Below, in pieces: positions 1 to 64,000 of a stretch of 64,000 nucleotides of DNA. The notes below the pieces were generated by a model, which worked only from the letters and a program-made list of their open reading frames with translations, was not told the DNA's origin and did no database searches. Made by a program: the position numbers and the translations under genes. This DNA is from Nitrospirota bacterium. Its GTDB lineage: Bacteria > JACPQY01. The stretch spans positions 30,574 through 94,573 of the forward strand of contig JACPQY010000040.1 of the NCBI GenBank assembly GCA_016190245.1, in the 5' to 3' direction. Within the stretch, counting starts at the first letter, position 1. Every line of letters begins with the position of its first letter.

Positions 1-1041
1 TTCAAGGGATCGGTGAGCGAGAAAGAGCTCGCCGTTTTCACCCGCCAGGTCTCGACCATGATCGACGCGGGTGTGCCGATCCTGCAGACGATGGAGATCA
101 TGTCCTCGCAGGCCGCAAACAAGTATTTCTCCAAGGTGATCCAGGAGATCAGGGGTGACATCTCCGCCGGAGCTTCCCTGGCGCAGGCGCTCAAACGTCA
201 CCCGAGGATTTTCCCTGATCTCTACGTCAACTTGGTGGGTTCCGGCGAGCAGAGCGGCGCGCTGCCCACCATCCTGAACCGGCTTGCCGTGCAGATCGAG
301 AAGACCGTGAAACTCAAGAGCATGATCAAGAAGGCGATGATGTATCCGTCGGCGGTCGTGGTCGTCGCGGTAGGCGTGATGACGCTCATGCTCACGTGGG
401 TCATGCCGAAGTTCGAGGGAATCTTCGAAGGGCTCGGCGGCCAGTTGCCCCCACTGACCCAGGTCGTCCTGGGCTTGAGTCATTTCATGGTGGACAACCT
501 GATTCTGTTTTTCGGGGGGATTGCGGGCGGCGTGATTCTTTTCGGGCTGGCGATGCGCAACGAGACATTCCGTCATGCCTTCCACGCGTTCCGCCTCAAA
601 TGGCCGATCCTGGGCATGCTGTTCCGCAAGGCTGCGCTGGCTCGGTTCGGGCGGACGCTGGGGACGATGGTCAGCGGCGGTATTCCCATCCTGGACGCGC
701 TCCAGGTCGTGGCCCGGGCGACAGGCGACCTGGTGGTGCAGACCTCCGTGATGAAGCTGCGCGATGAACTGGCCAAGGGCAAGACCCTCTCGGAGCCCAT
801 GTTCAAGGACAAGCTCTTTCCGCCCATGGTGTCGCAGATGGTGCAGGTAGGGGAGAACACGGGCCAGCTCGAAGGGATGCTGGGGAAGGTGGCGGACTAC
901 TATGAAGAAGAGGTGGACGTGGCGGTTGCGGGCTTGTCGAGCCTGATCGAGCCCGTTCTCATCGTGGTTCTGGGCGGCGGTGTGGGGATCATCATCTTGG
1001 CCATGTACATGCCCATCTTCAAGGTCGGCCAGCTTATTTGA
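1..1041 (+). CDS. pilC: Type IV pilus inner-membrane platform protein PilC (5' truncated by window edge)
   Basis: GspF/PilC-family polytopic inner-membrane protein that forms the assembly platform of type IV pili or a type II secretion pseudopilus. The frame is open from base 1. The visible part begins with the conserved VSEKELAVFTRQ segment that opens the first cytoplasmic GspF domain and contains both GspF domains (about residues 10-130 and 210-335). Hydrophobic segments lie near residues 115-135, 160-180 and 310-330, ending in the typical LAMYMPIFKVGQLI tail. Family members are about 400 aa, so roughly 60 N-terminal residues lie outside the window; a GTG at 13 is in frame but is not the true start. 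No other pilus gene follows it here, so the rest of the cluster is upstream. PilC rather than GspF is inferred from the tail. Confidence 0.93.
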   Translation, partial: FKGSVSEKELAVFTRQVSTMIDAGVPILQTMEIMSSQAANKYFSKVIQEIRGDISAGASLAQALKRHPRIFPDLYVNLVGSGEQSGALPTILNRLAVQIEKTVKLKSMIKKAMMYPSAVVVVAVGVMTLMLTWVMPKFEGIFEGLGGQLPPLTQVVLGLSHFMVDNLILFFGGIAGGVILFGLAMRNETFRHAFHAFRLKWPILGMLFRKAALARFGRTLGTMVSGGIPILDALQVVARATGDLVVQTSVMKLRDELAKGKTLSEPMFKDKLFPPMVSQMVQVGENTGQLEGMLGKVADYYEEEVDVAVAGLSSLIEPVLIVVLGGGVGIIILAMYMPIFKVGQLI

Positions 1042-1094
1042 CCGCGTCCGAGGGCCTGTGGCACCATACCCGACCAAACAAGGAGGCAATTTCG

Positions 1095-1265
1095 ATGGCG
1101 CTTGACCCGAAACTTCTCGAGATCCTGGCGTGCCCCAAGTGCAAGGGGGACATTGCTCTCACGAAAGATGGCGATGGCCTCGTGTGTTCTGCATGCAAAC
1201 TCAAGTACCCCATAAAGGACGACATCCCGATCATGCTGATCGATGAGGCGCTGCCGCTGAAGTAG
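1095..1265 (+). CDS. Trm112-family small zinc protein
   Basis: 56-residue protein of the Trm112/YcaR family. It has the characteristic opening LDPKLLEILACPKCKG and a zinc-ribbon-like pair of CxxC motifs (CPKC near residue 13, CSAC near residue 32), then a hydrophobic IPIMLIDEA end. In bacteria such proteins are small zinc-binding partners, and in eukaryotes and archaea Trm112 activates methyltransferases; the bacterial role is mostly unassigned. The start was chosen at the ATG at 1095 because an AGGAGG ribosome-binding site ends 6-9 nt before it. An upstream in-frame start would overlap the pilC end. It follows pilC by 53 nt and converges with the LPS-kinase-like gene only 8 nt downstream. 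Confidence 0.9.
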   Translation: MALDPKLLEILACPKCKGDIALTKDGDGLVCSACKLKYPIKDDIPIMLIDEALPLK

Positions 1266-1273
1266 GACGGGTG

Positions 1274-2059
1274 CTATCGGCGCCAGCCGCGGAGGCGGAT
1301 GGCCCGTGCCAGTGCCCTGTGGAGGCTCCTGATTGTCCGGCGGTCGCCGTTGGCATAGCCGAGGAAGAGGGGGTCGATGAGAGGAGTGGAATCTCGGCCG
1401 GTGGAGAGGAGCGTCTTGTGGACGGAGCGGGCCAATCGAACGGCTTCGGCGCGGCCTCGCGAGCGGGACACGCGGTGGGAGCAGAAGCGCGCCCGATCGA
1501 GATCCACGAAGCGATAGCCGGCCTCCAGGCCGGGCAATAGGATGTTCATGGCGTTGAGGTCGCCATGAAGGAAGCCTGACTCGTGGAGCGCGCGGACCTC
1601 GGCCCCAAGTCGGCGAAGGTCCTCGGGGGGAAGGTCTGGCGACTTCATCCGATCCGCCAACGTGACGGAGGGCTGAAGCTCGGCGGTTGCCACGAGGAGC
1701 GAGGCCCATCGGCGGTTTGGTGGCAATACGAAGAGGCCGACAAGGTTTGGGACGGGCAGGGCCCGTCGCATGGCCTCAGCGTGAACCGAGAGCCATCGCG
1801 CCGCCGCAGCCTCGACGGAGTAGAGGTCGGGGAGAAACGGTGCCAGGAGGCCGCCGCGGCACCTGCGCTTGACGCGTGCGGTTCCTGCGTCGATCCGGAA
1901 GGCGTGCGAGGTTCCACGGGGCGACTCGGCAAGGTCGCGGAAGGGAAGGGCTTCAGCGAGCGCCTCCCATGACCGGCGGAGCAGGCAGTCCGCGTCCGGG
2001 CGGCGGACGAGCCGGAAGTCCGATGCGTTCGGGTGCGAGACCAGCCGGGAAAGGCTCAC
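1274..2059 (-). CDS. LPS core heptose/Kdo kinase-like protein (WaaP/KdkA family)
   Basis: 261-residue protein with the protein-kinase-like fold of the WaaP/KdkA lipopolysaccharide kinases, which phosphorylate inner-core sugars. Visible catalytic signatures are the loop HGDLNAMNILL (about residues 166-176; HxD plus Asn) and FVDLDRARF (about 185-193), whose Asp is the DFG-like metal ligand. The N-terminal glycine loop is poorly marked, as is normal in this family. The GTG start at 2059 is preceded by GGGAG. It is the last gene of a minus-strand run behind hemQ (24 nt gap) and implies an LPS-containing outer membrane. The exact sugar acceptor cannot be told from the sequence, and a serine/threonine-kinase-like role on another substrate is possible. 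Confidence 0.72.
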   Translation of the reverse strand: MSLSRLVSHPNASDFRLVRRPDADCLLRRSWEALAEALPFRDLAESPRGTSHAFRIDAGTARVKRRCRGGLLAPFLPDLYSVEAAAARWLSVHAEAMRRALPVPNLVGLFVLPPNRRWASLLVATAELQPSVTLADRMKSPDLPPEDLRRLGAEVRALHESGFLHGDLNAMNILLPGLEAGYRFVDLDRARFCSHRVSRSRGRAEAVRLARSVHKTLLSTGRDSTPLIDPLFLGYANGDRRTIRSLHRALARAIRLRGWRR

Positions 2060-2083
2060 GCCTGTTCTCCCGATCCGGTTCTA

Positions 2084-2806
2084 TCAGTCCAGCGGCGTGC
2101 CGTCGAGCAACGAAAGAATCGTGCGGATGTCCTCCTTGACGCAGGTGAAAATCGGGGTGTCCTTCAGGGTGTAGCGTCTCACCTCCGTGGAGCGCATCTC
2201 CATCACAAGGTCGAGGAAGTCACCGGGCTGGTCGGTCTCGAAAGCCACCACGAATTCCTGATCGTCAAGCCCGAACGAGTACGTCGTGTTCACTTTCACC
2301 GAGGGGTACTTGTGGCCGTACTGGAAATGCGCATCCATCATTTTCTGACGCTGCTCGAACGACAGGAGATACCAGTCCGGGGTCTTGGTGAAAGGATAGA
2401 CGAAAAGGTACTTGGATTGGGCGGGGACGATTTCGGTGCGCGACGCGTGTCCGCCCTCGTGGGAGTGTTCCTGGACGTAGATGGAGCGGCTCGTCATCGA
2501 GAGGTAGGACTGCGCGGTGTTCAGGTAGCGGCCGAGTCCCGTGGCGAGGATGTCGGAGGTCACTTGCTGGAAATCCTCGAGTCGGTAGGAGATGCGCCAG
2601 AGCATGAAGTCGCAATCGGCGCGGGTGCCCATCGTGCTGTAGGGGAAGATCATGATCCGCTTGGCGTACTCGCCGTAGGTCTTGAGGAATTCGGTCTTGG
2701 CGCTCAGGCGTTCGGCGTCGGGCAGGCGGCGGAAGGCGGGATCGAGACGATAGAAGACGAAGCTGACGAACTGGCGGCGGTGATTTCGAGTTTCGCTTTG
2801 TGGCAT
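2084..2806 (-). CDS. hemQ: HemQ-type coproheme decarboxylase (chlorite dismutase family)
   Basis: 240-residue Cld-superfamily protein. HemQ converts Fe-coproporphyrin III to haem b with H2O2, the last step of the coproporphyrin-dependent haem pathway. Family marks are VYPFTKTPDWYLLSF (136-150, with the Tyr expected to carry the radical), the proximal haem His in MMDAH (His160), and the GLDDQEFVVAFET strand (179-191). The distal Arg that defines true chlorite dismutases is not present at the aligned position (a Val/Asn lies there), so haem synthesis is favoured over chlorite detoxification. It sits between queE (65 nt upstream) and the LPS-kinase-like gene. A consensus promoter lies directly before the ATG, giving a probable leaderless transcript in addition to readthrough from aroB/queC. 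Confidence 0.82.
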   Translation of the reverse strand: MPQSETRNHRRQFVSFVFYRLDPAFRRLPDAERLSAKTEFLKTYGEYAKRIMIFPYSTMGTRADCDFMLWRISYRLEDFQQVTSDILATGLGRYLNTAQSYLSMTSRSIYVQEHSHEGGHASRTEIVPAQSKYLFVYPFTKTPDWYLLSFEQRQKMMDAHFQYGHKYPSVKVNTTYSFGLDDQEFVVAFETDQPGDFLDLVMEMRSTEVRRYTLKDTPIFTCVKEDIRTILSLLDGTPLD

Positions 2807-2841
2807 CCCGCGAGTCTAGAAAACGCGGGGCGCGGTGTCAA
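2807..2841 (-). promoter_or_regulatory. Sigma-70 promoter of hemQ, leaderless geometry
   Basis: On the minus strand TTGACA (2836-2841), 17 bp, TAGACT (2813-2818), then only 6 nt to the hemQ ATG. Transcription would start at or next to the start codon. No Shine-Dalgarno sequence is visible. Confidence 0.75.
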
Positions 2842-2871
2842 CGCCGTCCCCCAACCTGCAGCTCGGCGTCC

Positions 2872-3639
2872 TCACGTCCCCCGGCGATTGCCAAAGCGCT
2901 CGATGTGAAGGCGGGGGCTGAAACCGAAGCCGGTTCGCCGACACAGTTCCCGGATCGAGGCATAGGCGCGGGGGATCTTTGCCGTCTCCACGACCTGCGG
3001 CATGAGGAGGATCTTCTCGCGCGGAATGGGGATCTGGGCGGCGAGCGAATCGATCTCTCCCAATTCCCTTTCGCTCTCGACCACGAATTTGACCTGGCAA
3101 TCGCGGCCGTTACCCCCGTTGTAGCGGTCGAGGAAGCTGCGGATCACGTCCGGTTGGAGGCGTGTGCGCGCGTGCCAGAAGCTCAACTCGGGGCCGTGCC
3201 CATTCTGAGATGTGTCGGGGATCGAGTGACGCAGTTTGGGACTGAGCGAGGCGAGGTGAACGGCGAGGGGTTCGAAGATGGTCGCGTTCGTTTCGAGGGT
3301 CAGATGATAGCCTTCGTGCCACCATCGCTCGCACAGCGGGCGGAGCGCCTCGGCTTGGAGGAGGGGCTCGCCACCGGTGAGGACGAGATGACGGGTTCCG
3401 TGTTCCGCGCTGAGCCGCTCCACTCGTTCGCCGAGGGACGCCGCATCCATCCATTCGAATTCGGGAGTCCAGCTTGTGTACGGGGTGTCGCACCAGCGGC
3501 AGCGCAGGTTGCAGAAGCTCGTGCGCACGAAGACGGAGGGCGTGCCGGCAAGGCGGCCTTCACCCTGGATGGAGGCGAAGATTTCGCTGATGCGCAGGGC
3601 GGAGAGCAAGCGGGATTCGGGGCCGGGGCGCACCTCCAT
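2872..3639 (-). CDS. queE: 7-carboxy-7-deazaguanine synthase (radical SAM)
   Basis: Radical-SAM enzyme converting 6-carboxytetrahydropterin to 7-carboxy-7-deazaguanine in queuosine/preQ0 synthesis. With the ATG at 3639 the protein is 255 aa. It shows the CX3CX2C cluster motif CNLRCRWCDT (Cys43, Cys47, Cys50), preceded by the family opening SEIFASIQGEG and followed by the SAM-binding LVLTGGEPLLQ. A longer frame reaching 3747 would overlap queC by 86 nt, so the internal start 22 nt after the queC stop is preferred. It lies in a minus-strand queC-queE-hemQ order. queD and queF are not in the window. Confidence 0.93.
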   Translation of the reverse strand: MEVRPGPESRLLSALRISEIFASIQGEGRLAGTPSVFVRTSFCNLRCRWCDTPYTSWTPEFEWMDAASLGERVERLSAEHGTRHLVLTGGEPLLQAEALRPLCERWWHEGYHLTLETNATIFEPLAVHLASLSPKLRHSIPDTSQNGHGPELSFWHARTRLQPDVIRSFLDRYNGGNGRDCQVKFVVESERELGEIDSLAAQIPIPREKILLMPQVVETAKIPRAYASIRELCRRTGFGFSPRLHIERFGNRRGT

Positions 3640-3661
3640 CGGCTGGCGTGCTTCGCGCGGT

Positions 3662-4360
3662 TCAGGCTGGCGTGTCCGGCGGATAGGCAGCCGGGTCCCG
3701 CACGCCGGCCTCCACGAAGCCTTTGCGCCGGAGAATGCAGGAGTCACACGCGCCGCACGGCGAGCCCGACTCGGAAGGGTCGTAGCAACTGTGAGTCAGC
3801 GAGAAATCGACGCCGAGCGCAGCGCCCTTGCGAATGATGTCCGCCTTGGTCAGTCGAACGAGCGGGGCGTGGACGCGGAAGATCGCCCCCTCCGCTCCGG
3901 CCTTGGTGGCGAGGGAGGCGAGCCTTTCGAATTGCTGAAGGTACTCCGGCCGACAGTCGGGGTAGCCGCTGTAGTCGATGGCGTTGACGCCGATGAAGAG
4001 GTCGCGCGCGCCGAGCACCTCCGCCCAACCCAGGGCGATGGAAAGGAAGACGGTGTTGCGCGCCGGCACGTAGGTCACGGGGATGCCCGCGGCCATGGCC
4101 CGGGCGTCGCGGTTCTTGGGGACATCGATCCCGGCGGTGAGGGCCGATCCCCCGATCCGTCGCAGATTCAGCTCCAGCACGAGATGCTCGGTGGCGCCCA
4201 AGAACCTGGCCACCCTGCGCGCGGCTTCAAGCTCGATCTTGTGCCGCTGGCCGTAGTCGAAGGTGAGGGCGCAGGTCTCGTGCCCTTTTCCGCGTGCGAC
4301 GGCGAGCGCGGTCGCGGAATCGACGCCTCCGCTGAGGAGAACAACGGCCTTGCGTGCCAT
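3662..4360 (-). CDS. queC: 7-cyano-7-deazaguanine synthase
   Basis: 232-residue ATP-pyrophosphatase-type enzyme that turns 7-carboxy-7-deazaguanine into preQ0 with ammonia and ATP. The PP-loop SGGVDS is at residues 10-15. TFDYGQRHK near 33-41 and YVPARNT near 97-103 are family marks. The C-terminal zinc site is complete: Cys192, then CGACDSC giving Cys202, Cys205 and Cys208. It is directly upstream of queE in the same strand, so two consecutive steps of the pathway are linked. A perfect TATAAT lies 6 nt before the ATG, so it likely has its own start of transcription besides readthrough from aroB. Confidence 0.96.
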
Positions 4361-4372
4361 GCGCCCATTATA
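4361..4372 (-). promoter_or_regulatory. -10 element of queC, leaderless geometry
   Basis: Perfect TATAAT (minus strand, 4367-4372) with 6 nt to the queC ATG. No good -35 is visible at 16-18 bp and there is no Shine-Dalgarno sequence. Confidence 0.55.
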
Positions 4373-4426
4373 GGCGCCACTCGCCGGGACGCCAGTCTGT
4401 CCCGAGGCGAGTGCGGACGTGCGCGA

Positions 4427-4849
4427 TCACCCCCGCCGGGGCGTCGGTCGCCCATGAGGTTGGGACGCGTCGGGCTCGATGCTGTGGTCCGCCAGGCAGG
4501 AACGAATGAGCGCAGCGATGTCCGGCTCGAGACGGCGTGCCACGGCCTCGAATTTCCTGGCCACATCTGCGCGTGACCACAGGCCGTCGGCGACGATTAC
4601 CGGCGAGCGCTTGTGGGCTGGGCCGTCCGGATCGCCGGGGTCCACGAGCGCGTGTCCCACGAGACGGCCCCCTTTCCATTCCACCACCTCCTCCTTCTCG
4701 GTCCCTTTTCCGAACGTGAACTGGAAGCGCGTGACGCGGCCATGGGCGTCGGCCCAGACGTACAGATCGTGGGTGGAGTCCGTGTACCAGCTCAACCCTG
4801 CGCGTATCTCTTCCGGTTTGATCAGGCGATTGGGTACGCGACGCAGCAC
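4427..4849 (-). CDS. Unknown conserved-looking protein in the aroB-queC run
   Basis: 140-residue protein that I do not recognise. It reads RLIKPEEIRAGLSWYTDS..DLYVWADAHGRVTRFQFTFGKGTEKEE, a compact alpha/beta domain, then KRSPVIVADGLW and a helical tail ending in a basic Pro/Arg-rich stretch. There is no signal peptide or membrane segment. A GTG start 2 nt after the aroB stop, with GAGAGGA upstream, makes translational coupling with aroB likely. Coding is supported by the tight spacing and by codon usage like its neighbours. A regulatory or assembly role cannot be argued from the sequence. Confidence 0.7.
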   Translation of the reverse strand: MLRRVPNRLIKPEEIRAGLSWYTDSTHDLYVWADAHGRVTRFQFTFGKGTEKEEVVEWKGGRLVGHALVDPGDPDGPAHKRSPVIVADGLWSRADVARKFEAVARRLEPDIAALIRSCLADHSIEPDASQPHGRPTPRRG

Positions 4850-4851
4850 GG

Positions 4852-5973
4852 CTATCCTCTCGGCGCGCCCCGGTCTGCGAGGACCTCCCGGATCAACTCC
4901 GGCCCCACCCGCGCGTCGAGCCGGGCGCTCCCGATCCGTTCGAGGACGACGAAGCGATGCACCCCGTCTCTGAACTTCTTGTCGAACTTCATGTGATGGA
5001 TGATGGATTCGATGGAACAGCCCATGGACGCATCAATTCGCGTAGGCAGGGAATAGCGATCCAGGGCCGCCTTCACGCGTCCAGTGATGTCGCGAGGTAC
5101 GATGCCCAGGCGGTGGGAGATCTCCACCGCAGCGAGCATGCCGATGGCGATCGCCTCCCCATGGAGGAGGTTCTCATAGCCGCACGCGGCCTCGATGGCG
5201 TGTCCGATGGTGTGCCCGAAGTTGAGGATCGCCCGCCTGCCGGAGCCCGCCACATCATCGTAGGGGTCTTCGCCGACCACCTCTGCCTTGATCGCAACGC
5301 AGCGGCTCACCACCGAGGCGAGTGCATCCGCATCCTTGGCCAGGATTCGATCTGCGTCGCGCTCGAGGTCGTCGGCGAGCCCCGCGTCCGCGATGAGGCC
5401 GTACTTGATGACTTCGGCCATGCCCGATGCGAGCTGCCGGGCCGGGAGGGAGGAGAGAAGCGTGACGTCGCTCAGCACCAGCCTCGGGTGGTAGAACAGT
5501 CCCAACAGGTTCTTGCCCTCCGAAAGGTTCACGGCCACCTTGCCTCCGATGGAAGAATCCACCTGGGCCAGCAGCGTGGTGGGAATGATCGCGTACGGGA
5601 TGCCCCGCCGGTAGGTGCCCGCCACGAATCCCGCGAGGTCGCTCACCGCCCCCCCCCCGAGGGCGAGGATCCCCGTGCCATCGGGGCTGCCGACCTTCGT
5701 GAGTCCTCCCAGAGCGGCGAGGTAGGACTCCGTGGATTTTGCCGCCTCGCCGTCCGGGATGAGAATCCGCGTGACAGATCGCCCGCTGCGCTGGACCGCT
5801 TGCTCGATCGACCCGGCATGGAGCGCCGCCAGCGGGGCGGACGTGATGAGCGCGACGTGGGGCGGGAATCCCGCCTCGTCGAGCAGTGCTGGGAGCTCCG
5901 ACGACAACCGCGTGCCGACGACGACAGGATAAGATAGCGCCGGTGTTCGGATGTAAACGTGCGCGCGCTGCAT
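4852..5973 (-). CDS. aroB: 3-dehydroquinate synthase
   Basis: 373-residue shikimate-pathway enzyme converting DAHP to 3-dehydroquinate with NAD and a divalent metal. Visible hallmarks are the NAD-binding LALGGGAVSDLAGFVAGTYRRG, the substrate-loop PTTLLAQVDSSIGGK, and the metal-ligand stretches containing NFGHTIGHAIE and HGEAIAIGM, which supply the His ligands with the earlier Glu. Length is normal for the family (about 360). It is the first gene of the minus-strand run and is divergent from nuoJ. A TGn-extended -10 lies 6 nt upstream of the ATG. Confidence 0.97.
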   Translation of the reverse strand: MQRAHVYIRTPALSYPVVVGTRLSSELPALLDEAGFPPHVALITSAPLAALHAGSIEQAVQRSGRSVTRILIPDGEAAKSTESYLAALGGLTKVGSPDGTGILALGGGAVSDLAGFVAGTYRRGIPYAIIPTTLLAQVDSSIGGKVAVNLSEGKNLLGLFYHPRLVLSDVTLLSSLPARQLASGMAEVIKYGLIADAGLADDLERDADRILAKDADALASVVSRCVAIKAEVVGEDPYDDVAGSGRRAILNFGHTIGHAIEAACGYENLLHGEAIAIGMLAAVEISHRLGIVPRDITGRVKAALDRYSLPTRIDASMGCSIESIIHHMKFDKKFRDGVHRFVVLERIGSARLDARVGPELIREVLADRGAPRG

Positions 5974-5979
5974 CGCATC

Positions 5980-5988
5980 ATGATAGCA
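5980..5988 (-). promoter_or_regulatory. Extended -10 promoter of aroB, leaderless geometry
   Basis: TGC-TATCAT on the minus strand with TATCAT at 5980-5985 and 6 nt to the aroB ATG. The -35 region is poor, which fits an extended -10 promoter. It opens the aroB-to-kdkA run. Confidence 0.55.
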
Positions 5989-6009
5989 CGCGGCGCGGGG
6001 CGATTGTCC

Positions 6010-6038
6010 TTGAATTCCCTCGAAGGGAAGGCTAGGTT
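6010..6038 (+). promoter_or_regulatory. Sigma-70 promoter of nuoJKLMN
   Basis: TTGAAT (6010-6015), 17 bp, TAGGTT (6033-6038). The predicted start is near 6045, about 16 nt before the nuoJ ATG. It lies in the 87 bp divergent gap with aroB. Confidence 0.55.
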
Positions 6039-6060
6039 ACGCACGCCCAAGCATCGGCGT

Positions 6061-6552
<492 letters not shown>

Positions 6553-6604
6553 GCGGGGCGTGCAGCAGCATAGGACCGGGCCGGCCTGGGGGCAGGAGGA
6601 GAAG

Positions 6605-6907
6605 TTGATCCCGCTCAGCCACACCATCCTGCTCTCCGCAGTACTATTTGCCGTCGGCACTGTGGGGTTCCTGGTCCGCCGGAGCGCCGTGATGATGCTG
6701 GTATGCGTGGAAATCATGCTGAACGCCGCGAACATCGCCTTCATCGCCTTCGCTCGGCACCACCTGAGTATGGCTGGGCACATCTGGGTATTCGTGGTGA
6801 TCACCGTGGCCGCCGGCGAGGCGGCCATCGGGCTCGCCCTGATCGTGGCCCTCGCCCGGGAACGGGGGACGATTCAGGTGGACGAGCTTCGTTCCCTCAA
6901 GGGCTGA
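6605..6907 (+). CDS. nuoK: NADH-quinone oxidoreductase subunit K
   Basis: 101-residue three-helix subunit of complex I. It contains the conserved MMLVCVEIMLNAANIAFIAF helix, whose Glu is a proton-channel residue, and the second conserved Glu in VAAGEAAIGLALIVAL. The start is a TTG at 6605 giving the family N-terminus (M)IPLSHTILLSAVLFAVG, with AGGAGG 5 nt upstream. A longer frame from 6560 adds a hydrophilic head not seen in NuoK. It lies 52 nt after nuoJ and 6 nt before nuoL. Confidence 0.95.
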   Translation: MIPLSHTILLSAVLFAVGTVGFLVRRSAVMMLVCVEIMLNAANIAFIAFARHHLSMAGHIWVFVVITVAAGEAAIGLALIVALARERGTIQVDELRSLKG

Positions 6908-6913
6908 AATACC

Positions 6914-8755
6914 GTGTTCCGCGTCTGGGCTATACCGCTGATCCCCCTCCTGGGGTTCGTCTACATCGGGCTGTTGAGCCGTCGCCTGAGCCGCCGGGCG
7001 GCGGCCATTGTGGGTTGCTCCACCGTCGCGCTCTCCTTCCTGGTTTCCCTCGAAGGCGCACTCCAACTCCTGAGGGGCGAGGAGGCTCTGACGGCGACTT
7101 TCTACACGTGGGCCTCGCTGGGGGACACGCTGGTTCGGCTGGACTACCGGCTGGACGCGCTTTCGGGCTCGATGGCGCTCATCGTGAGCGGTGTAGGGTT
7201 CCTCATCCATCTGTACTCCGTCGGCTACATGCATGGCGACCGCGGCTTCAACAGGTATTTCGCGTTCCTCAACCTTTTCATCTTCTTCATGCTCACGCTT
7301 GTCCTCTCGGACAATCTTCTGTTGACATTCGTCGGGTGGGAGGGCGTGGGGCTGTGCTCGTACCTCCTCATCGGCTTCTGGTACGAGAAGTCGGATCCTC
7401 CACCGGCAGCGGTCAAGGCGTTCGTGGTGAACCGCATTGGCGATTTCGGGTTCCTCACGGCGATGGTGCTTCTCTTGGCGCAAGTGGGGACGCTCTCAAT
7501 CTCGGAACTCCTTCAGTCCGCCCCCGGCGCTTTCGAAGCCTGGCCGGTGGGTGCCCTTGCCGTGGGTCTCCTTCTTTTCCTGGCGGCCACGGGCAAGTCG
7601 GCCCAGGTGCCGCTCTACGTGTGGCTGCCGGACGCGATGGCCGGCCCGACGCCCGTGAGCGCGCTTATCCATGCGGCCACCATGGTGACGGCCGGGGTGT
7701 ACCTCATGGCCCGGTTCCGTCCGATCCTGGAACTTCAGCCGCAGGTGCTCGAAGTGATCTGCGCCGTGGGCGCGGTCACGGCGCTCCTCGCCGCTTTGAT
7801 CGCGCTCGCTCAGCGCGACATCAAGCGCGTGCTGGCCTACTCGACGGTGAGCCAGCTCGGCTACATGTTCATGGGCGTCGCCGCCGGGGGGGGGGTGGCC
7901 GGGATGTTCCACCTCACCACCCATGCTTTCTTCAAGGCGTTGCTCTTCCTCGGGGCAGGCTCCGTCATCCACGCGATGGGCGGCGAGCAGGACATCACGA
8001 AGATGGGGGGGCTGCGGTCGAAGACGCCGATCACGTTCTGGACCTGTCTCGTGGGGGCGCTCGCCTTGGCCGGGCTGTTTCCCACCGCCGGTTTCTATAG
8101 CAAGGACTTGATCCTGGCCGACGTGCTGCATTTTGGCGAGTGGGGCCGGATTCTCTTTGCCATGGGCGTCCTCACGGCGGGACTTACGGCGTTCTACACC
8201 GCTCGATGGCTCATGCTGATCTTTTTCGGCGAGTACCGCAGCCCGCACCACCACCCGCACGAGAGCCCGGCGGTGATGACCGTGCCGCTGGTCCTACTGG
8301 CCATCTTCAGCTTCGGCGCGGGATGGGGGGAACACGCGTACGCGCACTTCGTGGGGCGGGTCTTGGAGCCGCCGGAAGGTCACGTGCCCGGTCAGGTGAT
8401 CGCCTGGGCGTCGGGTGCAGGCATCGTGGGCTTGTTGGCGGGCTTCCTGCGCTACCGGAGTCTCGTGCCGGGCCCGGGCCCGGCGAAGGGATTGGCGCGC
8501 GTGTCCGAGCGGAAATTCTGGGTGGATGAGATCTATGACGCTCTCATCGTCCGGCCGTATCAGTTCCTCTCTAAGGTGATAGCCTCCTGGGTGGATGGCG
8601 GGCTGATTGACACGGCTCTCGTCAACGGCTCGGGCGCGTTGGTGCGCGCCGCCGGTCGGATTGTCCGGCCGCTCCAGAACGGCCAGATTCAGGTGTACAC
8701 CTTGGCCATGATGGTCGGCCTTGTCGCCGCGCTCGGATGGATGCTGTGGTCCTGA
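6914..8755 (+). CDS. nuoL: NADH-quinone oxidoreductase subunit L
   Basis: 613-residue antiporter-like proton-pumping subunit of complex I at the distal end of the membrane arm. It has a GTG start. Visible marks are FVGWEGVGLCSYLLIGFW (conserved Glu of helix 5), AATGKSAQVPLYVWLPDAMAGPTP (conserved Lys of helix 7), SALIHAATMVTAGVYLMAR, and RDIKRVLAYSTVSQLGYM with a further channel Lys. The C-terminal region has the long amphipathic helix expected of NuoL. Length matches the family (about 610). Its last 19 nt overlap nuoM. Confidence 0.97.
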   Translation: MFRVWAIPLIPLLGFVYIGLLSRRLSRRAAAIVGCSTVALSFLVSLEGALQLLRGEEALTATFYTWASLGDTLVRLDYRLDALSGSMALIVSGVGFLIHLYSVGYMHGDRGFNRYFAFLNLFIFFMLTLVLSDNLLLTFVGWEGVGLCSYLLIGFWYEKSDPPPAAVKAFVVNRIGDFGFLTAMVLLLAQVGTLSISELLQSAPGAFEAWPVGALAVGLLLFLAATGKSAQVPLYVWLPDAMAGPTPVSALIHAATMVTAGVYLMARFRPILELQPQVLEVICAVGAVTALLAALIALAQRDIKRVLAYSTVSQLGYMFMGVAAGGGVAGMFHLTTHAFFKALLFLGAGSVIHAMGGEQDITKMGGLRSKTPITFWTCLVGALALAGLFPTAGFYSKDLILADVLHFGEWGRILFAMGVLTAGLTAFYTARWLMLIFFGEYRSPHHHPHESPAVMTVPLVLLAIFSFGAGWGEHAYAHFVGRVLEPPEGHVPGQVIAWASGAGIVGLLAGFLRYRSLVPGPGPAKGLARVSERKFWVDEIYDALIVRPYQFLSKVIASWVDGGLIDTALVNGSGALVRAAGRIVRPLQNGQIQVYTLAMMVGLVAALGWMLWS

Positions 8756-10233
8756 CCGGCGGGCGGCTCCTGACGCTGCTCGTGTTCATGCCCAGCGTGG
8801 CGGGCGCCTTGTGCGCTCTCTCCCGGTCCTCGCGCGCGGCTGCGGTGTGGGCGTTGCTGGGGTCGGGCGTTCCCCTCATCCTCGGTGCTGCGGCGGTGTG
8901 CGGGTTTGACGCCTCGGCGGCCGGTTTCCAATGGGTGGAGCGCGTGGATTGGATCCCCTCGCTTGGAATCTCCTACCACATGGGCGTGGACGGCGTGAGC
9001 TGGCCGCTCGTGCTCCTCACGCTTCTCCTTACGTTCCTCTCGCTCGTCTACTCCATCGGTCGGATTCAGAACGCGACGCGGCTCTACTACGCCTCGTTCC
9101 TCTGGCTCGAGACCGGGCTGATGGGCGTCTTCTGCGCGCTCGACATGATTCTCTTCTTCGTCTTCTGGGAGTGGGTCCTGATCCCGATGTATTTCATCAT
9201 CGGCTACTGGGGCGGCGCGCGGCGGATCTACGCGGCGCTCAAGTTCTTCCTCTACACGATGCTCGGGAGCGCGTTCATGTTGGTGGCTCTCCTCGTGACG
9301 GCCCACCTTTACCACCAGGCGACGGGCGCGTGGAGTTTCGACTGGGCGGATTGGGTGGCGATCCGCGACACGATCGATCCGAACCTCCAGCTCTGGCTGT
9401 TCTCGGCGTTTGCGTTCTCGTTCGCGATCAAGGTGCCGGCTTGGCCCTTCCACACCTGGCTGCCCGACGCGCACACGGAGGCCCCCACGGCGGGGAGCGT
9501 GATTCTGGCGGGTGTTCTCCTCAAGATGGGTGCGTACGGCTTCCTGCGATTCGGTCTCCCGCTCTTCCCCGAGGGCGCGGTGCAGGCGGCTCCCGTCATG
9601 GTGGGCCTTGGCTTGGCAGGCATCCTGCTGGGAGCGGCCGCCTCGTACGTGCAAACCGATCTCAAGAAGCTTGTGGCGTACTCGAGCGTCAGCCACATGG
9701 GGTTCGTCGTCCTCGGGATCTTCTCCTTCACCCTGGAGGGGGCCGCCGGCGCGACGATCCAGATGGTGAACCACGGGCTCTCGACGGGTGCGCTCTTCCT
9801 CATGGTCGGGATCATCTACGAGCGGACGCACAAGCGGGGAGTGACCGATTTCGGCGGGCTCGCCAAGACGATGCCTCTCTATGCGACCGTCAGCGTGATC
9901 CTTGTGCTCTCGTCCGTCGGTCTTCCCGGCCTGAACGGATTTGTGGGAGAGTTTCTCGTGATCGCGGGCGCGATGAAGGCGCGGCCCCTGTACGCGTTCG
10001 TGAGCGCCCTTGGAGTGATCCTCGCGGCGGTGTATCTGCTCAGCATGGTTCGCAAGGTCTTCTGGGGCGAGGCGAACGCGAACCTCCACGGGCTGTCCGA
10101 CCTGACTTGGCGGGAGACCGCGGTGTTCTTGCCGTTGCTCTTGTTCATTGTGGTGATTGGGGTGTATCCGGCGCCGTTCCTCGAGGTCTCGGAGGGTGCG
10201 CTGAAAGCGATTCTAGAAGGAGTGGCCCCGTGA
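8737..10233 (+). CDS. nuoM: NADH-quinone oxidoreductase subunit M
   Basis: 498-residue antiporter-like subunit of complex I. Shown by FVFWEWVLIPMYFIIGYWGG (conserved Glu), AIKVPAWPFHTWLPDAHTEAPTAGSV (conserved Lys and the canonical quinol-oxidoreductase signature), and DLKKLVAYSSVSHMGFVVLG. The ATG at 8737 overlaps the 3' end of nuoL by 19 nt; a GTG at 8746 is a possible alternative. It is followed by a 136 nt spacer before nuoN that carries a GC-rich palindromic repeat. Confidence 0.96.
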   Translation: MDAVVLTGGRLLTLLVFMPSVAGALCALSRSSRAAAVWALLGSGVPLILGAAAVCGFDASAAGFQWVERVDWIPSLGISYHMGVDGVSWPLVLLTLLLTFLSLVYSIGRIQNATRLYYASFLWLETGLMGVFCALDMILFFVFWEWVLIPMYFIIGYWGGARRIYAALKFFLYTMLGSAFMLVALLVTAHLYHQATGAWSFDWADWVAIRDTIDPNLQLWLFSAFAFSFAIKVPAWPFHTWLPDAHTEAPTAGSVILAGVLLKMGAYGFLRFGLPLFPEGAVQAAPVMVGLGLAGILLGAAASYVQTDLKKLVAYSSVSHMGFVVLGIFSFTLEGAAGATIQMVNHGLSTGALFLMVGIIYERTHKRGVTDFGGLAKTMPLYATVSVILVLSSVGLPGLNGFVGEFLVIAGAMKARPLYAFVSALGVILAAVYLLSMVRKVFWGEANANLHGLSDLTWRETAVFLPLLLFIVVIGVYPAPFLEVSEGALKAILEGVAP

Positions 10234-10239
10234 AGAGTT

Positions 10240-10332
10240 CTCACCCCCACCTGGGTCCTCCCCCATCCGCGGTGGGGAAAAAAGAAACCCCCTCCCCCCT
10301 GGTGGGGGAGGGTGAGGGTGGGGGGGCGGAGC
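10240..10332. repeat. GC-rich palindromic intergenic repeat between nuoM and nuoN
   Basis: C-run/G-run palindrome: CCCCCTCCCCCC, a short TGG loop, then GGGGGAGGGTGAGGGTGGGGG, preceded by another CCCCCAT/GGTGGGG pair. It resembles the element at 25628-25742 downstream of glmS. It splits an otherwise tightly packed operon and could form a strong mRNA hairpin between nuoM and nuoN. Confidence 0.6.
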
Positions 10333-10369
10333 GGCCTCTCGCCCGGGGCATCCTGCGGGAGGACATGGC

Positions 10370-11824
10370 ATGACCGCCTTCTGGGCCTTTGCCCCCGCTT
10401 GGATCCTTCTCGCAACGGGATTGGGGGTCATGCTGCTCGAGTTGTGGGTTCCCCGGCGCGAGGCGGTAGTCGGCGCGACTCTCGCAGGTCTCGCGGGAGC
10501 CTTTCTGGCGGGGGTCGAACGTTTCGCCGATCCGCCGATGGTGTGGCAAGGTTTGCTCGTCTCCGACGCGTGGTCGCGAAGCTGGGCGCTCGTCTTCACG
10601 GGCCTCGCGGGCCTGGTGGTCCTCTCGTCAGATGTCTTCCAGAGGGAGAAGCGCGTGCATCGCGGCGAGGTCACCTATCTGGTGGTCTTTGCGGCTTTTG
10701 CCATGAGTCTCGTCGCCGCATCGGCGGACCTCATGGTCCTCTTCATCGCTCTCGAAACCGTGAGTCTGGCGAGCTACGCCCTGATCGCCCAGGTTCGGCA
10801 TGCCGAGGGCAGCATGGAAGCGGGCATCAAGTACATCCTCCTCGGCGCCTTCGGAAGCGCCATCCTGGTGATGGGAATCGCGCTGTACTTTGGGGTAACG
10901 GGTACGACCCGACTTGACCCGGCCACGTGGCAGCCCGTGAATGAGTTCCGCCGTGCCGGCTGGATCCTTAGCGCGGTTTTCATCCTAGCCGGATTGGGTT
11001 TCAAGGTCGCCTGTGCCCCGTTCCACATGTACGCGCCGGACGTCTACCAGGGGGCACCGGGACCGATCTCGGGGTTCCTGGCCGGAGCCTCGAAGGCGGC
11101 ATCTTTTCTCGCCCTCTGGATGATCTCCAGTGTCTGGCTCGTTCCACCGCCTGGAGATCTGCCTCTGCCCACGGGATTTTTTGTTGGATTGGAGGGCGAC
11201 CGTGAGCTCCTCCGCAATCTGGTCCGCGTCCTCGCGGGAGTGACGATGGTCTGGGGCACGCTGATGGGCGTCATCCAGACCGAGGTAAAGCGGATCCTCG
11301 CCTACTCGAGCATTGCCCATTCGGGGTATGTGCTGTTGGCACTGCTGGTGGCTCCGGATCGCGCGGGGATGGTGCTGTCGTTCTACCTCATGGTTTATGC
11401 GGTCATGAAGATCGGGGCGTTCGTGAGCGTCTCGGCCGAGGAGGCGCGGCGGGGAGAACATCTTCGGCTGGAGGACCTTTCGAGCCTTCGCCGCGAAGCG
11501 CCCCACGTCTGCGCCGCGTTGGCTGTGTTCCTGTTTGCGTTGGCGGGGATGCCGCCGACGGGAGGTTTCCTGGCGAAGTTTTTCCTGTTCCGTGAGGCCG
11601 TATTGGCGGGAGAGGTGCCCCTCGTGACGCTTGCGGTTGTGACGAGCGTGGCGGCTGCTGCGTTCTACCTTAAGATCACCGTCGCGATGTTTTTCTCCGA
11701 GCCGACGGCTGTAGCCATGCCCCGCCGAGCGGGGGGAATGCTCTCGATCGTGACCGTTGCCGCAGCGGTCCTCGTCCTCGCCTTCGGCATATTCCCTGGC
11801 CTCGCCCGCACGCTCGTTCCGTAG
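10370..11824 (+). CDS. nuoN: NADH-quinone oxidoreductase subunit N
   Basis: 484-residue antiporter-like proton-pumping subunit of complex I. Marks include LFIALETVSLASYALIAQ (conserved Glu), GLGFKVACAPFHMYAPDVYQGAPGP (Lys and family signature), and TEVKRILAYSSIAHSGYVLLAL. The ATG at 10370 is preceded by GGGAGG at 7 nt. It is the last gene of the nuoJKLMN block and is separated from nuoM by a repeat element. No hairpin-T terminator is obvious in the 42 nt before the convergent small gene. Confidence 0.96.
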   Translation: MTAFWAFAPAWILLATGLGVMLLELWVPRREAVVGATLAGLAGAFLAGVERFADPPMVWQGLLVSDAWSRSWALVFTGLAGLVVLSSDVFQREKRVHRGEVTYLVVFAAFAMSLVAASADLMVLFIALETVSLASYALIAQVRHAEGSMEAGIKYILLGAFGSAILVMGIALYFGVTGTTRLDPATWQPVNEFRRAGWILSAVFILAGLGFKVACAPFHMYAPDVYQGAPGPISGFLAGASKAASFLALWMISSVWLVPPPGDLPLPTGFFVGLEGDRELLRNLVRVLAGVTMVWGTLMGVIQTEVKRILAYSSIAHSGYVLLALLVAPDRAGMVLSFYLMVYAVMKIGAFVSVSAEEARRGEHLRLEDLSSLRREAPHVCAALAVFLFALAGMPPTGGFLAKFFLFREAVLAGEVPLVTLAVVTSVAAAAFYLKITVAMFFSEPTAVAMPRRAGGMLSIVTVAAAVLVLAFGIFPGLARTLVP

Positions 11825-11866
11825 GAGCTCCCGGGCGGTCGCGACCTTTCCGTCCGGCGCTTGGGG

Positions 11867-12250
11867 TTAGTGTCGGCGGTGGGGTCGGCGGCGAGGTCGG
11901 CCGTTGCCGGAGGGGATGCCGTTGGAGACGAGGCGCCTCAGCAGCAGGTTGTTGACCTGAAGCAGCTTCGTGTTCGTCTCGAGGAGGCGGGTCTGACGCT
12001 TCATCCACCTCGTCTGCATTTGCATCCAGGACCTCATCTCGCTACTGAACTGGGTGAAGTTGGCACTCAGGGCGTCGACGGAATTCGAGAGATGCAGGAG
12101 GGCCTGACCGATCATCCGCCGGTCAGCCGCGGCTTGTTTGCGGTCTTCGGCGGCCTGTTTGCGGTCCTCCCGGCCTTCCTGGACGAACGTGCGGATTTCC
12201 AAGACGAGATCCTGTACCCAAGGGGGAGGAGGTGGCGCCTGTTCGTTCAT
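11867..12250 (-). CDS. Small coiled-coil protein of unknown function
   Basis: 127-residue soluble protein. After a proline run (MNEQAPPPPPWVQDLV) it is almost wholly helical. It includes a tandem heptad-like repeat of the type EDRKQAA/EDRKQAA/ADRRM near residues 30-50, and continues as a coiled coil rich in Gln, Met, Leu and Asn (for example WMKRQTRLLETNTKLLQVNN), ending in a very basic RPRRRPHRRH tail. I do not recognise a family. The ATG at 12250 was chosen over an upstream in-frame start because a consensus promoter ends 6 nt before it. It is convergent with nuoN and divergent from the tRNA. Confidence 0.68.
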   Translation of the reverse strand: MNEQAPPPPPWVQDLVLEIRTFVQEGREDRKQAAEDRKQAAADRRMIGQALLHLSNSVDALSANFTQFSSEMRSWMQMQTRWMKRQTRLLETNTKLLQVNNLLLRRLVSNGIPSGNGRPRRRPHRRH

Positions 12251-12256
12251 GTCTCC

Positions 12257-12285
12257 AACGTAGCACCGGTCTGACAAAGGGTCAA
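12257..12285 (-). promoter_or_regulatory. Sigma-70 promoter of the coiled-coil gene, leaderless geometry
   Basis: TTGACC (12280-12285, minus strand), 17 bp, TACGTT (12257-12262), then 6 nt to the ATG. The GGAG in those 6 nt is too close to act as a normal Shine-Dalgarno sequence. Confidence 0.65.
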
Positions 12286-12337
12286 CGCCTGTTCTGATGC
12301 CGGCACGTGGGACACCCAGTTTGCACACCAGTCCTGC

Positions 12338-12366
12338 TTGACGACGAACCCGCAGCCGCCTACTCT
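12338..12366 (+). promoter_or_regulatory. Sigma-70 promoter of tRNA-Thr
   Basis: TTGACG (12338-12343), 17 bp, TACTCT (12361-12366), 10 nt before the mature tRNA 5' end. It could also drive the adjacent histidine kinase, whose GTG starts 8 nt after the tRNA. Confidence 0.6.
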
Positions 12367-12376
12367 AGCGGGCATT

Positions 12377-12448
12377 GCCGGGGTAGCTCAATGGTAGAGC
12401 AGTCGATTCGTAATCGACAGGTTGTGGGTTCAAGCCCCGTCCCCGGCT
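12377..12448 (+). tRNA. tRNA-Thr (anticodon CGT)
   Basis: 72 nt cloverleaf. The 7-bp acceptor GCCGGGG pairs with CCCCGGC, with discriminator T. The D arm is GCTC-AATGGTA-GAGC. The anticodon stem GTCGA/TCGAC encloses loop TTCGTAA (anticodon CGT). The T arm has loop TTCAAGC and two wobble pairs at the outer end of its stem. The 3' CCA is not encoded. The anticodon reads ACG threonine codons. Confidence 0.95.
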
Positions 12449-12456
12449 GACCGACC

Positions 12457-14229
12457 GTGGTGAAACCCCTTCTCGACACATCGGATGGCGCGGTAGCCCG
12501 GGAATCGCCGCTGTGGTTCACCCGTCTGCGATGGGGCGCGGTCGGGGGCCTTGTACTCATGCTGTCGGTGGGGGGACATGTCTTGGGCATCCTCGATGCC
12601 GCAGCGCTTCCATACCTGTGGATGCTCGTAGCGGGCCTCGCGGCAGGCAATGTCGTCTTCCGCGCCCGAGCCGGCCGCGTGGAACGACCCGGACGCGAGG
12701 TGCTGATTCAAGTTCTATTCGACTTGGTCGTGCTCACAGGCCTTCTGGCACTGTCCGGCGGCTCCCTCAATCCCTTCGCGTTCGTCTACGCGTTCCACGT
12801 CGTCATGGCCGGGATCCTGCTCCCGGGCGGGTGGGCCTACCGCATCGCCGGGCTCTCGTCCGTCCTGTTCGTGGGGCTCGGGGCGGTGGGAGTGGCCGGA
12901 TGGCTCCCCCAGTTTGCCTTGAGATTCGGCGGGCCGGACTCGATCCCGCTCGCCGAGGAGATCTCGCGACTTCAGTCGGCCCTCGGCGGCAGTCTCCACT
13001 ACCAGTTGAGCACCGCTGCGGCGTTCATCACCTCGATGTTCGTGCTCGCCTTCTTCACGACCACCCTGGCAGGCCGGCTGAGGGAACACCGGCGGAAGGC
13101 CGAGGTGCTGGCCGCCACGCTCAGCAGCAAAGCCGACGAACTGGGACTCGCAGAGGCACAGGTGCGCGAGGAGAAGGCGAAGCTCCTGGCCACCTACCAG
13201 TCCATGAGCGACGGAGTCATCCTGCTCGATCGCGAGAATCGAATCGTGTTCTCGAATGCGGCGGCAGAGGCCTTTCGGCGGCCGGGACGACACGTGGGCC
13301 GACCGGTCCTCGCGTGTCACCCGGAGATGGCGCATGGCCGGGTGCAGGCCGAGCTGGAGTCACTGCGGAAGGGGCGCCGGACTTCCTTTCACCGGTTGGT
13401 GAGCGCGGGCGACCGTACCTTCGAGGCCACGTACACATCGGTGCGCGACGCGGCCGACCAGCATCTCGGCATCGTGATCGTTTCGCGCGATATCACGGAC
13501 CGGCTGGAAATGGAAAAGCGGATGGCCCATCAGGAGAGACTCTCGTCTCTGGCACGGGTGGCGGCAGGACTGGCGCACGAGGTTGGCAATCCCCTCTCCT
13601 CGCTTATGGCGCGCCTTCGCCTGCTGGAAGAAGAGAAGGACGATCCTGCGACCGTGGAGGAGAGCCTCGTCGTTTTGAAAAGGGAGCTCATGCGAATCTC
13701 GCGCATCGTGCGTGACATGTCCGACTTCTCCCGCCCCGCACAGGGTGAGCCGGGCTCGTGTCTCGTGGGCACTGTCGTTCGCGATGTCCTGCGCCTCGTG
13801 GAACCGGATGCCCGCGAACGTGGCGTGCACTTGGAATGCGATCTCGATGGGGAGCTCCCGGCCGTGCCCGCCCATCCCGATCACCTCCGCCAGATCTTTC
13901 TAAATCTCCTCATCAATGCGCTGGACGCCACGCCGGCCGGCGGACGGATCGATGTGGCGGGAGGGCGGCGAGATTCGAAGGTCTGGGTCGCATTCCGGGA
14001 CACGGGGCACGGCGTCCCCAGCGAACTCCTGCCGAGAATCTTCGAGCCGTTCTTCACCACGAAGACGGAGCGGAAGGGGACGGGGCTCGGCCTCTGGGTC
14101 AGTTACTCCCTCGCCCGGGCCCAGGGCGGCACCATCGAGATTTCGAGCGAGCCGGGAGCGGGTTCGACTTTCACGGTCCTCCTCGCGTTGCAGCCCCCTC
14201 TGTCTGAACCGGCGCAGGTGGAGCCTTGA
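12457..14229 (+). CDS. Membrane sensor histidine kinase with RegB-type quinone motif and PAS domain
   Basis: 590-residue sensor kinase. About six hydrophobic segments occupy residues 25-205. Between the third and fourth is SGGSLNPFAF (GG at 101-102, NPF at 105-107), matching the GGxxNPF heptad that binds ubiquinone in RegB/PrrB; the RLRWGAVGG entry to the first helix is also RegB-like. A coiled linker and PAS domain follow (about 240-350), then an H-box LAHEVGNPLSS with the phospho-acceptor His near residue 374, and an ATPase domain with NLLINALDA, GHGVP and GTGLGLWVSYS. The redox-active Cys of classical RegB is not evident. The GTG start is 8 nt after tRNA-Thr. Its TGA overlaps the TTG start of the response regulator, so the two are a cognate pair, probably controlling the molybdoenzyme operon downstream. 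Confidence 0.9.
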   Translation: MVKPLLDTSDGAVARESPLWFTRLRWGAVGGLVLMLSVGGHVLGILDAAALPYLWMLVAGLAAGNVVFRARAGRVERPGREVLIQVLFDLVVLTGLLALSGGSLNPFAFVYAFHVVMAGILLPGGWAYRIAGLSSVLFVGLGAVGVAGWLPQFALRFGGPDSIPLAEEISRLQSALGGSLHYQLSTAAAFITSMFVLAFFTTTLAGRLREHRRKAEVLAATLSSKADELGLAEAQVREEKAKLLATYQSMSDGVILLDRENRIVFSNAAAEAFRRPGRHVGRPVLACHPEMAHGRVQAELESLRKGRRTSFHRLVSAGDRTFEATYTSVRDAADQHLGIVIVSRDITDRLEMEKRMAHQERLSSLARVAAGLAHEVGNPLSSLMARLRLLEEEKDDPATVEESLVVLKRELMRISRIVRDMSDFSRPAQGEPGSCLVGTVVRDVLRLVEPDARERGVHLECDLDGELPAVPAHPDHLRQIFLNLLINALDATPAGGRIDVAGGRRDSKVWVAFRDTGHGVPSELLPRIFEPFFTTKTERKGTGLGLWVSYSLARAQGGTIEISSEPGAGSTFTVLLALQPPLSEPAQVEP

Positions 14230-15590
14230 ACGGTCACCTCCTCATCATCGACGACGAGGACTCCTACCGCGAGGACACGGCCCGCCTCGTGCGCAAGCGC
14301 GGACTCACCTGCACCACGGCGCCGGACGGGACAACCGGGCTCAGGCTGGCCGAGGAGCGCCGGCCGGATGTCATCCTGTGCGACCTCATGATGCCCGGGA
14401 TCAGTGGGATTGAGGTTCTCGATCGATTGGGCGGCGTCTGCCCGGAGGCCATCGTGTTCGTCGTAACCGCCCACGCCACGATCGAGACCGCCATCGAGGC
14501 CCTGAGGCGCGGCGCCCACGACTACCTGCTCAAGCCGGTCCTGTTCGAGGATCTTCTCGCGAAAATCTCCCGCGCCTTGGAGGTGCGCGATCTTCGAAGA
14601 GAGGTCCGCACTCTCCGCCGGGAGATCTCTCGTCCGGAGGAAACCTTCGGCATCGTCGGCCAGAACCCGAGAATCCGCGAGATTCTGGATCTCATCACAC
14701 GCCTGCCGCGGAACCGTCCGGCGGTGATCGTCCGGGGCGAGACCGGAACGGGGAAAGAACTGGTGGCGCGCGCGGTCCATCTCGTGGGTGACCCTCCCGG
14801 GAAAAGGTTTGTGGCGCTGAACTGCGCGGCCATTCCCGATCACCTGATCGAGAGCGAGCTGTTCGGCTACAGAAAAGGCGCCTTCACGGGTGCGATCGAG
14901 GACCGGGAAGGGCACTTCGAGCGGGCGCACGGGGGGACCTTGTTTCTCGACGAGGTGGCGGCGATGCCACTCTCCCTTCAGGCCAAGCTCCTGCGGGCCA
15001 TCGAGCAGAAGGAGATCATGCCGATCGGCGCGCGCGATCCCGTTCCGGCGGATGCCCGGATCGTGGCTTCAGCCCAGAGGGATTTGAGGGACCTCGTGAA
15101 AGAAGGCACGTTCCGCCAGGATCTTTTCTACCGCCTCCTCGTGGTCGAGATCGTCCTGCCTCCGCTTCGGGAGAGGCGGGACGACATTCCGCTCATCCTG
15201 GAGCACTACGTGCGGCGGCTGACCGCGGAGATGAAGGTGGGCTGCGAGGGCGTGGAGCCCGATGCCCTGAGGGCGCTGATGGCCTACTCCTGGCCGGGAA
15301 ACATCCGAGAGTTGCGCAACGCCGTCGAGAGGGCGTTGATCGTGCTCAAGGGCAAGGTTCTCCGCCGAGAGGATTTTCCTCGGGACATCGTCGCCGGTGC
15401 CGAAGAGGCCGTGGGGCACGACGAACTCCGTCTGGCCGTCCGCGCCTACGAGCGCGAGCACATCCGCCAAGTGCTGGCCGAGTGCGGGGGTCACCGCGAG
15501 CGCGCGGCGTCCCGTCTGGGCATTGACCGCGCCACGCTCTACCGCAAGATCAAGGACCTGGGGGTTCCGGGCCTGGACGCAGCAGAATAG
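14226..15590 (+). CDS. NtrC-family sigma-54 response regulator
   Basis: 454-residue activator with a receiver domain (phospho-Asp53 in VILCDLMMPG), an AAA+ domain with Walker A GETGTGKE near 171-178, an intact sigma-54 contact loop GAFTGA near 218-223 and Walker B LFLDEV, and a C-terminal Fis-type helix-turn-helix (RERAASRLGIDRATLYRKIKDL). The TTG start overlaps the kinase stop (TTGA). It should oligomerise when phosphorylated and remodel sigma-54 polymerase. The only strong -24/-12 element nearby is 138 nt after its stop, in front of the molybdoenzyme operon, with paired dyads just upstream that could be its binding sites. Confidence 0.95.
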   Translation: MNGHLLIIDDEDSYREDTARLVRKRGLTCTTAPDGTTGLRLAEERRPDVILCDLMMPGISGIEVLDRLGGVCPEAIVFVVTAHATIETAIEALRRGAHDYLLKPVLFEDLLAKISRALEVRDLRREVRTLRREISRPEETFGIVGQNPRIREILDLITRLPRNRPAVIVRGETGTGKELVARAVHLVGDPPGKRFVALNCAAIPDHLIESELFGYRKGAFTGAIEDREGHFERAHGGTLFLDEVAAMPLSLQAKLLRAIEQKEIMPIGARDPVPADARIVASAQRDLRDLVKEGTFRQDLFYRLLVVEIVLPPLRERRDDIPLILEHYVRRLTAEMKVGCEGVEPDALRALMAYSWPGNIRELRNAVERALIVLKGKVLRREDFPRDIVAGAEEAVGHDELRLAVRAYEREHIRQVLAECGGHRERAASRLGIDRATLYRKIKDLGVPGLDAAE

Positions 15591-15628
15591 CACCGTTGCG
15601 CTGCCGCGACGCCGTCCGCGCCCGGATC

Positions 15629-15660
15629 GTCGCAATCGCGCGACCCGCAGAGCATGCGGG
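15629..15660. promoter_or_regulatory. Two adjacent dyads, candidate activator binding sites
   Basis: GTCGC-N6-GCGAC (15629-15644) directly abuts CCCGCA-N5-TGCGGG (15644-15660). They lie 68-115 bp upstream of the -24 element, the usual place for enhancer sites of NtrC-type activators. The assignment to the adjacent regulator is inference. Confidence 0.4.
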
Positions 15661-15727
15661 CGCGGGAAGAATCAAGCGAGAACAATAGGGTGGTCGTCCC
15701 CCGCCGGAGAGACCCCGCCCGCGCTCG

Positions 15728-15743
15728 TGGCATGAGCATTGCA
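15728..15743 (+). promoter_or_regulatory. Sigma-54 promoter of the molybdoenzyme operon
   Basis: TGGCATG-N4-TTGCA, with GG at 15729-15730 and GC at 15741-15742 separated by exactly 10 bp. This is a near-perfect -24/-12 element. The predicted start is near 15754, about 13 nt before the GTG of the alpha subunit. Confidence 0.88.
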
Positions 15744-15766
15744 TAGGGACTGCAGACCGAGTCACC

Positions 15767-18700
15767 GTGGACCAAGGAGCGAAGACGAAGATAGACCCCG
15801 GGAATGTGGAGGAGCCCTCGGGCTCAACACAACAGGACACTAGGAAGTCGATCCTCTCCCGTCGCACCTTCGTCCAGTTGTTCGCCGCGGCCGGCGGCTC
15901 GCTCGCGTTCCTCGACAAGGAGGCCTGGGGAAGCGTGTTCACCTTCTTCGAGCCCTTCGACACGCCCAATCCACTTGCCCACTATCCGAACCGGAACTGG
16001 GAATCGGTCTACCGCGACCTCTTCCGCTACGACAGCGCCTTCACCTTCCTGTGCGCGCCCAACGACACCCACAACTGTCTGCTGCGCGCCTATGTGAAGA
16101 ACGGCGTCGTCACACGCCTCGGCCCCACCTATGGTTTCGGCGATGCCGTGGATCTCTACGGCAACCAGGCCTCGCACCGGTGGGAGCCACGCTGCTGCCA
16201 GAAGGGGTTGTCGCTCGTGCGCCGCTTCTACGGCGACCGGCGGTGCAAGTATCCCGTCGTGCGCGTCGGTTTCAAGAAGTGGATGGAAGCCGGCTTCCCG
16301 CGCGATCCGCAGACGGGCCGCGTCCCGCTCTCCTACATGAACCGTGGGAGGGACGGATGGCTCCGCCTTTCGTGGGAGGAGGCGTTCGACCTTTCCGCCC
16401 GCGCGCTCGCCAACATCGCCGAAACCTACTCGGGTGACGCCGGGGCGAAGCGGCTGAAGGCGCAGGGATACGACGAGGCGATGGTGGAGGCCGTCGGAGG
16501 CGCCGGCGTCCAGACGCTCAAGTTCCGCGGCGGGATGCCCGCGCTCGGGGCGACGCGTATCTTCGCGCAGTACCGCCTGGCCAACTGCATGGCGCTGCTC
16601 GACGCGAAAATCCGCGGCCTCGATGCCACGAAGGCCGTTGGCGCCCGCGGGTGGGACAATTACTCGTGGCACACGGACCTCCCTCCCGGTCATCCGATGG
16701 TCACCGGACAGCAGACGGTGGATTGGGATCTGGTGTGCGTGGAGAACGCAGGCCTCGCCGTTGTCTGGGGAATGAACTGGATTGCCACGAAAATGCCGGA
16801 CGCCCACTGGCTCACGGAGGCTCGTCTCAAGGGCACGAAGGTGGTCGTGATCGCCTGCGAATACAGTGCCACGTGCAACAAAGCCGATGCCGCCATTGTC
16901 GTCCGCCCCGGCACCACACCCGCCCTCGCGCTCGGACTCGCCGGCGTCATTCTCCGGGAAAAACTTCTCGACGAGGACTACGTACGGAGCACCACGGATC
17001 TGCCTTTTCTTGTGCGGATGGACACCATGAAGCTCCTACGCGCGCAGGACGTGTGGCCGGACCGCCCACCCGCCGCCATCCAGAACGCCGTTACCGTGGA
17101 GCCTCAGGGCGCGAAGCCCGTGCCGAACCATCTCCAGCCGAATGCCGTGGTCCCCGAAACCCTTCGCAAGGAGTGGGGCGACTTCGTCGTGTGGGATCAG
17201 ACCCAGGGCGGTCCGCGCGTGGTGACGCGGGACGAATTCGGCGCGAAATCTTTTTCCAAGCCCGCCTTGGAGGGCACGTACACGGTGAAGACCGCCGGCG
17301 GAGAAATCTCCGTTCGCACGGTCTTCGATCTCTTGAAGGAATACGTCCTCGCCAACTTTACCCTCGAACAGACGTCCGACATCACGTGGGCGCCGAAGGA
17401 AGCCATTGAATGGCTCGCTCGGGAGATCGCCAGGAACAAGGCTTCCACGCTCTTTGCCGTCGGCATGGGGCCGAACCAGTTCTTCAACAACGACCTCAAG
17501 GATCGCGCGATCTTCTTCCTGGCTGCGCTGACGAAAAACATCGGCCTCATTGGCGCCAACGTAGGGAGCTACGCCGGGAACTACAGAGCGGCCTACCTGA
17601 ACGGCCTGCCGCAATTCATCGCGGAGAATCCCTTCGATCTCGAATTGGACCCCTCCAAACCGGCGCGGCCGAAGATGTACTGGAAGGGCGAGTCGGTCCA
17701 CTATTTCAACGACAGCGAACACGTGCTGCGCGCAGGCAAGACGCTCATCACGGGAAAAGGCCACATCCCCACCCCCACGAAGGGCATCCTCGTTTCCAAC
17801 AGCAACTCGCTCATCGGCAATGCGAAAGGCCACTACGAAAGCGTCGTCAACGTGTTCCCCCGGGTGGAGTTCATCGGCGTCAACGAGTGGTGGTGGACGG
17901 CCTCGTGCGAGTACGCCGACATCGTCTTCCCCGTCGATTCCTGGGCCGAGTTCCGCTTCCCCGACCTCACGATCTCGGTGACCAACCCCTTCCTCTACAC
18001 CTACCCCCGCACACCACTACCCCGGATCTTCAACACGCGGGCCGATATCGAAGTGGCGGCGGGGATCGCCTCCAAGCTCGCGGACGTCACGGGCGATCAG
18101 CGGTTCCGGGAGGCATGGAAGTTCATCTATGAGGGTACGGCCGGGCCCTACCTCCAGCGGGTCCTCGACTTCAGCAGCATGACGCGAGGCTACAAGATGG
18201 CCGACCTCGAGAAGAAGGCACAAGAAGGCGTCCCGTCCATCCTCCTCAGCCGGACCTACCCGAAGGTCGTCGGTTGGGAACAAGGCAACGAGGATCGCCC
18301 TTGGTACACCAAGACGGGTCGGCTCGAGTTCTATCGGGAGGAGGCGGAATTCGCGGACGCCGGCGAGACGATTCCTGTCCACCGCGAGCCAATCGACTCC
18401 ACGTTCTACGAACCGAACGTCATCGTGGCGGAAAAGCACCCCGCCATCAGGCCAAAGACACCTGAGGACTACGGCGTGAAGCGCGAGGATCTCTCGGGAG
18501 ACAGGCGGCAGGCGCGCAACGTCGTGAAGACGTGGGCCGACCTCAAGGAGACGCAGCACCCGCTGATGAAGGAGGGCCATCGGTTCATTTACCACACGCC
18601 CAAGTATCGCCACGGCGCCCACACGACACCCGTGGACACGGACGTCGTCTGCGTGTGGTTCGGCCCGTTCGGTGATGTGTACCGTCATGACAAGCGCAAG

Positions 18701-19300
18701 CCGTTCATCTCGGAGGCGTTCGTGGACATCAACCCGCTGGATGCCAGAGAGCTGGGGATCGAAGACGGCGACTACGTCTGGATCGACGCCGACCCCGCCG
18801 ACCGCCCGTACCGCGGTTGGAAGAAAGGCACCGAGGAGTACAAGGTGGCGCGCCTGATGATCCGGGCCCGCTACTATCCCGGCACGCCGCGCGGCGTGGC
18901 CCGGACGTGGCACAACATGTTCGGCTCGACGTTCCAGAGCGTGAAGGGGCACGAAACCAACCCCACCGGCCTCGCGAAGGGTCCGGAGACCGGCTACCAG
19001 GCCATCTACCGATACGGCAGCCACCAGAGCTGCACGCGCGGCTGGCTCAAGCCGACGTGGATGACCGACTCCCTCGTCCGCAAGGATCTGCTGGGGCAGA
19101 GGATCGGCAAGGGTTTCATGCCGGACGTCCACTGTCCCACGGGGGCGCCACGGGAAAGTTTCGTCAAGATTACGAAGGCGGAAGACGGCGGCTACGGCGG
19201 CCAGAAGCTGTGGAAACCCGCGCGTGACGGTTACCGGCCCACCTATGAAAACGACGCCATGAAGCGGTTCATGCGTGGCGAGTTCGTCAAGGCCAAGTAG
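15767..19300 (+). CDS. nxrA: Periplasmic NXR/NarG-like molybdoenzyme, catalytic alpha subunit
   Basis: 1177-residue type II DMSO-reductase-family protein closest in feel to nitrite oxidoreductase NxrA of Nitrospira and anammox bacteria. A Tat motif SRRTFVQLF near residues 31-39 sends it to the periplasm already folded. The FS0 cluster ligands read C-x3-D-x3-C plus a later Cys in EPRCCQKG; E. coli NarG has H-x3-C-x3-C-Cys, so His is replaced by Cys and one Cys by Asp, the NXR-clade pattern. The Mo-ligand Asp is in [15 protein letters not shown]-like stretches include [32 protein letters not shown] and [16 protein letters not shown] start. It is first in an operon with beta, gamma, chaperone and porin. 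Direction (nitrite oxidation or nitrate reduction) and substrate cannot be fixed from the sequence; chlorate, selenate or other substrates remain possible. Confidence 0.88.
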
Positions 19301-19309
19301 GAGCACCCC

Positions 19310-20437
19310 ATGCCCAAGGTCCACAACTGGCAGATCAATCGAGAGATGGACTATCCCTACGAGGAATCCCGTCCGAAAAAACAGGTGGCGTACGTCTTCG
19401 ACACCAACAAGTGTATCGAGTGTCAGACCTGCTCGATCGCCTGCAAAACGACGTGGACATCCGGCAAAGGCCAGGAGTACATGTTCTGGAACAACGTGGA
19501 GACGAAGCCGTACGGCTTCTATCCGTTGGGGTGGGATGTGAAGATTCTGGAAAAGCTTGGCGCACAGGAGTGGGCCGGCGGCACCTATGCGGGCAAGACG
19601 GTGTTCGAGTCGGCGGCGCCCGGCGAGCGCGTGCTGGGCTACCAGCCGGGAGAGGAGGACTACGCCTCCCCGAACGTAGGCGAGGACGATGTCTCGGAGG
19701 TCGTCCAGAAGGGTGCCTTCTTCCAAGGGATACACAAGACATGGATGTTTTACCTCGCGCGCATCTGCAACCACTGTACCTACCCTGCATGCCTGGCTTC
19801 CTGTCCGCGAAAAGCCATCTATAAGCGGGAGGAAGACGGCGTGGTGCTCATCGATCAGACCCGCTGCCGCGGCTACCGCGAGTGCGTGAAGGCCTGCCCG
19901 TACAAGAAGGTGTTCTTCAACCTGATGACGCGCGTCTCGGAGAAGTGCATCGCCTGCTACCCGCTCCTCGAACGGGGCAAGCAGCCGCGTTGCGTCGAGA
20001 CCTGTATCGGGAGGATTCGACTCCAAGGTTGGCTCAGCCGGGCGGGTGAGGAGAAGAGGGACAACCCCATCGACTACCTTGTGCGCATCCGCAAAGTGGC
20101 CATCCCGCTCTATCCCCAGTACGGCCTCGAGCCGAATGTGTACTACGTCCCGCCGATCCACGTGCCGCGCGAGTTCCTGCTCCAGATGTTCGGCCCGGCG
20201 GTGGACGCGGCGGTGGACACCTATCGAAAGGCGAAAGACGACAAGGAACTCCTGGCGGCCCTGCTCCTGTTCGGGAGCTCGGATCAAACGATGACCTCCT
20301 TCAAGCGGGATGGCGACGCCGTCCTCGGCTACAACGCGAAGGGCGAACAGGTCGTGCGCGTCCCCTTCAAGGAACCGGTCTACATCCGGCCTTACTTTGA
20401 TGAGAAGAACAATGTCTACCGACACAACATCACGTAG
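19310..20437 (+). CDS. nxrB: NXR/NarH-like iron-sulphur beta subunit
   Basis: 375-residue electron-transfer subunit with four cluster motifs: [38 protein letters not shown] and [20 protein letters not shown]. In the third, an aromatic residue (Tyr) replaces one Cys as in NarH, predicting three [4Fe-4S] and one [3Fe-4S] clusters. The family signature [12 protein letters not shown] follows the first motif. No signal peptide is present, so it should be co-exported with the Tat-targeted alpha subunit. Starts 9 nt after alpha. It would pass electrons between alpha and the haem-b gamma subunit. Confidence 0.94.
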
Positions 20438-20498
20438 AGCACCTAACACGGTGAACTTCTCGACAAAGGGCATCATGTTTGAGGTTCAAAGGCGAGCC

Positions 20499-21401
20499 AT
20501 GAGGAACGTCACAGCCGTGGCGCGCGTGGGTCTCGTGGTCTTGGCTGCTCTCGCGTGGAGTCCGGCCGCACCGGCGTCCGATTTCGAAATCGTCGCCAAG
20601 CACATCGGCAGCGGCCCGCTCCCCACGCTGAATCCGAACGACCCGAAGTGGAAGAGCGCTGCCGAGGCGGAGCTTTGGCTCCTTCCGCAGAACATGATCG
20701 CGCCGTCGCTTATCCAGCTCACGATCCCGTGGCTGAAAGTGCGGGCCCTCTGCAACGATACCGACATCGCGTTCCGTCTGGAGTGGCCGGACCCGACGCA
20801 GGACTACGTCCTGGACATCGGTGGTTTCTCGGACGGCGTCGCGATCGAATTCCCAATAGGACCCGCGGATCCGTCGCCCTTCATGGGTCACCCCTCCCAG
20901 GACGGCCAGCCGGCCGGACGTGTGCACATCGTCCACTGGAAAGCGACGTGGCAGGTGGACATGGACAAGGGTTTTCAGGGTGTCGATCAGATCTACCCGA
21001 ACGCATGGTGGGACATCTACCCGTTCCTCAACGGAGCCTTCCCCTTCCTTACCGAGCAGAGTCTGACCGCCCGCGAGACGCTGAACTACTCGCCGGGCGC
21101 CTATGTCGGCAATCCGGTCTCGCTGACGAAGCGGAAAACGCCCGTGGAGGAGTTGATCGCCGAAGGTTTCGGAACTCTCACCACGCAACCCCGTCAGGAC
21201 GCCTGGGGCGTGGGCCTGTGGCGCGCGGGCAAGTGGACCGTAATTCTCGCGCGCCCGAAGGTTTCGAAGGACGCCATGGACAGCGTGCTCCCCATGCAAG
21301 GCGAATCCAAGAGGGCCTTCGCCGTGTGGAACGGATCGGACCAGGACCGCGGCGCCCGCAAGCACTACTTCCCATGGACCTCGCTCAAGATCGGGCCCTA
21401 A
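20499..21401 (+). CDS. nxrC: Haem-b gamma subunit of the NXR-like enzyme (ethylbenzene dehydrogenase gamma family)
   Basis: About 300 residues with a Sec signal peptide (RNVTAVARVGLVVLAALAWS, cleavage near APAS-DFE). The mature part is the beta-sandwich that binds one haem b in the gamma subunits of ethylbenzene dehydrogenase, selenate/chlorate reductases and NXR. MGHPSQ and VHIVHWKATWQ are the regions expected to hold the Met and Lys axial ligands (Met in MGHP, Lys in HWKA); this assignment is by analogy. The start at 20499 gives the cleanest signal peptide; 20475 is an alternative. It follows beta by 61 nt. It would hand electrons to a periplasmic cytochrome or membrane partner not encoded here. 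Confidence 0.86.
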   Translation: MRNVTAVARVGLVVLAALAWSPAAPASDFEIVAKHIGSGPLPTLNPNDPKWKSAAEAELWLLPQNMIAPSLIQLTIPWLKVRALCNDTDIAFRLEWPDPTQDYVLDIGGFSDGVAIEFPIGPADPSPFMGHPSQDGQPAGRVHIVHWKATWQVDMDKGFQGVDQIYPNAWWDIYPFLNGAFPFLTEQSLTARETLNYSPGAYVGNPVSLTKRKTPVEELIAEGFGTLTTQPRQDAWGVGLWRAGKWTVILARPKVSKDAMDSVLPMQGESKRAFAVWNGSDQDRGARKHYFPWTSLKIGP

Positions 21402-21439
21402 CGCAGGGCATTCCGGCAGGTCGCCGCAACCGCGATGCG

Positions 21440-22126
21440 ATGCGGTGGCTGGCCCGGGCGGATATGTTCCGCTTCCTCGGCAGGTGTTTCGACTACCCGA
21501 CCGAAGGAGACCTGGATGACCTGACGCACGTCGGTCGGTCCCTCGCTGCAGGCCCGCACCTGCACGAGCGGATTCGATCGCTGGTGGTGAATGTGTGCGA
21601 GGAGGCAAGCACCCGCGATCTCCAGACGGAGCAATGCGAATACGAACGGATCTTCGACGTCGCGCCTGTCTGTCCCCCCTATGAATCGGCCTTCTGCCCG
21701 GCCCTGAAGGAGCGGGTTCTGTGTGACATCGCCGGCTTCTACACGGCGTTCGGACTGACACCGAGCGCCCGGCGCGCCGAGAGGCCGGATCACATCTGCG
21801 CCGAACTGGAGTTCCTATCCGTTGTCTCGGTCAAACTTGCGCTCGCCACGAGCGAAGGCCGCTTGGAGGCGCGCGAAGTGTGCGAACACGCCTATCGATC
21901 GTTTCTGGGAGATCACCTCGGACGTTGGGCCCAGCCGTTTTGCGAAGAGGTTGCCGCCGCCTCGAATTCCCGCCTCGTGGGGTCATCCACCTCCCTGCTC
22001 GCCCACTGGACCGCGCACGAGTTGAGAGTGCATCGGGTCCGGACGGATCCGTACACCGCCCCGGGCGTCTTGCCCCCGGAGGCGGAGATCTCGTGCGGGA
22101 TGTCAGCCCAACCGCCGCAGGGGTAG
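21440..22126 (+). CDS. TorD/DmsD-like molybdoenzyme maturation chaperone
   Basis: 228-residue all-helical protein of the TorD/NarJ chaperone superfamily, which holds the Tat-exported molybdoenzyme until its cofactor is inserted. Family marks are RADMFRFLGRCFDYP near the start, CPPYESAFC in the middle, and the signature ERPDHICAELEFLS. The position right after the gamma gene fits a dedicated chaperone for the alpha subunit. The start is uncertain: ATG 21440 gives a usual TorD length, while ATG 21374 would overlap gamma by 28 nt and add 22 residues. No clear Shine-Dalgarno sequence is seen for either. Confidence 0.87.
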   Translation: MRWLARADMFRFLGRCFDYPTEGDLDDLTHVGRSLAAGPHLHERIRSLVVNVCEEASTRDLQTEQCEYERIFDVAPVCPPYESAFCPALKERVLCDIAGFYTAFGLTPSARRAERPDHICAELEFLSVVSVKLALATSEGRLEAREVCEHAYRSFLGDHLGRWAQPFCEEVAAASNSRLVGSSTSLLAHWTAHELRVHRVRTDPYTAPGVLPPEAEISCGMSAQPPQG

Positions 22127-22159
22127 TCGCCACACCCACGCGGATGTAGAGTCCATCGT

Positions 22160-23464
22160 GTGAAAGGGAGAAACATGGAAATGCCTTTCTCATTCCGGGC
22201 TCTTCGAAGAGGGATGCTGGCCGCCGCGTGTTGCTCGCTGCTTGCCGGTTGGTCCGTGCCGCCGAGCGAGGCCCTCGCGGACGCGCAGGTCAACTTCCAG
22301 TACCGCCCGCGAGCCGAGATGAAAGGCGCCGGCTACAAGAATCCCAACACGGAGGCCACCCACGCCTACTTCGAAGCCTCGCACCGCGCCCGTCTGGGCG
22401 CCAAGTTCACGCACGCCTCTGCGCCAGGCGCCGCCGCCCTTGTCGAGATCCAGGATGTCCGTTTCTTCGGCGAGGAGTTCGATACGCTGAACGATTTCGT
22501 GGCCGATGGATTCGACCTACATCAGGGACTCGTTGACCTCTACGATGGGGAAAGCAGGTTGGGTGTTCGGGTCGGCCGGCAGGAGCTCACTTATGAGGAG
22601 CATCGCCTTTTCGGCAACGTGGACTGGACCCAGCAAGGCCGCTCCCACGATGCGGTCGTCTTTCGGTGGGACCCCAAGCCCTACGAGATGCATCTCGGCC
22701 TGGCGAAGAACCTTGGGCGGTCACGGCTCACGGGGACGTACAACAAAGCGTACAAGGACTACAGCACCTATCGCGAACTCTCCTTTCTGTGGGTCAAGAG
22801 ATCCTTCGATCAGGCCGCCGCGAGCGTCTACGCGGTGTATGACACTCCGAAGGACGTTTCCACGCGATGGACGGTTGGACCTCGGGTCGAGTCCAAACAC
22901 TTCGGCCTCCAGAGCCGGGCAGAAGCCTACTACCAGCAGACCAAGAAGCCCGACAAGGATGCCGTGAAAGGGTACTTTCTGGGCCTCACGACGGGGAAGA
23001 CGGTTCCCATCGGCGGGCTCAACGCCACGGTTGCAGGCTGGTACGATCTCAGTTCGCCTGATTTCTACAGTCTGTACCCGACGGCCCACAAGTTCTTCGG
23101 GTACATGGATCTCTTCCTTGCGTTTCCGGCCGACACGAAGTTCCCGGGCGACAATGGGACCAAAGGCCTGCACGATCCTGCCCTCCGGCTGACGGTGGCC
23201 GCCGGAAAGTGGAAAGTTCTACTGGACGCTCACTATTTCCTGCTCACCAAGGACGCCGACGGTGAAAAGGCCATCGGGCCGGAGGTGGATCTCACGATTC
23301 CCGTCGCGGTCCATGATGCCGTGACGCTCACGTGCGGCGCCAGCGCGCTCGTCCCTGGGAAGGCGATGGAGAATCTCAAGGGCAAGGGCGAGGGGGCAGC
23401 CTTTGCGCCTGCCGATCTTCAGACCGGCATCTGGTCGTATGTGATGCTGGACGCCAAGTTCTGA
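22160..23464 (+). CDS. Alginate-export-family outer-membrane beta-barrel porin
   Basis: 434-residue exported protein with a signal peptide (hydrophobic core MLAAACCSLLAGW, cleavage after SEALA). The body has alternating-residue beta strands, ends in the outer-membrane-type aromatic C-terminus MLDAKF, and contains the family motif RVGRQELTYEEHRLFGNVDW. AAAGGGAG-like purines (AAGGGAG) precede the first ATG at 22160; an ATG at 22175 is also possible. It is the last gene of the sigma-54-driven operon, so a role as an entry or exit channel for the molybdoenzyme substrate or product is a reasonable inference. Family members also carry polysaccharides or small organics. Confidence 0.85.
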   Translation: MKGRNMEMPFSFRALRRGMLAAACCSLLAGWSVPPSEALADAQVNFQYRPRAEMKGAGYKNPNTEATHAYFEASHRARLGAKFTHASAPGAAALVEIQDVRFFGEEFDTLNDFVADGFDLHQGLVDLYDGESRLGVRVGRQELTYEEHRLFGNVDWTQQGRSHDAVVFRWDPKPYEMHLGLAKNLGRSRLTGTYNKAYKDYSTYRELSFLWVKRSFDQAAASVYAVYDTPKDVSTRWTVGPRVESKHFGLQSRAEAYYQQTKKPDKDAVKGYFLGLTTGKTVPIGGLNATVAGWYDLSSPDFYSLYPTAHKFFGYMDLFLAFPADTKFPGDNGTKGLHDPALRLTVAAGKWKVLLDAHYFLLTKDADGEKAIGPEVDLTIPVAVHDAVTLTCGASALVPGKAMENLKGKGEGAAFAPADLQTGIWSYVMLDAKF

Positions 23465-23534
23465 TTCGGGGCCGGTCGCAGGCCGCTGCTTGCGATTGAG
23501 AGCATCTACCCGAACAAACATCTTGAGAAAGGGG

Positions 23535-23650
23535 CACGCAGGCTCAAGGCCAGCGCCTACCTCGGATTCTCCTCCCTGGTAGCCGCGGGCTTCCCGCCTG
23601 TCCAGTCCGCCACGGCGGACGGACTTCGGCGGGCAGGCAGCCCGCGTAGT
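23535..23650. repeat. Dispersed GTAG palindrome, copy A, with nested second palindrome
   Basis: Most of the 323 bp between the porin and glmS genes. GGTAGCCGCGGGC is interrupted by about 45 bp containing GTCCGCC/GGCGGAC and CCCGCC/GGCGGG palindromes, then closes with GCCCGCG. It is the reverse complement of copy C (58127-58262) with only scattered differences over about 95 bp. Copy B (43428-43505) lacks the inner part. The rest of this intergenic stretch holds the glmS promoter and nothing else I recognise. Confidence 0.85.
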
Positions 23651-23746
23651 TGCATCAAACGCTGGTGGCTCAGATTCCGGTCCGGCCGCCGGGCGGCGCT
23701 CCCGCTGGCTCAGGCGAGATCCCAAGCGTTCCCGGCAGGGGGCCGC

Positions 23747-23776
23747 TTGTTTCGGAGGGGACGCTGCCAGTATACT
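23747..23776 (+). promoter_or_regulatory. Sigma-70 promoter of glmS
   Basis: TTGTTT (23747-23752), 18 bp, TATACT (23771-23776). The expected start is near 23783, leaving only about 5 nt before the glmS ATG, and no Shine-Dalgarno sequence is present. No glmS riboswitch/ribozyme fits in this space. Confidence 0.65.
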
Positions 23777-23787
23777 GGTTGACCACC

Positions 23788-25614
23788 ATGTGCGGCATCG
23801 TGGGCTACGTCGGCGAGAGGAACAGCCAGCCGATCCTTCTCGACGGGCTCAAACGGCTTGAATACCGCGGCTATGACTCCGCGGGTCTAGCCGTGGTCGG
23901 CCCGGACCGCCGGCTCCGCGTTGAGAAGTGCCGCGGGAAGATCATCGACCTCGAGCAGCGCCTCCTGTCCCATCCGCTCGTGGGGCACCTGGGCGTCGGG
24001 CACACGCGTTGGGCCACGCACGGCGCGCCGTCGGACGAGAACGCCCACCCGCACACCGCCTGCTGCTCCGAGGGTGCGTCCAAGGTGACGGTCGTTCACA
24101 ACGGGATCATCGAGAACCACGAGGAAGTCCGGCGAGGGCTCGCCGGCCACCGTTTCTCGTCCCAAACGGACACGGAGGTGGTGGCGCATCTCGTCGAATC
24201 GTCCCTCAACGGGCGCGCCGATCTGCGCAAGGTGCTTTCGACCGTGGCGGGCCGGATGCGGGGAGCGTACGCGCTGGGGGTCCTTGTGGAGAACGAACCG
24301 GACCTCCTCGTCGCCATGCGGCGCGGTTCGCCGCTGGTCATCGGGTTGGGGGAGAAGGAAAACTTCATTGCCTCAGACATCCCCGCTCTGCTCCCGCACA
24401 CGAGGCGGCTCCTGATCCTCGAGGATGGCGACATGGCCTTCCTTCGTTCGAGCGGAGTCGAGGTCTTCGATGTCCGCGGGCGCCGGGTCCGCAGGCGGGA
24501 GCGCGAGATCACGTGGACGCAGGCGATGGCGGAGAAGGGTGGTTACAAGCACTTCATGCTCAAGGAGATCTTCGAGCAGCCGCACGCGGTGGCAGACACG
24601 CTCCGGGGCCGGCTCAACGGGGGCCGACTCGCGGAGTTGAACGGCCTGCCGGTCAAACGGATCGAGCGAGTGGTCCTCACGGCCTGCGGCACGTCCTACC
24701 ACGCCTCGCTTCTCGGCAAAGCCGCGCTGGAGCAACTGGCGCACTGTCGCGTGGAGTCGGATATCGCGAGCGAGTGTCGCTATCGGCCGAACCTTTTTGA
24801 TGAACGGACGCTGGTCGTGGCGGTATCTCAGTCAGGCGAAACGGCCGACACGCTCGCCGCCGTGGAAACGGCCCGAGAGGGGGGTGCGAAGGTCTTGGCC
24901 ATTTGCAACGTGGTGGATTCGAGCCTGGCACGTGCGGCGGACGCCGTCCTGTACACGCGCGCGGGACCGGAAATCGGGGTGGCGTCGACCAAGACGTTCA
25001 CCACGCAAATCGCCGTGCTGCTCGTGCTTGCGCTTGATCTCGCGGAGCGTCGCGGCGCGGCGCCGGCATCCGTCCGCAAGGCCGTGCGACGCGGCCTGGG
25101 GCGCGGCGCGGCCGCCATCGATCGCGTCCTCGCGATGTCTTCCGAGATCCGCGAGAAGATGGAGCCCTATGCGGCGGCTCGGAACCTCCTCTACATCGGC
25201 CGGGGCCGGCTGTTCCCGATCGCGCTCGAAGGGGCGCTCAAGCTCAAGGAAATCTCCTACATCCATGCGGAAGCCTATGCGGCGGGAGAGCTCAAGCACG
25301 GCCCGATCGCCCTCATCGACGAGAACATGCCGGTGGTGGTTTTTGTCGCCCAGGATGAGACGCTGCCGAAAATGATGTCCAACGTGGAGGAGGTCCGGAG
25401 TCGTGGCGCGAAAGTGATCGCCGTTACGGCGGGGCCGGTCGAGTCGCTCAAGTCCAAGGCCGCGGCGGTCTTCAGCCTGCCGCCGACGGAGGGTTGGGTT
25501 CAGCCCATTCCCATGGCCGTCGTGACCCAACTCATGGCCTACCACATCGCCGTCCTCAAGGGCACGGATGTGGATCAGCCTCGGAATCTCGCGAAGAGCG
25601 TGACGGTTGAGTAG
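23788..25614 (+). CDS. glmS: Glutamine--fructose-6-phosphate aminotransferase
   Basis: 608-residue enzyme making glucosamine-6-phosphate from fructose-6-phosphate and glutamine, the entry to UDP-GlcNAc for peptidoglycan and LPS. The start is fixed by MCGIVGYVGE, because Cys2 is the N-terminal nucleophile of the glutaminase domain. Other marks are GHTRWATHG, VVHNGIIENHEE, the two SIS domains (LTACGTSYHASLLGK, SQSGETADTLAA, GRGRLFPIALEGALKLKEISY) and the C-terminal PRNLAKSVTVE. Length is typical. It lies upstream of tolB with an overlapping repeat between them. Confidence 0.98.
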   Translation: MCGIVGYVGERNSQPILLDGLKRLEYRGYDSAGLAVVGPDRRLRVEKCRGKIIDLEQRLLSHPLVGHLGVGHTRWATHGAPSDENAHPHTACCSEGASKVTVVHNGIIENHEEVRRGLAGHRFSSQTDTEVVAHLVESSLNGRADLRKVLSTVAGRMRGAYALGVLVENEPDLLVAMRRGSPLVIGLGEKENFIASDIPALLPHTRRLLILEDGDMAFLRSSGVEVFDVRGRRVRRREREITWTQAMAEKGGYKHFMLKEIFEQPHAVADTLRGRLNGGRLAELNGLPVKRIERVVLTACGTSYHASLLGKAALEQLAHCRVESDIASECRYRPNLFDERTLVVAVSQSGETADTLAAVETAREGGAKVLAICNVVDSSLARAADAVLYTRAGPEIGVASTKTFTTQIAVLLVLALDLAERRGAAPASVRKAVRRGLGRGAAAIDRVLAMSSEIREKMEPYAAARNLLYIGRGRLFPIALEGALKLKEISYIHAEAYAAGELKHGPIALIDENMPVVVFVAQDETLPKMMSNVEEVRSRGAKVIAVTAGPVESLKSKAAAVFSLPPTEGWVQPIPMAVVTQLMAYHIAVLKGTDVDQPRNLAKSVTVE

Positions 25615-25615
25615 G

Positions 25616-27076
25616 ATGCTTCCCCTCCTTCAACACCCCCCATCCTTGCCTTTCAGCCAACTGGGGGAGAAGGGACCAAATGAACTCCCCTCTCCCTCGA
25701 CGGGGGAGTCCGCCCGTGGCGGAGAGGGTGGGGGTGGGCGACGGGAGAAGAGATGGCCCTGTGCCTGGCTGCTGATTGGCGGGCTGGCGCTGGGCGGCTT
25801 CGGCGGCCCGCCGACCGTCGCCGGACAGGGGGCCTCACCCGGGAGCCCGCGCGTGTATCTCGAGGTGAAAGACCCCTCCACGCAGCTCATCAGCTTCGCG
25901 ATCCCTCCGCTCGCCCAGCACGAGACGCCGGCGCTCAGGTCTCTTCGGGAGAGGGTGATCTCAGACTTGGAATTCTCGGGGGTTCTGAGCGTGCTCTCGA
26001 ATGTGCCTTCCGTGCCGCCGTCTCAGCTCACGGGAAGTTTCCCTTATGCCTGGTGGAAGGATTTCGGGGCGGACCTCGTCATCGCCGTGGATGAGGAAGA
26101 ATCGCCGTCCGGGGGGCGCCTCCACTTCTACGTGTTCGATACCGCCTTGGCCTCGCCGATCCTCGAAACGAAGATGTCCAACGACCCCGAAGCCGCGGCA
26201 CCGGTGTTCATGGATGAGTTGATCAAGCGCCTCACCGGAAGGGCCGGCCTGTATCAGACACGCATCGCTTTCGTCGGCTATTCGAAGGGCGCCAAGGAGA
26301 TCTACGTGGCCGATTGGGACGGCCGACACGTTCGGCCGATCACTCGCAACGGTTCGATCAACCTGGCGCCGGCGTGGGATGTCGGGGGGAAGCGGCTCCT
26401 CTACACATCGTATGTGCGCCGGAACCCGGATCTCTACGTCTACGAGATGAACCCAGGCGTCACGGATCTTGTTTCCAACTACCCGGGCCTCAACTATGGC
26501 GCTGAAATCTCCCCGGATGGCAAGCAGATCGTGGCCACAATCACCAAGGCGAGGAACTCCGACCTGTATGTGATGGACATCGGGAAGGGCGGCGTGACGC
26601 GGCTCACGGATCACCCGGCCATCGATTCCTCGCCCACATGGTCGCCGGACGGCCGGCGAGTGGCTTTTGTCTCCGACCGGAGCGGCACGCCTCAGGTCTA
26701 CGTGATGGACGCGCAGCCGGGTGCCGAGGTCCAGCGACTCACATTCGAGACGACGCAGAACGATTCGCCGACCTGGTCGCCGCGCGGCGATTTCATCGCC
26801 TACACCGGTCTGTCCCCGGAGGGGAAGTTCCACATCTATCTCGTGTCCACGCAGGGGTGGGGACACCGAAAGGTCACCTCGGGGATGTTCAACCACGAGT
26901 TTCCGACATGGGCTCCGGACGGCCGACACCTCGCCTACACGACGGACCGGCGGGGTCGGGACCAACTCACGGTCGTGGTGGCCGATGTGTTCCTGGGCCG
27001 CGAGCGGGAGTTGGACCTTCCCATGAGGATTGCGGGCTGGCTCGCGTGGTCGCCGCCTCTCGCGGCCGCCCGATGA
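25616..27076 (+). CDS. tolB: TolB-like periplasmic beta-propeller protein
   Basis: Tol-Pal system protein with an N-terminal TolB domain (YLEVKDPSTQLISFAIPPL, about residues 80-200) and a six-bladed PD40 propeller (WDVGGKRLLYTSY, SPDGKQIVATITK, WSPDGRRVAFVSDRSG, WSPRGDFIAYTG, WAPDGRHLAYTTDRRG). The signal peptide (CAWLLIGGLALGGFGG) does not begin until about residue 46. The only in-frame starts are a TTG at 25607 and this ATG at 25616, and the stretch between is a translated GC-rich palindromic repeat (25628-25742). So either the protein carries a low-complexity head before its signal peptide or initiation uses a non-standard codon (CTG) nearer the signal. pal, tolA and tolQR are not in the window. 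Confidence 0.88.
   Translation: MLPLLQHPPSLPFSQLGEKGPNELPSPSTGESARGGEGGGGRREKRWPCAWLLIGGLALGGFGGPPTVAGQGASPGSPRVYLEVKDPSTQLISFAIPPLAQHETPALRSLRERVISDLEFSGVLSVLSNVPSVPPSQLTGSFPYAWWKDFGADLVIAVDEEESPSGGRLHFYVFDTALASPILETKMSNDPEAAAPVFMDELIKRLTGRAGLYQTRIAFVGYSKGAKEIYVADWDGRHVRPITRNGSINLAPAWDVGGKRLLYTSYVRRNPDLYVYEMNPGVTDLVSNYPGLNYGAEISPDGKQIVATITKARNSDLYVMDIGKGGVTRLTDHPAIDSSPTWSPDGRRVAFVSDRSGTPQVYVMDAQPGAEVQRLTFETTQNDSPTWSPRGDFIAYTGLSPEGKFHIYLVSTQGWGHRKVTSGMFNHEFPTWAPDGRHLAYTTDRRGRDQLTVVVADVFLGRERELDLPMRIAGWLAWSPPLAAAR
25628..25742. repeat. GC-rich palindromic repeat translated within the tolB 5' end
   Basis: CTCCCCTCTCCCTCGACGGG and GGGGGAGTCCGCCCGTGGCG form a long interrupted palindrome with CCCCCCAT/GGAGAGGGTGGGGGTG outside. 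It is the same style as the element between nuoM and nuoN. It has no stop codon in the tolB frame and follows the glmS stop by 13 nt. Confidence 0.6.
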
Positions 27077-27111
27077 CCGGCCACGCGTGAGGGGAGGCTG
27101 GGCAGCGTTCC

Positions 27112-28506
27112 ATGCGTCTCCTGATTGTGGATGATGAGGACGAGTCACGGCGCCTGATCCGCAGCGCCATCGAGGGCATCCCCGTCGATCCCCGGGAAAT
27201 CGAGGAAGCCGCCAGCGGCGAGGAAGCCGCCGCGCGACTCGCCCAAGCGCCGTTCGACATCGTCCTCACGGACATGGTGATGGACCGCATGGATGGTCTC
27301 AAGGTGCTCAAGGCCGCCAAGGACGCCCGGACCGAGACCGAGGTCATTCTGGTGACGGCGTACGCCACGATCGAGTCGGCGGTGAAGGCGATCAAGGCGG
27401 GCGCTTTCGACTACATCTCCAAGCCCGTCCACGCTGAAGAGGTGCAACAGGTGGTGCTGCGAATCCTGGAGCGGCAGAACCTGCTCCGGGAGTTGGAACG
27501 GTTCAGGGATGAGGTGGAGAGCCGAAGCACGATCGATCGCATCATCGGCGATTCCACGCCGATCCGCCAACTGAAGAAAATGATTCAGAGCGTGGCCGAG
27601 GCCGACGCGCATATCCTGATCACCGGCGAGACCGGGACAGGCAAGGAGCTTGTCGCGCGCGCCTTGCATTCGCTCTCCAAGAGGAAGGCGCGCCCGATTG
27701 TGGCGGTCAACTGCGCGGCTTTGCCGGAGAACCTGCTCGAGAGCGAGCTGTTCGGCTACCGCCGCGGCGCGTTCACGGGGGCCGGCGCCGACAAGCGGGG
27801 GCTGATCGAGGAGGCCCACGGCTCGACACTTTTCCTTGACGAGATCGGCGAGATGCCGCTGACGCTTCAGGCCAAGTTGCTCAGAGCGTTGGATACGGGC
27901 GAGTACCGCCGGCTGGGCGACGTGAAGGCGCACCACGTGGACGTCCGTGTGGTCGCTGCCACAAATATCCACGTGGAGCGGGCCATCCGGGAAGGGAAGT
28001 TCCGGGAGGATCTCTTCTATCGCCTGTCCGTCTTTCATGTGGTCCTCCCACCGCTAAGGGAGCGGGTGGAGGACATTCCCCTCCTGGTTCAGCACTATGT
28101 CCGGGAGTTCGCGGAGAAGTTCGGCAAGCGCACCGAAGGTGTGAAACCGGACGGCCTGCGGTACCTCTCGCGGCTGAGATGGGACGGCAACGTGCGCGAG
28201 CTCTCGCACGTGATCGAGAGGGCGGTGGTGCTGTCGCAGGGGACGATGATTCCCATCGAAGATCTCTCTCAGATCGTCGGGGATCGGGCCGAGGCGGCGG
28301 AGCCGATCCTTCCGCTCCATCAGGTGGAGAAGAATTGCATCCTCGAGGCGCTCCAGCGTTGCGGGGGGCAGAAGGAGAAGACCGCGCAGGTGCTGGGGAT
28401 CTCCACTGCCACGTTGTGGCGCAAGCTCAAGGAGTACGGGATCTCGGCTCAGGCGGCGGGGCGAGCCGCGCGCGCCGCGAATGAACGAGACGGGAGCTCG
28501 GAGTAG
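27112..28506 (+). CDS. Orphan NtrC-family sigma-54 response regulator
   Basis: 464-residue regulator: receiver domain with phospho-Asp54 (VLTDMVMDRMDG), AAA+ domain with Walker A GETGTGKE, intact GAFTGA loop near 220-225, Walker B LFLDEIGEM, R-finger region FREDLFYRLSVF, and a C-terminal Fis helix-turn-helix (KEKTAQVLGISTATLWRKLKEYG). No histidine kinase is adjacent; it lies 35 nt after tolB and converges with the lipocalin-like gene 9 nt away. It may act on the candidate sigma-54 promoter at 31417 or elsewhere; the target cannot be told. Confidence 0.95.
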   Translation: MRLLIVDDEDESRRLIRSAIEGIPVDPREIEEAASGEEAAARLAQAPFDIVLTDMVMDRMDGLKVLKAAKDARTETEVILVTAYATIESAVKAIKAGAFDYISKPVHAEEVQQVVLRILERQNLLRELERFRDEVESRSTIDRIIGDSTPIRQLKKMIQSVAEADAHILITGETGTGKELVARALHSLSKRKARPIVAVNCAALPENLLESELFGYRRGAFTGAGADKRGLIEEAHGSTLFLDEIGEMPLTLQAKLLRALDTGEYRRLGDVKAHHVDVRVVAATNIHVERAIREGKFREDLFYRLSVFHVVLPPLRERVEDIPLLVQHYVREFAEKFGKRTEGVKPDGLRYLSRLRWDGNVRELSHVIERAVVLSQGTMIPIEDLSQIVGDRAEAAEPILPLHQVEKNCILEALQRCGGQKEKTAQVLGISTATLWRKLKEYGISAQAAGRAARAANERDGSSE

Positions 28507-28515
28507 GACGCGCGG

Positions 28516-29520
28516 TCAGATCCGAACGGCCACGCGCAGGTCTTTCTTCCTCTGCGCGATCTCGAAGGCCGATCCCGCCTTGCAGGTAAGCCGGCCGGCG
28601 GGTTTCCAACTGCCGCCGATCCGTTCCGAGATGTCCACTGTGCAGTCCGCGATCTTGGTGTTGTAGCAGTAGGCCTTCTCCGAATCGGGATCCGTGTATT
28701 CGACGCCCACGAAATTGTGAAGGGGCGCCGCCATGTGGACGTCGAACCGCCGACCCTCGGTCTCCGCGCGGAGGGTCCATGACCCGATGTCCCATTTTGT
28801 TTTCACTCGGACGGACTCGGAGAGGCGGTTGACCGTGAAGCGCCGTCCTTCGTGGACGAGGTGGAAGACGCTCGTCACCGGAGTCCGTAGAGGGCCGATC
28901 TTGATTTGCGCGGAAAGGACTTCGAGGATGGCCGAGGGATCCTCCTGGAAAAGGTTGCAGTGGCCCCAGACCCAGCGGAAAGCGTGTTTGGAGCCCCAGA
29001 TGTGGGTCTGCTGTCCCGGCTCGTTCTTGAGCGTGAACGTCTTGCCGTTCGCGCGGACGGTGCCGCTAAAGAGGCTGTTGATGTGAGGCGAGCAAACCTT
29101 CGTCTTGGGAATGCTCGCCTTATACATGCCGGCATACGGGAAGTGGAAAAAGGTCTCGTCGCGCGCTTGGAACGTGAGGTCCCATTCGAGGGACTTGCCC
29201 GCGCTGTCCAGGCGGCCCCTCGCACTGGAGTGGCTGAGGACGGCCTCCCCGATCTGAAAACGGAACTTGTCGCGTCCGACCTTCGCCTGGGTGAACGGAA
29301 AGGTGTGCTTGAAGGCCGCGTGACCCTGCGGGTTGCGGCCATCGAAGAAGATGCCCCAAAGCTCGGCGATGGGCTCGCCCTTCCCGGGCAGCGGCGAGCA
29401 CAGGGTGTAGCGGATCCACCACGCGGCCTGCGTCGAGGGCTGATTGAACTTGAGGTAGTAGACCTCGTAGTGGCCGCGCTTCTTCTCGTCCCAGATCAGG
29501 AGGTTGTCTTTCTCAGCCAT
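28516..29520 (-). CDS. CrtC/tocopherol-cyclase-like lipocalin-fold protein (uncertain)
   Basis: 334-residue soluble protein without signal peptide. It looks like two sequential lipocalin-type beta halves, as in the hydroxyneurosporene-hydratase (CrtC) and tocopherol-cyclase-like superfamily: many short strands, conserved Trp and His (for example WGSKHAFRWVWGHCNLF near 175-191) and the second half opening near KIGPLRTPVTSVFHL. Substrate and reaction are unknown. It lies 13 nt after the carboxyltransferase gene on the same strand and is probably co-transcribed, hinting at lipid or acyl-CoA metabolism. The family assignment is from overall pattern, not a diagnostic motif. Confidence 0.6.
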   Translation of the reverse strand: MAEKDNLLIWDEKKRGHYEVYYLKFNQPSTQAAWWIRYTLCSPLPGKGEPIAELWGIFFDGRNPQGHAAFKHTFPFTQAKVGRDKFRFQIGEAVLSHSSARGRLDSAGKSLEWDLTFQARDETFFHFPYAGMYKASIPKTKVCSPHINSLFSGTVRANGKTFTLKNEPGQQTHIWGSKHAFRWVWGHCNLFQEDPSAILEVLSAQIKIGPLRTPVTSVFHLVHEGRRFTVNRLSESVRVKTKWDIGSWTLRAETEGRRFDVHMAAPLHNFVGVEYTDPDSEKAYCYNTKIADCTVDISERIGGSWKPAGRLTCKAGSAFEIAQRKKDLRVAVRI

Positions 29521-29533
29521 GGCGCGGGTGAGG

Positions 29534-31084
29534 CTACAGCGGGATGTTCCCGTGTTTCTTGGCCGGATTCGAGTCCCGCTTGTTTCGCAGCATCTCGAAG
29601 GCGGTGATGAGTCGCGGCCGCGTCTCCTCCGGCCGGATCACCTCGTCCACGTAGCCGAGCTCGGCCGCCTTGTAGGGGCTGGCAAACTTCGAGCGGTAGT
29701 CCTGCACGAGTTCGAGGCGCCGTTTCTCCGCGTCGTTCCCCTCCTCGATCTCTTTCCGGAAGATCACGTTCACCGCGCCGTCGGGCCCCATGACGGCAAT
29801 CTCGGCGGTGGGGAAGGCGAGATTGACGTCGCCGCGGATGTGTTTCGAGCTCATGACGTCGTAGGCGCCCCCGTAGGCCTTGCGCGTGATGACCGTTACC
29901 TTGGGCACCGTGGCCTCGCAGAAGGCGTACAAGAGCTTGGACCCGTGCCGGATGATCCCGCCCCATTCCTGGGCCGTGCCCGGGAGAAAGCCGGGGACAT
30001 CCACGAACGTGAGGAGGGGGATGTTGAAGGCATCGCAGAACCGGACAAAGCGCGCGGCCTTGACCGAGGCGTTGATGTCGAGGCACCCGGCCAGTGCCGC
30101 GGGTTGATTGGCCACGACACCAATGGACCGGCTGCCCAGGTGAAGGAAACCGATGACAATGTTCTGCGCGTAGCCGGGCTGGATCTCGAGGAAGGCGCCG
30201 TCATCGGCGACCGAGCGGATGATGTCTCGGATGTCGTACGGTTTGTTCGGGTCTTCAGGGACCACGCTTCGCAACTTGGGATCCGTCCGGCTGGTGGGAT
30301 CGCGCGTCGGTCGCACGGGGGGATCCTCCATGTTGTTCTGGGGGATGAACGTGAGGAGTTCGCGCAGGAGATCGAGACAGGCCTGATCGTCTTCGGCCAC
30401 CAAGTGGGCCACGCCGCTGAGGTTGGCGTGTGCTTCCGCGCCGCCCAGTTTCTCCTTCGAGACGTCCTCGCGCGTGACCGTCTTGATCACATCGGGCCCG
30501 GTCACGAACATGTAGCTCGTATCACGCACCATCACGATGAAGTCCGTCATGGCGGGGGAGTAGACCGCGCCGCCCGCGCAGGGCCCCATGATGGCCGAGA
30601 CCTGCGGGACGACGCCGGAGAACATCACGTTGCGTAGAAAGATGTCCGCGTAGCCCGCGAGACTCACGACGCCTTCCTGAATCCTCGCACCGCCGGAATC
30701 GTTGAGTCCGATGACGGGTGCCCCGACCTTGCCTGCGAGATCCATGATCTTGCAGATTTTCTTGGCGTAGGCGCCGGAGAGGGAGCCACCAAAGACGGTG
30801 AAGTCCTGAGAGAAGACAAAGACGAGGCGGCCATTGATCCGCCCGTGTCCCACGACTACACCGTCGCCGAGGATCTTCTTGTCCGCGATCCCGAAGTCCG
30901 TGCATTGGTGAGTGACGAACATGTCGATCTCGACGAAGGATCCCTCGTCCACGAGGCGCAGCGCCCGCTCGCGGGCGGTGAGCTTGCCGGCATCATGCTG
31001 CTTCTGGATCCGCTCCGGGCCGCCTAGGAGTTCGGCTTCCTTTTCCCGCCGTTCGAGATCCGCGATGTGTCGTTCGATCGCCAT
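29534..31084 (-). CDS. pccB: Acyl-CoA carboxylase carboxyltransferase (propionyl/methylcrotonyl-CoA type)
   Basis: 516-residue carboxyltransferase beta-type subunit that moves CO2 from biotin to an acyl-CoA. Marks: [40 protein letters not shown] and the oxyanion-forming [13 protein letters not shown] in the N-half; [41 protein letters not shown] and [19 protein letters not shown] in the C-half. The length and motif set fit PccB rather than AccA/AccD. The start at 31084 ([13 protein letters not shown]) fits family N-termini. The biotin carboxylase/carrier subunit is not nearby. A 9-bp palindrome sits just upstream, suggesting its own repressor. Confidence 0.93.
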
Positions 31085-31092
31085 GAAGAAAC

Positions 31093-31130
31093 ACCCGATT
31101 GAGACAATCGGGTTCAGCCGGATCGTAACA
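31093..31130 (-). promoter_or_regulatory. Palindromic operator and extended -10 upstream of pccB
   Basis: ACCCGATTG-AGA-CAATCGGGT is a perfect 9-bp inverted repeat (31093-31113). On the minus strand TGT-TACGAT (31122-31130) is an extended -10 placing transcription start at the edge of the palindrome, an ideal repressor position. The start codon follows 8 nt after the palindrome with no Shine-Dalgarno sequence. The promoter call is inference; the palindrome is certain. Confidence 0.55.
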
Positions 31131-31395
31131 AAACTCCCCCCCCTGTCAACATGCGGACGTTTGGATATTCGACGGATATTCGATTGCTGCGGGTGCAAGA
31201 ACTCCACGACAGGGCCCAAGAGTGTGCCGATGGTCGGACGGATGCCATCGCCTCGCTGAATAGACGCTTGTGTAAACTTATTTTACTCGAATTTGTAGAC
31301 TATTGCGCACTTTACGTCTTTATTTCCAATCACGATGAGGAACAAGATAAATGAATGGATAATATAGTGTATTGCATATGATGTATTTGACTGAA

Positions 31396-31413
31396 ACGTG
31401 ACGTAAATCACAA
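31396..31413. promoter_or_regulatory. CRP/FNR-family-like palindrome
   Basis: CGTGA-CGTAAA-TCACA matches the CRP half-sites TGTGA-N6-TCACA at 9 of 10 positions. It lies in the AT-rich 31270-31440 stretch just upstream of a sigma-54-like element. No CRP-family gene is in the window. Confidence 0.45.
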
Positions 31414-31416
31414 ATC

Positions 31417-31432
31417 TGGAATGGTTGTTGCT
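31417..31432 (+). promoter_or_regulatory. Candidate sigma-54 promoter of the giant lipoprotein gene
   Basis: TGGAATG-N4-TTGCT, GG and GC separated by exactly 10 bp. The expected start near 31443 leaves an 18 nt leader containing AAGGTGGG 7 nt before the ATG at 31461, so the geometry is coherent. The C of the -24 box is replaced by A. Confidence 0.5.
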
Positions 31433-31460
31433 AGTTGAACCTATAAGGTGGGAATTGTCC

Positions 31461-34400
31461 ATGATGGTGCAAACTGGGTGGAATTTGCGGGCGTGGGTTC
31501 TGGTAACGGCCACAGCTCTCGGGTTTGGTGCATGCCAGGGTGGAACAGGTTCCCCAAAGGAGCCTCCGGTCGGCGGCCAACCGACCGCATTCGCTGATTC
31601 TTCGGACTTTCCTGGGAGCGAGGCCGTTGGCGACGGGGCTGGAGGTCTGCGAGTTCGCAAGGCGCCCCCCGCCGGCGTTCTCACCGCGTGTACGAACGCC
31701 ACCTATCCGATGCCACACAGTTTCGAGACCGGCTGGGACGGCTGGACGGTTGAAACGGGCACTCAGTGGGCCCAGGGGGCCCCCAGTGCGGCAGGTGCCG
31801 GCAGCGGCGGCGCCGGCTGCGGGTACAACTCGAACGCCGATCCGGCGGCCGGCGACCCCGGCTCCAACGTGTTGGGAACGCGACTGGGAACGACCACCAA
31901 CGCATCCCGCTACCAAAACAATCAGACCGCCAGAGTCGTCTCGCCCGTGGTCGATTGCTCCAAGCTCCAGAACGTGCGCCTTGCCTACAACCGCTGGCTC
32001 AACGCCGAATTGGCTCAATTCGACGACGCCTCGATCGAGCTCAGCACTGATGGCGGCACGAATTGGACTCTCATTTGGAACAACAATAACTTCACGCCCA
32101 TCCTCGATTCGGCCTGGACCGCCAAGGAGATCACGCTCCCCTTCAACCTCGCGGACAAGAAAGCCTCGGTCCGGCTTCGGTATGCCCTGGTGACGGACGC
32201 CACCTGCAACGCCACGGGATGGAACATGGACCGTGTCCGTCTCGTCGGCAACGATGTCCCGCCGGGCGCGCCCACGAACCTTTGGGCTCAGGACACGGCC
32301 GGCGACACCGGTGGGAGCCTCACGGTCAATTGGACGAAATCCACGGACGACGGCGCCGGCTTCAACGATGTGAACGGGTACGAAGTGTGGCGACGGACCG
32401 CAGCCGGAAACTTCGCCTCCTGCACCGCGCTCGTGACGGACGGGGACAATTGCGGCTGCGTCAAGGGCGCGACGGCGAACTGCCAAGCCGCCGGGCTTCT
32501 CGGGGCCGGTACGCAAACCTATGCCGATACGTTCTCGATCGCGAACAATACGAACTACTACTACTTGGTGAAGGTGTCGGACGTGGGAGGCAACATCATC
32601 GAATCCGCAGAGGCCGGTCCCGTCCAGGCGCTCGACAACACCGCCGCCCCCTCCGCGCCGACGCTCGTCTCGCCCGCCGACGGCAGCGCCTCCGCCGTGA
32701 AGGCCCCCACGCTCACGTGGAACGTCCCGACGGATCCCAACAACAACCTGCTCCACTTCAAGGTCGAAATCAGCCCCAACCCGGGATTCGGCTCCACCGT
32801 GTTCACCGAGGAGTTCGGCACCGCCACGTATTACGATTCCGTCGCCTCGTCCAACGTCAGTTGGAGCACAACCGACGGGGTCGCGACCGTCCTGGCGGGC
32901 CAGGGCGTGGCGGATCAGGTGTCGAACCCCGCCGGCGCGAGCCTCTACCGCCTCGACTTCGACGGGAACAACTCCCAATCGTTCACGCCGTCGGGGGCGA
33001 TGGACCTGTACAGCATAGACGTCAAGCTCGGAAACGAGAGCGGCACGATCTACACGTACATCATTGATCTGTTCGGCGATGCCGGCGGCGGCTTGCCGGA
33101 TACGGCCAACCTGGTCGCGACCGTGACGGCCAACCATGACCCCTCGGGCGGCGCCGCGTTCTTCAATTTCCCCTTCGCGAAACCTCTCCCCGCCCTGACC
33201 GGTGGGACGTCCTACGTCTTCGTGATCCGCGCCTTGACCACCCAGGTAACCGGAACGAACGTGAAGTTCGGCGATTCCGGCTACGCCGGTGTCTGCAACC
33301 GGACGGACAATGGAGGGGCGAGTTGGGCGGCCTGCGCGAACGGGTGGGACCTGGCCTTCCGGACCTACCCTTCCTCCTATCCCGCGTCGGGAACGGTGCA
33401 GTCGAAGGTGATCGCGTCGTCCGCCGCGGACATCACGCGCGCCACCCTCACCGCAGACCATCGGCTCAAGGGCGGAACCATTGCCTACCAACTGAGCGCC
33501 AACGACGGTGTGAACTGGGAGAATGCGACGCCCGGCACGCCGCTGGATTTCGCCAACCCCGGCAAGAGCCTGAAGTGGCGGGCGACGGTCACCACGCCCG
33601 GCGCCAATGTGAGCCCCGTGATCGATCGAGTTACGGTGGAATACACCTCCCTGTTTGTGCGCGAATCCCTCTACGGCACGACAGGATTCTCCCCGATGCC
33701 CCCGGTGGCCTCGGGATCCGGAACGACGGACTACGAGGTCCAGCCGAGCGAGGCTCTCTCCGACGGTGTCTACTACTGGCGGGTATCCGCTTACAACGGG
33801 TTTCTGTACGGACCGACGTCGGCCGTGCGTTCCTTCACCGTGGATACGACGCCGCCCTCGTGGGCTGCCAATCCGATCGGCCTGGGTGTGGCGGATGCTC
33901 AGACCGGCGGCAAACTGAACGTCTCCTGGACGCAGAGCGCCACCGACACGCTCAGTGCCGTCAGCTACCGAATCCACTGCGGATCGCTCGGGTTCATACC
34001 CTCGGGCGCCAACCTCGTCACGACGGTGACGGCCAAGTCCTATGCCGACAGCGGACTGCTGTCCGGCACGCAATACTGTTATCGGATCGTACCGGCCGAC
34101 GCGATCGGGAACGCGGGCGCCCAGAGCGAAGAGGTCTGCGCCACGCCGACCGCCACGTTCGCGTACTGCACCGCTGCCACGGCCCAGCCACATGACTTCG
34201 AAACAACGGATGGCGGCTGGATCTCCGGCGGAACCAACAACAACTGGCAGTGGGGGAACGCGAGCCCCGGCGGCACGGGAAACCCAGACCCCAACGCCGC
34301 GTTCAGGGGGAGCAAGATTTGGGGGACCAACCTGGGGGGGAACTACCTCAACAACTCGAATTCCTGGGTCCGCTCTCCGGCTCTGAACTGCGCCAATATC

Positions 34401-37400
34401 GCGGGGATCACGCTTCGCTACCGCCGGTGGCTGAATTTCGAGAACGGGTTCGACAGCGGACTGGTCGAGGCCTCTACGGACGGCTTCGTGTCGGTGATCA
34501 ATGTGCTCTGGGATGCCGCGAAGGTGGATCCCGCCGACACGATCTGGGTCCAGCAGACTCTGGCTCTGCCCGCGGCGTATAACGGGAACGCGAACGTCCA
34601 AGTTCGGTTCCGGCTCACGTCCGACGGGGCTGTTGTCCGCAGCGGGTGGAATGTGGACTACGTGGAGGTGTACGGCACGCCGACGGATACGACGCCTCCG
34701 ACGTTCTCGGGATCCTTCACGGCCACCGACGCGGGTACCGGTGGGCGGATCAACCTGAGTTGGGTGGCCGCCACGGACGTCTCGCCCCCCATCACGTACC
34801 GGATTCACAGAAGCACGACGTCCGGCTTCACGCCCGACGTCACCAACGAAATCACCGCGACGACCGGCACGACCTACGCCGATACCGGCCTGACCAACGG
34901 CACGACCTTTTACTATCGAATCCGGGCGGTGGACAATCTTGGAAACGCCACGCTGCATACGACTCAAGCCTCCGCCGCCCCCACGGCGCCGCCGGACACG
35001 ACGCCGCCCACATTCGCCGGGATCAAACTCGCCCAGGCGGTTCAGGTCTCCGGCCAGGCCAAGGTCGAGTTCAATGCGGCCGCCGACAGCTCGCCGCCGA
35101 TCAAGTACAACGTCTACTACCAAGCGACTGCGTCCTGGTCTTGGGCGACCGCCACCAGGATCGCCAACTGCTCGACAAGCACGGGGGACGTCTATGCCCT
35201 GAAGTGCACGGTGACCGGTCTCACGAATGGCACCAGTTACACCTTCGGCGTCCGCGCGCAAGACAGCGCGCCCACGCCGAACGAGGATGCCAACGCGATC
35301 ACCGCCGCGGCCACACCCACTCCGGCGCCGGACACGACGCCGCCCACGTGGGCGGCCACGCCGTGCGTGCTGAACAACGGTGTGGGGATTCAATCGGCGG
35401 CGAACACCGGAGAGGGAGGCGAGGTGGCCCTGGAATTCAACAACGCCACCGATGCGACCTCGCCGCCGGTCAAGTTCAACGTGTACTACAAGGCTGTTGC
35501 CTCGTGTGCCTCGTTCAGTTTCCCCACCGCCACGAAGATCGCCCATGTGGCGGTGGCCGCGGGGTCGTCCTGCCCGAACAAGTTCGTCGTCACCGGTCTC
35601 CTCAATGCCGAGCCGTACGGGTTCGCCGTCCGGGCCGAGGATTCGGCGCCCGCGCCGAACCAGGAGTCGAACACCAACTGCCTGGCCGCCACGCCGTCCG
35701 ACACCCAGCCACCGACCTGGCTGTCGACGGTGGGCGTGTCCACGGTCACCTCCGGTGCGAGCCAGAACACCGTCGCGTGGGGCGCCGCGAGCGACCCGAC
35801 CAACCCCGTCACGTTCAATCTCTATCGCTGCGTGGACGCGGGCGGCGGCTGCACGCCAACCGCGTCGGCGGCGATCGCCACGGGACTGACCTCCGCCTCC
35901 ACGCCCTACACCGATGGCGGCCTGACCAATGGCACGAAGTACTGCTATTCCGTGCGGGCGCAGGACGGCGTGTCCAACGTGGACACCAATACCAACCGGG
36001 CCTGCGCCACTCCCGGCTCGACGCCCACCAGTCCGGACATGACCTCCGCCGCTGCAGCCGATACGTCCGGCGGCGGCACCGGCCCGCAGGCGGGCGATAC
36101 GGTGAAGCTGGTATTCGACGGCAGCACGAGCGGATGGGCCTGCTCGAGCCTGGATACGAATCTGGCCCTCACCGGAGGCCACTCCTGGGGCGCCGGCCCA
36201 AGCTGCTCCTGGGAGGGCACCGGCGGGCTCACCAACAACGAACTCACCGTCACGGTGGGATCCGGGGCGACGATCGCCGTGGGCGACTCGATCACCATCG
36301 CCGCGGGCACGATCAAAGACCCCACCGGCACGAATAACGCAACCGGGTCGCCGCCGACTGTCATGGGGACCTTCGGCACGACCCGGACGTGGGACAACGG
36401 CGGCGGCGACGGCCTGTGGAGCACGCCGGCGAACTGGTCGGGGGACACTCTCCCGACCTCGTCCAATCCGGTCGTTTTCAACGGCACGAGTACGGCCAAT
36501 TGCACGATCGACACGACGGTCACCGTGGCACAGATGGACCTCAACAGCGGGTACACCGGCACCGTCACGTTGGGCGGTGTGACCGCCATGGTCAACGGCA
36601 ACGTCACCCTGGGCACCGGCACGCTTTCCACCGGCACGGGTTTGGGCACGCTCGTCGTTTCCGGCAATCTCACGGTCAACAGCGGCGGCACCTTCTCCAT
36701 GCCGGGCGCGGGCACGCTCCGACTCTCAGACACCTCCGCATTGCAGGCCGCCTACAACGCGACTGCGGCGGGCAGGTTTGTCGCGTCGAGCGCGTCCGCG
36801 ACGGTGACCAAGACTACGGCGGGTTCGGGCGGATTCGCCTTCCGCATCTACGGCGAGGCCGACATCACGGGGCTCACGTTCGGCTACGCGGGGACGAACG
36901 GTCTCGAACTGGGGAACTGGACGAACAACCCGACCGTGACGAACTTCAGGAACGTGACGTTCCAGAACCACGGGGGAGCGGGCACCACGTTCATGACGGT
37001 TCGGGCCAACGGGGGATTCTCGATGGCGGGGACGGGGATCACGTTCGGGGCGATCGCGGCCGGGAACAACGTCAAGCTCCTGGATGACGACGGGGCGCTG
37101 GGGGGGAGCGTGGTCTTCGCGACGTTCGGGGCGTCCGGGTCGGGCAAGGGGGATACCTACGAGGTGGACAACGACTCGAACGAGGACGGGATGCCGGACG
37201 CGGCGGGCGGAGACGCGGTGGTGCAGTGGGCGACGAGCGGATACGCGCTCGATGGGGCGGCGGTGGGGTTCCCGACCTTGGCCTTCGATTGGAACACCTA
37301 TGCCCAGTACGCGGTGTACGTGGCGGCGAGGGACGTTTCCGGGGCCTCGACGGCGGACCGGGTGTATGTGCGGGACACGGCGGGGAACGCGCTTTACAGC

Positions 37401-38498
37401 TACGACATTGCGGACGGGGACGGGGACATTTTGGGGACGCCGATCTGGGACACGAAGAGCGAGGGGGAATTCAGCCCGGCGTGCGACCTGAACAACGACG
37501 GCGACACGACCGACAGCGGCCTGCACGTCCTGTACGTGGCCGCGGGGAAGGCCTCGGGGAGCGTGGCCAAGGTCTTTTTTCTGACGGACGACCCCGTGAG
37601 CAGCGCCCTGGAGGTGCCCGCGGCCGGATGCGCGTGGAACGCGCCGTTCACGAACGCGGGGGTGGACGAGATCACCTCACCGTTGATTTACGACCAGAAC
37701 AATCTGTACTTTGGAGGTGAGAACGCCTCCGACGCGGCCAAGATTTTCGGCGTGCAGATTTCCAACAAGGCCCTTCAGATGACCGTGGGGGCGGCATCTC
37801 GCGTGGAGACGGCGCCGGCGTGGAAAGACTTTTCAGGGACGGTGTTCCTGTACATGGGTTCGGAGCAGAGTCCGGCGTGCCCCGGGGCGGGGACGGCGCA
37901 TGTGTACCGCGTGAACACGGTGACGGGACTGGTGGAGACCGACAACAGCACGTCGGCGCTTCATAATGTCAACGGGCTGATGAGCCTGGTGAGCACGAGG
38001 TTGTACGTGGGGGACGACGGGGGACGGATGCACGGGCTCAATGCGTCCTCGGGGCTGGCGAATCTGGGGGGGTATCCGTACCGGGACACGACGAACCACG
38101 CGGTGGGGGATCTGGACAACTGCGTCTATCCGATCACGGCGGCGCCGTACGTGACGTATGGGAGTTGGAAGGTGGTGTACGGGGATGGGGACGGGCATTT
38201 CTACGTGCTCAATTCCACGGGGGTGCCACTAGGGGGGTATCCGTTCCGTCCCGGGGGTTTGAGCTCGGTCTTCACGAACGGTGGCCTCTCGCTTTCCGGC
38301 GTGATCGTGGTGGGGAACGCGAACGGGAAGGTTTACTACATTGACGAGAGCGCGGCGAGCGTGTTCAAGACGTACGATTTCGGGCCGGGCGTGACGATCG
38401 GGCAAGTGGCGTACAACGCGAACCAGCAGAAGTTCATGATCGGGACGAGCGGCGGGGGGTTGTACTTCCTCAACAAGGAAGCGGACCCCACCCCCTGA
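31461..38498 (+). CDS. Giant multidomain surface lipoprotein with jelly-roll, Fn3-like and propeller-like modules
   Basis: About 2345 residues. The signal sequence ends in ALGFGAC, a slightly non-canonical lipobox, so the protein is probably a surface lipoprotein. Order of modules (by DNA position): jelly-roll/MAM-like domain (31710-32250), Fn3-like (32258-32640), divergent beta region (32640-33840), Fn3-like (33844-34150), second jelly-roll (34165-34680; both jelly-rolls share phrases such as RRWLNFENG / NRWLNAELA), four Fn3-like domains each opening DTTPPTW-type linkers (34685, 34995, 35330, 35700), a Gly/Thr-rich beta-solenoid-like stretch (36380-36740), and a C-terminal propeller-like region (about 37140-38498). 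Numerous Cys pairs suggest disulphides. AAGGTGGG precedes the ATG. Likely adhesion, matrix or polymer binding; no catalytic motif seen. Confidence 0.88.
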   Translation: MMVQTGWNLRAWVLVTATALGFGACQGGTGSPKEPPVGGQPTAFADSSDFPGSEAVGDGAGGLRVRKAPPAGVLTACTNATYPMPHSFETGWDGWTVETGTQWAQGAPSAAGAGSGGAGCGYNSNADPAAGDPGSNVLGTRLGTTTNASRYQNNQTARVVSPVVDCSKLQNVRLAYNRWLNAELAQFDDASIELSTDGGTNWTLIWNNNNFTPILDSAWTAKEITLPFNLADKKASVRLRYALVTDATCNATGWNMDRVRLVGNDVPPGAPTNLWAQDTAGDTGGSLTVNWTKSTDDGAGFNDVNGYEVWRRTAAGNFASCTALVTDGDNCGCVKGATANCQAAGLLGAGTQTYADTFSIANNTNYYYLVKVSDVGGNIIESAEAGPVQALDNTAAPSAPTLVSPADGSASAVKAPTLTWNVPTDPNNNLLHFKVEISPNPGFGSTVFTEEFGTATYYDSVASSNVSWSTTDGVATVLAGQGVADQVSNPAGASLYRLDFDGNNSQSFTPSGAMDLYSIDVKLGNESGTIYTYIIDLFGDAGGGLPDTANLVATVTANHDPSGGAAFFNFPFAKPLPALTGGTSYVFVIRALTTQVTGTNVKFGDSGYAGVCNRTDNGGASWAACANGWDLAFRTYPSSYPASGTVQSKVIASSAADITRATLTADHRLKGGTIAYQLSANDGVNWENATPGTPLDFANPGKSLKWRATVTTPGANVSPVIDRVTVEYTSLFVRESLYGTTGFSPMPPVASGSGTTDYEVQPSEALSDGVYYWRVSAYNGFLYGPTSAVRSFTVDTTPPSWAANPIGLGVADAQTGGKLNVSWTQSATDTLSAVSYRIHCGSLGFIPSGANLVTTVTAKSYADSGLLSGTQYCYRIVPADAIGNAGAQSEEVCATPTATFAYCTAATAQPHDFETTDGGWISGGTNNNWQWGNASPGGTGNPDPNAAFRGSKIWGTNLGGNYLNNSNSWVRSPALNCANIAGITLRYRRWLNFENGFDSGLVEASTDGFVSVINVLWDAAKVDPADTIWVQQTLALPAAYNGNANVQVRFRLTSDGAVVRSGWNVDYVEVYGTPTDTTPPTFSGSFTATDAGTGGRINLSWVAATDVSPPITYRIHRSTTSGFTPDVTNEITATTGTTYADTGLTNGTTFYYRIRAVDNLGNATLHTTQASAAPTAPPDTTPPTFAGIKLAQAVQVSGQAKVEFNAAADSSPPIKYNVYYQATASWSWATATRIANCSTSTGDVYALKCTVTGLTNGTSYTFGVRAQDSAPTPNEDANAITAAATPTPAPDTTPPTWAATPCVLNNGVGIQSAANTGEGGEVALEFNNATDATSPPVKFNVYYKAVASCASFSFPTATKIAHVAVAAGSSCPNKFVVTGLLNAEPYGFAVRAEDSAPAPNQESNTNCLAATPSDTQPPTWLSTVGVSTVTSGASQNTVAWGAASDPTNPVTFNLYRCVDAGGGCTPTASAAIATGLTSASTPYTDGGLTNGTKYCYSVRAQDGVSNVDTNTNRACATPGSTPTSPDMTSAAAADTSGGGTGPQAGDTVKLVFDGSTSGWACSSLDTNLALTGGHSWGAGPSCSWEGTGGLTNNELTVTVGSGATIAVGDSITIAAGTIKDPTGTNNATGSPPTVMGTFGTTRTWDNGGGDGLWSTPANWSGDTLPTSSNPVVFNGTSTANCTIDTTVTVAQMDLNSGYTGTVTLGGVTAMVNGNVTLGTGTLSTGTGLGTLVVSGNLTVNSGGTFSMPGAGTLRLSDTSALQAAYNATAAGRFVASSASATVTKTTAGSGGFAFRIYGEADITGLTFGYAGTNGLELGNWTNNPTVTNFRNVTFQNHGGAGTTFMTVRANGGFSMAGTGITFGAIAAGNNVKLLDDDGALGGSVVFATFGASGSGKGDTYEVDNDSNEDGMPDAAGGDAVVQWATSGYALDGAAVGFPTLAFDWNTYAQYAVYVAARDVSGASTADRVYVRDTAGNALYSYDIADGDGDILGTPIWDTKSEGEFSPACDLNNDGDTTDSGLHVLYVAAGKASGSVAKVFFLTDDPVSSALEVPAAGCAWNAPFTNAGVDEITSPLIYDQNNLYFGGENASDAAKIFGVQISNKALQMTVGAASRVETAPAWKDFSGTVFLYMGSEQSPACPGAGTAHVYRVNTVTGLVETDNSTSALHNVNGLMSLVSTRLYVGDDGGRMHGLNASSGLANLGGYPYRDTTNHAVGDLDNCVYPITAAPYVTYGSWKVVYGDGDGHFYVLNSTGVPLGGYPFRPGGLSSVFTNGGLSLSGVIVVGNANGKVYYIDESAASVFKTYDFGPGVTIGQVAYNANQQKFMIGTSGGGLYFLNKEADPTP

Positions 38499-38519
38499 AT
38501 CGTGGATCCGGGAGCCCGC

Positions 38520-38756
38520 CGCGCCCCGTTCCACGGTGGAGAACCCGGCTCAATGCAGGTGGATCCTCGAAGACCTCATCCACGCCCACGTCCCAGAAAT
38601 CCCCGTAAATGCCGAGCCGGAGCCTGATCTCGGGCCTAGTCCGGACCTGCCCCACGACGCCGTAGAGCCCGAATCCCTGCTTGTCGGCATCGTCCGATCC
38701 CGCGTGGAGAATATTCAGCGTGGCTATAGGGACGTTGTTTCCTAGATTGCATAGCG
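38520..38756 (-). pseudogene. Possible coding remnant in the gap between the lipoprotein and RAYT genes
   Basis: The 294 bp gap shows a minus-strand open stretch reading GNNVPIATLNILHAGSDDAD, then GFGLYGVVGQVR and LRLGIYGDFWDVGVDEVFED, with the alternating pattern of a beta-barrel or secreted protein. It has no start or family length, so a decayed fragment is the most that can be said. The rest of the gap holds the RAYT promoter. Confidence 0.25.
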
Positions 38757-38757
38757 A

Positions 38758-38786
38758 TTGACAACGGGTGCCGGCCGGAATAGGTT
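38758..38786 (+). promoter_or_regulatory. Sigma-70 promoter of the RAYT gene, leaderless geometry
   Basis: TTGACA (38758-38763), 17 bp, TAGGTT (38781-38786), 6 nt to the ATG at 38793. No Shine-Dalgarno sequence. Confidence 0.7.
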
Positions 38787-38792
38787 TCCGGC

Positions 38793-39782
38793 ATGCCTCG
38801 TCAGGCGCGGCTGGATGCGCCGGGTGCCTTGCATCACGTCATGATCCGGGGTGTGAACCGGTCGCCGATCTTTTCGGATGACCACGACCGTTCGGATTTT
38901 CTCGACCGGCTCGCCCGCAATCTCGAGAAGGACGGGACTGAGGTCTACGCGTGGGCGCTGATGAAGAATCATGTGCATCTCTTGCTCAAGAGCGGGTCCC
39001 GTGGGCTGTCGTCCGTCATGCGCTGTCTGTTGACCGGCTATGCCCGCGCCTTCAATCGGAGGCACGGACGGAGGGGTCACTTGTTCGAGAACCGGTACAA
39101 GTCGATCCTTTGCGACGGGGAGACCTATCTGTTGACTCTGGTGCGCTACATCCACCTCAATCCGTACCGGGTGCGGGTGGTGTCAGGCCTGGACGAATTG
39201 GATCGCCATCCTTGGGCGGGGCACAGCGCGCTGATGGGGCATGTCCGGAGGCCGTGGATGGATACCCATCACGTGTTGTCGCAGTTTTCGCCCGTGGCAG
39301 GACGTGCGCAGAGGGCGTATCGGCGGTTCGTGGAGGAAGGTGTGGATCGCAGGCGGCGCCCGGAGTTCGCGGGGGGAGGCCTTGTGCGCAGTTTGGGGGG
39401 ATGGTCCGCGGTCCGGGCGATCCACCGGCGCGGGGAGAGGCCGGCATCGGACGAGCGGATCTTGGGAGGGGGGGAATTTGTTGAGCGAGTTCTGAGAGAA
39501 GCGGAGGAAAGACATGTGCGGCAGCTTGGGCATCGTCGGGCTGGCTCCACCCTGGAGCGGATCGTGGACGAGGAGTGCCGACGATGCGCGGTGAGTGTTC
39601 AGGAACTCTCCGGAGGGAGTCGACGCGCCTTGGTCAGTCGCGTGCGGGCGACGGTGGCGTATCGGGGTCGGGAGGAATTGGGCCTGGGCGCGGCCGAGAT
39701 GGCTCGTCGGTTGGGCGTGAACACATCCAGCATTGTGCGGGCGATCGGAAGGGCGGAGGGATGGAGCAGAAAAGCAACGTAG
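38793..39782 (+). CDS. REP-associated tyrosine transposase (RAYT, Y1 HUH family)
   Basis: 329 residues. The N-terminal 150 residues are the Y1_Tnp/IS200-like HUH domain: PRQARLDAPGALHHVMIRGVNR opening, the metal-binding KNHVHLLLKS (HUH-type His-x-His near residue 59), then RYIHLNPYRV near residue 115; the catalytic Tyr is expected in the LVRYIHLNPYR or following helix. The C-terminal part has a helix-turn-helix-like segment (GLGAAEMARRLGVNTSSIVRAI) typical of long RAYTs. Such domesticated single-copy proteins recognise REP palindromes beginning with GTAG. Palindromes of that type occur at 23.6, 43.4, 55.6 and 58.1 kb. No terminal repeats flank it, so it is not an ordinary insertion sequence. 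The gene overlaps endonuclease V by 22 nt. Confidence 0.9.
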   Translation: MPRQARLDAPGALHHVMIRGVNRSPIFSDDHDRSDFLDRLARNLEKDGTEVYAWALMKNHVHLLLKSGSRGLSSVMRCLLTGYARAFNRRHGRRGHLFENRYKSILCDGETYLLTLVRYIHLNPYRVRVVSGLDELDRHPWAGHSALMGHVRRPWMDTHHVLSQFSPVAGRAQRAYRRFVEEGVDRRRRPEFAGGGLVRSLGGWSAVRAIHRRGERPASDERILGGGEFVERVLREAEERHVRQLGHRRAGSTLERIVDEECRRCAVSVQELSGGSRRALVSRVRATVAYRGREELGLGAAEMARRLGVNTSSIVRAIGRAEGWSRKAT

Positions 39783-40474
39783 GAAACAACGTCCCCGCTC
39801 CGTTTGCACGGTTGGCGGAGGAGCAGAGGCGGTTGGCGCGGAGGGTGGTGCTGCGGGATGGGGTGCCGCTCGGGCGGATCCGATGCGTGGCAGGGGCGGA
39901 CCTGACCTTCGTGAGTCCATGGAGGACCCCGACAACGGGCCTCGCGTGCGTGGCGCTGTTCAGCTACCCGGACTTGAAGTGGCTCGATGCGGTCGTTCTG
40001 AAGGGGCGTGTGACGTTCCCGTACGTGCCGGGCTTTCTCAGCTATCGCGAGCTGCCGCTCCTGCTGCGTGCATTCCGTCGTGTTCGAGACAAGGTGGACG
40101 CCGTGCTGGTGGACGCCCAGGGGATCGCGCATCCCCGCCGATGCGGTCTCGCCTCGCATTTCGGTGTGAAGGCGGGCGTAATGAGTGTGGGTTGCGCGAA
40201 GAGCCACCTGTGCGGGCGGTACCGGGAGCCCGCGCGCCGTCCGGGGGCCGCGTCGGTCCTTCAGGGCGAGGGTAGAGAACGGCTCGGCTATGTCCTGCGC
40301 CCGGGCGTGGGGAAGAGCCTCCTCTTCATCTCGCCCGGACATCGCGTGAGCGCGGAGACTTCACTCGCCTTGGCGCAAGCCTGCCTCCGGGGCCACACGT
40401 TGCCGGAGCCCACTCGGGTGGCTCACAACCTGCTCGTGGAAGAGCGGAGAAAGCTTATGGCGGGTGCGGAGTAG
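39761..40474 (+). CDS. nfi: Endonuclease V (deoxyinosine 3' endonuclease)
   Basis: 237-residue repair nuclease acting at deoxyinosine. Motifs in order: GADLTFV (first catalytic Asp region), YVPGFLSYRELP, VDAQGIAHPRRCGLASHFGV, VGCAKSHLCG and ISPGHRVSAETSLALAQ with the terminal LPEPTRVAHNLL. The start MEQKSNV at 39761 lies inside the RAYT 3' end with GGAGGG directly before it, so translation is likely coupled to RAYT. This pairing of a transposase-derived gene with a repair nuclease in one transcript is noteworthy. In the conserved GVDxS motif, Ala-Asp-Leu-Thr replaces Val-Asp-Val-Ser. Confidence 0.93.
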   Translation: MEQKSNVGNNVPAPFARLAEEQRRLARRVVLRDGVPLGRIRCVAGADLTFVSPWRTPTTGLACVALFSYPDLKWLDAVVLKGRVTFPYVPGFLSYRELPLLLRAFRRVRDKVDAVLVDAQGIAHPRRCGLASHFGVKAGVMSVGCAKSHLCGRYREPARRPGAASVLQGEGRERLGYVLRPGVGKSLLFISPGHRVSAETSLALAQACLRGHTLPEPTRVAHNLLVEERRKLMAGAE

Positions 40475-40496
40475 GGGCACATCGGGAGGTGTCCCC
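40474..40496. terminator. Hairpin between convergent nfi and PEBP genes
   Basis: GGGGCAC-N8-GTGTCCCC with one bulged T. It lacks a T tract, so termination is only a possibility. It fills most of the 36 bp convergent gap. Confidence 0.3.
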
Positions 40497-40510
40497 TCAG
40501 GGCTTGGCCG

Positions 40511-41053
40511 CTACGTCTTCTTGTACTTCCCCATCAGCTCGGCTTGGCCGAGGATGTGGCCTTTCATGGCCGTCTCGAGGTCCTTCTTCGTCGTGGAAGC
40601 GGACAGGTCGAGCATCGTGTTGAGCGCATACAGCTTGAAGTAGTAGCGATGCGTGCCCGACGGAGGACAAGGTCCCCCGTAGCCGATCCGGCGGAAGTCG
40701 CTGGTGCCTTGGCGGGTCCCGTCCTTGAGTTGATGTGTTTTCTCGACATTTTCCGGAAGCCCTTTTGAGCTCGAAGGAATGTCCCACGCGACCCAGTGGA
40801 CCCAGGTGCCCGCCGGCGCGTCGGGGTCGTCGGAAATGAGGGCGAAGCTCTTGACCCCGGCAGGGGGGTCGCTCCAAGCCAGAGCCGGGGAGACGTCGGC
40901 GCCCTGGCAGGTGAACTTGGACGGAATGGAATCGCCTTGCTTGAACGCGGTGCTCGAAATCTGCATGGTGCCACCTCCTGCTGCAAGAAAGAGCCCTGTC
41001 GCGGCGAGGATGACGGACAGGCCGCTCAAACGAGTCGCTGCGGGTTGGCTCAC
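40511..41053 (-). CDS. PEBP-family (YbhB/YbcL-like) exported protein
   Basis: 180-residue phosphatidylethanolamine-binding-protein-family member. The N-terminus is a signal peptide (LSGLSVILAATGLFLAAGGG), so it is periplasmic or outer-membrane associated. Family marks are IPSKFTCQGADVSPALAW, SFALISDDPDAPAGTWVHWVAWDIP and GPCPPSGTHRYYFKLYALN, the parts forming the anion-binding pocket. The function of bacterial PEBPs is unsettled (ligand binding, possible kinase or protease modulation). GTG start with a consensus promoter 6 nt upstream and no Shine-Dalgarno sequence. It converges with nfi. Confidence 0.93.
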   Translation of the reverse strand: MSQPAATRLSGLSVILAATGLFLAAGGGTMQISSTAFKQGDSIPSKFTCQGADVSPALAWSDPPAGVKSFALISDDPDAPAGTWVHWVAWDIPSSSKGLPENVEKTHQLKDGTRQGTSDFRRIGYGGPCPPSGTHRYYFKLYALNTMLDLSASTTKKDLETAMKGHILGQAELMGKYKKT

Positions 41054-41059
41054 GCCGTG

Positions 41060-41088
41060 ATTGTATGCCCGACACGGCTCCGTGCCAA
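41060..41088 (-). promoter_or_regulatory. Sigma-70 promoter of the PEBP gene, leaderless geometry
   Basis: TTGGCA (41083-41088, minus strand), 17 bp, TACAAT (41060-41065), then 6 nt to the GTG start. Confidence 0.7.
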
Positions 41089-41113
41089 CGGGGTCGCTGC
41101 GGGCGGGACGGGA

Positions 41114-42034
41114 TCAGATCTGCGAGCAGGCCCGGATGTCTTGGTCGAGTGTGTTGGGGTACCGAAGGAGGCGTTTCGCCTCGGTCGCATCGTGATAGAG
41201 GTCGCGGCACAGCATCCCGAGGAGATCGCGCGGCGGGATGCCGGCCTCGCGTCCGGCTATTCGGTTCCATGCCGAGATAGTGGAGCCCACAACCGAGAGC
41301 GTCGCAGCGGGCACGGCGTGAGCCGTTTTGGGATGGCCCGAGATGTGCGCGAACCGCTCAAGGAACGCCTTCCAGGTAAGGTTTTCCTCCCCCACCAAGT
41401 AGCGTCGCGCTGGCTCACCGTCATCGAGGGCGTTGGCGATGGCCACGCCCAAGGCGGTCGCACCCATGAAATTCGTCCCTCCGGGAGGCGCGAGGAGGAT
41501 CGGTGCGTGGACGTAGCGTGTGAGCACCTTGCCGAGGCTCGGCCTCCCTCGAATGGGGCCGATCACATAGGGCGGTTGAACGATGGCAGGCACCCCTTTG
41601 CCTTCGCAGGCCTTGATCACGGCGTCCTCCGAGTCAGCCCTGCTGCGGATGTACGGGTGCTTCAGAAGGTCCGGGTGTGCCGCGTGGTAGTAGGAGGTGA
41701 TGAACACCGACCGCCGCACTCCGGCCTTGCGTGCCGCCGTGAAGAGTCGGACGCTCGCGTCAATGTTGACGCGTTTGTAGAACTCCCACGCGCTTCCCTT
41801 GGGGGTGACGCGGTAGTCGGTGCCGGCCGCCCCGACGACTCCGGCCACGCCGTGGAAGGCCTCTGCAAGGTCGCCGCTCATCAGGTCCCCTTGAACGAAG
41901 GTGACGTCCTTGGGGAGGAGATCCGGCGGGGGGGCTTTGCGCGCGAGCACACGCACTTCGTGCCCGCGACGGGCCAGTTCCCGTGCCGCGTGCCACCCGA
42001 TGAGGCCGGTGCCTCCGGCGACGAGGACTCTCAT
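41114..42034 (-). CDS. NAD-dependent epimerase/dehydratase-family protein
   Basis: 306-residue extended SDR with the dinucleotide motif GGTGLIGWHAARELARRGH at residues 8-26, an acidic cofactor region QGDLMSGDL, and the strand RSVFITSYYHAAH. The catalytic motif region reads YIRSRADSE where active members have YxxSK, so the Lys is replaced by Arg; activity may be lost or altered, as in atypical NmrA-like or CC3-type SDRs. C-terminal WKAFLERFAHISG is typical of the family. No substrate can be assigned. It lies 150 nt after the thiolase on the same strand; the gap is an imperfect low-complexity stretch (AGCCG/GAGCCGAGAG repeats). Confidence 0.85.
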   Translation of the reverse strand: MRVLVAGGTGLIGWHAARELARRGHEVRVLARKAPPPDLLPKDVTFVQGDLMSGDLAEAFHGVAGVVGAAGTDYRVTPKGSAWEFYKRVNIDASVRLFTAARKAGVRRSVFITSYYHAAHPDLLKHPYIRSRADSEDAVIKACEGKGVPAIVQPPYVIGPIRGRPSLGKVLTRYVHAPILLAPPGGTNFMGATALGVAIANALDDGEPARRYLVGEENLTWKAFLERFAHISGHPKTAHAVPAATLSVVGSTISAWNRIAGREAGIPPRDLLGMLCRDLYHDATEAKRLLRYPNTLDQDIRACSQI

Positions 42035-42184
42035 GCGGAAGCCGCGAGCGGTGAGCCGTCAGCCGCAAACCGGGAGCGGGGAGCCGAGAGCCGAGAGGTG
42101 GGAGGCGCGAAAGGAAGGGGAAGGGGCCAAGGGCATTCCCCCCACGCCATTGCCGTTCCGGCTGCCGAGGCGGTCAAAGGTGAA

Positions 42185-43369
42185 TCAGTCGCGCCGGTAC
42201 ATCGCCACGGCGCAGGCGCCGCCCAATCCGATGTTGTGCTGGAGCGCAATCTTCGCGTTCGGCACCTGGCGGGGTCCACAGAGGCCGCGGAGCTGCTGGT
42301 TGAGCTCGAAGCACTGGGCCAATCCCGTCGCGCCGAGAGGGTGACCCTTCGAGAGTAGCCCCCCGGACGGGTTCACAACCCACTTGCCTCCGTACGTGAC
42401 CTGGCCTTCGTCAAGCAGACGGGCCGCCTCGCCTTCTTTGGCCAGACCGAGCGACTCGTAGGTGATCAACTCGTTGGCCGTGAAGCAGTCGTGGAGTTCC
42501 ACCACCTGGACGTCCTTGGGACCGAGGCCGGAGTCGTTGTACACCTCGCGCGCGGCCTCGGCGGCCATGTCGTATCCGACCATCTTGATCATGGAGGGTG
42601 GATCGAAGGACGAGGGAAGGTCGGTCTTGAGGGCCAGGGCGGCGATGAAGACAGGGTTGGTCTTGCCGTGTTTGCGGGCGAAATCCTCCGAGCAGACCAC
42701 GGCGGCGGCGGCCCCGTCGGTAGTGGGGCAGCATTGGAACTTGGTGAGCGGATCGTAAATCATGGGCGAGGCCAGGATCTCTTCCACCGTGGAGGCCTCG
42801 CGGAACTGGGCGCGCTCGTTGTGCACGGCGTGCTTGCGGTTCTTGGCCGCGATCTTCGCGAGGTGCTCCTTGGTGGTCCCGTATTTCTTCATATGCTCGC
42901 GGCCGGCGCCGCCGAACATCTGGGCCGCCGGCGGGGCAGGCTCGAACCCTTGCTGCTGGATCATGACGTCCACATGCTTGTCGAGCGGGTTCGTCCGATC
43001 GCTGTACTTAGCGCCGAGCGAGCCTTTCTCCATCTTCTCGAAACCCATCGCGAGGGCGCACTCCACGGCACCGGAGCCGACCGCCTGGGCGGCCAGGTTG
43101 AGGGCCGTTGAGCCCGTCGAGCAGTTGTTGTTGACGTTGTAGACGGGAATGCCGGTAAGCCCGAACTGGTAGACTGAGCGCTGGCCGCAGGTGGATTCGC
43201 CGTACACGTAGCCCACATACGCCTGCTGGATCTCTTTGTAGGGGATGCCGGCGTCCTTCAGGGCCTGCTCGCCGGCCTCCTTGGTTAGCTCAGGATAGTC
43301 GTGCTGACCGGGCTTGTGGAACTTGGTCATGCCGACTCCGATGATGCAGACTTTTCGTGCTGGCTTCAT
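42185..43369 (-). CDS. SCP2/SCPx-type thiolase (acetyl-CoA acetyltransferase-like)
   Basis: 394-residue non-classical thiolase. The nucleophile Cys is in [20 protein letters not shown] (near residue 83). His of [11 protein letters not shown] and the [14 protein letters not shown] segment complete the active site, and the C-terminus reads [16 protein letters not shown]. These lipid-transfer-protein-type thiolases cleave or condense 3-ketoacyl-CoA, often in sterol or branched-chain degradation. GAGGAGGT lies 5 nt before the ATG. The upstream 245 bp holds repeat copy B and a TetR-like palindrome. The thioesterase ends just beyond, giving an acyl-CoA context. Confidence 0.93.
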
Positions 43370-43427
43370 GAGTACCTCCTCGGTATTGGTTCCATGTCTC
43401 CCAAGCGATCTTTCCAGCGAACGTCCA

Positions 43428-43505
43428 ACGCGGTAGCGCGGGCTGAAGCCCGCGGCTACCGGATCGGGAATCCGGGGTAGGCGCAGGCTTTGAGCCCGCG
43501 GGTCA
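43428..43505. repeat. Dispersed GTAG palindrome, copy B (uninterrupted)
   Basis: GGTAGC-GCGGGCTGAAGCCCGC-GGCTACC is a nearly perfect palindrome with GGTAGC at both outer ends. It is followed by GGAATCCGGGGTAGGCGCAG and a GGCTTTGAGCC-type hairpin, as in copies A and C. It lacks the 45 bp nested palindrome of the other two copies. Confidence 0.85.
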
Positions 43506-43539
43506 CTCGTGCCGGACGTTCATCTTCTTAGACGCTCTG

Positions 43540-43553
43540 ACTAACCGTTCAGT
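43540..43553. promoter_or_regulatory. TetR-like operator palindrome upstream of the thiolase
   Basis: ACTAACC-GTTCAGT, 10 of 14 positions symmetric. It resembles operators of TetR-family acyl-CoA regulators. It lies 171 bp before the thiolase ATG, with repeat B in between. No regulator gene is adjacent. Confidence 0.3.
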
Positions 43554-43614
43554 GAGGTCTGCAGGCATCCTACACACAATTTGACGCGGGTGCAAGTGGA
43601 TTTGGCGCAGTGCG

Positions 43615-44478
43615 TCAAAAGGCCCTCTCCTCAATCACGAGGCTTTGGAGGGAGCGGCCGATGTGCCCCTTCTCATCGAAGAGGGTGCCGACCGCGAGGC
43701 CGACGCCCAGGTTCTCAGGAATCGTGGCCGCGTCCAGGCAGACCCATTCGCCGACCGGGTAGCGATGGAGGTAGATCGTGAGGTCGGGGTTGACGAAAGT
43801 GAACTGGGATATGTTGAGCATCATGCTGATGCCGTTGCCCGAATCGGCGACCATGGCCACCCGTTGGAGGGGGGACGGACTTTCACCGGGCAGAAGGGGG
43901 TACCGCATCCGAAACCAGGATGCGGCGGGTCCCGCGCCGAACTCGCCACGGACCCATCGGCCCTCCATCGCGGAGTGATAGCCGAGGGCAGTACCGAAGA
44001 ATGGGAACTCGAAAGGCCGACACTGTTCAGGAAGCGGAGGACGCGGCTCCCCATGTTGACCCGATCCGCCCGAGGCGGACTCGGGGCCCCGCACGGGGCG
44101 CGGATCGACCTCAGAAGGGCTTGGGAGACGGACGGAGCGCCTACGGATTCTCAGGGCTGTGGCTCGGACCACCTCTCGTCGTTCATCCGAAAGGATGGCC
44201 TCGACCCACTGGACCGTTCGGCCCTCTTTGAGGGGGCGCGTCTCGATCCGGAGTCGGCCCAGGGGGACGGGCCGCAGGAACTCGTAGGTGAGCCGCGCCA
44301 CGTGCCAGCCGCCCTCAGGATCGTTCTGCTCGATGGCCCGCGCGAGCAGGGCGGAAGGGGGCCCGCCGTGCTGATGGGCGGGATTCCAGGGGCCCCGCGT
44401 CAGCTCCGTGGCGATGAAGGATGTGCCGCCGGGGACGAAGAGTGAGGTGGGCGGCGCGGGAGGCGTCGTCTCAGCCAT
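43615..44478 (-). CDS. TesB/4HBT_3-type acyl-CoA thioesterase
   Basis: 287-residue double-hotdog protein of the acyl-CoA thioesterase II superfamily. The N-terminal hotdog has ELTRGPWNPAHQHGGPPSAL with the conserved GPWNPxxxHGG entrance, RLTYEFLRPVPLGRL and ETRPLKEGRTVQWVEA. The second hotdog has VADSGNGISMMLN, FVNPDLTIYLHRYPVGEWV and GLAVGTLFDEKGHIGRSLQSL. The expected substrate is a long or branched acyl-CoA. Its first 79 nt overlap the 3' end of the S24/S26 peptidase gene. It is the last gene of the signalling operon, or a separate unit with the thiolase. Confidence 0.87.
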   Translation of the reverse strand: MAETTPPAPPTSLFVPGGTSFIATELTRGPWNPAHQHGGPPSALLARAIEQNDPEGGWHVARLTYEFLRPVPLGRLRIETRPLKEGRTVQWVEAILSDERREVVRATALRIRRRSVRLPSPSEVDPRPVRGPESASGGSGQHGEPRPPLPEQCRPFEFPFFGTALGYHSAMEGRWVRGEFGAGPAASWFRMRYPLLPGESPSPLQRVAMVADSGNGISMMLNISQFTFVNPDLTIYLHRYPVGEWVCLDAATIPENLGVGLAVGTLFDEKGHIGRSLQSLVIEERAF

Positions 44479-44900
44479 TGTCCGAGAAGGTACCTCAGCC
44501 AGGCGCGAAGCGCGAGCCGTCGCTCCCGAGGACGGAGGGGCCGCCGAAAATCACCGCACGTGCCGCCGGTCGGGCGTGGGATTTCCCGGACCAAGCCGAT
44601 GACACGGTCGGGCGTGACCACGCGTGCCGGTCCCCCGCGTTCGGGGGCTTGGACGAGATACAGCGTCCCCCGCCAGCGGTATCGGCCGATGACGCGATGC
44701 ACGATCAGGTGGGGACCGGCGGCGTCGCGGAAGCACAGGACGTCGCCGGGCTCGATCGTGGCGGGCCGGGTGTCCACCAGGAGCCGTGTGCCGTAGGGGA
44801 TGACCGGTTCCATGGACCGGCCGCCGCACTTGGCGGTGATGAAGCGGGCCCCGGGTCCCGCGCCGGATTTTGGCGGCCGGCGTGGTGTGGCTCGATGCAC
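44400..44900 (-). CDS. S24/S26-family (signal-peptidase-like) protein
   Basis: 166 residues. The core AKCGGRSMEPVIPYGTRLLVD has the catalytic Ser29 of S24/S26 peptidases, followed by IEPGDVLCF and HLIVHRVIGRY with His68. Bacterial S26 enzymes use a later Lys, but here that position reads LYLVQAPERGG with no Lys, so a Ser-His arrangement as in SipW/Sec11 is the likely alternative, or the protein is inactive. No transmembrane anchor is present, which argues against a normal signal peptidase. The C-terminal third is Arg/Pro/Ser-rich and its coding end overlaps the thioesterase. It sits 17 nt after the Hpt gene. Confidence 0.65.
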   Translation of the reverse strand: MHRATPRRPPKSGAGPGARFITAKCGGRSMEPVIPYGTRLLVDTRPATIEPGDVLCFRDAAGPHLIVHRVIGRYRWRGTLYLVQAPERGGPARVVTPDRVIGLVREIPRPTGGTCGDFRRPLRPRERRLALRAWLRYLLGQWLRRRLPRRPPHSSSPAAHPSSPRS

Positions 44901-44917
44901 GGCGGGGGGGGCGGCCC

Positions 44918-45241
44918 TCAGCCGAACACAACTTCGATGTGGTCTAGATAGGAGTCCAGCTCGGAAACGAGGCGCTCGATCGCGCTCGTGTCCCTGGCCT
45001 TGGCGGCGGTTTCGATGCCGGCGCCGAGCGTCGTGATGGAATCGAAGCCATACCCGCCGCCGGAGCCCTTCATGGAATGGCCGAGCCTCTGGAGGGTCGC
45101 CCAGTCCTCGCGCTCCACGGCGAGGCGGATCGCCTCAACATCCTTGTGACGGTTCTGGAGAAAGCCCGGGACGAGATCCTCCAAGTCCGGGTCTACGGTC
45201 ACTCGGATTGTCCCGTCTCCGGAAACCGGTGATTCGCTCAT
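44918..45241 (-). CDS. Stand-alone Hpt phosphotransfer protein
   Basis: 107-residue histidine phosphotransfer protein. The motif LQRLGHSMKGSGGGYGF gives phospho-His55, and the surrounding helices match a four-helix Hpt bundle. Its ATG overlaps the hybrid kinase stop (ATGA), so it is co-translated with that kinase and is the natural phosphate acceptor from its receiver domains. Two stand-alone or GGDEF-linked receivers upstream in the same operon could be final targets. Confidence 0.92.
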   Translation of the reverse strand: MSESPVSGDGTIRVTVDPDLEDLVPGFLQNRHKDVEAIRLAVEREDWATLQRLGHSMKGSGGGYGFDSITTLGAGIETAAKARDTSAIERLVSELDSYLDHIEVVFG

Positions 45242-47706
45242 GCGTCGATCTCCCCCGTTGCGACCCTCTGGAGGGCCTCGATCAGGGTCTTTTTCCGGAT
45301 CGGCTTCGTCAGGTGGGCGTTGCAGCCGGCGTCGATGCTTTTCTGCGCGTCTTCGCTCAGCGCGTGTGCCGTGAGGGCGAGCACGGGAGTGGGGCGGGAT
45401 TGGTGCTCGCGTTCCCACGTGCGGATGGCGCGAACGGCCGCGTAGCCGTCCATGACGGGCATCTGCATGTCCATGAGGACGAGGTCAAAGCCTCCCTCAT
45501 GGAAGAGGCGCACGGCCACCTCGCCGTTCTCGGCGGGGACGACGGTGTGGGGCGTCTTCTTGAGGTAGGATTGGATCAGCAGGCGGTTGTCCTCAGAATC
45601 CTCGGCGAGGAGAATTCGGAGAGATCGCGCAGAGGCTTGATCCGCTGCGGGCGCGGCCGGCTGGCCGTCGGTTTGTAGCTTCTTCAGCCCGAGCGCCATC
45701 CGGACGGATGAGAGGAGTTCCTGCCGCTTGACCGGTTTGATGATGTAGCGGGCAATGCCGAGCTCCGTGGCGCGGTCCAGGTCCCCTTGTCGCGCATCCG
45801 ACGTGAGCATGACCACCGCGGGGAGGGCCTGGCCGAGGGGCTCGCGCATCCGCTGGGCGACCTCGAAGCCGTCAATCCCCGGCATGCGGCGGTCCAGCAG
45901 GACGAGCGCGTAGGGCTCGCCCGATTCCTTCGCCACGCCCAACTCCTCGAGGGCCTCCTCTCCGCTTGCGACCTCGGTCGTCAGCGCGCCCCATTCACCG
46001 AGCAGCTCCCTCAGGATCATCCGGTTTGTGCTGCTGTCGTCCACCACGAGCGTCTTGATCCCCGCCAGGTCCGCCTCGACGGGTTCGGTCTCGGGGCGTT
46101 TCTCCTCGGAGTGGGGCAGGAGGGCGGTGAAGTGGAAGGTGCTGCCCTTGCCGGGCTCGCTGTCGAGCCAGATTCGCCCGCCCATGAGCTCGACGAGGCG
46201 CCTGGAGATCGTCAGGCCGAGTCCGGTGCCCCCGTATCGCCGGGTGGTGGTGGAATCCGCCTGCACGAACGCCTCGAAGATTTTCTCCTGCTTGTCGGTG
46301 GGGATCCCGATGCCGCTGTCCTTGACGGAGAAAAGGAGTTGGCCGGTTTCCTCCTCCCCCGGGGCGTTCTCCACGCTGACGACAATCTCCCCCGTGTCCG
46401 TGAACTTGATCGCGTTGCCGATGAGGTTCACGAGCACCTGGCGAAGGCGGTCGGGGTCTCCCACGCGGTCCGCCGCAACGAAGGGCATGAGGTGGCAGGC
46501 GAGCTCGACGCCCTTCTGGTTGGCCCGTGGCACGAAGAACTCCACCGTCTTTTCCACGAGATCGCAGACGTCGAACGGGATGTGCTGGAGGTCGAGGTGG
46601 CCGGCCTCCACCTTGGACAGGTCGAGGACGTCGTTGATGAGTTTCAGGAGTGTATCGCCGGCGTTCTTGAAGATCCGCACGTATTCCTGCTGTTCGGGGG
46701 TGAGGGGCGTTTCCGAGAGGAGATCGGCCATTCCGATGATGGCGTTCATCGGGGTGCGGATCTCGTGGCTCATGTGGGCGAGGAATTCGCTCTTGGCCCG
46801 GTTCGCCTTTTCCGCGGTCTCCTTCGCTTTCTGCAGGGCTTCCTCGGCGCGTTTCTGGTCCGTCACGTCGTGCGAAACGATGACGATCCCCTCCGGTTCC
46901 CCGCGCGCGTTCCGGATGGGCTGGCCGGAAGACTGGAGGATTCTCCACGAGCCGTCCCGGTGGCGGATCCGGTACTCCAGTTTCTTGCCCTCCCCGCTGT
47001 GGGCGGTTTCGTCCGCCGCGCGGATCACTCGCTCGCGGTCGTCGGGATGGATCTGTTCGTAGGCCCACGTCCCGGCGAGTTTGTTGGGGGAGTAGCCCAG
47101 AATGCGATCGTAGGAGGGGTTGTTGTAGACGCGATGGCCCGTGAGGTCCACCACGGCGATCAGATCCGCCGCGCTCTCGGAGATGATGCGGAAGAGTTCG
47201 TTCTGCTTGTGCAGCGCGGCCTCGGACCGGCGGCGTTCGGTGATGTCGGCTCCGAAAAGGAAGACCCCCTCGACGCCCCGGTTTGCCCGGGCCAGCGGCA
47301 CGAGCGTCAGGCCGACGTAGCGCTCGTCACCGTCGGGGCGGCGGACTTGGTATTCCTCGAGGCGGCGAGGCGGATCGTTCGGCCGGGCGCTGCGGGCTTC
47401 CTCGAGGATCGTTGCCCAGTCGCAGAACGCCCCGCACTCCTTCAAGTGCCGCCCGATGGCGTGGCTGGCCGGCACCCCCAGGCTGGCCTCCGCGGCGAGG
47501 TTCCAATGCGTGATCCGTCCCTCGGGGTCCACTCCGATCAGGATGGAGGGCAGCGCCTCGAGAAGGAGCCGGGTGGGGGCCGGAAGGGCGGCCGGCCCGC
47601 GCGGCGTCGCGGCCCGGGGTGGCCCCGCAGCCGGTATCGAGTGATGCTCGGGACTGCGCACAGTGCGAGACGGGCTACGCCGCGCCGTCTTCCGCAAAGC
47701 AGACAC
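45238..47706 (-). CDS. Hybrid histidine kinase PAS-PAS-HisKA-HATPase-REC-REC
   Basis: 822 residues with no transmembrane segment, so a cytosolic sensor. Two PAS domains (about 45-170 and 172-290), HisKA with FLAHMSHEIRTPMNAIIGM (phospho-His near 313), HATPase with NLIGNAIKFTDTG, VKDSGIGIP and RRYGGTGLGLTISRRL, then two receivers with Asp in LVLLDRRMPG (near 602) and LVLMDMQMPV (near 742). There is no internal Hpt; the separate Hpt gene follows with an ATGA overlap, completing a phosphorelay. The GTG start overlaps the REC-GGDEF gene by 32 nt, and a start further in is possible. The ligand of the PAS domains is unknown. Confidence 0.93.
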   Translation of the reverse strand: MSALRKTARRSPSRTVRSPEHHSIPAAGPPRAATPRGPAALPAPTRLLLEALPSILIGVDPEGRITHWNLAAEASLGVPASHAIGRHLKECGAFCDWATILEEARSARPNDPPRRLEEYQVRRPDGDERYVGLTLVPLARANRGVEGVFLFGADITERRRSEAALHKQNELFRIISESAADLIAVVDLTGHRVYNNPSYDRILGYSPNKLAGTWAYEQIHPDDRERVIRAADETAHSGEGKKLEYRIRHRDGSWRILQSSGQPIRNARGEPEGIVIVSHDVTDQKRAEEALQKAKETAEKANRAKSEFLAHMSHEIRTPMNAIIGMADLLSETPLTPEQQEYVRIFKNAGDTLLKLINDVLDLSKVEAGHLDLQHIPFDVCDLVEKTVEFFVPRANQKGVELACHLMPFVAADRVGDPDRLRQVLVNLIGNAIKFTDTGEIVVSVENAPGEEETGQLLFSVKDSGIGIPTDKQEKIFEAFVQADSTTTRRYGGTGLGLTISRRLVELMGGRIWLDSEPGKGSTFHFTALLPHSEEKRPETEPVEADLAGIKTLVVDDSSTNRMILRELLGEWGALTTEVASGEEALEELGVAKESGEPYALVLLDRRMPGIDGFEVAQRMREPLGQALPAVVMLTSDARQGDLDRATELGIARYIIKPVKRQELLSSVRMALGLKKLQTDGQPAAPAADQASARSLRILLAEDSEDNRLLIQSYLKKTPHTVVPAENGEVAVRLFHEGGFDLVLMDMQMPVMDGYAAVRAIRTWEREHQSRPTPVLALTAHALSEDAQKSIDAGCNAHLTKPIRKKTLIEALQRVATGEIDA

Positions 47707-48673
47707 GGTTGCGTCCTGCCTGTTTGGCTTTGTAGAGCGCGCGGTCCGCCGCGGCCACCAGCATGGGCGGGCTCGAGCCCGGTTTGGGGATCATCTGGGC
47801 AGCGCCCAGGCTGATCGAGACCACCTTGCCCGGCGCGGAGAGATGCTCGATGCCCAGCCCTTCCACCGTCTTGCGCAGGGCCTCGGCTACGGCCAACAGC
47901 CCGGGGCGATCGGTGTCCGAAACGAGGATGGCGAACTCCTCGCCGCCGTAGCGCGCCACCCAGTCTCCGGCACGCCGCATGCATCCGGCCAGGGACTTGG
48001 CCACGCGCCTGAGGCACTCGTCACCGGCCTGATGCCCGTAGGCATCGTTGTAGGGTTTGAAGAAGTCGATGTCCGCCATCATGAAAGACAGCGGTTTTCC
48101 ATCCCGTGCGGCGCGGCGCCATTCGCGGTCCAGGATCTCGTCGAAGTGGCGGCGGTTGGAGATGCCGGTGAGTCCGTCCATGGTGGACAGGCCCTGCAGG
48201 GTGTGGATGACCTGCTCGAGCCTCACCGTCATGGAAACCAACTCCTGCTCTCGCGTCTTGCGCTGGTCCATCTCGTGCTTCAGGCGAAGCGACGAGCGGA
48301 CGCGCGCCAGCAGCTCCGTCCGGTTGTAGGGCTTCGTGATGTAGTCCACGGCGCCCGCGTTGAAGGCGGCCTGGAGCGTGTCCGACTGGTCCATCGCCGT
48401 CACCATGATCACGGGGAGGTCGCGGAAGCTCTCCGTGGCGCGGATGATGTTCAGGGCCTCGATGCCGTTCATGTCGGGCATCATGATGTCCATGAGGACG
48501 AGGTCCGGCAGGACCAGACCATCCACGGGACCCGTCAGGCCCAGCACCTTGAAGGCCTCGCGCGCCGAGGCGGCGCCGATGACGTCCTTGTATCCGGCGT
48601 TCCCGAGAATAGCCTCGAGCAGCCTCCGATCATCCACCGAGTCGTCAACAATAAGTATGCGCATACCGATCAC
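47675..48673 (-). CDS. Response-regulator diguanylate cyclase (REC-GGDEF, PleD-like)
   Basis: 332 residues. The receiver has phospho-Asp62 (LVLMDIMMPDMNG). A short coiled linker leads to a GGDEF domain with ADIDFFKPYNDAYGH and an intact active site RYGGEEFAIL near 240-244. The inhibitory I-site RAGD sits five residues before it, as required for product feedback. It should make c-di-GMP when phosphorylated. It lies between a processive glycosyltransferase gene (58 nt) and a hybrid kinase (overlap), a strong hint that c-di-GMP or the phosphorelay controls polymer export here. No PilZ domain is visible in the neighbours. Confidence 0.95.
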   Translation of the reverse strand: MIGMRILIVDDSVDDRRLLEAILGNAGYKDVIGAASAREAFKVLGLTGPVDGLVLPDLVLMDIMMPDMNGIEALNIIRATESFRDLPVIMVTAMDQSDTLQAAFNAGAVDYITKPYNRTELLARVRSSLRLKHEMDQRKTREQELVSMTVRLEQVIHTLQGLSTMDGLTGISNRRHFDEILDREWRRAARDGKPLSFMMADIDFFKPYNDAYGHQAGDECLRRVAKSLAGCMRRAGDWVARYGGEEFAILVSDTDRPGLLAVAEALRKTVEGLGIEHLSAPGKVVSISLGAAQMIPKPGSSPPMLVAAADRALYKAKQAGRNRVCFAEDGAA

Positions 48674-48731
48674 CCTTGCCCTTGTGTCCGCGGTTCGCCG
48701 AATTCAAGTATCCCGGCTGGACGCCCGAATG

Positions 48732-50126
48732 TCAAAGACCTTTCCGTTTCATTTCACCCCAGCGCGCCTGCGCGCCGGTGGCCCATCGGTAGAGACCCAC
48801 GAGCCGCCACCAGGAGTTGATCTGGCGGTATCCGAAGTTCTCGAGGAGGCTGGCCAGGAAGAGGAGGCCGACGTGCGACAGCTTCGGGTAGATCCGGAAT
48901 GACAGTTCCTCGAGGAGTAGCGCGCTGACGGACAGCAGCACCCCGAGACCGATCTCCACGGCAAGGAAGGCGAGGAGGGCGGGAGGTGAGAGAAGCCCGG
49001 TCAGGACCGCCGTGAGGGTGAAGGCGTAGCCCGCAACGAGGACGATGGGGCTGAACCACTCGAACACGAGGATGAAGGGGAAGGCAAGCCACCCGACGGC
49101 ACCTCCCTTCCGATGAAAGAGGAGCGCCCGGTTCATCATGAGACTGTCGGAGAGACCCCGCTGCCACCGGATGCGTTGGTTGCGCAGCGTCCGCAGGTCC
49201 TCGGGGGCCTGGGTCCAGCACACGGGATCGGGGACGAAGACGATGCGGTACTTCCTGCCCTGCTGACGCAGCACGCGGTGGAGGCGAACGATCAACTCCA
49301 TGTCCTCGCCGATCGTCTTGGGCCGGTAGCCGCCGACGGAGATGAGCGTTTCTTTGTGGAAGAGGCCGAAGGCGCCGGAGATGATCAGCAGGGCGTTGAG
49401 GGGCGACCAGCCCATCCGTCCGAAAAGGAACGCACGCAGGTACTCGATCACTTGGAACAAGGCGAGAAGGTTGCGCGGCAGCCCGGCCCGAACGAGGAAG
49501 CCTCCGCTCACTTCGCAGCCGTTCGCGATGCGTATCGTGCCGCCGGTGGCCACGGTTCGCGGATCTTCCAGAAACGGCTGGACGACGCGCCGCAAACTGT
49601 CGCGCTGGAGGATGGAATCGGCGTCCACGCAGCACAGGAGCGGATACCGCGCGACGTTGGCCCCCGCGTTGAGGGCGTCGGCCTTGCCGCCATTGGCCTT
49701 GTCCAGCACCCGCAGGTTCGGGTGATCCGTGGACTGGTAGACGGCGCGGATCGCTTGCGTCTTGAGACGCACCCGGTAGGCCTCCGGGAAGGGGCGCAGG
49801 GAGAATTCTCGGATGAGGACATCGAGAGTTCGGTCCTTCGAGTCGTCGTTGACGACGATGACCTCGAACTCGGGGTAGCTGAGTTGAAGGAGGGAGCGGA
49901 CGGAGGCCGCGATGGTGGCCTCCTCGTTGAAGGCGGGGACGAGAAGGGAGATCGGCGGTTCGAGCCCCGTTCCCGCCTGAGGAAGGGCGGTGAGGCTGTG
50001 CTCGCTCATGTACCGCGTGAGAGTGATCATCGAGATGAGGTTGAGCATGACGTAGCCGCCGTTCAAGAGGACGAAGTACGCGAGGAAGAGGACCTGGACG
50101 ACGCCCATCACATCGGCGAGTGTCAT
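48732..50126 (-). CDS. Processive family-2 glycosyltransferase, membrane-bound (PgaC/BcsA-like)
   Basis: 464 residues. One N-terminal transmembrane helix (5-35), a cytosolic GT2 domain with VNDDSKDRT (Asp94/95), CVDADS (DxD 168-170), TIGEDMEL (ED near 274) and QRIRW (317-321, the QxxRW of processive synthases), then about four C-terminal membrane helices. This is the layout of polysaccharide synthases such as PgaC. Its ATG overlaps the stop of the HEAT-repeat gene by 4 nt. No PgaB deacetylase or outer-membrane exporter is in the window, so the polymer is unknown. No PilZ domain is fused. Confidence 0.92.
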   Translation of the reverse strand: MTLADVMGVVQVLFLAYFVLLNGGYVMLNLISMITLTRYMSEHSLTALPQAGTGLEPPISLLVPAFNEEATIAASVRSLLQLSYPEFEVIVVNDDSKDRTLDVLIREFSLRPFPEAYRVRLKTQAIRAVYQSTDHPNLRVLDKANGGKADALNAGANVARYPLLCCVDADSILQRDSLRRVVQPFLEDPRTVATGGTIRIANGCEVSGGFLVRAGLPRNLLALFQVIEYLRAFLFGRMGWSPLNALLIISGAFGLFHKETLISVGGYRPKTIGEDMELIVRLHRVLRQQGRKYRIVFVPDPVCWTQAPEDLRTLRNQRIRWQRGLSDSLMMNRALLFHRKGGAVGWLAFPFILVFEWFSPIVLVAGYAFTLTAVLTGLLSPPALLAFLAVEIGLGVLLSVSALLLEELSFRIYPKLSHVGLLFLASLLENFGYRQINSWWRLVGLYRWATGAQARWGEMKRKGL

Positions 50127-51187
50127 GCCATCTCCTTCTCGGCGAGGGCCTGGGCGAGGATGTCGCGGGCGTAGCGGTCCTTCTGGTCTTCGGTGAGTTT
50201 CTTGAGGCCGGTCCCGTCAAGAAAGGGGAGCCCCACCAGCGCCTGGGCCGCCCGGTAGCGCACCCACCATTCCTTGTCCACGAGCAGCCGCGTGAGGGGA
50301 GCCACGTCGTCCTCGGTCCCCATCTTCCCGAGTGCGGCGGCGGCCTGGGCGCGAATGTGCCACCTCGGATGGTCGAGATAACGCCGCACGCGGGACAGGT
50401 CGTGGGGGTCCGCGAAACGGGCGAGAACGCGCAGGCAGGGCGCGATGATGCGGTCTTCCGGCGGATTTTCGAGGAGGCGGCGGACGGGCGGGAGGCCATG
50501 GTGCGGATCGGCGAGTTCGAGGAAGCGGATGAGTCGAGGAAGATGCTCGATCGCCGTCTGATCGACGACGGTGGCGAGTGGGCCGGAGGCAACGGCAGGT
50601 CCCGCTTCCGAAAGCATCGCGGCCACCGTGGCCGGCGGCCAGTCTTCCCGCGCGGCGAAGAGCGGGACCAACGCGGGCATCGCGCGCTGCGCGTCAATGC
50701 GGATGAGGGCCCTCGCGGCCGTGATCGATAGCATTGGGCTCTCGTGCAGGGCGAGACGTTCGAGATCGCTCCAGGATTCCGCGTGGCGCAGGTTGCCGAG
50801 CGTGGCGATGGCGAGCAGTTGCCGTCTTCGACTGCGCGCGCGCAAGTGCCGGCGCGCGATCTCGTCCAGCCCCACCCTTCCCGCGGCATAGGCCAGGCGC
50901 TCGTGCGCGTCGCCCCGAAGGGATTCGTAGTAGTAGTTCCAGAGCCCGAGCAGCGTTGTGCCATCGAATTTCGAGACCGGCGGGAGGAGAACCAGGGGTT
51001 CTTCGAGGCTCTCCGCGAGCAGGGGCCGCCACGTGGCCAGGAAGAGTTGTCGGCGTCGCTCGCGCAGATTCAGAACGAGGCGGGATGTCGAGATGACGCC
51101 CAGCATAGCGAGGACGAGCCCCCCGACCGCGAACGCGCTCCAGGAGGCGATCCGGACGAGGAGGTCAGGGTTCGAGAGGAGATGCAT
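50123..51187 (-). CDS. Membrane-anchored HEAT-repeat protein
   Basis: 354 residues. An N-terminal transmembrane helix (about 9-34) is followed by basic residues and then a run of HEAT/armadillo-like helical pairs (for example LLAIATLGNLRHAESWSDL, RALIRIDAQRAMPALVPLF, IRAQAAAALGKMGTEDDVAP, VRYRAAQALVGL). The fold suggests a protein-protein scaffold on the cytoplasmic face. It overlaps the glycosyltransferase gene by 4 nt (ATGA), so it is likely a dedicated partner of the synthase, in the place where other systems use a PilZ or copolymerase subunit. That role is inference. Confidence 0.85.
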   Translation of the reverse strand: MHLLSNPDLLVRIASWSAFAVGGLVLAMLGVISTSRLVLNLRERRRQLFLATWRPLLAESLEEPLVLLPPVSKFDGTTLLGLWNYYYESLRGDAHERLAYAAGRVGLDEIARRHLRARSRRRQLLAIATLGNLRHAESWSDLERLALHESPMLSITAARALIRIDAQRAMPALVPLFAAREDWPPATVAAMLSEAGPAVASGPLATVVDQTAIEHLPRLIRFLELADPHHGLPPVRRLLENPPEDRIIAPCLRVLARFADPHDLSRVRRYLDHPRWHIRAQAAAALGKMGTEDDVAPLTRLLVDKEWWVRYRAAQALVGLPFLDGTGLKKLTEDQKDRYARDILAQALAEKEMA

Positions 51188-51272
51188 GCAGGAGGCGAGG
51201 GGGCGGCGGTTCGGAGGGGCTACCGAAGAGCGGGCGTGGAGTGGGGCTCACGGCGCGCCGTTCCCCACCGGG

Positions 51273-51668
51273 TCACGACGGCCGCTGGAGCAGCCGCCGG
51301 ACGCGGGCGAGCAACTCCCGCGGCTGGAAGGGCTTGACCACGTAGTCGTTGGCCCCGGACTCGAGGGCCCGCACGATGTGGCTCTCGTTGGAATCCGCGG
51401 TGAGCATGATGATCGGGACGGACGCCCAATCCGGTTTTTTCCGGATGTGGGTAACGAGCTGGAAGCCGCTCAGGTACGGCAGCATCACGTCCAGAATGAC
51501 GAGGGCGGGGGGGGGGAGGGTATCCACGAGCGTCTGCGCGGCCCGACCGTCGTAGGCCACGTGGATGTCGTATCCCTCCCGGTGCAGAATGTGGCGGAGG
51601 AGGCCCGCCATATCCTCGTCATCCTCGGTGACGAGGATCGTGGGGCGGATCGCGGCGGAGGCGGGCAT
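51273..51668 (-). CDS. Single-domain response regulator (CheY/DivK-like)
   Basis: 131 residues, a receiver only: acidic pocket TEDDED near 14-19, phospho-Asp in LVILDVMLPYLSG (near 58), switch Thr/Ser in IIMLTAD, and Lys in YVVKPFQP. No output domain, so it acts by binding a partner, perhaps the HEAT protein 85 nt downstream or the Hpt relay. The ATG at 51668 is chosen because the upstream extension is low-complexity. TATCCT lies 8 nt before it. It is the first gene of the operon. Confidence 0.9.
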   Translation of the reverse strand: MPASAAIRPTILVTEDDEDMAGLLRHILHREGYDIHVAYDGRAAQTLVDTLPPPALVILDVMLPYLSGFQLVTHIRKKPDWASVPIIMLTADSNESHIVRALESGANDYVVKPFQPRELLARVRRLLQRPS

Positions 51669-51749
51669 GGGCCGATAGGATACACCACGAGGCGCGCCGG
51701 AGCACACCCCCCGGCACGGCTCACCGAATTCACCACCGAGTCCGCTCGC

Positions 51750-51778
51750 TTGACGCTCGTCTCGCGAGCGGCGATAAT
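51750..51778 (+). promoter_or_regulatory. Sigma-70 promoter of the propeller lipoprotein gene
   Basis: TTGACG (51750-51755), 17 bp, GATAAT (51773-51778). The predicted leader is about 42 nt, so this gene is not leaderless. It lies in the divergent gap with the response regulator. Confidence 0.6.
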
Positions 51779-51826
51779 ACATCGACTCGGTCGGCGGTTT
51801 GGTGGGGGTGTTCGGGGGTACTGAAC

Positions 51827-53116
51827 ATGAAGACAGCGCTAGGTAGGCCCCTCGCCGTGGCGATCTTGATCTGGCTCGGCGGTTGCGGGGAGGAAGACAA
51901 GAAGGAAAGCGTCTCGGTCAACAACGACGAGACGGAACTGGCCGAGAGGCTGAGCCGGACGGACGTTGACGTCCCGATCGAGGAGGCGGCCCTGCCGGCC
52001 GCCCCCGGCAGGCGGGCCGAGAAGGATGACGAGGGCGTGGAGGCTGAGAAGGCCGAGAAGAAGCCGGAGGGCATCAAGCTGACGTTGGTGGCCGAGGTCG
52101 CCTCCCCATTCGTGGGCGGCCAGACGCTCCAGGCCACAAGCGTGAGGCTCACCGGGAACTACGCGCTGGTCAGCTACAACGTGCAGGGGGAGAAGTTTTC
52201 AGGCGCGGTTGATGTGATCGACATCCAGGATCCTGCGAAGCCGACGCTCGTTTCCCAGGCCCTCTTCTCGGACACCGACGTCAGTTCCGTGACCACGAAG
52301 GGAGAGCAGGTCTTCGCCGCGGGCGCCACGTCCGACCCCGGTTCTTCGACGCAGGCGGTCCTGCAGGCGCTCTCGATCAAGAAAGGCAAGCTCGGGCTGG
52401 AGGGCCTGACGCGCCTTTCCCTTTCCAGCTTCGCGGGCACGGCCGTTGCCGCCAGTGGCGATCGCGTGTACGCCACGTCCGGGGACAAAGGCGCGCTGTT
52501 TTCCTTTGACCGGAGCATGCTGGAACTGGTCAAGCAGCTCGATCTCTCCGATGCGCGGTGGGTGGCGGTGGCCGGGGATGAAGTGGCCGTTCTCCAAGGG
52601 ACCGTGGGGCAGCTTTCGATGGTGGACAAGAAATCGCTTTCGCTATCGAGGGAGCTGGACTTCAAGGGGGCTGACGTCTCTCAATCGAAGAATACCGTTG
52701 CCATCAAGGGTGGCAAGGCGTTCGTGGCGGCGGGGCCGTCGGGCGTGCAGGTGCTTGAACTGAAAACCGGCAAGCTCCTCGCGACGATCCCGGTTCCGGC
52801 GGTCAAGGACCTGGACCCGTCCGTCGTGGTGACGAACGCGGCGTCGGTTTATGGCAATCTTGTCTTCATCTCCAACGGCGAGGCGGGCGTCTACCTGGCC
52901 CAATCGCCCAAGTCCATCTCAAAGATGAAGTCCGAGGAAGCGCCGGAATTTCCGGCCCAGGGGAAGCTTCGCTTCAGCGCCCTCCAGTCGGTGAACCACG
53001 TCGAGTACAAGAAGAAGACCTTGATCGTGGCAGCGGGTTTGGGCGGAGTGAAAATCGTCAAGGTGGACAACACCTCGATCGAGGAGGAGGACGAGGAAGA
53101 GGAGGAGGACGACTAG
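51827..53116 (+). CDS. LVIVD-repeat/propeller-like lipoprotein
   Basis: 429 residues. Signal peptide with lipobox WLGGC (Cys20), an acidic charged linker (20-85), then repeated beta-propeller-type blades such as [36 protein letters not shown] and [16 protein letters not shown], resembling LVIVD repeats of secreted choice-of-anchor and OmpL47-like proteins. It ends in a striking run of acidic residues, [12 protein letters not shown]. The function is unknown; it is likely exposed at the outer membrane and may bind cations through the tail. Its stop codon overlaps the stop of the convergent AAA+ regulator. Confidence 0.85.
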
Positions 53117-54129
53117 CCCGGCCCGCCGGCTTTGGCGGCCTGCGCCGGTTCCACGGATCCGTTTGCCGCACCCTCACCGGCCAGTTTGAGCCCCCGCAGC
53201 CTGGCGTAGAGCGTCGAGCGATCGATTCCCAGCAACTCCGCGGCCTTGGACTTGTTCTGTCCCGTGATCTCGAGGGCCTTCAGGATGTGGCGGCGCTCGA
53301 TCTCGGCGAGAGTGGCGAACTGCGAGGGGTCGGGCTCTTCGTGGAGGTGGGACGTGCCGATCCCGATGGAAATCGGCAGATGTTCGAGCCAGATGATGTC
53401 CGAGTCGCAGAGGATCATCGCGCGCTTGATCATGGTGCGAAGCTCCCGAACGTTCCCCTTGAAGGGGTAGCGGGACAGGAAGGTCATCGCCGTGCGCGAG
53501 AGCCCCTTCACGCCGCGGCCCAACTCCGCGTTCATCTCTCGGACGAAGTGCTCGCACAGGAGCGGAATGTCTTCCGGCCGCTCGCGCAAAGGGGGAAGAA
53601 CGACGGTGATTTCGTTTAGCCGGTAGTAAAGGTCCTCCCGGAACTTTCCTTCGGACACGGCCGCTTCCAGTTCGCGATTTGTTGCGGCGAGCACGCGGAC
53701 GTCCACCGGGACGGGATTCATGCCGCCTACTCGGTCCACAACCCGGTCCTCCAGCGATCGAAGGAGCTTCGCCTGGGCAGCGGGGGACATCTCCCCGATC
53801 TCGTTGAGGAAGATCGTCCCGCCATGCGCCTGCTCGAAGCGCCCTATGCGCTGGTTCTTCGCGTCGGTAAACGCGCCCTTCTCGTGCCCGAACAACTCGC
53901 TCTCGGCCAGCGTGTCTGGGATCGCGGCGCAGTTCACCGCCACGAAGGGCCCCTCGCGGCGGGGGCTGGCCCGATGGACAAGCCGGGCCACGTGATCCTT
54001 GCCCACGCCCGTTTCTCCCATGAGAAGGATCGTCGCATTGGTGGCGGCGGAGCGCTTGAGGACATCGAGGATGTGCCTGGCCTTGGGGCTCTGTGTGATG
54101 AACTCATCGAAGATGCCGGTGGGGGACAT
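53113..54129 (-). CDS. Sigma-54-type AAA+ regulator without receiver; unusual GAFTDA and Walker B Asn
   Basis: About 338 residues from the ATG at 54129: a short N-terminus ([15 protein letters not shown]), an AAA+ domain with Walker A GETGVGKD, a loop reading GAFTDA where sigma-54 activators have GAFTGA, Walker [11 protein letters not shown] with Asn for the usual Asp, the R-finger segment [12 protein letters not shown], and a C-terminal Fis helix-turn-helix ([19 protein letters not shown]). The Gly-to-Asp and Asp-to-Asn changes may alter sigma-54 contact and ATP hydrolysis. There is no sensor domain, so control is by level or a partner. The start is favoured over 54168 because an extended -10 (TGC-TATCAT, 54139-54147) lies between them. 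Confidence 0.88.
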
Positions 54130-54276
54130 GCCGCTCGGATGATAGCAGAAAATCCGGCGTGGCCGCATGATGGTGGGCGTCCTACTGTGGCGGCACGCCG
54201 GTCTCTCGGTGCTTCAGATCCTTTCCCGAACGAAATGGTTTGACATCGCGGCTCCTTTCGTGGACCCTAGCCCTCT

Positions 54277-55566
54277 GTGAACGCCTTCGCCTCTGAGGCG
54301 GTCTCCCACGCAGCGCGACCGGAGATCCCCCTCGCCATGTCCACGCCGTTCGTGTTGCTCCTCCTTGCCATCGCGTTCATCCCACTCTTCAAGAAACATT
54401 GGTGGGAGAAACACTACCCGATGGTGAGCCTCGTCCTGGGCCTCGTGAGTGTGGGCTACTACCTGGGCGTGCTCCATTACTATCACCGGCCGTGGCACAC
54501 TTTGGTCGAGTACTTCAGTTTCATCTGCCTGATCGGATCGCTCTTCGTGGTCTCGAGCGGCATCGAAATCGACATCGAGCGGAAGTCCACGCCCCTGGCC
54601 AACACGCTCCTCCTGGCCTTTGGCGCGATCATCTCCAACCTGCTGGGCACCACCGGCGCCTCGATGCTCCTCATCCGTTCCTTCCTGCGGCTGAACAAGT
54701 CCCGCATCAAGGGCTACCACGTGATCTTCTTCATCTTCGAGGTGAGCAACTGCGGCGGCGCGCTTACGCCCATCGGCGATCCGCCGCTGTTCCTGGGCTA
54801 TCTCAAGGGCATTCCCTTCGAGTGGGTGTTCCTGAACGTGTGGCCCATCTGGCTTCTGACCAATGCCATGATCCTGGGGCTGTTCTTCGTGATGGATACG
54901 ATGAACTACCGCAAGGTGAGTGGCTCGTTGCCTGATGTGCCTCACCGCTTCGTCTTCAGGGGCGCTCAGAACATCCTTTTCCTCGCGATCGTGCTGGGAT
55001 CGGTGTTCATGCCGACCCCGTATCGCGAGGTAGTCATGATCCTGATTTCCGTCGTGGCGTACAAGTTCGCCAACAAGGAGGCGCTCAAGGCCAACGACTT
55101 CAACTGGGAGCCGATTCGCGAGGTGGGGATCCTTTTCGCGGGGATCTTCGCCACGATGATGCCGGCACTGGACTGGCTGGAGCAGAACGCCTCCACACTC
55201 GGGGTCACGTCGCCGGGCCATTTCTTCTTTGCGACGGGCTCGCTTTCGAGCTTCCTGGACAACGCGCCGACCTACCTCAACTTCCTGAGCGCGGCCATGG
55301 GCCTGAAAGTTCCGGGCGTCGAGGAGAAAGAAGCCGTGCAGATGCTCCTCGCCCAGTTTCCGGAGTACATCAAGGCCATCTCAATGGGGGCGGTGTTCTT
55401 CGGGGCCAACACGTACATCGGCAACGCGCCCAATTTCATGGTGAAGACGATCTCCGAGCAGTCCGGCGTGCCGACGGCGAGTTTCCTGGGCTACATGTTC
55501 AAGTACTCGATCCCTATCCTGATCCCGATCTTCGTCGTGGACTGGTGGATCTTCTTCAGGACGTGA
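54277..55566 (+). CDS. NhaD-like sodium/proton antiporter (ion-transporter superfamily)
   Basis: About 430 residues with 10-12 predicted membrane helices. Signatures are EVSNCGGALTPIGDPPLFLGY in the first half and SLSSFLDNAPTYLNF plus GANTYIGNAPNFMVK in the second, giving the two inverted hairpins of NhaD/ArsB/citrate-type carriers. The Asn/Asp-Pro motifs fit Na+/H+ exchange; an organic-anion carrier is an alternative. The GTG at 54277 gives a longer head; ATG 54337 is a possible start. TTGACA at 54240-54245 upstream marks a possible promoter, but its -10 is weak. Confidence 0.85.
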   Translation: MNAFASEAVSHAARPEIPLAMSTPFVLLLLAIAFIPLFKKHWWEKHYPMVSLVLGLVSVGYYLGVLHYYHRPWHTLVEYFSFICLIGSLFVVSSGIEIDIERKSTPLANTLLLAFGAIISNLLGTTGASMLLIRSFLRLNKSRIKGYHVIFFIFEVSNCGGALTPIGDPPLFLGYLKGIPFEWVFLNVWPIWLLTNAMILGLFFVMDTMNYRKVSGSLPDVPHRFVFRGAQNILFLAIVLGSVFMPTPYREVVMILISVVAYKFANKEALKANDFNWEPIREVGILFAGIFATMMPALDWLEQNASTLGVTSPGHFFFATGSLSSFLDNAPTYLNFLSAAMGLKVPGVEEKEAVQMLLAQFPEYIKAISMGAVFFGANTYIGNAPNFMVKTISEQSGVPTASFLGYMFKYSIPILIPIFVVDWWIFFRT

Positions 55567-55579
55567 GATTCTCAACTCG

Positions 55580-55785
55580 GTCAGAGATCGCTTCGCTTGC
55601 TACCCTGCGACTTTGCTCCGCGACCCGTTCTCCGTAGCAGTAGTCTGCTACTGCGAAGGGTGAAAGCGCTACGCATAGCAGAGAGCGCTGCGTAGCACGA
55701 GTCGCTCGCAATGACTCTCAGCCGTCATCGCGAGGCAGTCCGCCGAACGGCGGAGCCGTGGCAGTCCCGCGCTGCTTGGTGTGTG
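55580..55785. repeat. Cluster of intergenic palindromes
   Basis: Most of the 223 bp between the antiporter and holB. It contains GTAGCAG-TAGT-CTGCTAC (55634-55651, again starting with GTAG), TCCGCCG-AA-CGGCGGA (55739-55754), and GAGTCGCTCGCAATGACTC / GTCATCGCGAGGCAGTCCGC units of the kind scattered in many environmental genomes. No coding sequence is evident. Confidence 0.7.
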
Positions 55786-55789
55786 CGCT

Positions 55790-56749
55790 TCAAGACGGTT
55801 TGATCGCCTCGCGCGCCTCGTAGATCAGTCGCTCCAGCAGCAGCTTCCGGTTGGCGTTGACGTCCAGGGTCTTGACTGCCCTCAGGGCCGTTTCAGTAAG
55901 GCACAGCCACTGGGCGGGAGAATACGGGGATTTCTCGGACAGGCTCTTTGCGAGCGCGGCGTTGAAGGCATCGGTCAGCAGTTGGAGTCGCTCAGGAAAC
56001 TCTTCCTTGGGTTTTTCGTACTTGGCCGCGAACTGCAGCGCGGGACCGCCGCCCTCGCGGATGGCGTTCCAGAATTCCCGGAGGAAGTCCTTGGCCTTCC
56101 CCGCCTTGAACGCCCGCGCGTAGCGGGCGGCCTTCTCGGGCCTTCCGTGACTGTAGGAGAGAACCCGCCTGAGGTCGTCCGGTTCGAGGCCGCCGAGACG
56201 CGGATCTTCGCGCAGGCGCGACTCGGGCCACGGGGCAAAGGGGACGATCCAGCAGCGGGAGAGGACGGTGGCCGGCAGGCCCCTGTGCGAATCCGCGAGG
56301 AGGATGAAGGTCGCGCGTTCGGGTGGTTCTTCCAGTGTCTTGAGCAGGGCGTTGGCGGCCCGGAGCAGGATGCTGGCGGCGCGGGCGAGGATGATGACCT
56401 TGTGACGTCCCGTCAGAAGGGAGAGTCGCGCGCCCTGGATGGCGCCCCGCACCTGATCGATGGTGAGATGGTCGGGGTGGTCTTCCTCGGGCTGGATCGT
56501 CACGAGGTCCGGGAAGGTGCCGGCGGTGATCTGAAGGCACGCCGGACAGGGGGCCTCCTCTGCGGAACAGGGCTCGCTCGGGCTGCGTGAGGTCGTGCGA
56601 TGGCAATTGAGCGCCCGCGTGAACCACCGAGCGGCCTCGCGCTTCCCGCAGCCGTCCGGCCCTACAAACAGGAGGGCGGGTGGGTGCGCGCCTGAATGGA
56701 GAATCGAACTGAGCCGCTCGCGGGCGGGCCCGGGCAGGAGGGCCGACAC
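55790..56749 (-). CDS. holB: DNA polymerase III delta' subunit
   Basis: 319-residue clamp-loader subunit of the AAA+ family. Walker-A-like GPDGCGKREAARWF near 30-43, a Cys-containing zinc module (Cys49, then CxxAxxEEAPCPAC), the sensor-1 helix region ANALLKTLEEPPERATFILLAD, and the SRC motif VLSRCWIV near 165. The GTG start is 2 nt after the yaaR stop. The yaaR-holB neighbourhood is best known from Firmicutes. Length is normal. Confidence 0.93.
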   Translation of the reverse strand: MSALLPGPARERLSSILHSGAHPPALLFVGPDGCGKREAARWFTRALNCHRTTSRSPSEPCSAEEAPCPACLQITAGTFPDLVTIQPEEDHPDHLTIDQVRGAIQGARLSLLTGRHKVIILARAASILLRAANALLKTLEEPPERATFILLADSHRGLPATVLSRCWIVPFAPWPESRLREDPRLGGLEPDDLRRVLSYSHGRPEKAARYARAFKAGKAKDFLREFWNAIREGGGPALQFAAKYEKPKEEFPERLQLLTDAFNAALAKSLSEKSPYSPAQWLCLTETALRAVKTLDVNANRKLLLERLIYEAREAIKPS

Positions 56750-56751
56750 GA

Positions 56752-57213
56752 TCAGGAGTAGAGATCCAGGAGCAGGCCCCGGATCTCATCAATCTTCTGA
56801 ACCACCCTCAGAACACCGGCCTGCCCTTCCATGGCGATGCGCGTCAACTCCTCCAGTTCGGTGTTCACGGTGTCGATCACCTTCATGGTCTGAACCACGC
56901 CCTTGCCGCGAACGGTGTACAGCCGCTTGGCGATCATCTCGACAAAATCCTTGACCCGGCTCTTGTACTCGCTGACGGTGCCCTGGTTGATGTCCTTGCG
57001 CAGGCCGTCGGCCGCGACGTCGATCTCCTTCATCTTCTGCTGGAGATCCTGGCGCAATTCCTGATCCTGGGCCTGGTTGAAGAGATCGGTGAACGACTCA
57101 CCGCTGCCGCTCTGCTCCACGCGCGCCCGGGTTGTGAGCGGCGCCGTGCTTCCGCGCCGGACTTTCCCAACCTCCACGGGGGCGAGTATACGGGAAATCG
57201 GCGATTGTGTCAT
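56752..57213 (-). CDS. YaaR-family (DUF327) protein
   Basis: 153 residues. A disordered N-terminus with Ser/Thr is followed by a helical domain with VSEYKSRVKDFVEMIAKRLY and GKGVVQTMKVIDTVNTELEE, matching the DUF327/YaaR pattern. The function is unestablished. It is coupled to holB with a 2 nt gap, as in the Bacillus tmk-yaaQ-yaaR-holB cluster. The ATG at 57213 was chosen; the upstream extension runs into the SDR promoter. Confidence 0.85.
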   Translation of the reverse strand: MTQSPISRILAPVEVGKVRRGSTAPLTTRARVEQSGSGESFTDLFNQAQDQELRQDLQQKMKEIDVAADGLRKDINQGTVSEYKSRVKDFVEMIAKRLYTVRGKGVVQTMKVIDTVNTELEELTRIAMEGQAGVLRVVQKIDEIRGLLLDLYS

Positions 57214-57235
57214 AGCGGCGTCGTGCGGAAGGGCC

Positions 57236-57264
57236 TTGAAATGGAGACTCGGGCGGGCTAGGAT
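57236..57264 (+). promoter_or_regulatory. Sigma-70 promoter of the SDR gene, leaderless geometry
   Basis: TTGAAA (57236-57241), 17 bp, TAGGAT (57259-57264), 7 nt to the ATG at 57272. No Shine-Dalgarno sequence. Confidence 0.68.
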
Positions 57265-57271
57265 CGCGCGC

Positions 57272-58090
57272 ATGAAACTCAAAGGGCAGGTGGCGATCAT
57301 CACCGGGGCGAGCCGGGGGATCGGGAAGGCCCTCGCGCTCCGGTTCGCGCGCGAAGGGGCCAAGGTGGTCGTCAGCAGCAAGACCGACGAACCCGACAAG
57401 AAGCTTCCGGGGACGATCCACGAAACCGTGAGGGAGATCCGTGAAGGCGGTGGTGAGGCCCTGGCCGTGAAGGTGGACGTGCGCGACGAGAATCAGGTCG
57501 AGGACATGGTCCGCCGGACGGTCGAGACCTTCGGCCGGATCGACATCCTCGTAAACAACGCTGGCGCGATCTCGCTCACGGATGTGCTCAACACACCGAT
57601 GAAGAAGTTTGACCTGGTGATGGGCGTGAACGCGCGCGCGGCGTATGCGTGCAGCCGGGCCGTCCTCCCGCACATGATCGAGCGCCGCTACGGTCACATC
57701 CTGATGATGTCGCCGCCCATGGCGGGCGACCGCGCGCCGGGAAAGACGGCCTACATGCTCTCGAAATTCGGGATGACCTTCATCGCCCAGTCGCTGGCCG
57801 AGGAGATGCGGTCGAACAACATCGCCGTGAACGCCTTGTGGCCGGTGACGATGATCGAGTCCCAGGCTGTGATGCACTTCTGGCCGGACTCGCGTGAGCA
57901 GTGGAGGAAGCCGGAGATCATGTGCGACGCCGCGATGCTGATTGTGACTCGGAATCCGTCCGATCTGACCGGCCGCGCGCTCCTGGACGAGGATGTGCTT
58001 CGCGAGGCCGGGGTCACCGACTTCTCGAAGTACGCGGTTGTTCCGGGCACGAACCCCGAGCCGATCTCGAAGCTGCTGGCCGCGAGCTGA
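57272..58090 (+). CDS. HSDL2-like short-chain dehydrogenase
   Basis: 272-residue classical SDR with cofactor motif TGASRGIGKALALRFAREG (10-28), NNAG (near 93), and an active site around the YxxxK-like AYMLSKFG (Tyr and Lys present), but the usual catalytic Ser is replaced in the strand HILMMSPPMAG, as seen in hydroxysteroid-dehydrogenase-like 2 (HSDL2) proteins. VVSSKTDEPDKKLPGTIHE is also HSDL2-like. Substrate unknown; lipid-related in eukaryotes. Divergent from yaaR by 58 bp. Confidence 0.9.
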   Translation: MKLKGQVAIITGASRGIGKALALRFAREGAKVVVSSKTDEPDKKLPGTIHETVREIREGGGEALAVKVDVRDENQVEDMVRRTVETFGRIDILVNNAGAISLTDVLNTPMKKFDLVMGVNARAAYACSRAVLPHMIERRYGHILMMSPPMAGDRAPGKTAYMLSKFGMTFIAQSLAEEMRSNNIAVNALWPVTMIESQAVMHFWPDSREQWRKPEIMCDAAMLIVTRNPSDLTGRALLDEDVLREAGVTDFSKYAVVPGTNPEPISKLLAAS

Positions 58091-58126
58091 CCGATCCCAA
58101 GGATCTTAACGAGCCGAGCGCAGCGA

Positions 58127-58262
58127 CGCGGGCTGCCTGCCCGCCGAAGTCCGTCCGCCGTGGCGGACTGGACAGGCGGGAAGCCCGCGACTACCGGCGA
58201 CGGGAATCCGAGGTAGGCGCACCCGTGGAACGGGGCACAGCAGGCTTTCAGCCTGCGGGCCT
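58127..58262. repeat. Dispersed GTAG palindrome, copy C, with nested second palindrome
   Basis: CGCGGGCTG is interrupted by about 46 bp (CCTGCCCGCCGAAGTCCGTC ... GACAGGCGGG) and resumes as AAGCCCGCGACTACC, then GGGAATCCGAGGTAGGCGCA and an AGGCTTTCAGCCT hairpin. It is inverted relative to copy A and nearly identical to it. Confidence 0.85.
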
Positions 58263-58310
58263 CTCAGGGCGCACCCCGGCTCTACTCACCTCTCCTGCTC
58301 GGCGGACCGG

Positions 58311-58339
58311 TTGCACCTGCCGGGTGCCGCGGGTATAGT
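58311..58339 (+). promoter_or_regulatory. Sigma-70 promoter of the 58.3 kb secreted-protein gene, leaderless geometry
   Basis: TTGCAC (58311-58316), 17 bp, TATAGT (58334-58339), 6 nt to the GTG start at 58346. Confidence 0.65.
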
Positions 58340-58345
58340 CGGGTC

Positions 58346-59815
58346 GTGCTCGGGAGACGTCGTGGCGGGGCGATCTTTTGTGCGTTGCTCCTCTCCGCTG
58401 CCGCGACTGCCGAAGCCCCGGCAGCCGGGTCGCCGCCACGCAGCGTCTGGCGGGCGATCCTTCCCTTGGGCGGTGCAGGGGCCACGCCGAACGTCGAGCG
58501 TGCCTTCGAGGTGATGTCCCAACTCGCGGCCCCCCTCAAGAAATTCCTGTTCGTCGCGCGTTACGAACCGGACCTCGACAAGACCCTCGATCTCATCCTC
58601 CTCAACTCCACCAGTATGGATCTGGAGGGGCTGTACGCACGCAAGGACATCCCGTGGGTGGAGGACGCGGACGGGCGCAGGAGATTCCGATTCAGTGGCG
58701 GTGTCGAGGCTGAAGCGTACCGGCTGGCCTTCGCGCGGGAGGCCGTTCCCCTCCTGAAGTTCGGCGACACGGAGGCCGAGTTCTCGATCCAGCCGGTCAA
58801 GCAGGAAGATCCCGATGACATTTTCCTCATCCGATACCGGCAGTCGTGGTACATGGGGCCGCTCAGTACGGAGTCGCTCGGCGCGATCCACCGCGAGTGG
58901 CTCAGGTTCCTGGACGTGTCGGATGTGGAGGTATCGGATCCGGCGGCGGCGGACGCGTTCATCCGGGGGCAATTTGTCGCCAGTTTCCCGAACCTCTCCG
59001 CGGCGGCGGGCGAGTTGATCAAGGTGGACAGTGTGGTCGAGCCGGCCTCTGCTCCCGATGGCACGAGGCTCACGCGCGTGCGGCTGGCGCTCCGGTTCGA
59101 TGAGGAGACGCTCAAGCGCAAGTACCCGCACTTTCTCAAGGCCCACCGCGCGCTATCGGCCTCGAACATGAGAGTCACCACGGTGGATGGAGAGGGTCGG
59201 CCGATCGTCGAGTTCCAGGCGGGGGGCGGGGTGACGCGCCTCACGCTGCTCACGCGGGGAGGGCGCGTGTTCCCGATGGGGGAAGACGGCCAGGCGGCCG
59301 CGAGCGAAGGCGAGTACCTGGATGAGCTCTCGCACAGGCCCCATGCCGTGGCGATGGGGGCTTGGATCAAGATCCTCGGGATGGGCTTCGGGATGGACGG
59401 GCTTCGCTACGACGTGGCGTGGGAGGAGCAAAAGCGGCACGGACACCTCGCGGCGGTGCCCCGGCCGATCCTGCCGCCGGTCATCCGGCAACTTTTCGGC
59501 CCGTTCATCCGCCCGTACTACGAAGCGATGTATCGGGGGAACGGCGGGAAGGGGATCGAGTTCGAGGGCTATTTCCGTCCCGCGGGGGGGGGGAACGGCG
59601 GCCACGTCCTCACGCACGCGGTGGAGATCCCCCTGCAGGATTCGACGCTGTTCTCGTATTTTTTCAAGATCGGGAACCGGTTCCGCCGGTCGCTGCCGGA
59701 GGAGGGGAAGGCCGAGTTCCTGTCGATCGTGGACCGGTTGACCGGGGCGCTGCGCGCGGACTTCGAGAGGGCTCGCGACTGCTACCGTCGGACGCAAGCC
59801 CTGATCTGCGCGTAG
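58346..59815 (+). CDS. Secreted protein of unknown function
   Basis: 489 residues with a signal peptide (GRRRGGAIFCALLLSAAATAEA). I do not recognise a family. It is an alpha/beta protein with no repeats. It contains LKKFLFVARYEPDLDKTLDLIL near the start, strands such as WYMGPLSTESLG and RVRLALRFDEETLKRKYPHFL, a Gly-rich loop near 420 (GGKGIEFEGYFRPAGGG) and a helical tail with two Cys (RDCYRRTQALICA) that could form a disulphide. GTG start directly after a promoter. It is followed by pcm at 40 nt. Confidence 0.8.
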   Translation: MLGRRRGGAIFCALLLSAAATAEAPAAGSPPRSVWRAILPLGGAGATPNVERAFEVMSQLAAPLKKFLFVARYEPDLDKTLDLILLNSTSMDLEGLYARKDIPWVEDADGRRRFRFSGGVEAEAYRLAFAREAVPLLKFGDTEAEFSIQPVKQEDPDDIFLIRYRQSWYMGPLSTESLGAIHREWLRFLDVSDVEVSDPAAADAFIRGQFVASFPNLSAAAGELIKVDSVVEPASAPDGTRLTRVRLALRFDEETLKRKYPHFLKAHRALSASNMRVTTVDGEGRPIVEFQAGGGVTRLTLLTRGGRVFPMGEDGQAAASEGEYLDELSHRPHAVAMGAWIKILGMGFGMDGLRYDVAWEEQKRHGHLAAVPRPILPPVIRQLFGPFIRPYYEAMYRGNGGKGIEFEGYFRPAGGGNGGHVLTHAVEIPLQDSTLFSYFFKIGNRFRRSLPEEGKAEFLSIVDRLTGALRADFERARDCYRRTQALICA

Positions 59816-59855
59816 GGCTCTCGCGAGCTGAGGGTTTGGGGCCGGAGGCGGACAC

Positions 59856-60674
59856 ATGAGACCAGGTGCTGCGCTTGGACTGGGCATCGTCGCGCTCTCA
59901 GTCGCAGGCTACTGGCAGTACATGAAGCGGGTGGGGCGGGAAGCCCGGGAGGGGCGAAGAACGGAGGCGGTTGCACCGGAGGTGGCGGCGGACGAGTCCG
60001 AGTTTGCCACGGCGCGCGAGCGCATGGTGAGCGTCCAGATCGAGGCCCGGGGCGTGAAAGACCCGGCCGTGCTCAAGGCGATGCGAGCGGTCCGCAGGCA
60101 CCTCTTCGTTCCCGCTGCCGAGTTGGCGGAAGCCTACGAGGATCGGCCGCTTCCCATCGGAGACGGGCAGACGATCTCGCAACCCTACATCGTGGCCCTG
60201 ATGACGGAGCTGCTTCAGGCGAAGCCTGGAGGGCGTGTCCTCGAGGTCGGGACCGGCTCGGGCTACCAGGCGGCCGTGCTCGCGGAGATGGGTCTCGAAG
60301 TGTATTCGATCGAGATCATCCCCGAGCTGGCGGAGGCGGCGATGGATCGTCTGCAAAGGCTGGGTTACCTGGCGCCTACCGAGGGGGAGTCGGGTGGCCG
60401 CAACGCACCCGGAAAGGTTCGCGTCCGGATCGGCGACGGCTACAACGGCTGGCCCGACGTGGCTCCGTTTGAGGGGATCCTCGTGACGGCGGCGGCTGAA
60501 GACATCCCTCCCGCCTTGGTCGAGCAGCTCAAGCCAACCGGTCGGCTCGTGATCCCGATGGGGAGTGGCGCGGGTGAGCAGGACCTCGTCCTCGTGACCC
60601 GCGATGAGAAGGGCCGGATCCGCACCCGCACCATCGTCCCCGTCCGCTTCGTCCCCCTCGTCCACGCACCTTGA
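59856..60674 (+). CDS. pcm: Protein-L-isoaspartate O-methyltransferase, membrane-anchored or exported
   Basis: 272 residues. Repairs isoaspartyl residues by AdoMet-dependent methylation. Marks: RHLFVP, LPIGDGQTISQPYIVALMTEL, the AdoMet site VLEVGTGSGYQAAVLAEMGL, and ILVTAAAEDIPPALVEQLKPTG with GRLVIPMG. The first 25 residues are hydrophobic (LGLGIVALSVAGYWQYMKR), an uncleaved anchor or signal that is atypical for the cytosolic E. coli enzyme and suggests action on envelope or periplasmic proteins. GGAGGCGG lies before the ATG. It follows the unknown secreted protein by 40 nt, perhaps in the same transcript. Confidence 0.93.
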   Translation: MRPGAALGLGIVALSVAGYWQYMKRVGREAREGRRTEAVAPEVAADESEFATARERMVSVQIEARGVKDPAVLKAMRAVRRHLFVPAAELAEAYEDRPLPIGDGQTISQPYIVALMTELLQAKPGGRVLEVGTGSGYQAAVLAEMGLEVYSIEIIPELAEAAMDRLQRLGYLAPTEGESGGRNAPGKVRVRIGDGYNGWPDVAPFEGILVTAAAEDIPPALVEQLKPTGRLVIPMGSGAGEQDLVLVTRDEKGRIRTRTIVPVRFVPLVHAP

Positions 60675-60681
60675 AACCGGC

Positions 60682-60766
60682 GGAGGAGGGATCTCCTCCC
60701 CTCAGCGTTCGGGTTCGTGCGGGCTGTGAGGCCCACGGTGCAGCGTGAGCGCTTGAGCGGCCTCAC
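60682..60766. other. Inverted repeats between convergent pcm and ATPase genes
   Basis: GGAGGAG-GGAT-CTCCTCC (60682-60699), and GTGAGGCC (60726-60733) pairing with GGCCTCAC (60759-60766) over a 25 nt loop. They could serve as a bidirectional terminator, but no T tract is present. Confidence 0.35.
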
Positions 60767-60781
60767 GGATTCGACGAAGAC

Positions 60782-61957
60782 TCAGAGAAGTTTGCCGGCC
60801 CGGTCCCGGAGGCTCCCGTTGCGGTCCCGAGTCAGGTGGCGCGTGGACACGTAGCGGACTTCGAGCGAGCCCCACCGACGGGCATATGGGGTATCCACCA
60901 TGGGAGAAACCACCCAGTTCCGGCCCAAGGGGTAGAGCGTTCGGAAGTGATGCACGGTGTCAGGCGAGAACCGATCGGGGTTGACCTTGCATTCGATCGT
61001 ATCTACTCGCCGGTCGCTGCGGGGCAGAACGAAATCCAATTCCCTCCCGCTCTTGTCCCGCCAGTAGGCGATTTCCGAGGTGAATCCCACGGATCGAAGC
61101 GAGTCCAGGACCAGATGTTCCCACAGGATGCCGCGATCTTCTTCGCGAACGGAGTGCCATTCTCGGGCGAAGGTAACGAAGCCTGTGTCGAAGGCGTACA
61201 CCTTGGGCCGGCGCACGATTTCACGTCGCCCGGCGCCGAAAAAGGGCCTGACGGGGAATACGGCATGCGCAATACTCATGGCCTCCACGTAGGCGGAAAC
61301 CGTGGGTCGGCTGATGCCACACTCGGATGCCAGTTTCGACACCTCCAGCAGGCCGCCGCTCTGGTACAGGAGCAGGCGGAGAAGGCTGAGGAAGCCCGAC
61401 CGGTCTCGCACGCCGAACAATTCCGCGATATCCCTTGCATAGTAGCTGTCCATCCATTCCGCGAAGAAGTCCGGCGAGGGTGCGCCGCTGATGAGCGGCT
61501 CTGGAAGGCCGCCGTGGAGCAATCGCCGATCGGGATCCGGAATCCCGAATTCCGTTCGGCACTCGTCCCAGAGCACCGGGGAAAGGTAGATCGTATGTTT
61601 CCGGCCAGTCAGGGAATCCCGGAATTTCTTTGTCGCGGCCAACGTAGAAGAACCGGTTGCCAGAACGCGCAGGCCCGGGAAGGCATCCGCCGCGACCTTC
61701 AACACGTTGCTCGGGTCTTTCAGGCGATGGATTTCATCCAGAACGACGACGGAGCGTTTTCTCAGCGACTTGAAAAAGGCTTCCGGATCCTCCAGCCTTC
61801 GAACCGTCGAAGCCAGGTCGCAGTTCAGATAAGTGACGTTCGGGATCATGTGCGCCAGCGAGGTCTTCCCCACCCTGCGCACGCCCGAGAGCCAAACGAC
61901 GGGCCGGCTCATCCAACCGGATAGAATGCGGTCGATCCAGAAGGGCCGATCAACCAT
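60782..61957 (-). CDS. AAA ATPase with C-terminal DUF4143
   Basis: 391 residues. The N-terminal ATPase has Walker A GVRRVGKTSL (25-34) and Walker B VVVLDEIHRL (near 71), with sensor RVLATGSSTLAA. The middle has a winged-helix-like SKLASECGISRPTVSAYVEAM. The C-terminal DUF4143 domain resembles a PD-(D/E)xK nuclease (GRELDFVLPRSDRRVDTIECKVN). This family is abundant in mobile and defence regions and its role is poorly defined. It sits next to a broken restriction-enzyme gene, in a stretch with lower GC at its 5' side (61920-62050). Confidence 0.9.
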   Translation of the reverse strand: MVDRPFWIDRILSGWMSRPVVWLSGVRRVGKTSLAHMIPNVTYLNCDLASTVRRLEDPEAFFKSLRKRSVVVLDEIHRLKDPSNVLKVAADAFPGLRVLATGSSTLAATKKFRDSLTGRKHTIYLSPVLWDECRTEFGIPDPDRRLLHGGLPEPLISGAPSPDFFAEWMDSYYARDIAELFGVRDRSGFLSLLRLLLYQSGGLLEVSKLASECGISRPTVSAYVEAMSIAHAVFPVRPFFGAGRREIVRRPKVYAFDTGFVTFAREWHSVREEDRGILWEHLVLDSLRSVGFTSEIAYWRDKSGRELDFVLPRSDRRVDTIECKVNPDRFSPDTVHHFRTLYPLGRNWVVSPMVDTPYARRWGSLEVRYVSTRHLTRDRNGSLRDRAGKLL

Positions 61958-62001
61958 GAATCTATAACTATCATAAAGGCGTCCAGATGTAAACTATAAG
62001 T

Positions 62002-62358
62002 TCAGAGTGGCGTCGAGAAGATCAGCATTTTCCTGCTCGCTCGTTGGCTGACAGTCAGCCAGTTGCCGGCAAAAATGCAAGTTATTGAGCGGGATCGTTT
62101 GGCGCGGAGGGTGGAGTTGGTGTCGTAGGTCTTCTCGAAGGTTTCCCGCAGGCGGGGGAATTTCTACGACTCCGGAACTTTCGCGAGGTCCGGAAGATTC
62201 AGTTTGGCGGTTTCGTCGAAGAGGGTCAGTTTTCGCGCGTGGAGCTCGCCGGGGAAGAAGAGTTCGTACACGAGGCCGTTCAGCCATTGCTCGAAATAGG
62301 CCTTCATGAGATCAATCGAAGCCTTGCCCGGATTCCTTCCGCCCTCGGGCTTGGTCAA
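62002..62358 (-). pseudogene. C-terminal remnant of an Eco57I-type restriction/methylase, with in-frame stop
   Basis: Reads PGKASIDLMKAYFEQWLNGL, VYELFFPGELHARKLTLFD, VPES, then TAG at 62164-62166, and then continues in the same frame as KFPRLRETFEKTYDTNSTLR, the usual family continuation, before running out of similarity near RAKRSR. So one nonsense change (probably CAG to TAG) and a probable frameshift or deletion after LRA have broken it; the +1 frame IPLNNLHFCRQLAD looks protein-like. The ATG overlaps the helicase stop by 4 nt. The N-terminal methylase part is missing, so even the intact version was only a tail. Confidence 0.6.
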
Positions 62359-64000
62359 GCACGACCCCGGCGCCGCTGTACAGCCTGAGCCACTGACTTA
62401 AGGCGTTCCTGGATTCGAGATCCCATCCGCTCAAATGGCAGTGCGTCGAAAATGTCCCGAACGATCTCTTCTTCGGTTCGCAACAGGCCGTCGGATATCA
62501 CCCATTCGGTAATTCGTCGAAGTTCGCGGTCGCTGTACTGGTCAATCGTTTCACGAGCCGGAATATCGGGCCGTGCCCCGCGCTGCCGCGCGACGGGTTT
62601 CTGCGGCGCTTGCCTGACGGGTTTGATCCCGCCCGTAGTTGGTGCGGGGGCAACATCGGCGTCCGAGAAATCTGCCCCGCGGACTGCTTCCTCGTATGCT
62701 GAAATCGCGCGCTCTGTCTCCTGCTCGCGGTTGTAGAACCAGTCCGTCGACCAGATGCGGTGGAAGCGCCAGCCCAGCCGCTGGAGATGGGCTTGCCGAA
62801 GCCGATCCCGGTCCCGGGCCGTGGCGCTCGAATGGTACGACGCCCCATCGCACTCGATCGCGAGCACCGGCCGACCTGACTTCTCCGGATGCATCGCGAC
62901 CAGATCGATGCGATAGCGAGACGCGCCGAACTGCGGTCGTGTCCTGACGCCACGGGCCTCCAGCGCGTCGTGAACATCGGCCTCAAACGCATTGAGGCCA
63001 ACGTCTCCCGCGTGCTCTTCTTCGGGAAGCCGCCTACCTCCGCTGGCCGCGTACTCCAGATACGCCTTGAGCAACTGCACGCCCCGACTTCCGGAGCGGT
63101 TCAGGTCGATCTCATCGTGTGAGAAGGAACTGATGACGCACATCCGGCGCTTCGCCCGGGTGACGGCCACGTTCAGGCGACGGTAACCGACCTCTTGGGT
63201 GAGCGGGCCGAAGCGGTGCGGCAGATCGCCATTCGCGGCCTTTCCATAGCCGATCGACAAAATGATGGCGTCGCGTTCATCGCCCTGCACGGTCTCCAGG
63301 TTCTTGACGAAGAAACGTTCTTCCCGGTCTAGCGAGAAAAAGTCCGAGAAGTCAGGCCGGAGATCGAGGGCACGATCCAACGCGGCCTGTACCCGGTTCG
63401 CGTGCTTGATGCCCATGGCGATCACGCCGAGCGATTCGTGGGGGCGCCTTTCCGCGTGCAGCAGCACCTGGCGCACAACTTCCTCGACCTCGCGCGATGC
63501 ACTCTCCTCCTGTCCACCCAGCGCAGGGTCGTGCGGTACGAGGATGTGCCGAATCGCCTCGTGGCCGCGGGCGCTCGGGAAAGTCACGAGCCGCCCCATG
63601 TATATGTGGGTGTTGCTGAATGTGATGAGCCGCTCGTCCTCGCTACGGTAGTGCCATTCCAGGAGCCAGTTCGGCAGGAAGGCTTCCAGCGTACCGAGCA
63701 GACTCTCGAACCCGCCAATTGACGCCGTCGCCGTCGCGAGTGCGTCGCGCGCCTCATCGTCGTCATCGAGGATTTCGTCCTCACCTTCGACAGCCGTCGC
63801 AAAGAACGTCGTTGGCGGCAATTGGTGACGGTCACCGGCCACGACAACCTGTTCTGCGCGGTAGAGGGCGGGGATCGCTTCTTCTTGAAGGATCTGGCTC
63901 GCCTCGTCGAAGACGACGATGTCGAAATGACGCTTGCTGCCGTCCAGCAACTGACTGACCGAAAGCGGGCTCGCGACCCAGCAGGGGGCTATCCGCGTCA
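62355..64000 (-). CDS. Large SF1 helicase with Vsr/DUF559-like nuclease and DUF3320 (5' end outside window)
   Basis: At least 548 residues, open to the window edge. The frame upstream of 63950 reads APCWVASPLSVSQLL, a normal helicase motif, so the true start is beyond 64000. SF1 motifs seen: FDIVVFDEASQ (II), VVAGDRHQLPPT (III), LEWHYRSEDERLITFSN (IV), ETVQGDERDAIILSIGYG (V), YRRLNVAVTRAKRRM (VI). Then a Vsr/DUF559-type nuclease: SRYRIDLVAMHPEKSGRPVL and AIECDGASYHSS with the expected Asp, Glu and Asp. Then DUF3320 (RRITEWVISDGLLRTEEEIV). The order matches large single-protein DUF4011-helicase-Vsr proteins known from phage-defence islands. A restriction-enzyme remnant follows with a 4 nt overlap. 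Confidence 0.9.
   Translation of the reverse strand, partial: TRIAPCWVASPLSVSQLLDGSKRHFDIVVFDEASQILQEEAIPALYRAEQVVVAGDRHQLPPTTFFATAVEGEDEILDDDDEARDALATATASIGGFESLLGTLEAFLPNWLLEWHYRSEDERLITFSNTHIYMGRLVTFPSARGHEAIRHILVPHDPALGGQEESASREVEEVVRQVLLHAERRPHESLGVIAMGIKHANRVQAALDRALDLRPDFSDFFSLDREERFFVKNLETVQGDERDAIILSIGYGKAANGDLPHRFGPLTQEVGYRRLNVAVTRAKRRMCVISSFSHDEIDLNRSGSRGVQLLKAYLEYAASGGRRLPEEEHAGDVGLNAFEADVHDALEARGVRTRPQFGASRYRIDLVAMHPEKSGRPVLAIECDGASYHSSATARDRDRLRQAHLQRLGWRFHRIWSTDWFYNREQETERAISAYEEAVRGADFSDADVAPAPTTGGIKPVRQAPQKPVARQRGARPDIPARETIDQYSDRELRRITEWVISDGLLRTEEEIVRDIFDALPFERMGSRIQERLKSVAQAVQRRRGRA

Follow-up and report, generated by a model that had tools for sequence, protein, structure and literature searches.

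A kinase–regulator pair encoded directly ahead of an operon for a periplasmic molybdoenzyme would, in the reading that we favor with fair but not full confidence, switch on that operon through a sigma-54 promoter according to redox state, with the enzyme working mainly as a nitrate reductase. The enzyme itself is probably a redox-controlled periplasmic nitrate reductase from a clade that is sister to the NXR enzymes.

Organization of the locus and its predicted promoter

The window, by which we mean the whole 64-kb stretch of DNA that was analysed, carries seven genes in a row on its + strand. The list of open reading frames and domain searches bear out the calls made in a preliminary description of this DNA (kinase, regulator and a five-gene operon on one strand). 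The row begins with a membrane histidine kinase (12457–14229) with PAS, HisKA and HATPase domains, whose reading frame overlaps by 4 bases that of the regulator (14226–15590). The latter combines a receiver, a sigma-54 AAA+ domain with the GAFTGA motif and a Fis-type HTH, and is accordingly an NtrC-type response regulator. The operon comprises the molybdoenzyme alpha subunit (15767–19300), with a Tat signal and the FS0 ligand pattern C-x3-D-x3-C followed by a later Cys; an iron-sulfur beta subunit of the type II DMSO reductase family (19310–20437); a haem-b gamma subunit (EB_dh, PF09459; 20499–21401, with 20499 as the likely start), which has a Sec-type leader and no membrane helix besides it; a TorD/NarJ-type maturation chaperone (PF02613; 21440–22126); and an outer-membrane porin of the alginate-export type (PF13372; 22160–23464). 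Related porins lie close to the alpha gene in three other loci (L009, L015 and L075). A tRNA-Thr (cgt) gene at 12377–12448, 8 bases ahead of the kinase start, is a candidate site at which the entire unit may have inserted.

The 176-bp gap between the regulator and alpha genes holds a predicted sigma-54 −24/−12 promoter, TGGCATGAGCATTGCA (15728–15743, + strand), with GG-N10-GC in a TGGCA/TTGCA context. It is the top-scoring sigma-54-type site of the window on both strands, its score was matched by none of 5000 shuffles of the gap, and it ranks first among 111 upstream regions of related enzymes, in keeping with its earlier description as near-perfect. The genome from which the window comes (G000) has one match to rpoN. 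Further upstream, at 15595–15644 on the same strand, are two candidate tandem dyads of the form GTYGC-N6-GCGAC, 34 bases apart (at 15595 and 15629). This pair is unique in the genome; an equally good pair arises in 21% of the shuffles, and we therefore rejected the dyads as a proven activator site. No regulator-binding site upstream of the promoter could thus be established in the gap.

The alpha subunit belongs to the sister clade of NXR

Among solved structures, the alpha subunit scores highest against Kuenenia NxrA (932 bits), followed by PcrA (170), EbdA (141) and NarG (about 129–134). It resembles the Kuenenia stuttgartiensis NXR (PDB 7b04) in overall length, Tat signal (SRRTFV), FS0 ligands (CAPNDTHNC, with the later Cys in PRCCQKG) and the position of the Mo-Asp loop, but the two are 39% identical, lie in separate clades and differ at all 29 discriminating residues (see below). 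The locus likewise does not encode a cytoplasmic-facing NarGHI, as it lacks the His-x3-Cys-x3-Cys FS0 and the NarI quinol anchor and has a gamma subunit of the EB_dh type.

Among type II enzymes, the window's protein is a member of the NXR/NarG group, which agrees with the preliminary description at this level. In a tree of 91 alpha proteins, it and its 82% identical relative belong to a 79-row clade with proteins from Methanoperedens, Halobiforma and Magnetococcales. The sister group of this clade contains Kuenenia NxrA, an NC10 enzyme, a second enzyme of the relative's genome (G001) and three others. The branches dividing the two have SH-aLRT values of 99–100; the finer branching is less sure because the tree was built by a quick method. 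At 29 positions that discriminate the clades, derived from 87 sister-clade and 33 NXR-clade sequences, the window alpha has the sister-clade residue at every one and the NXR-type residue at none. The residue after the Mo-ligand Asp is Leu in the window alpha and in NarG, and Gln in NXR; the W-x2-D-L-P-P Mo-Asp loop common to NarG is retained.

The preliminary description had assigned the enzyme to the periplasmic NXR clade from its FS0 ligands and Tat signal. Both features are present, and the ligands are of the periplasmic NXR type rather than the NarG type; however, they are found across the sister clade as well and hence do not place the enzyme in NXR. The FS0 pattern by itself is no guide to whether an enzyme is an NXR or belongs to the nitrate-reductase-like sister clade, and the assignment has to be replaced by a grouping with the NarG of Ca. 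Methanoperedens (58% identity) and its halophilic and magnetococcal relatives. Unlike the window, two loci of this grouping (L051 and L055) yielded no kinase–regulator pair. In earlier work, the branch nearest to periplasmic NXR consisted of nitrate reductases of bacteria and archaea (PMC3578206), and the same mixed group was recovered in a study which found reaction direction not assignable from sequence for this broad group (PMC10732223).

A RegB-like motif in a kinase paired with an NtrC-type regulator

In the window kinase, the motif GGSLNPF lies between the third and fourth of six hydrophobic stretches. RegB has GGxxNPF as its quinone motif (PMC8191878), from which we infer that the kinase senses redox state. 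The number of membrane stretches and the position of the motif are shared with RegB/PrrB. The kinase differs from that family in carrying a PAS domain, in having an NtrC-type partner instead of RegA, in lacking a redox-box Cys near the H-box (its only Cys residues are at 287, 435 and 461) and in scoring 104 bits against the RegB/PrrB family model, for which the cut-off is 350. The missing Cys, the different partner and the low score together indicate that it is not a RegB.

Kinases encoded at two Planctomycetota loci (L074 and L076) align to it over about 590 residues with 31–32% identity and carry GGAENPF. Those of a Sandaracinaceae locus (L024) and of Nitrospirota loci align in the kinase core only and lack GGxxNPF, and the Nitrospira kinases were therefore rejected as relatives of the window kinase. 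Moreover, GGxxNPF kinases with NtrC-type partners are also found away from NXR-type genes (L161 and L162), so that such a pair is not specific to them. The regulator tree splits the regulators of different phyla, with long branches, and we rejected the notion that they constitute one inherited module; since the regulators of different groups are not one clade, recruitment looks repeated. A bolder proposal, about which we are doubtful, is that a quinone-sensing GGxxNPF kinase with an NtrC-type regulator may be a control unit of its own kind that recurs at NXR-type enzymes, was recruited both in the window's phylum and in Planctomycetota, and adjusts production of the enzyme to quinone-pool redox state. 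Another NtrC-type sigma-54 response regulator is encoded at 27112–28506, 3.6 kb past the operon, and is not near the first in the regulator tree.

Phyletic distribution of the arrangement

The window's phylum is represented in our collection by two genomes, G000 and G001. The nearest relative, in G001 (L112), has an alpha subunit of 82% identity and carries the alpha-beta-gamma-chaperone order; it lacks an upstream kinase–regulator pair, a comparable promoter and a porin. G001 does have a kinase of the same type (GGIENPF) with a regulator, on another contig than this operon. The proposal that kinase, regulator and enzyme form one module is not supported by this relative, and the preliminary description had itself named related genomes bearing the operon without the pair and promoter as evidence against it. 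Nor is it supported by the sister clade at large, where such a pair occurs in only one (L024) of the 55 loci with at least 3.2 kb of upstream sequence.

Of the 80 loci examined in named genomes, three have a clear kinase–regulator pair upstream, namely L024 and the Planctomycetota loci L074 and L076. In L024, the regulator is followed by TGGCCATCGTCTTGCT (3 of 500 shuffles were as good); a small Tat-type protein, by eye like a high-potential iron protein, is encoded between this site and the alpha gene (~9450–9760). In the two Planctomycetota, NXR-type operons are preceded by a GGxxNPF kinase (full-length, about 32%), an NtrC regulator and a common site, TGGTATGC[AT]AATTGCT, with shuffles as good in 19/500 (L074) and 6/500 (L076) cases. 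Dyads of the GTACAC/GTGTAC type some 200 bases before this site (L076, ~3260–3290; L074, ~7650–7675) are possible regulator sites.

We further searched 198 Nitrospirota genomes, 56 of which gave a strong NxrA-type match. The 32 NXR loci extracted from them (L163–L194, after four sister-clade loci were left out of a scripted 36) are taken to be Nitrospira-type on the basis of their 55–58% to Kuenenia over the query. In 12 of the 32, a sigma-54 activator is encoded in the same orientation no more than 1.5 kb upstream, six times with a receiver, and two (L186 and L189) have the full kinase-regulator-promoter-nxrA order, with TGGCAATCTC[TC]TTGCT ahead of nxrA. None of the eight sister-clade loci from this search (L195–L202) has such an activator upstream. 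A passage of PMC7522533, which refers to Lucker 2010 and Koch 2015, states that sigma-54 regulators stand in front of the NXR operons in most Nitrospira, and several sigma-54 regulators were discussed in N. moscoviensis (Mundinger 2019, PMC6606698). These Nitrospira nxrAB resemble the window in having a sigma-54 activator adjoining an NXR-type operon with −24/−12-like sites upstream and, in L186 and L189, a kinase that precedes an activator with a receiver; they differ in that the enzyme is a true NXR, the sensor parts of the kinases are unrelated and the regulators lie in another clade.

Thus, the arrangement is known in kind, and its earlier portrayal as undescribed cannot be upheld. The gene order sought there recurs in L024, L074, L076, L186 and L189, though not in G001. 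What remains is a variant of it, in which a six-TM kinase with a RegB-like GGxxNPF quinone motif is predicted to drive a sigma-54 promoter ahead of an enzyme that is probably a periplasmic nitrate reductase. Periplasmic nitrate/nitrite enzymes have been placed under sigma-54 control again and again, with sensors that are unrelated, in Nitrospirota, Planctomycetota, Myxococcota and the poorly sampled phylum of the window.

Proposed mechanism and alternative explanations

In the proposed mechanism, the kinase would sense how oxidised or reduced the membrane quinones are through the membrane domain that carries GGSLNPF, and PAS would provide another input. From what is known of these families, it would phosphorylate the regulator, which would then bind upstream and remodel sigma-54 RNA polymerase. 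Transcription of the operon would begin just past 15728–15743, for which the sequence support is strong. The chaperone is expected to load the Mo cofactor and Tat to export alpha-beta, while gamma would be a soluble haem-b subunit in the periplasm and the porin would pass nitrate/nitrite across the outer membrane. Control by the pair is favored by adjacency, the common strand, the window's best sigma-54 site and the single rpoN match, as well as by the related kinase, NtrC regulator and common site ahead of the two Planctomycetota operons; against it, G001 keeps the operon core without the pair, and the dyads are not above chance. The quinone input is suggested by the RegB motif, whereas the absence of the redox-box Cys speaks against it; if true, it would tie nitrate/nitrite turnover to respiratory redox state in a testable way.

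It is improbable that the pair adjoins the operon by accident and controls other genes, leaving the sigma-54 site to another activator such as the 27112–28506 regulator. The absence of the pair at the G001 operon would fit this, as would the fact that NXR-type operons in different phyla have regulators that are not one clade, but the window's best promoter sits exactly between regulator and operon, and the same order appears again in L024, L074, L076 and two Nitrospirota loci. A substrate other than nitrate/nitrite, be it chlorate, selenate or an organic compound, is very improbable: the gamma and beta subunits do show similarity to type II enzymes more widely, ethylbenzene dehydrogenase among them, but the match of alpha to NxrA far outscores those to ClrA, PcrA and EbdA, and alpha retains the NarG-like Mo-Asp loop.

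As for direction, the enzyme probably converts mainly nitrate to nitrite in this organism, the nitrite being usable by a copper nitrite reductase encoded elsewhere. Nitrate reduction by its clade mate Methanoperedens and the NarG-like Leu after the Mo-ligand Asp argue for this, as does the makeup of G000, where copper nitrite reductase (NirK) scores over its cut-off, NrfA was not found and the one haem-copper oxidase subunit is divergent and ccoN-like. An aa3-type oxidase subunit I was likewise not found; such absences are weak evidence because G000 is 84.8% complete. Against this, direction is unreadable from sequence, as reflected in PMC10732223. The same regulation could instead serve a nitrite oxidase or a freely bidirectional enzyme, the kinase reporting how reduced or oxidised the electron-transport chain is as a match to nitrite supply. 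We regard this as unlikely, even though the best solved relative is Kuenenia NxrA, the FS0 ligands are as in NXR, the soluble gamma comes without a NarI-type quinol anchor and the periplasmic NXR reaction is reversible (PMC3578206), because alpha lies outside the NXR clade without a single NXR-type residue at the 29 positions and G000 yielded no aa3 oxidase, whereas the second, NXR-type enzyme of G001 adjoins one. That true NXR-clade enzyme (L113) is about 1.2 kb from an oxidase subunit I (L203) on the same contig (C24), which aa3-type models fit best. Their proximity suggests a division of labour, and G001 is a candidate nitrite oxidiser.

Several other features of these genomes were observed. 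The copper nitrite reductase of G000 (L206, contig C25) has a C-terminal cytochrome c domain. Another G000 locus (L114, C47:8000–27999) contains, in a row, three alpha genes for type II molybdoenzymes that resemble ethylbenzene dehydrogenase, together with beta, gamma and chaperone matches, and a similar set is present in G001. In the window, a secreted repeat protein of 2357 residues is encoded at 31425–38498, ahead of what by eye is a REP-type (Y1) transposase at 38793–39782.
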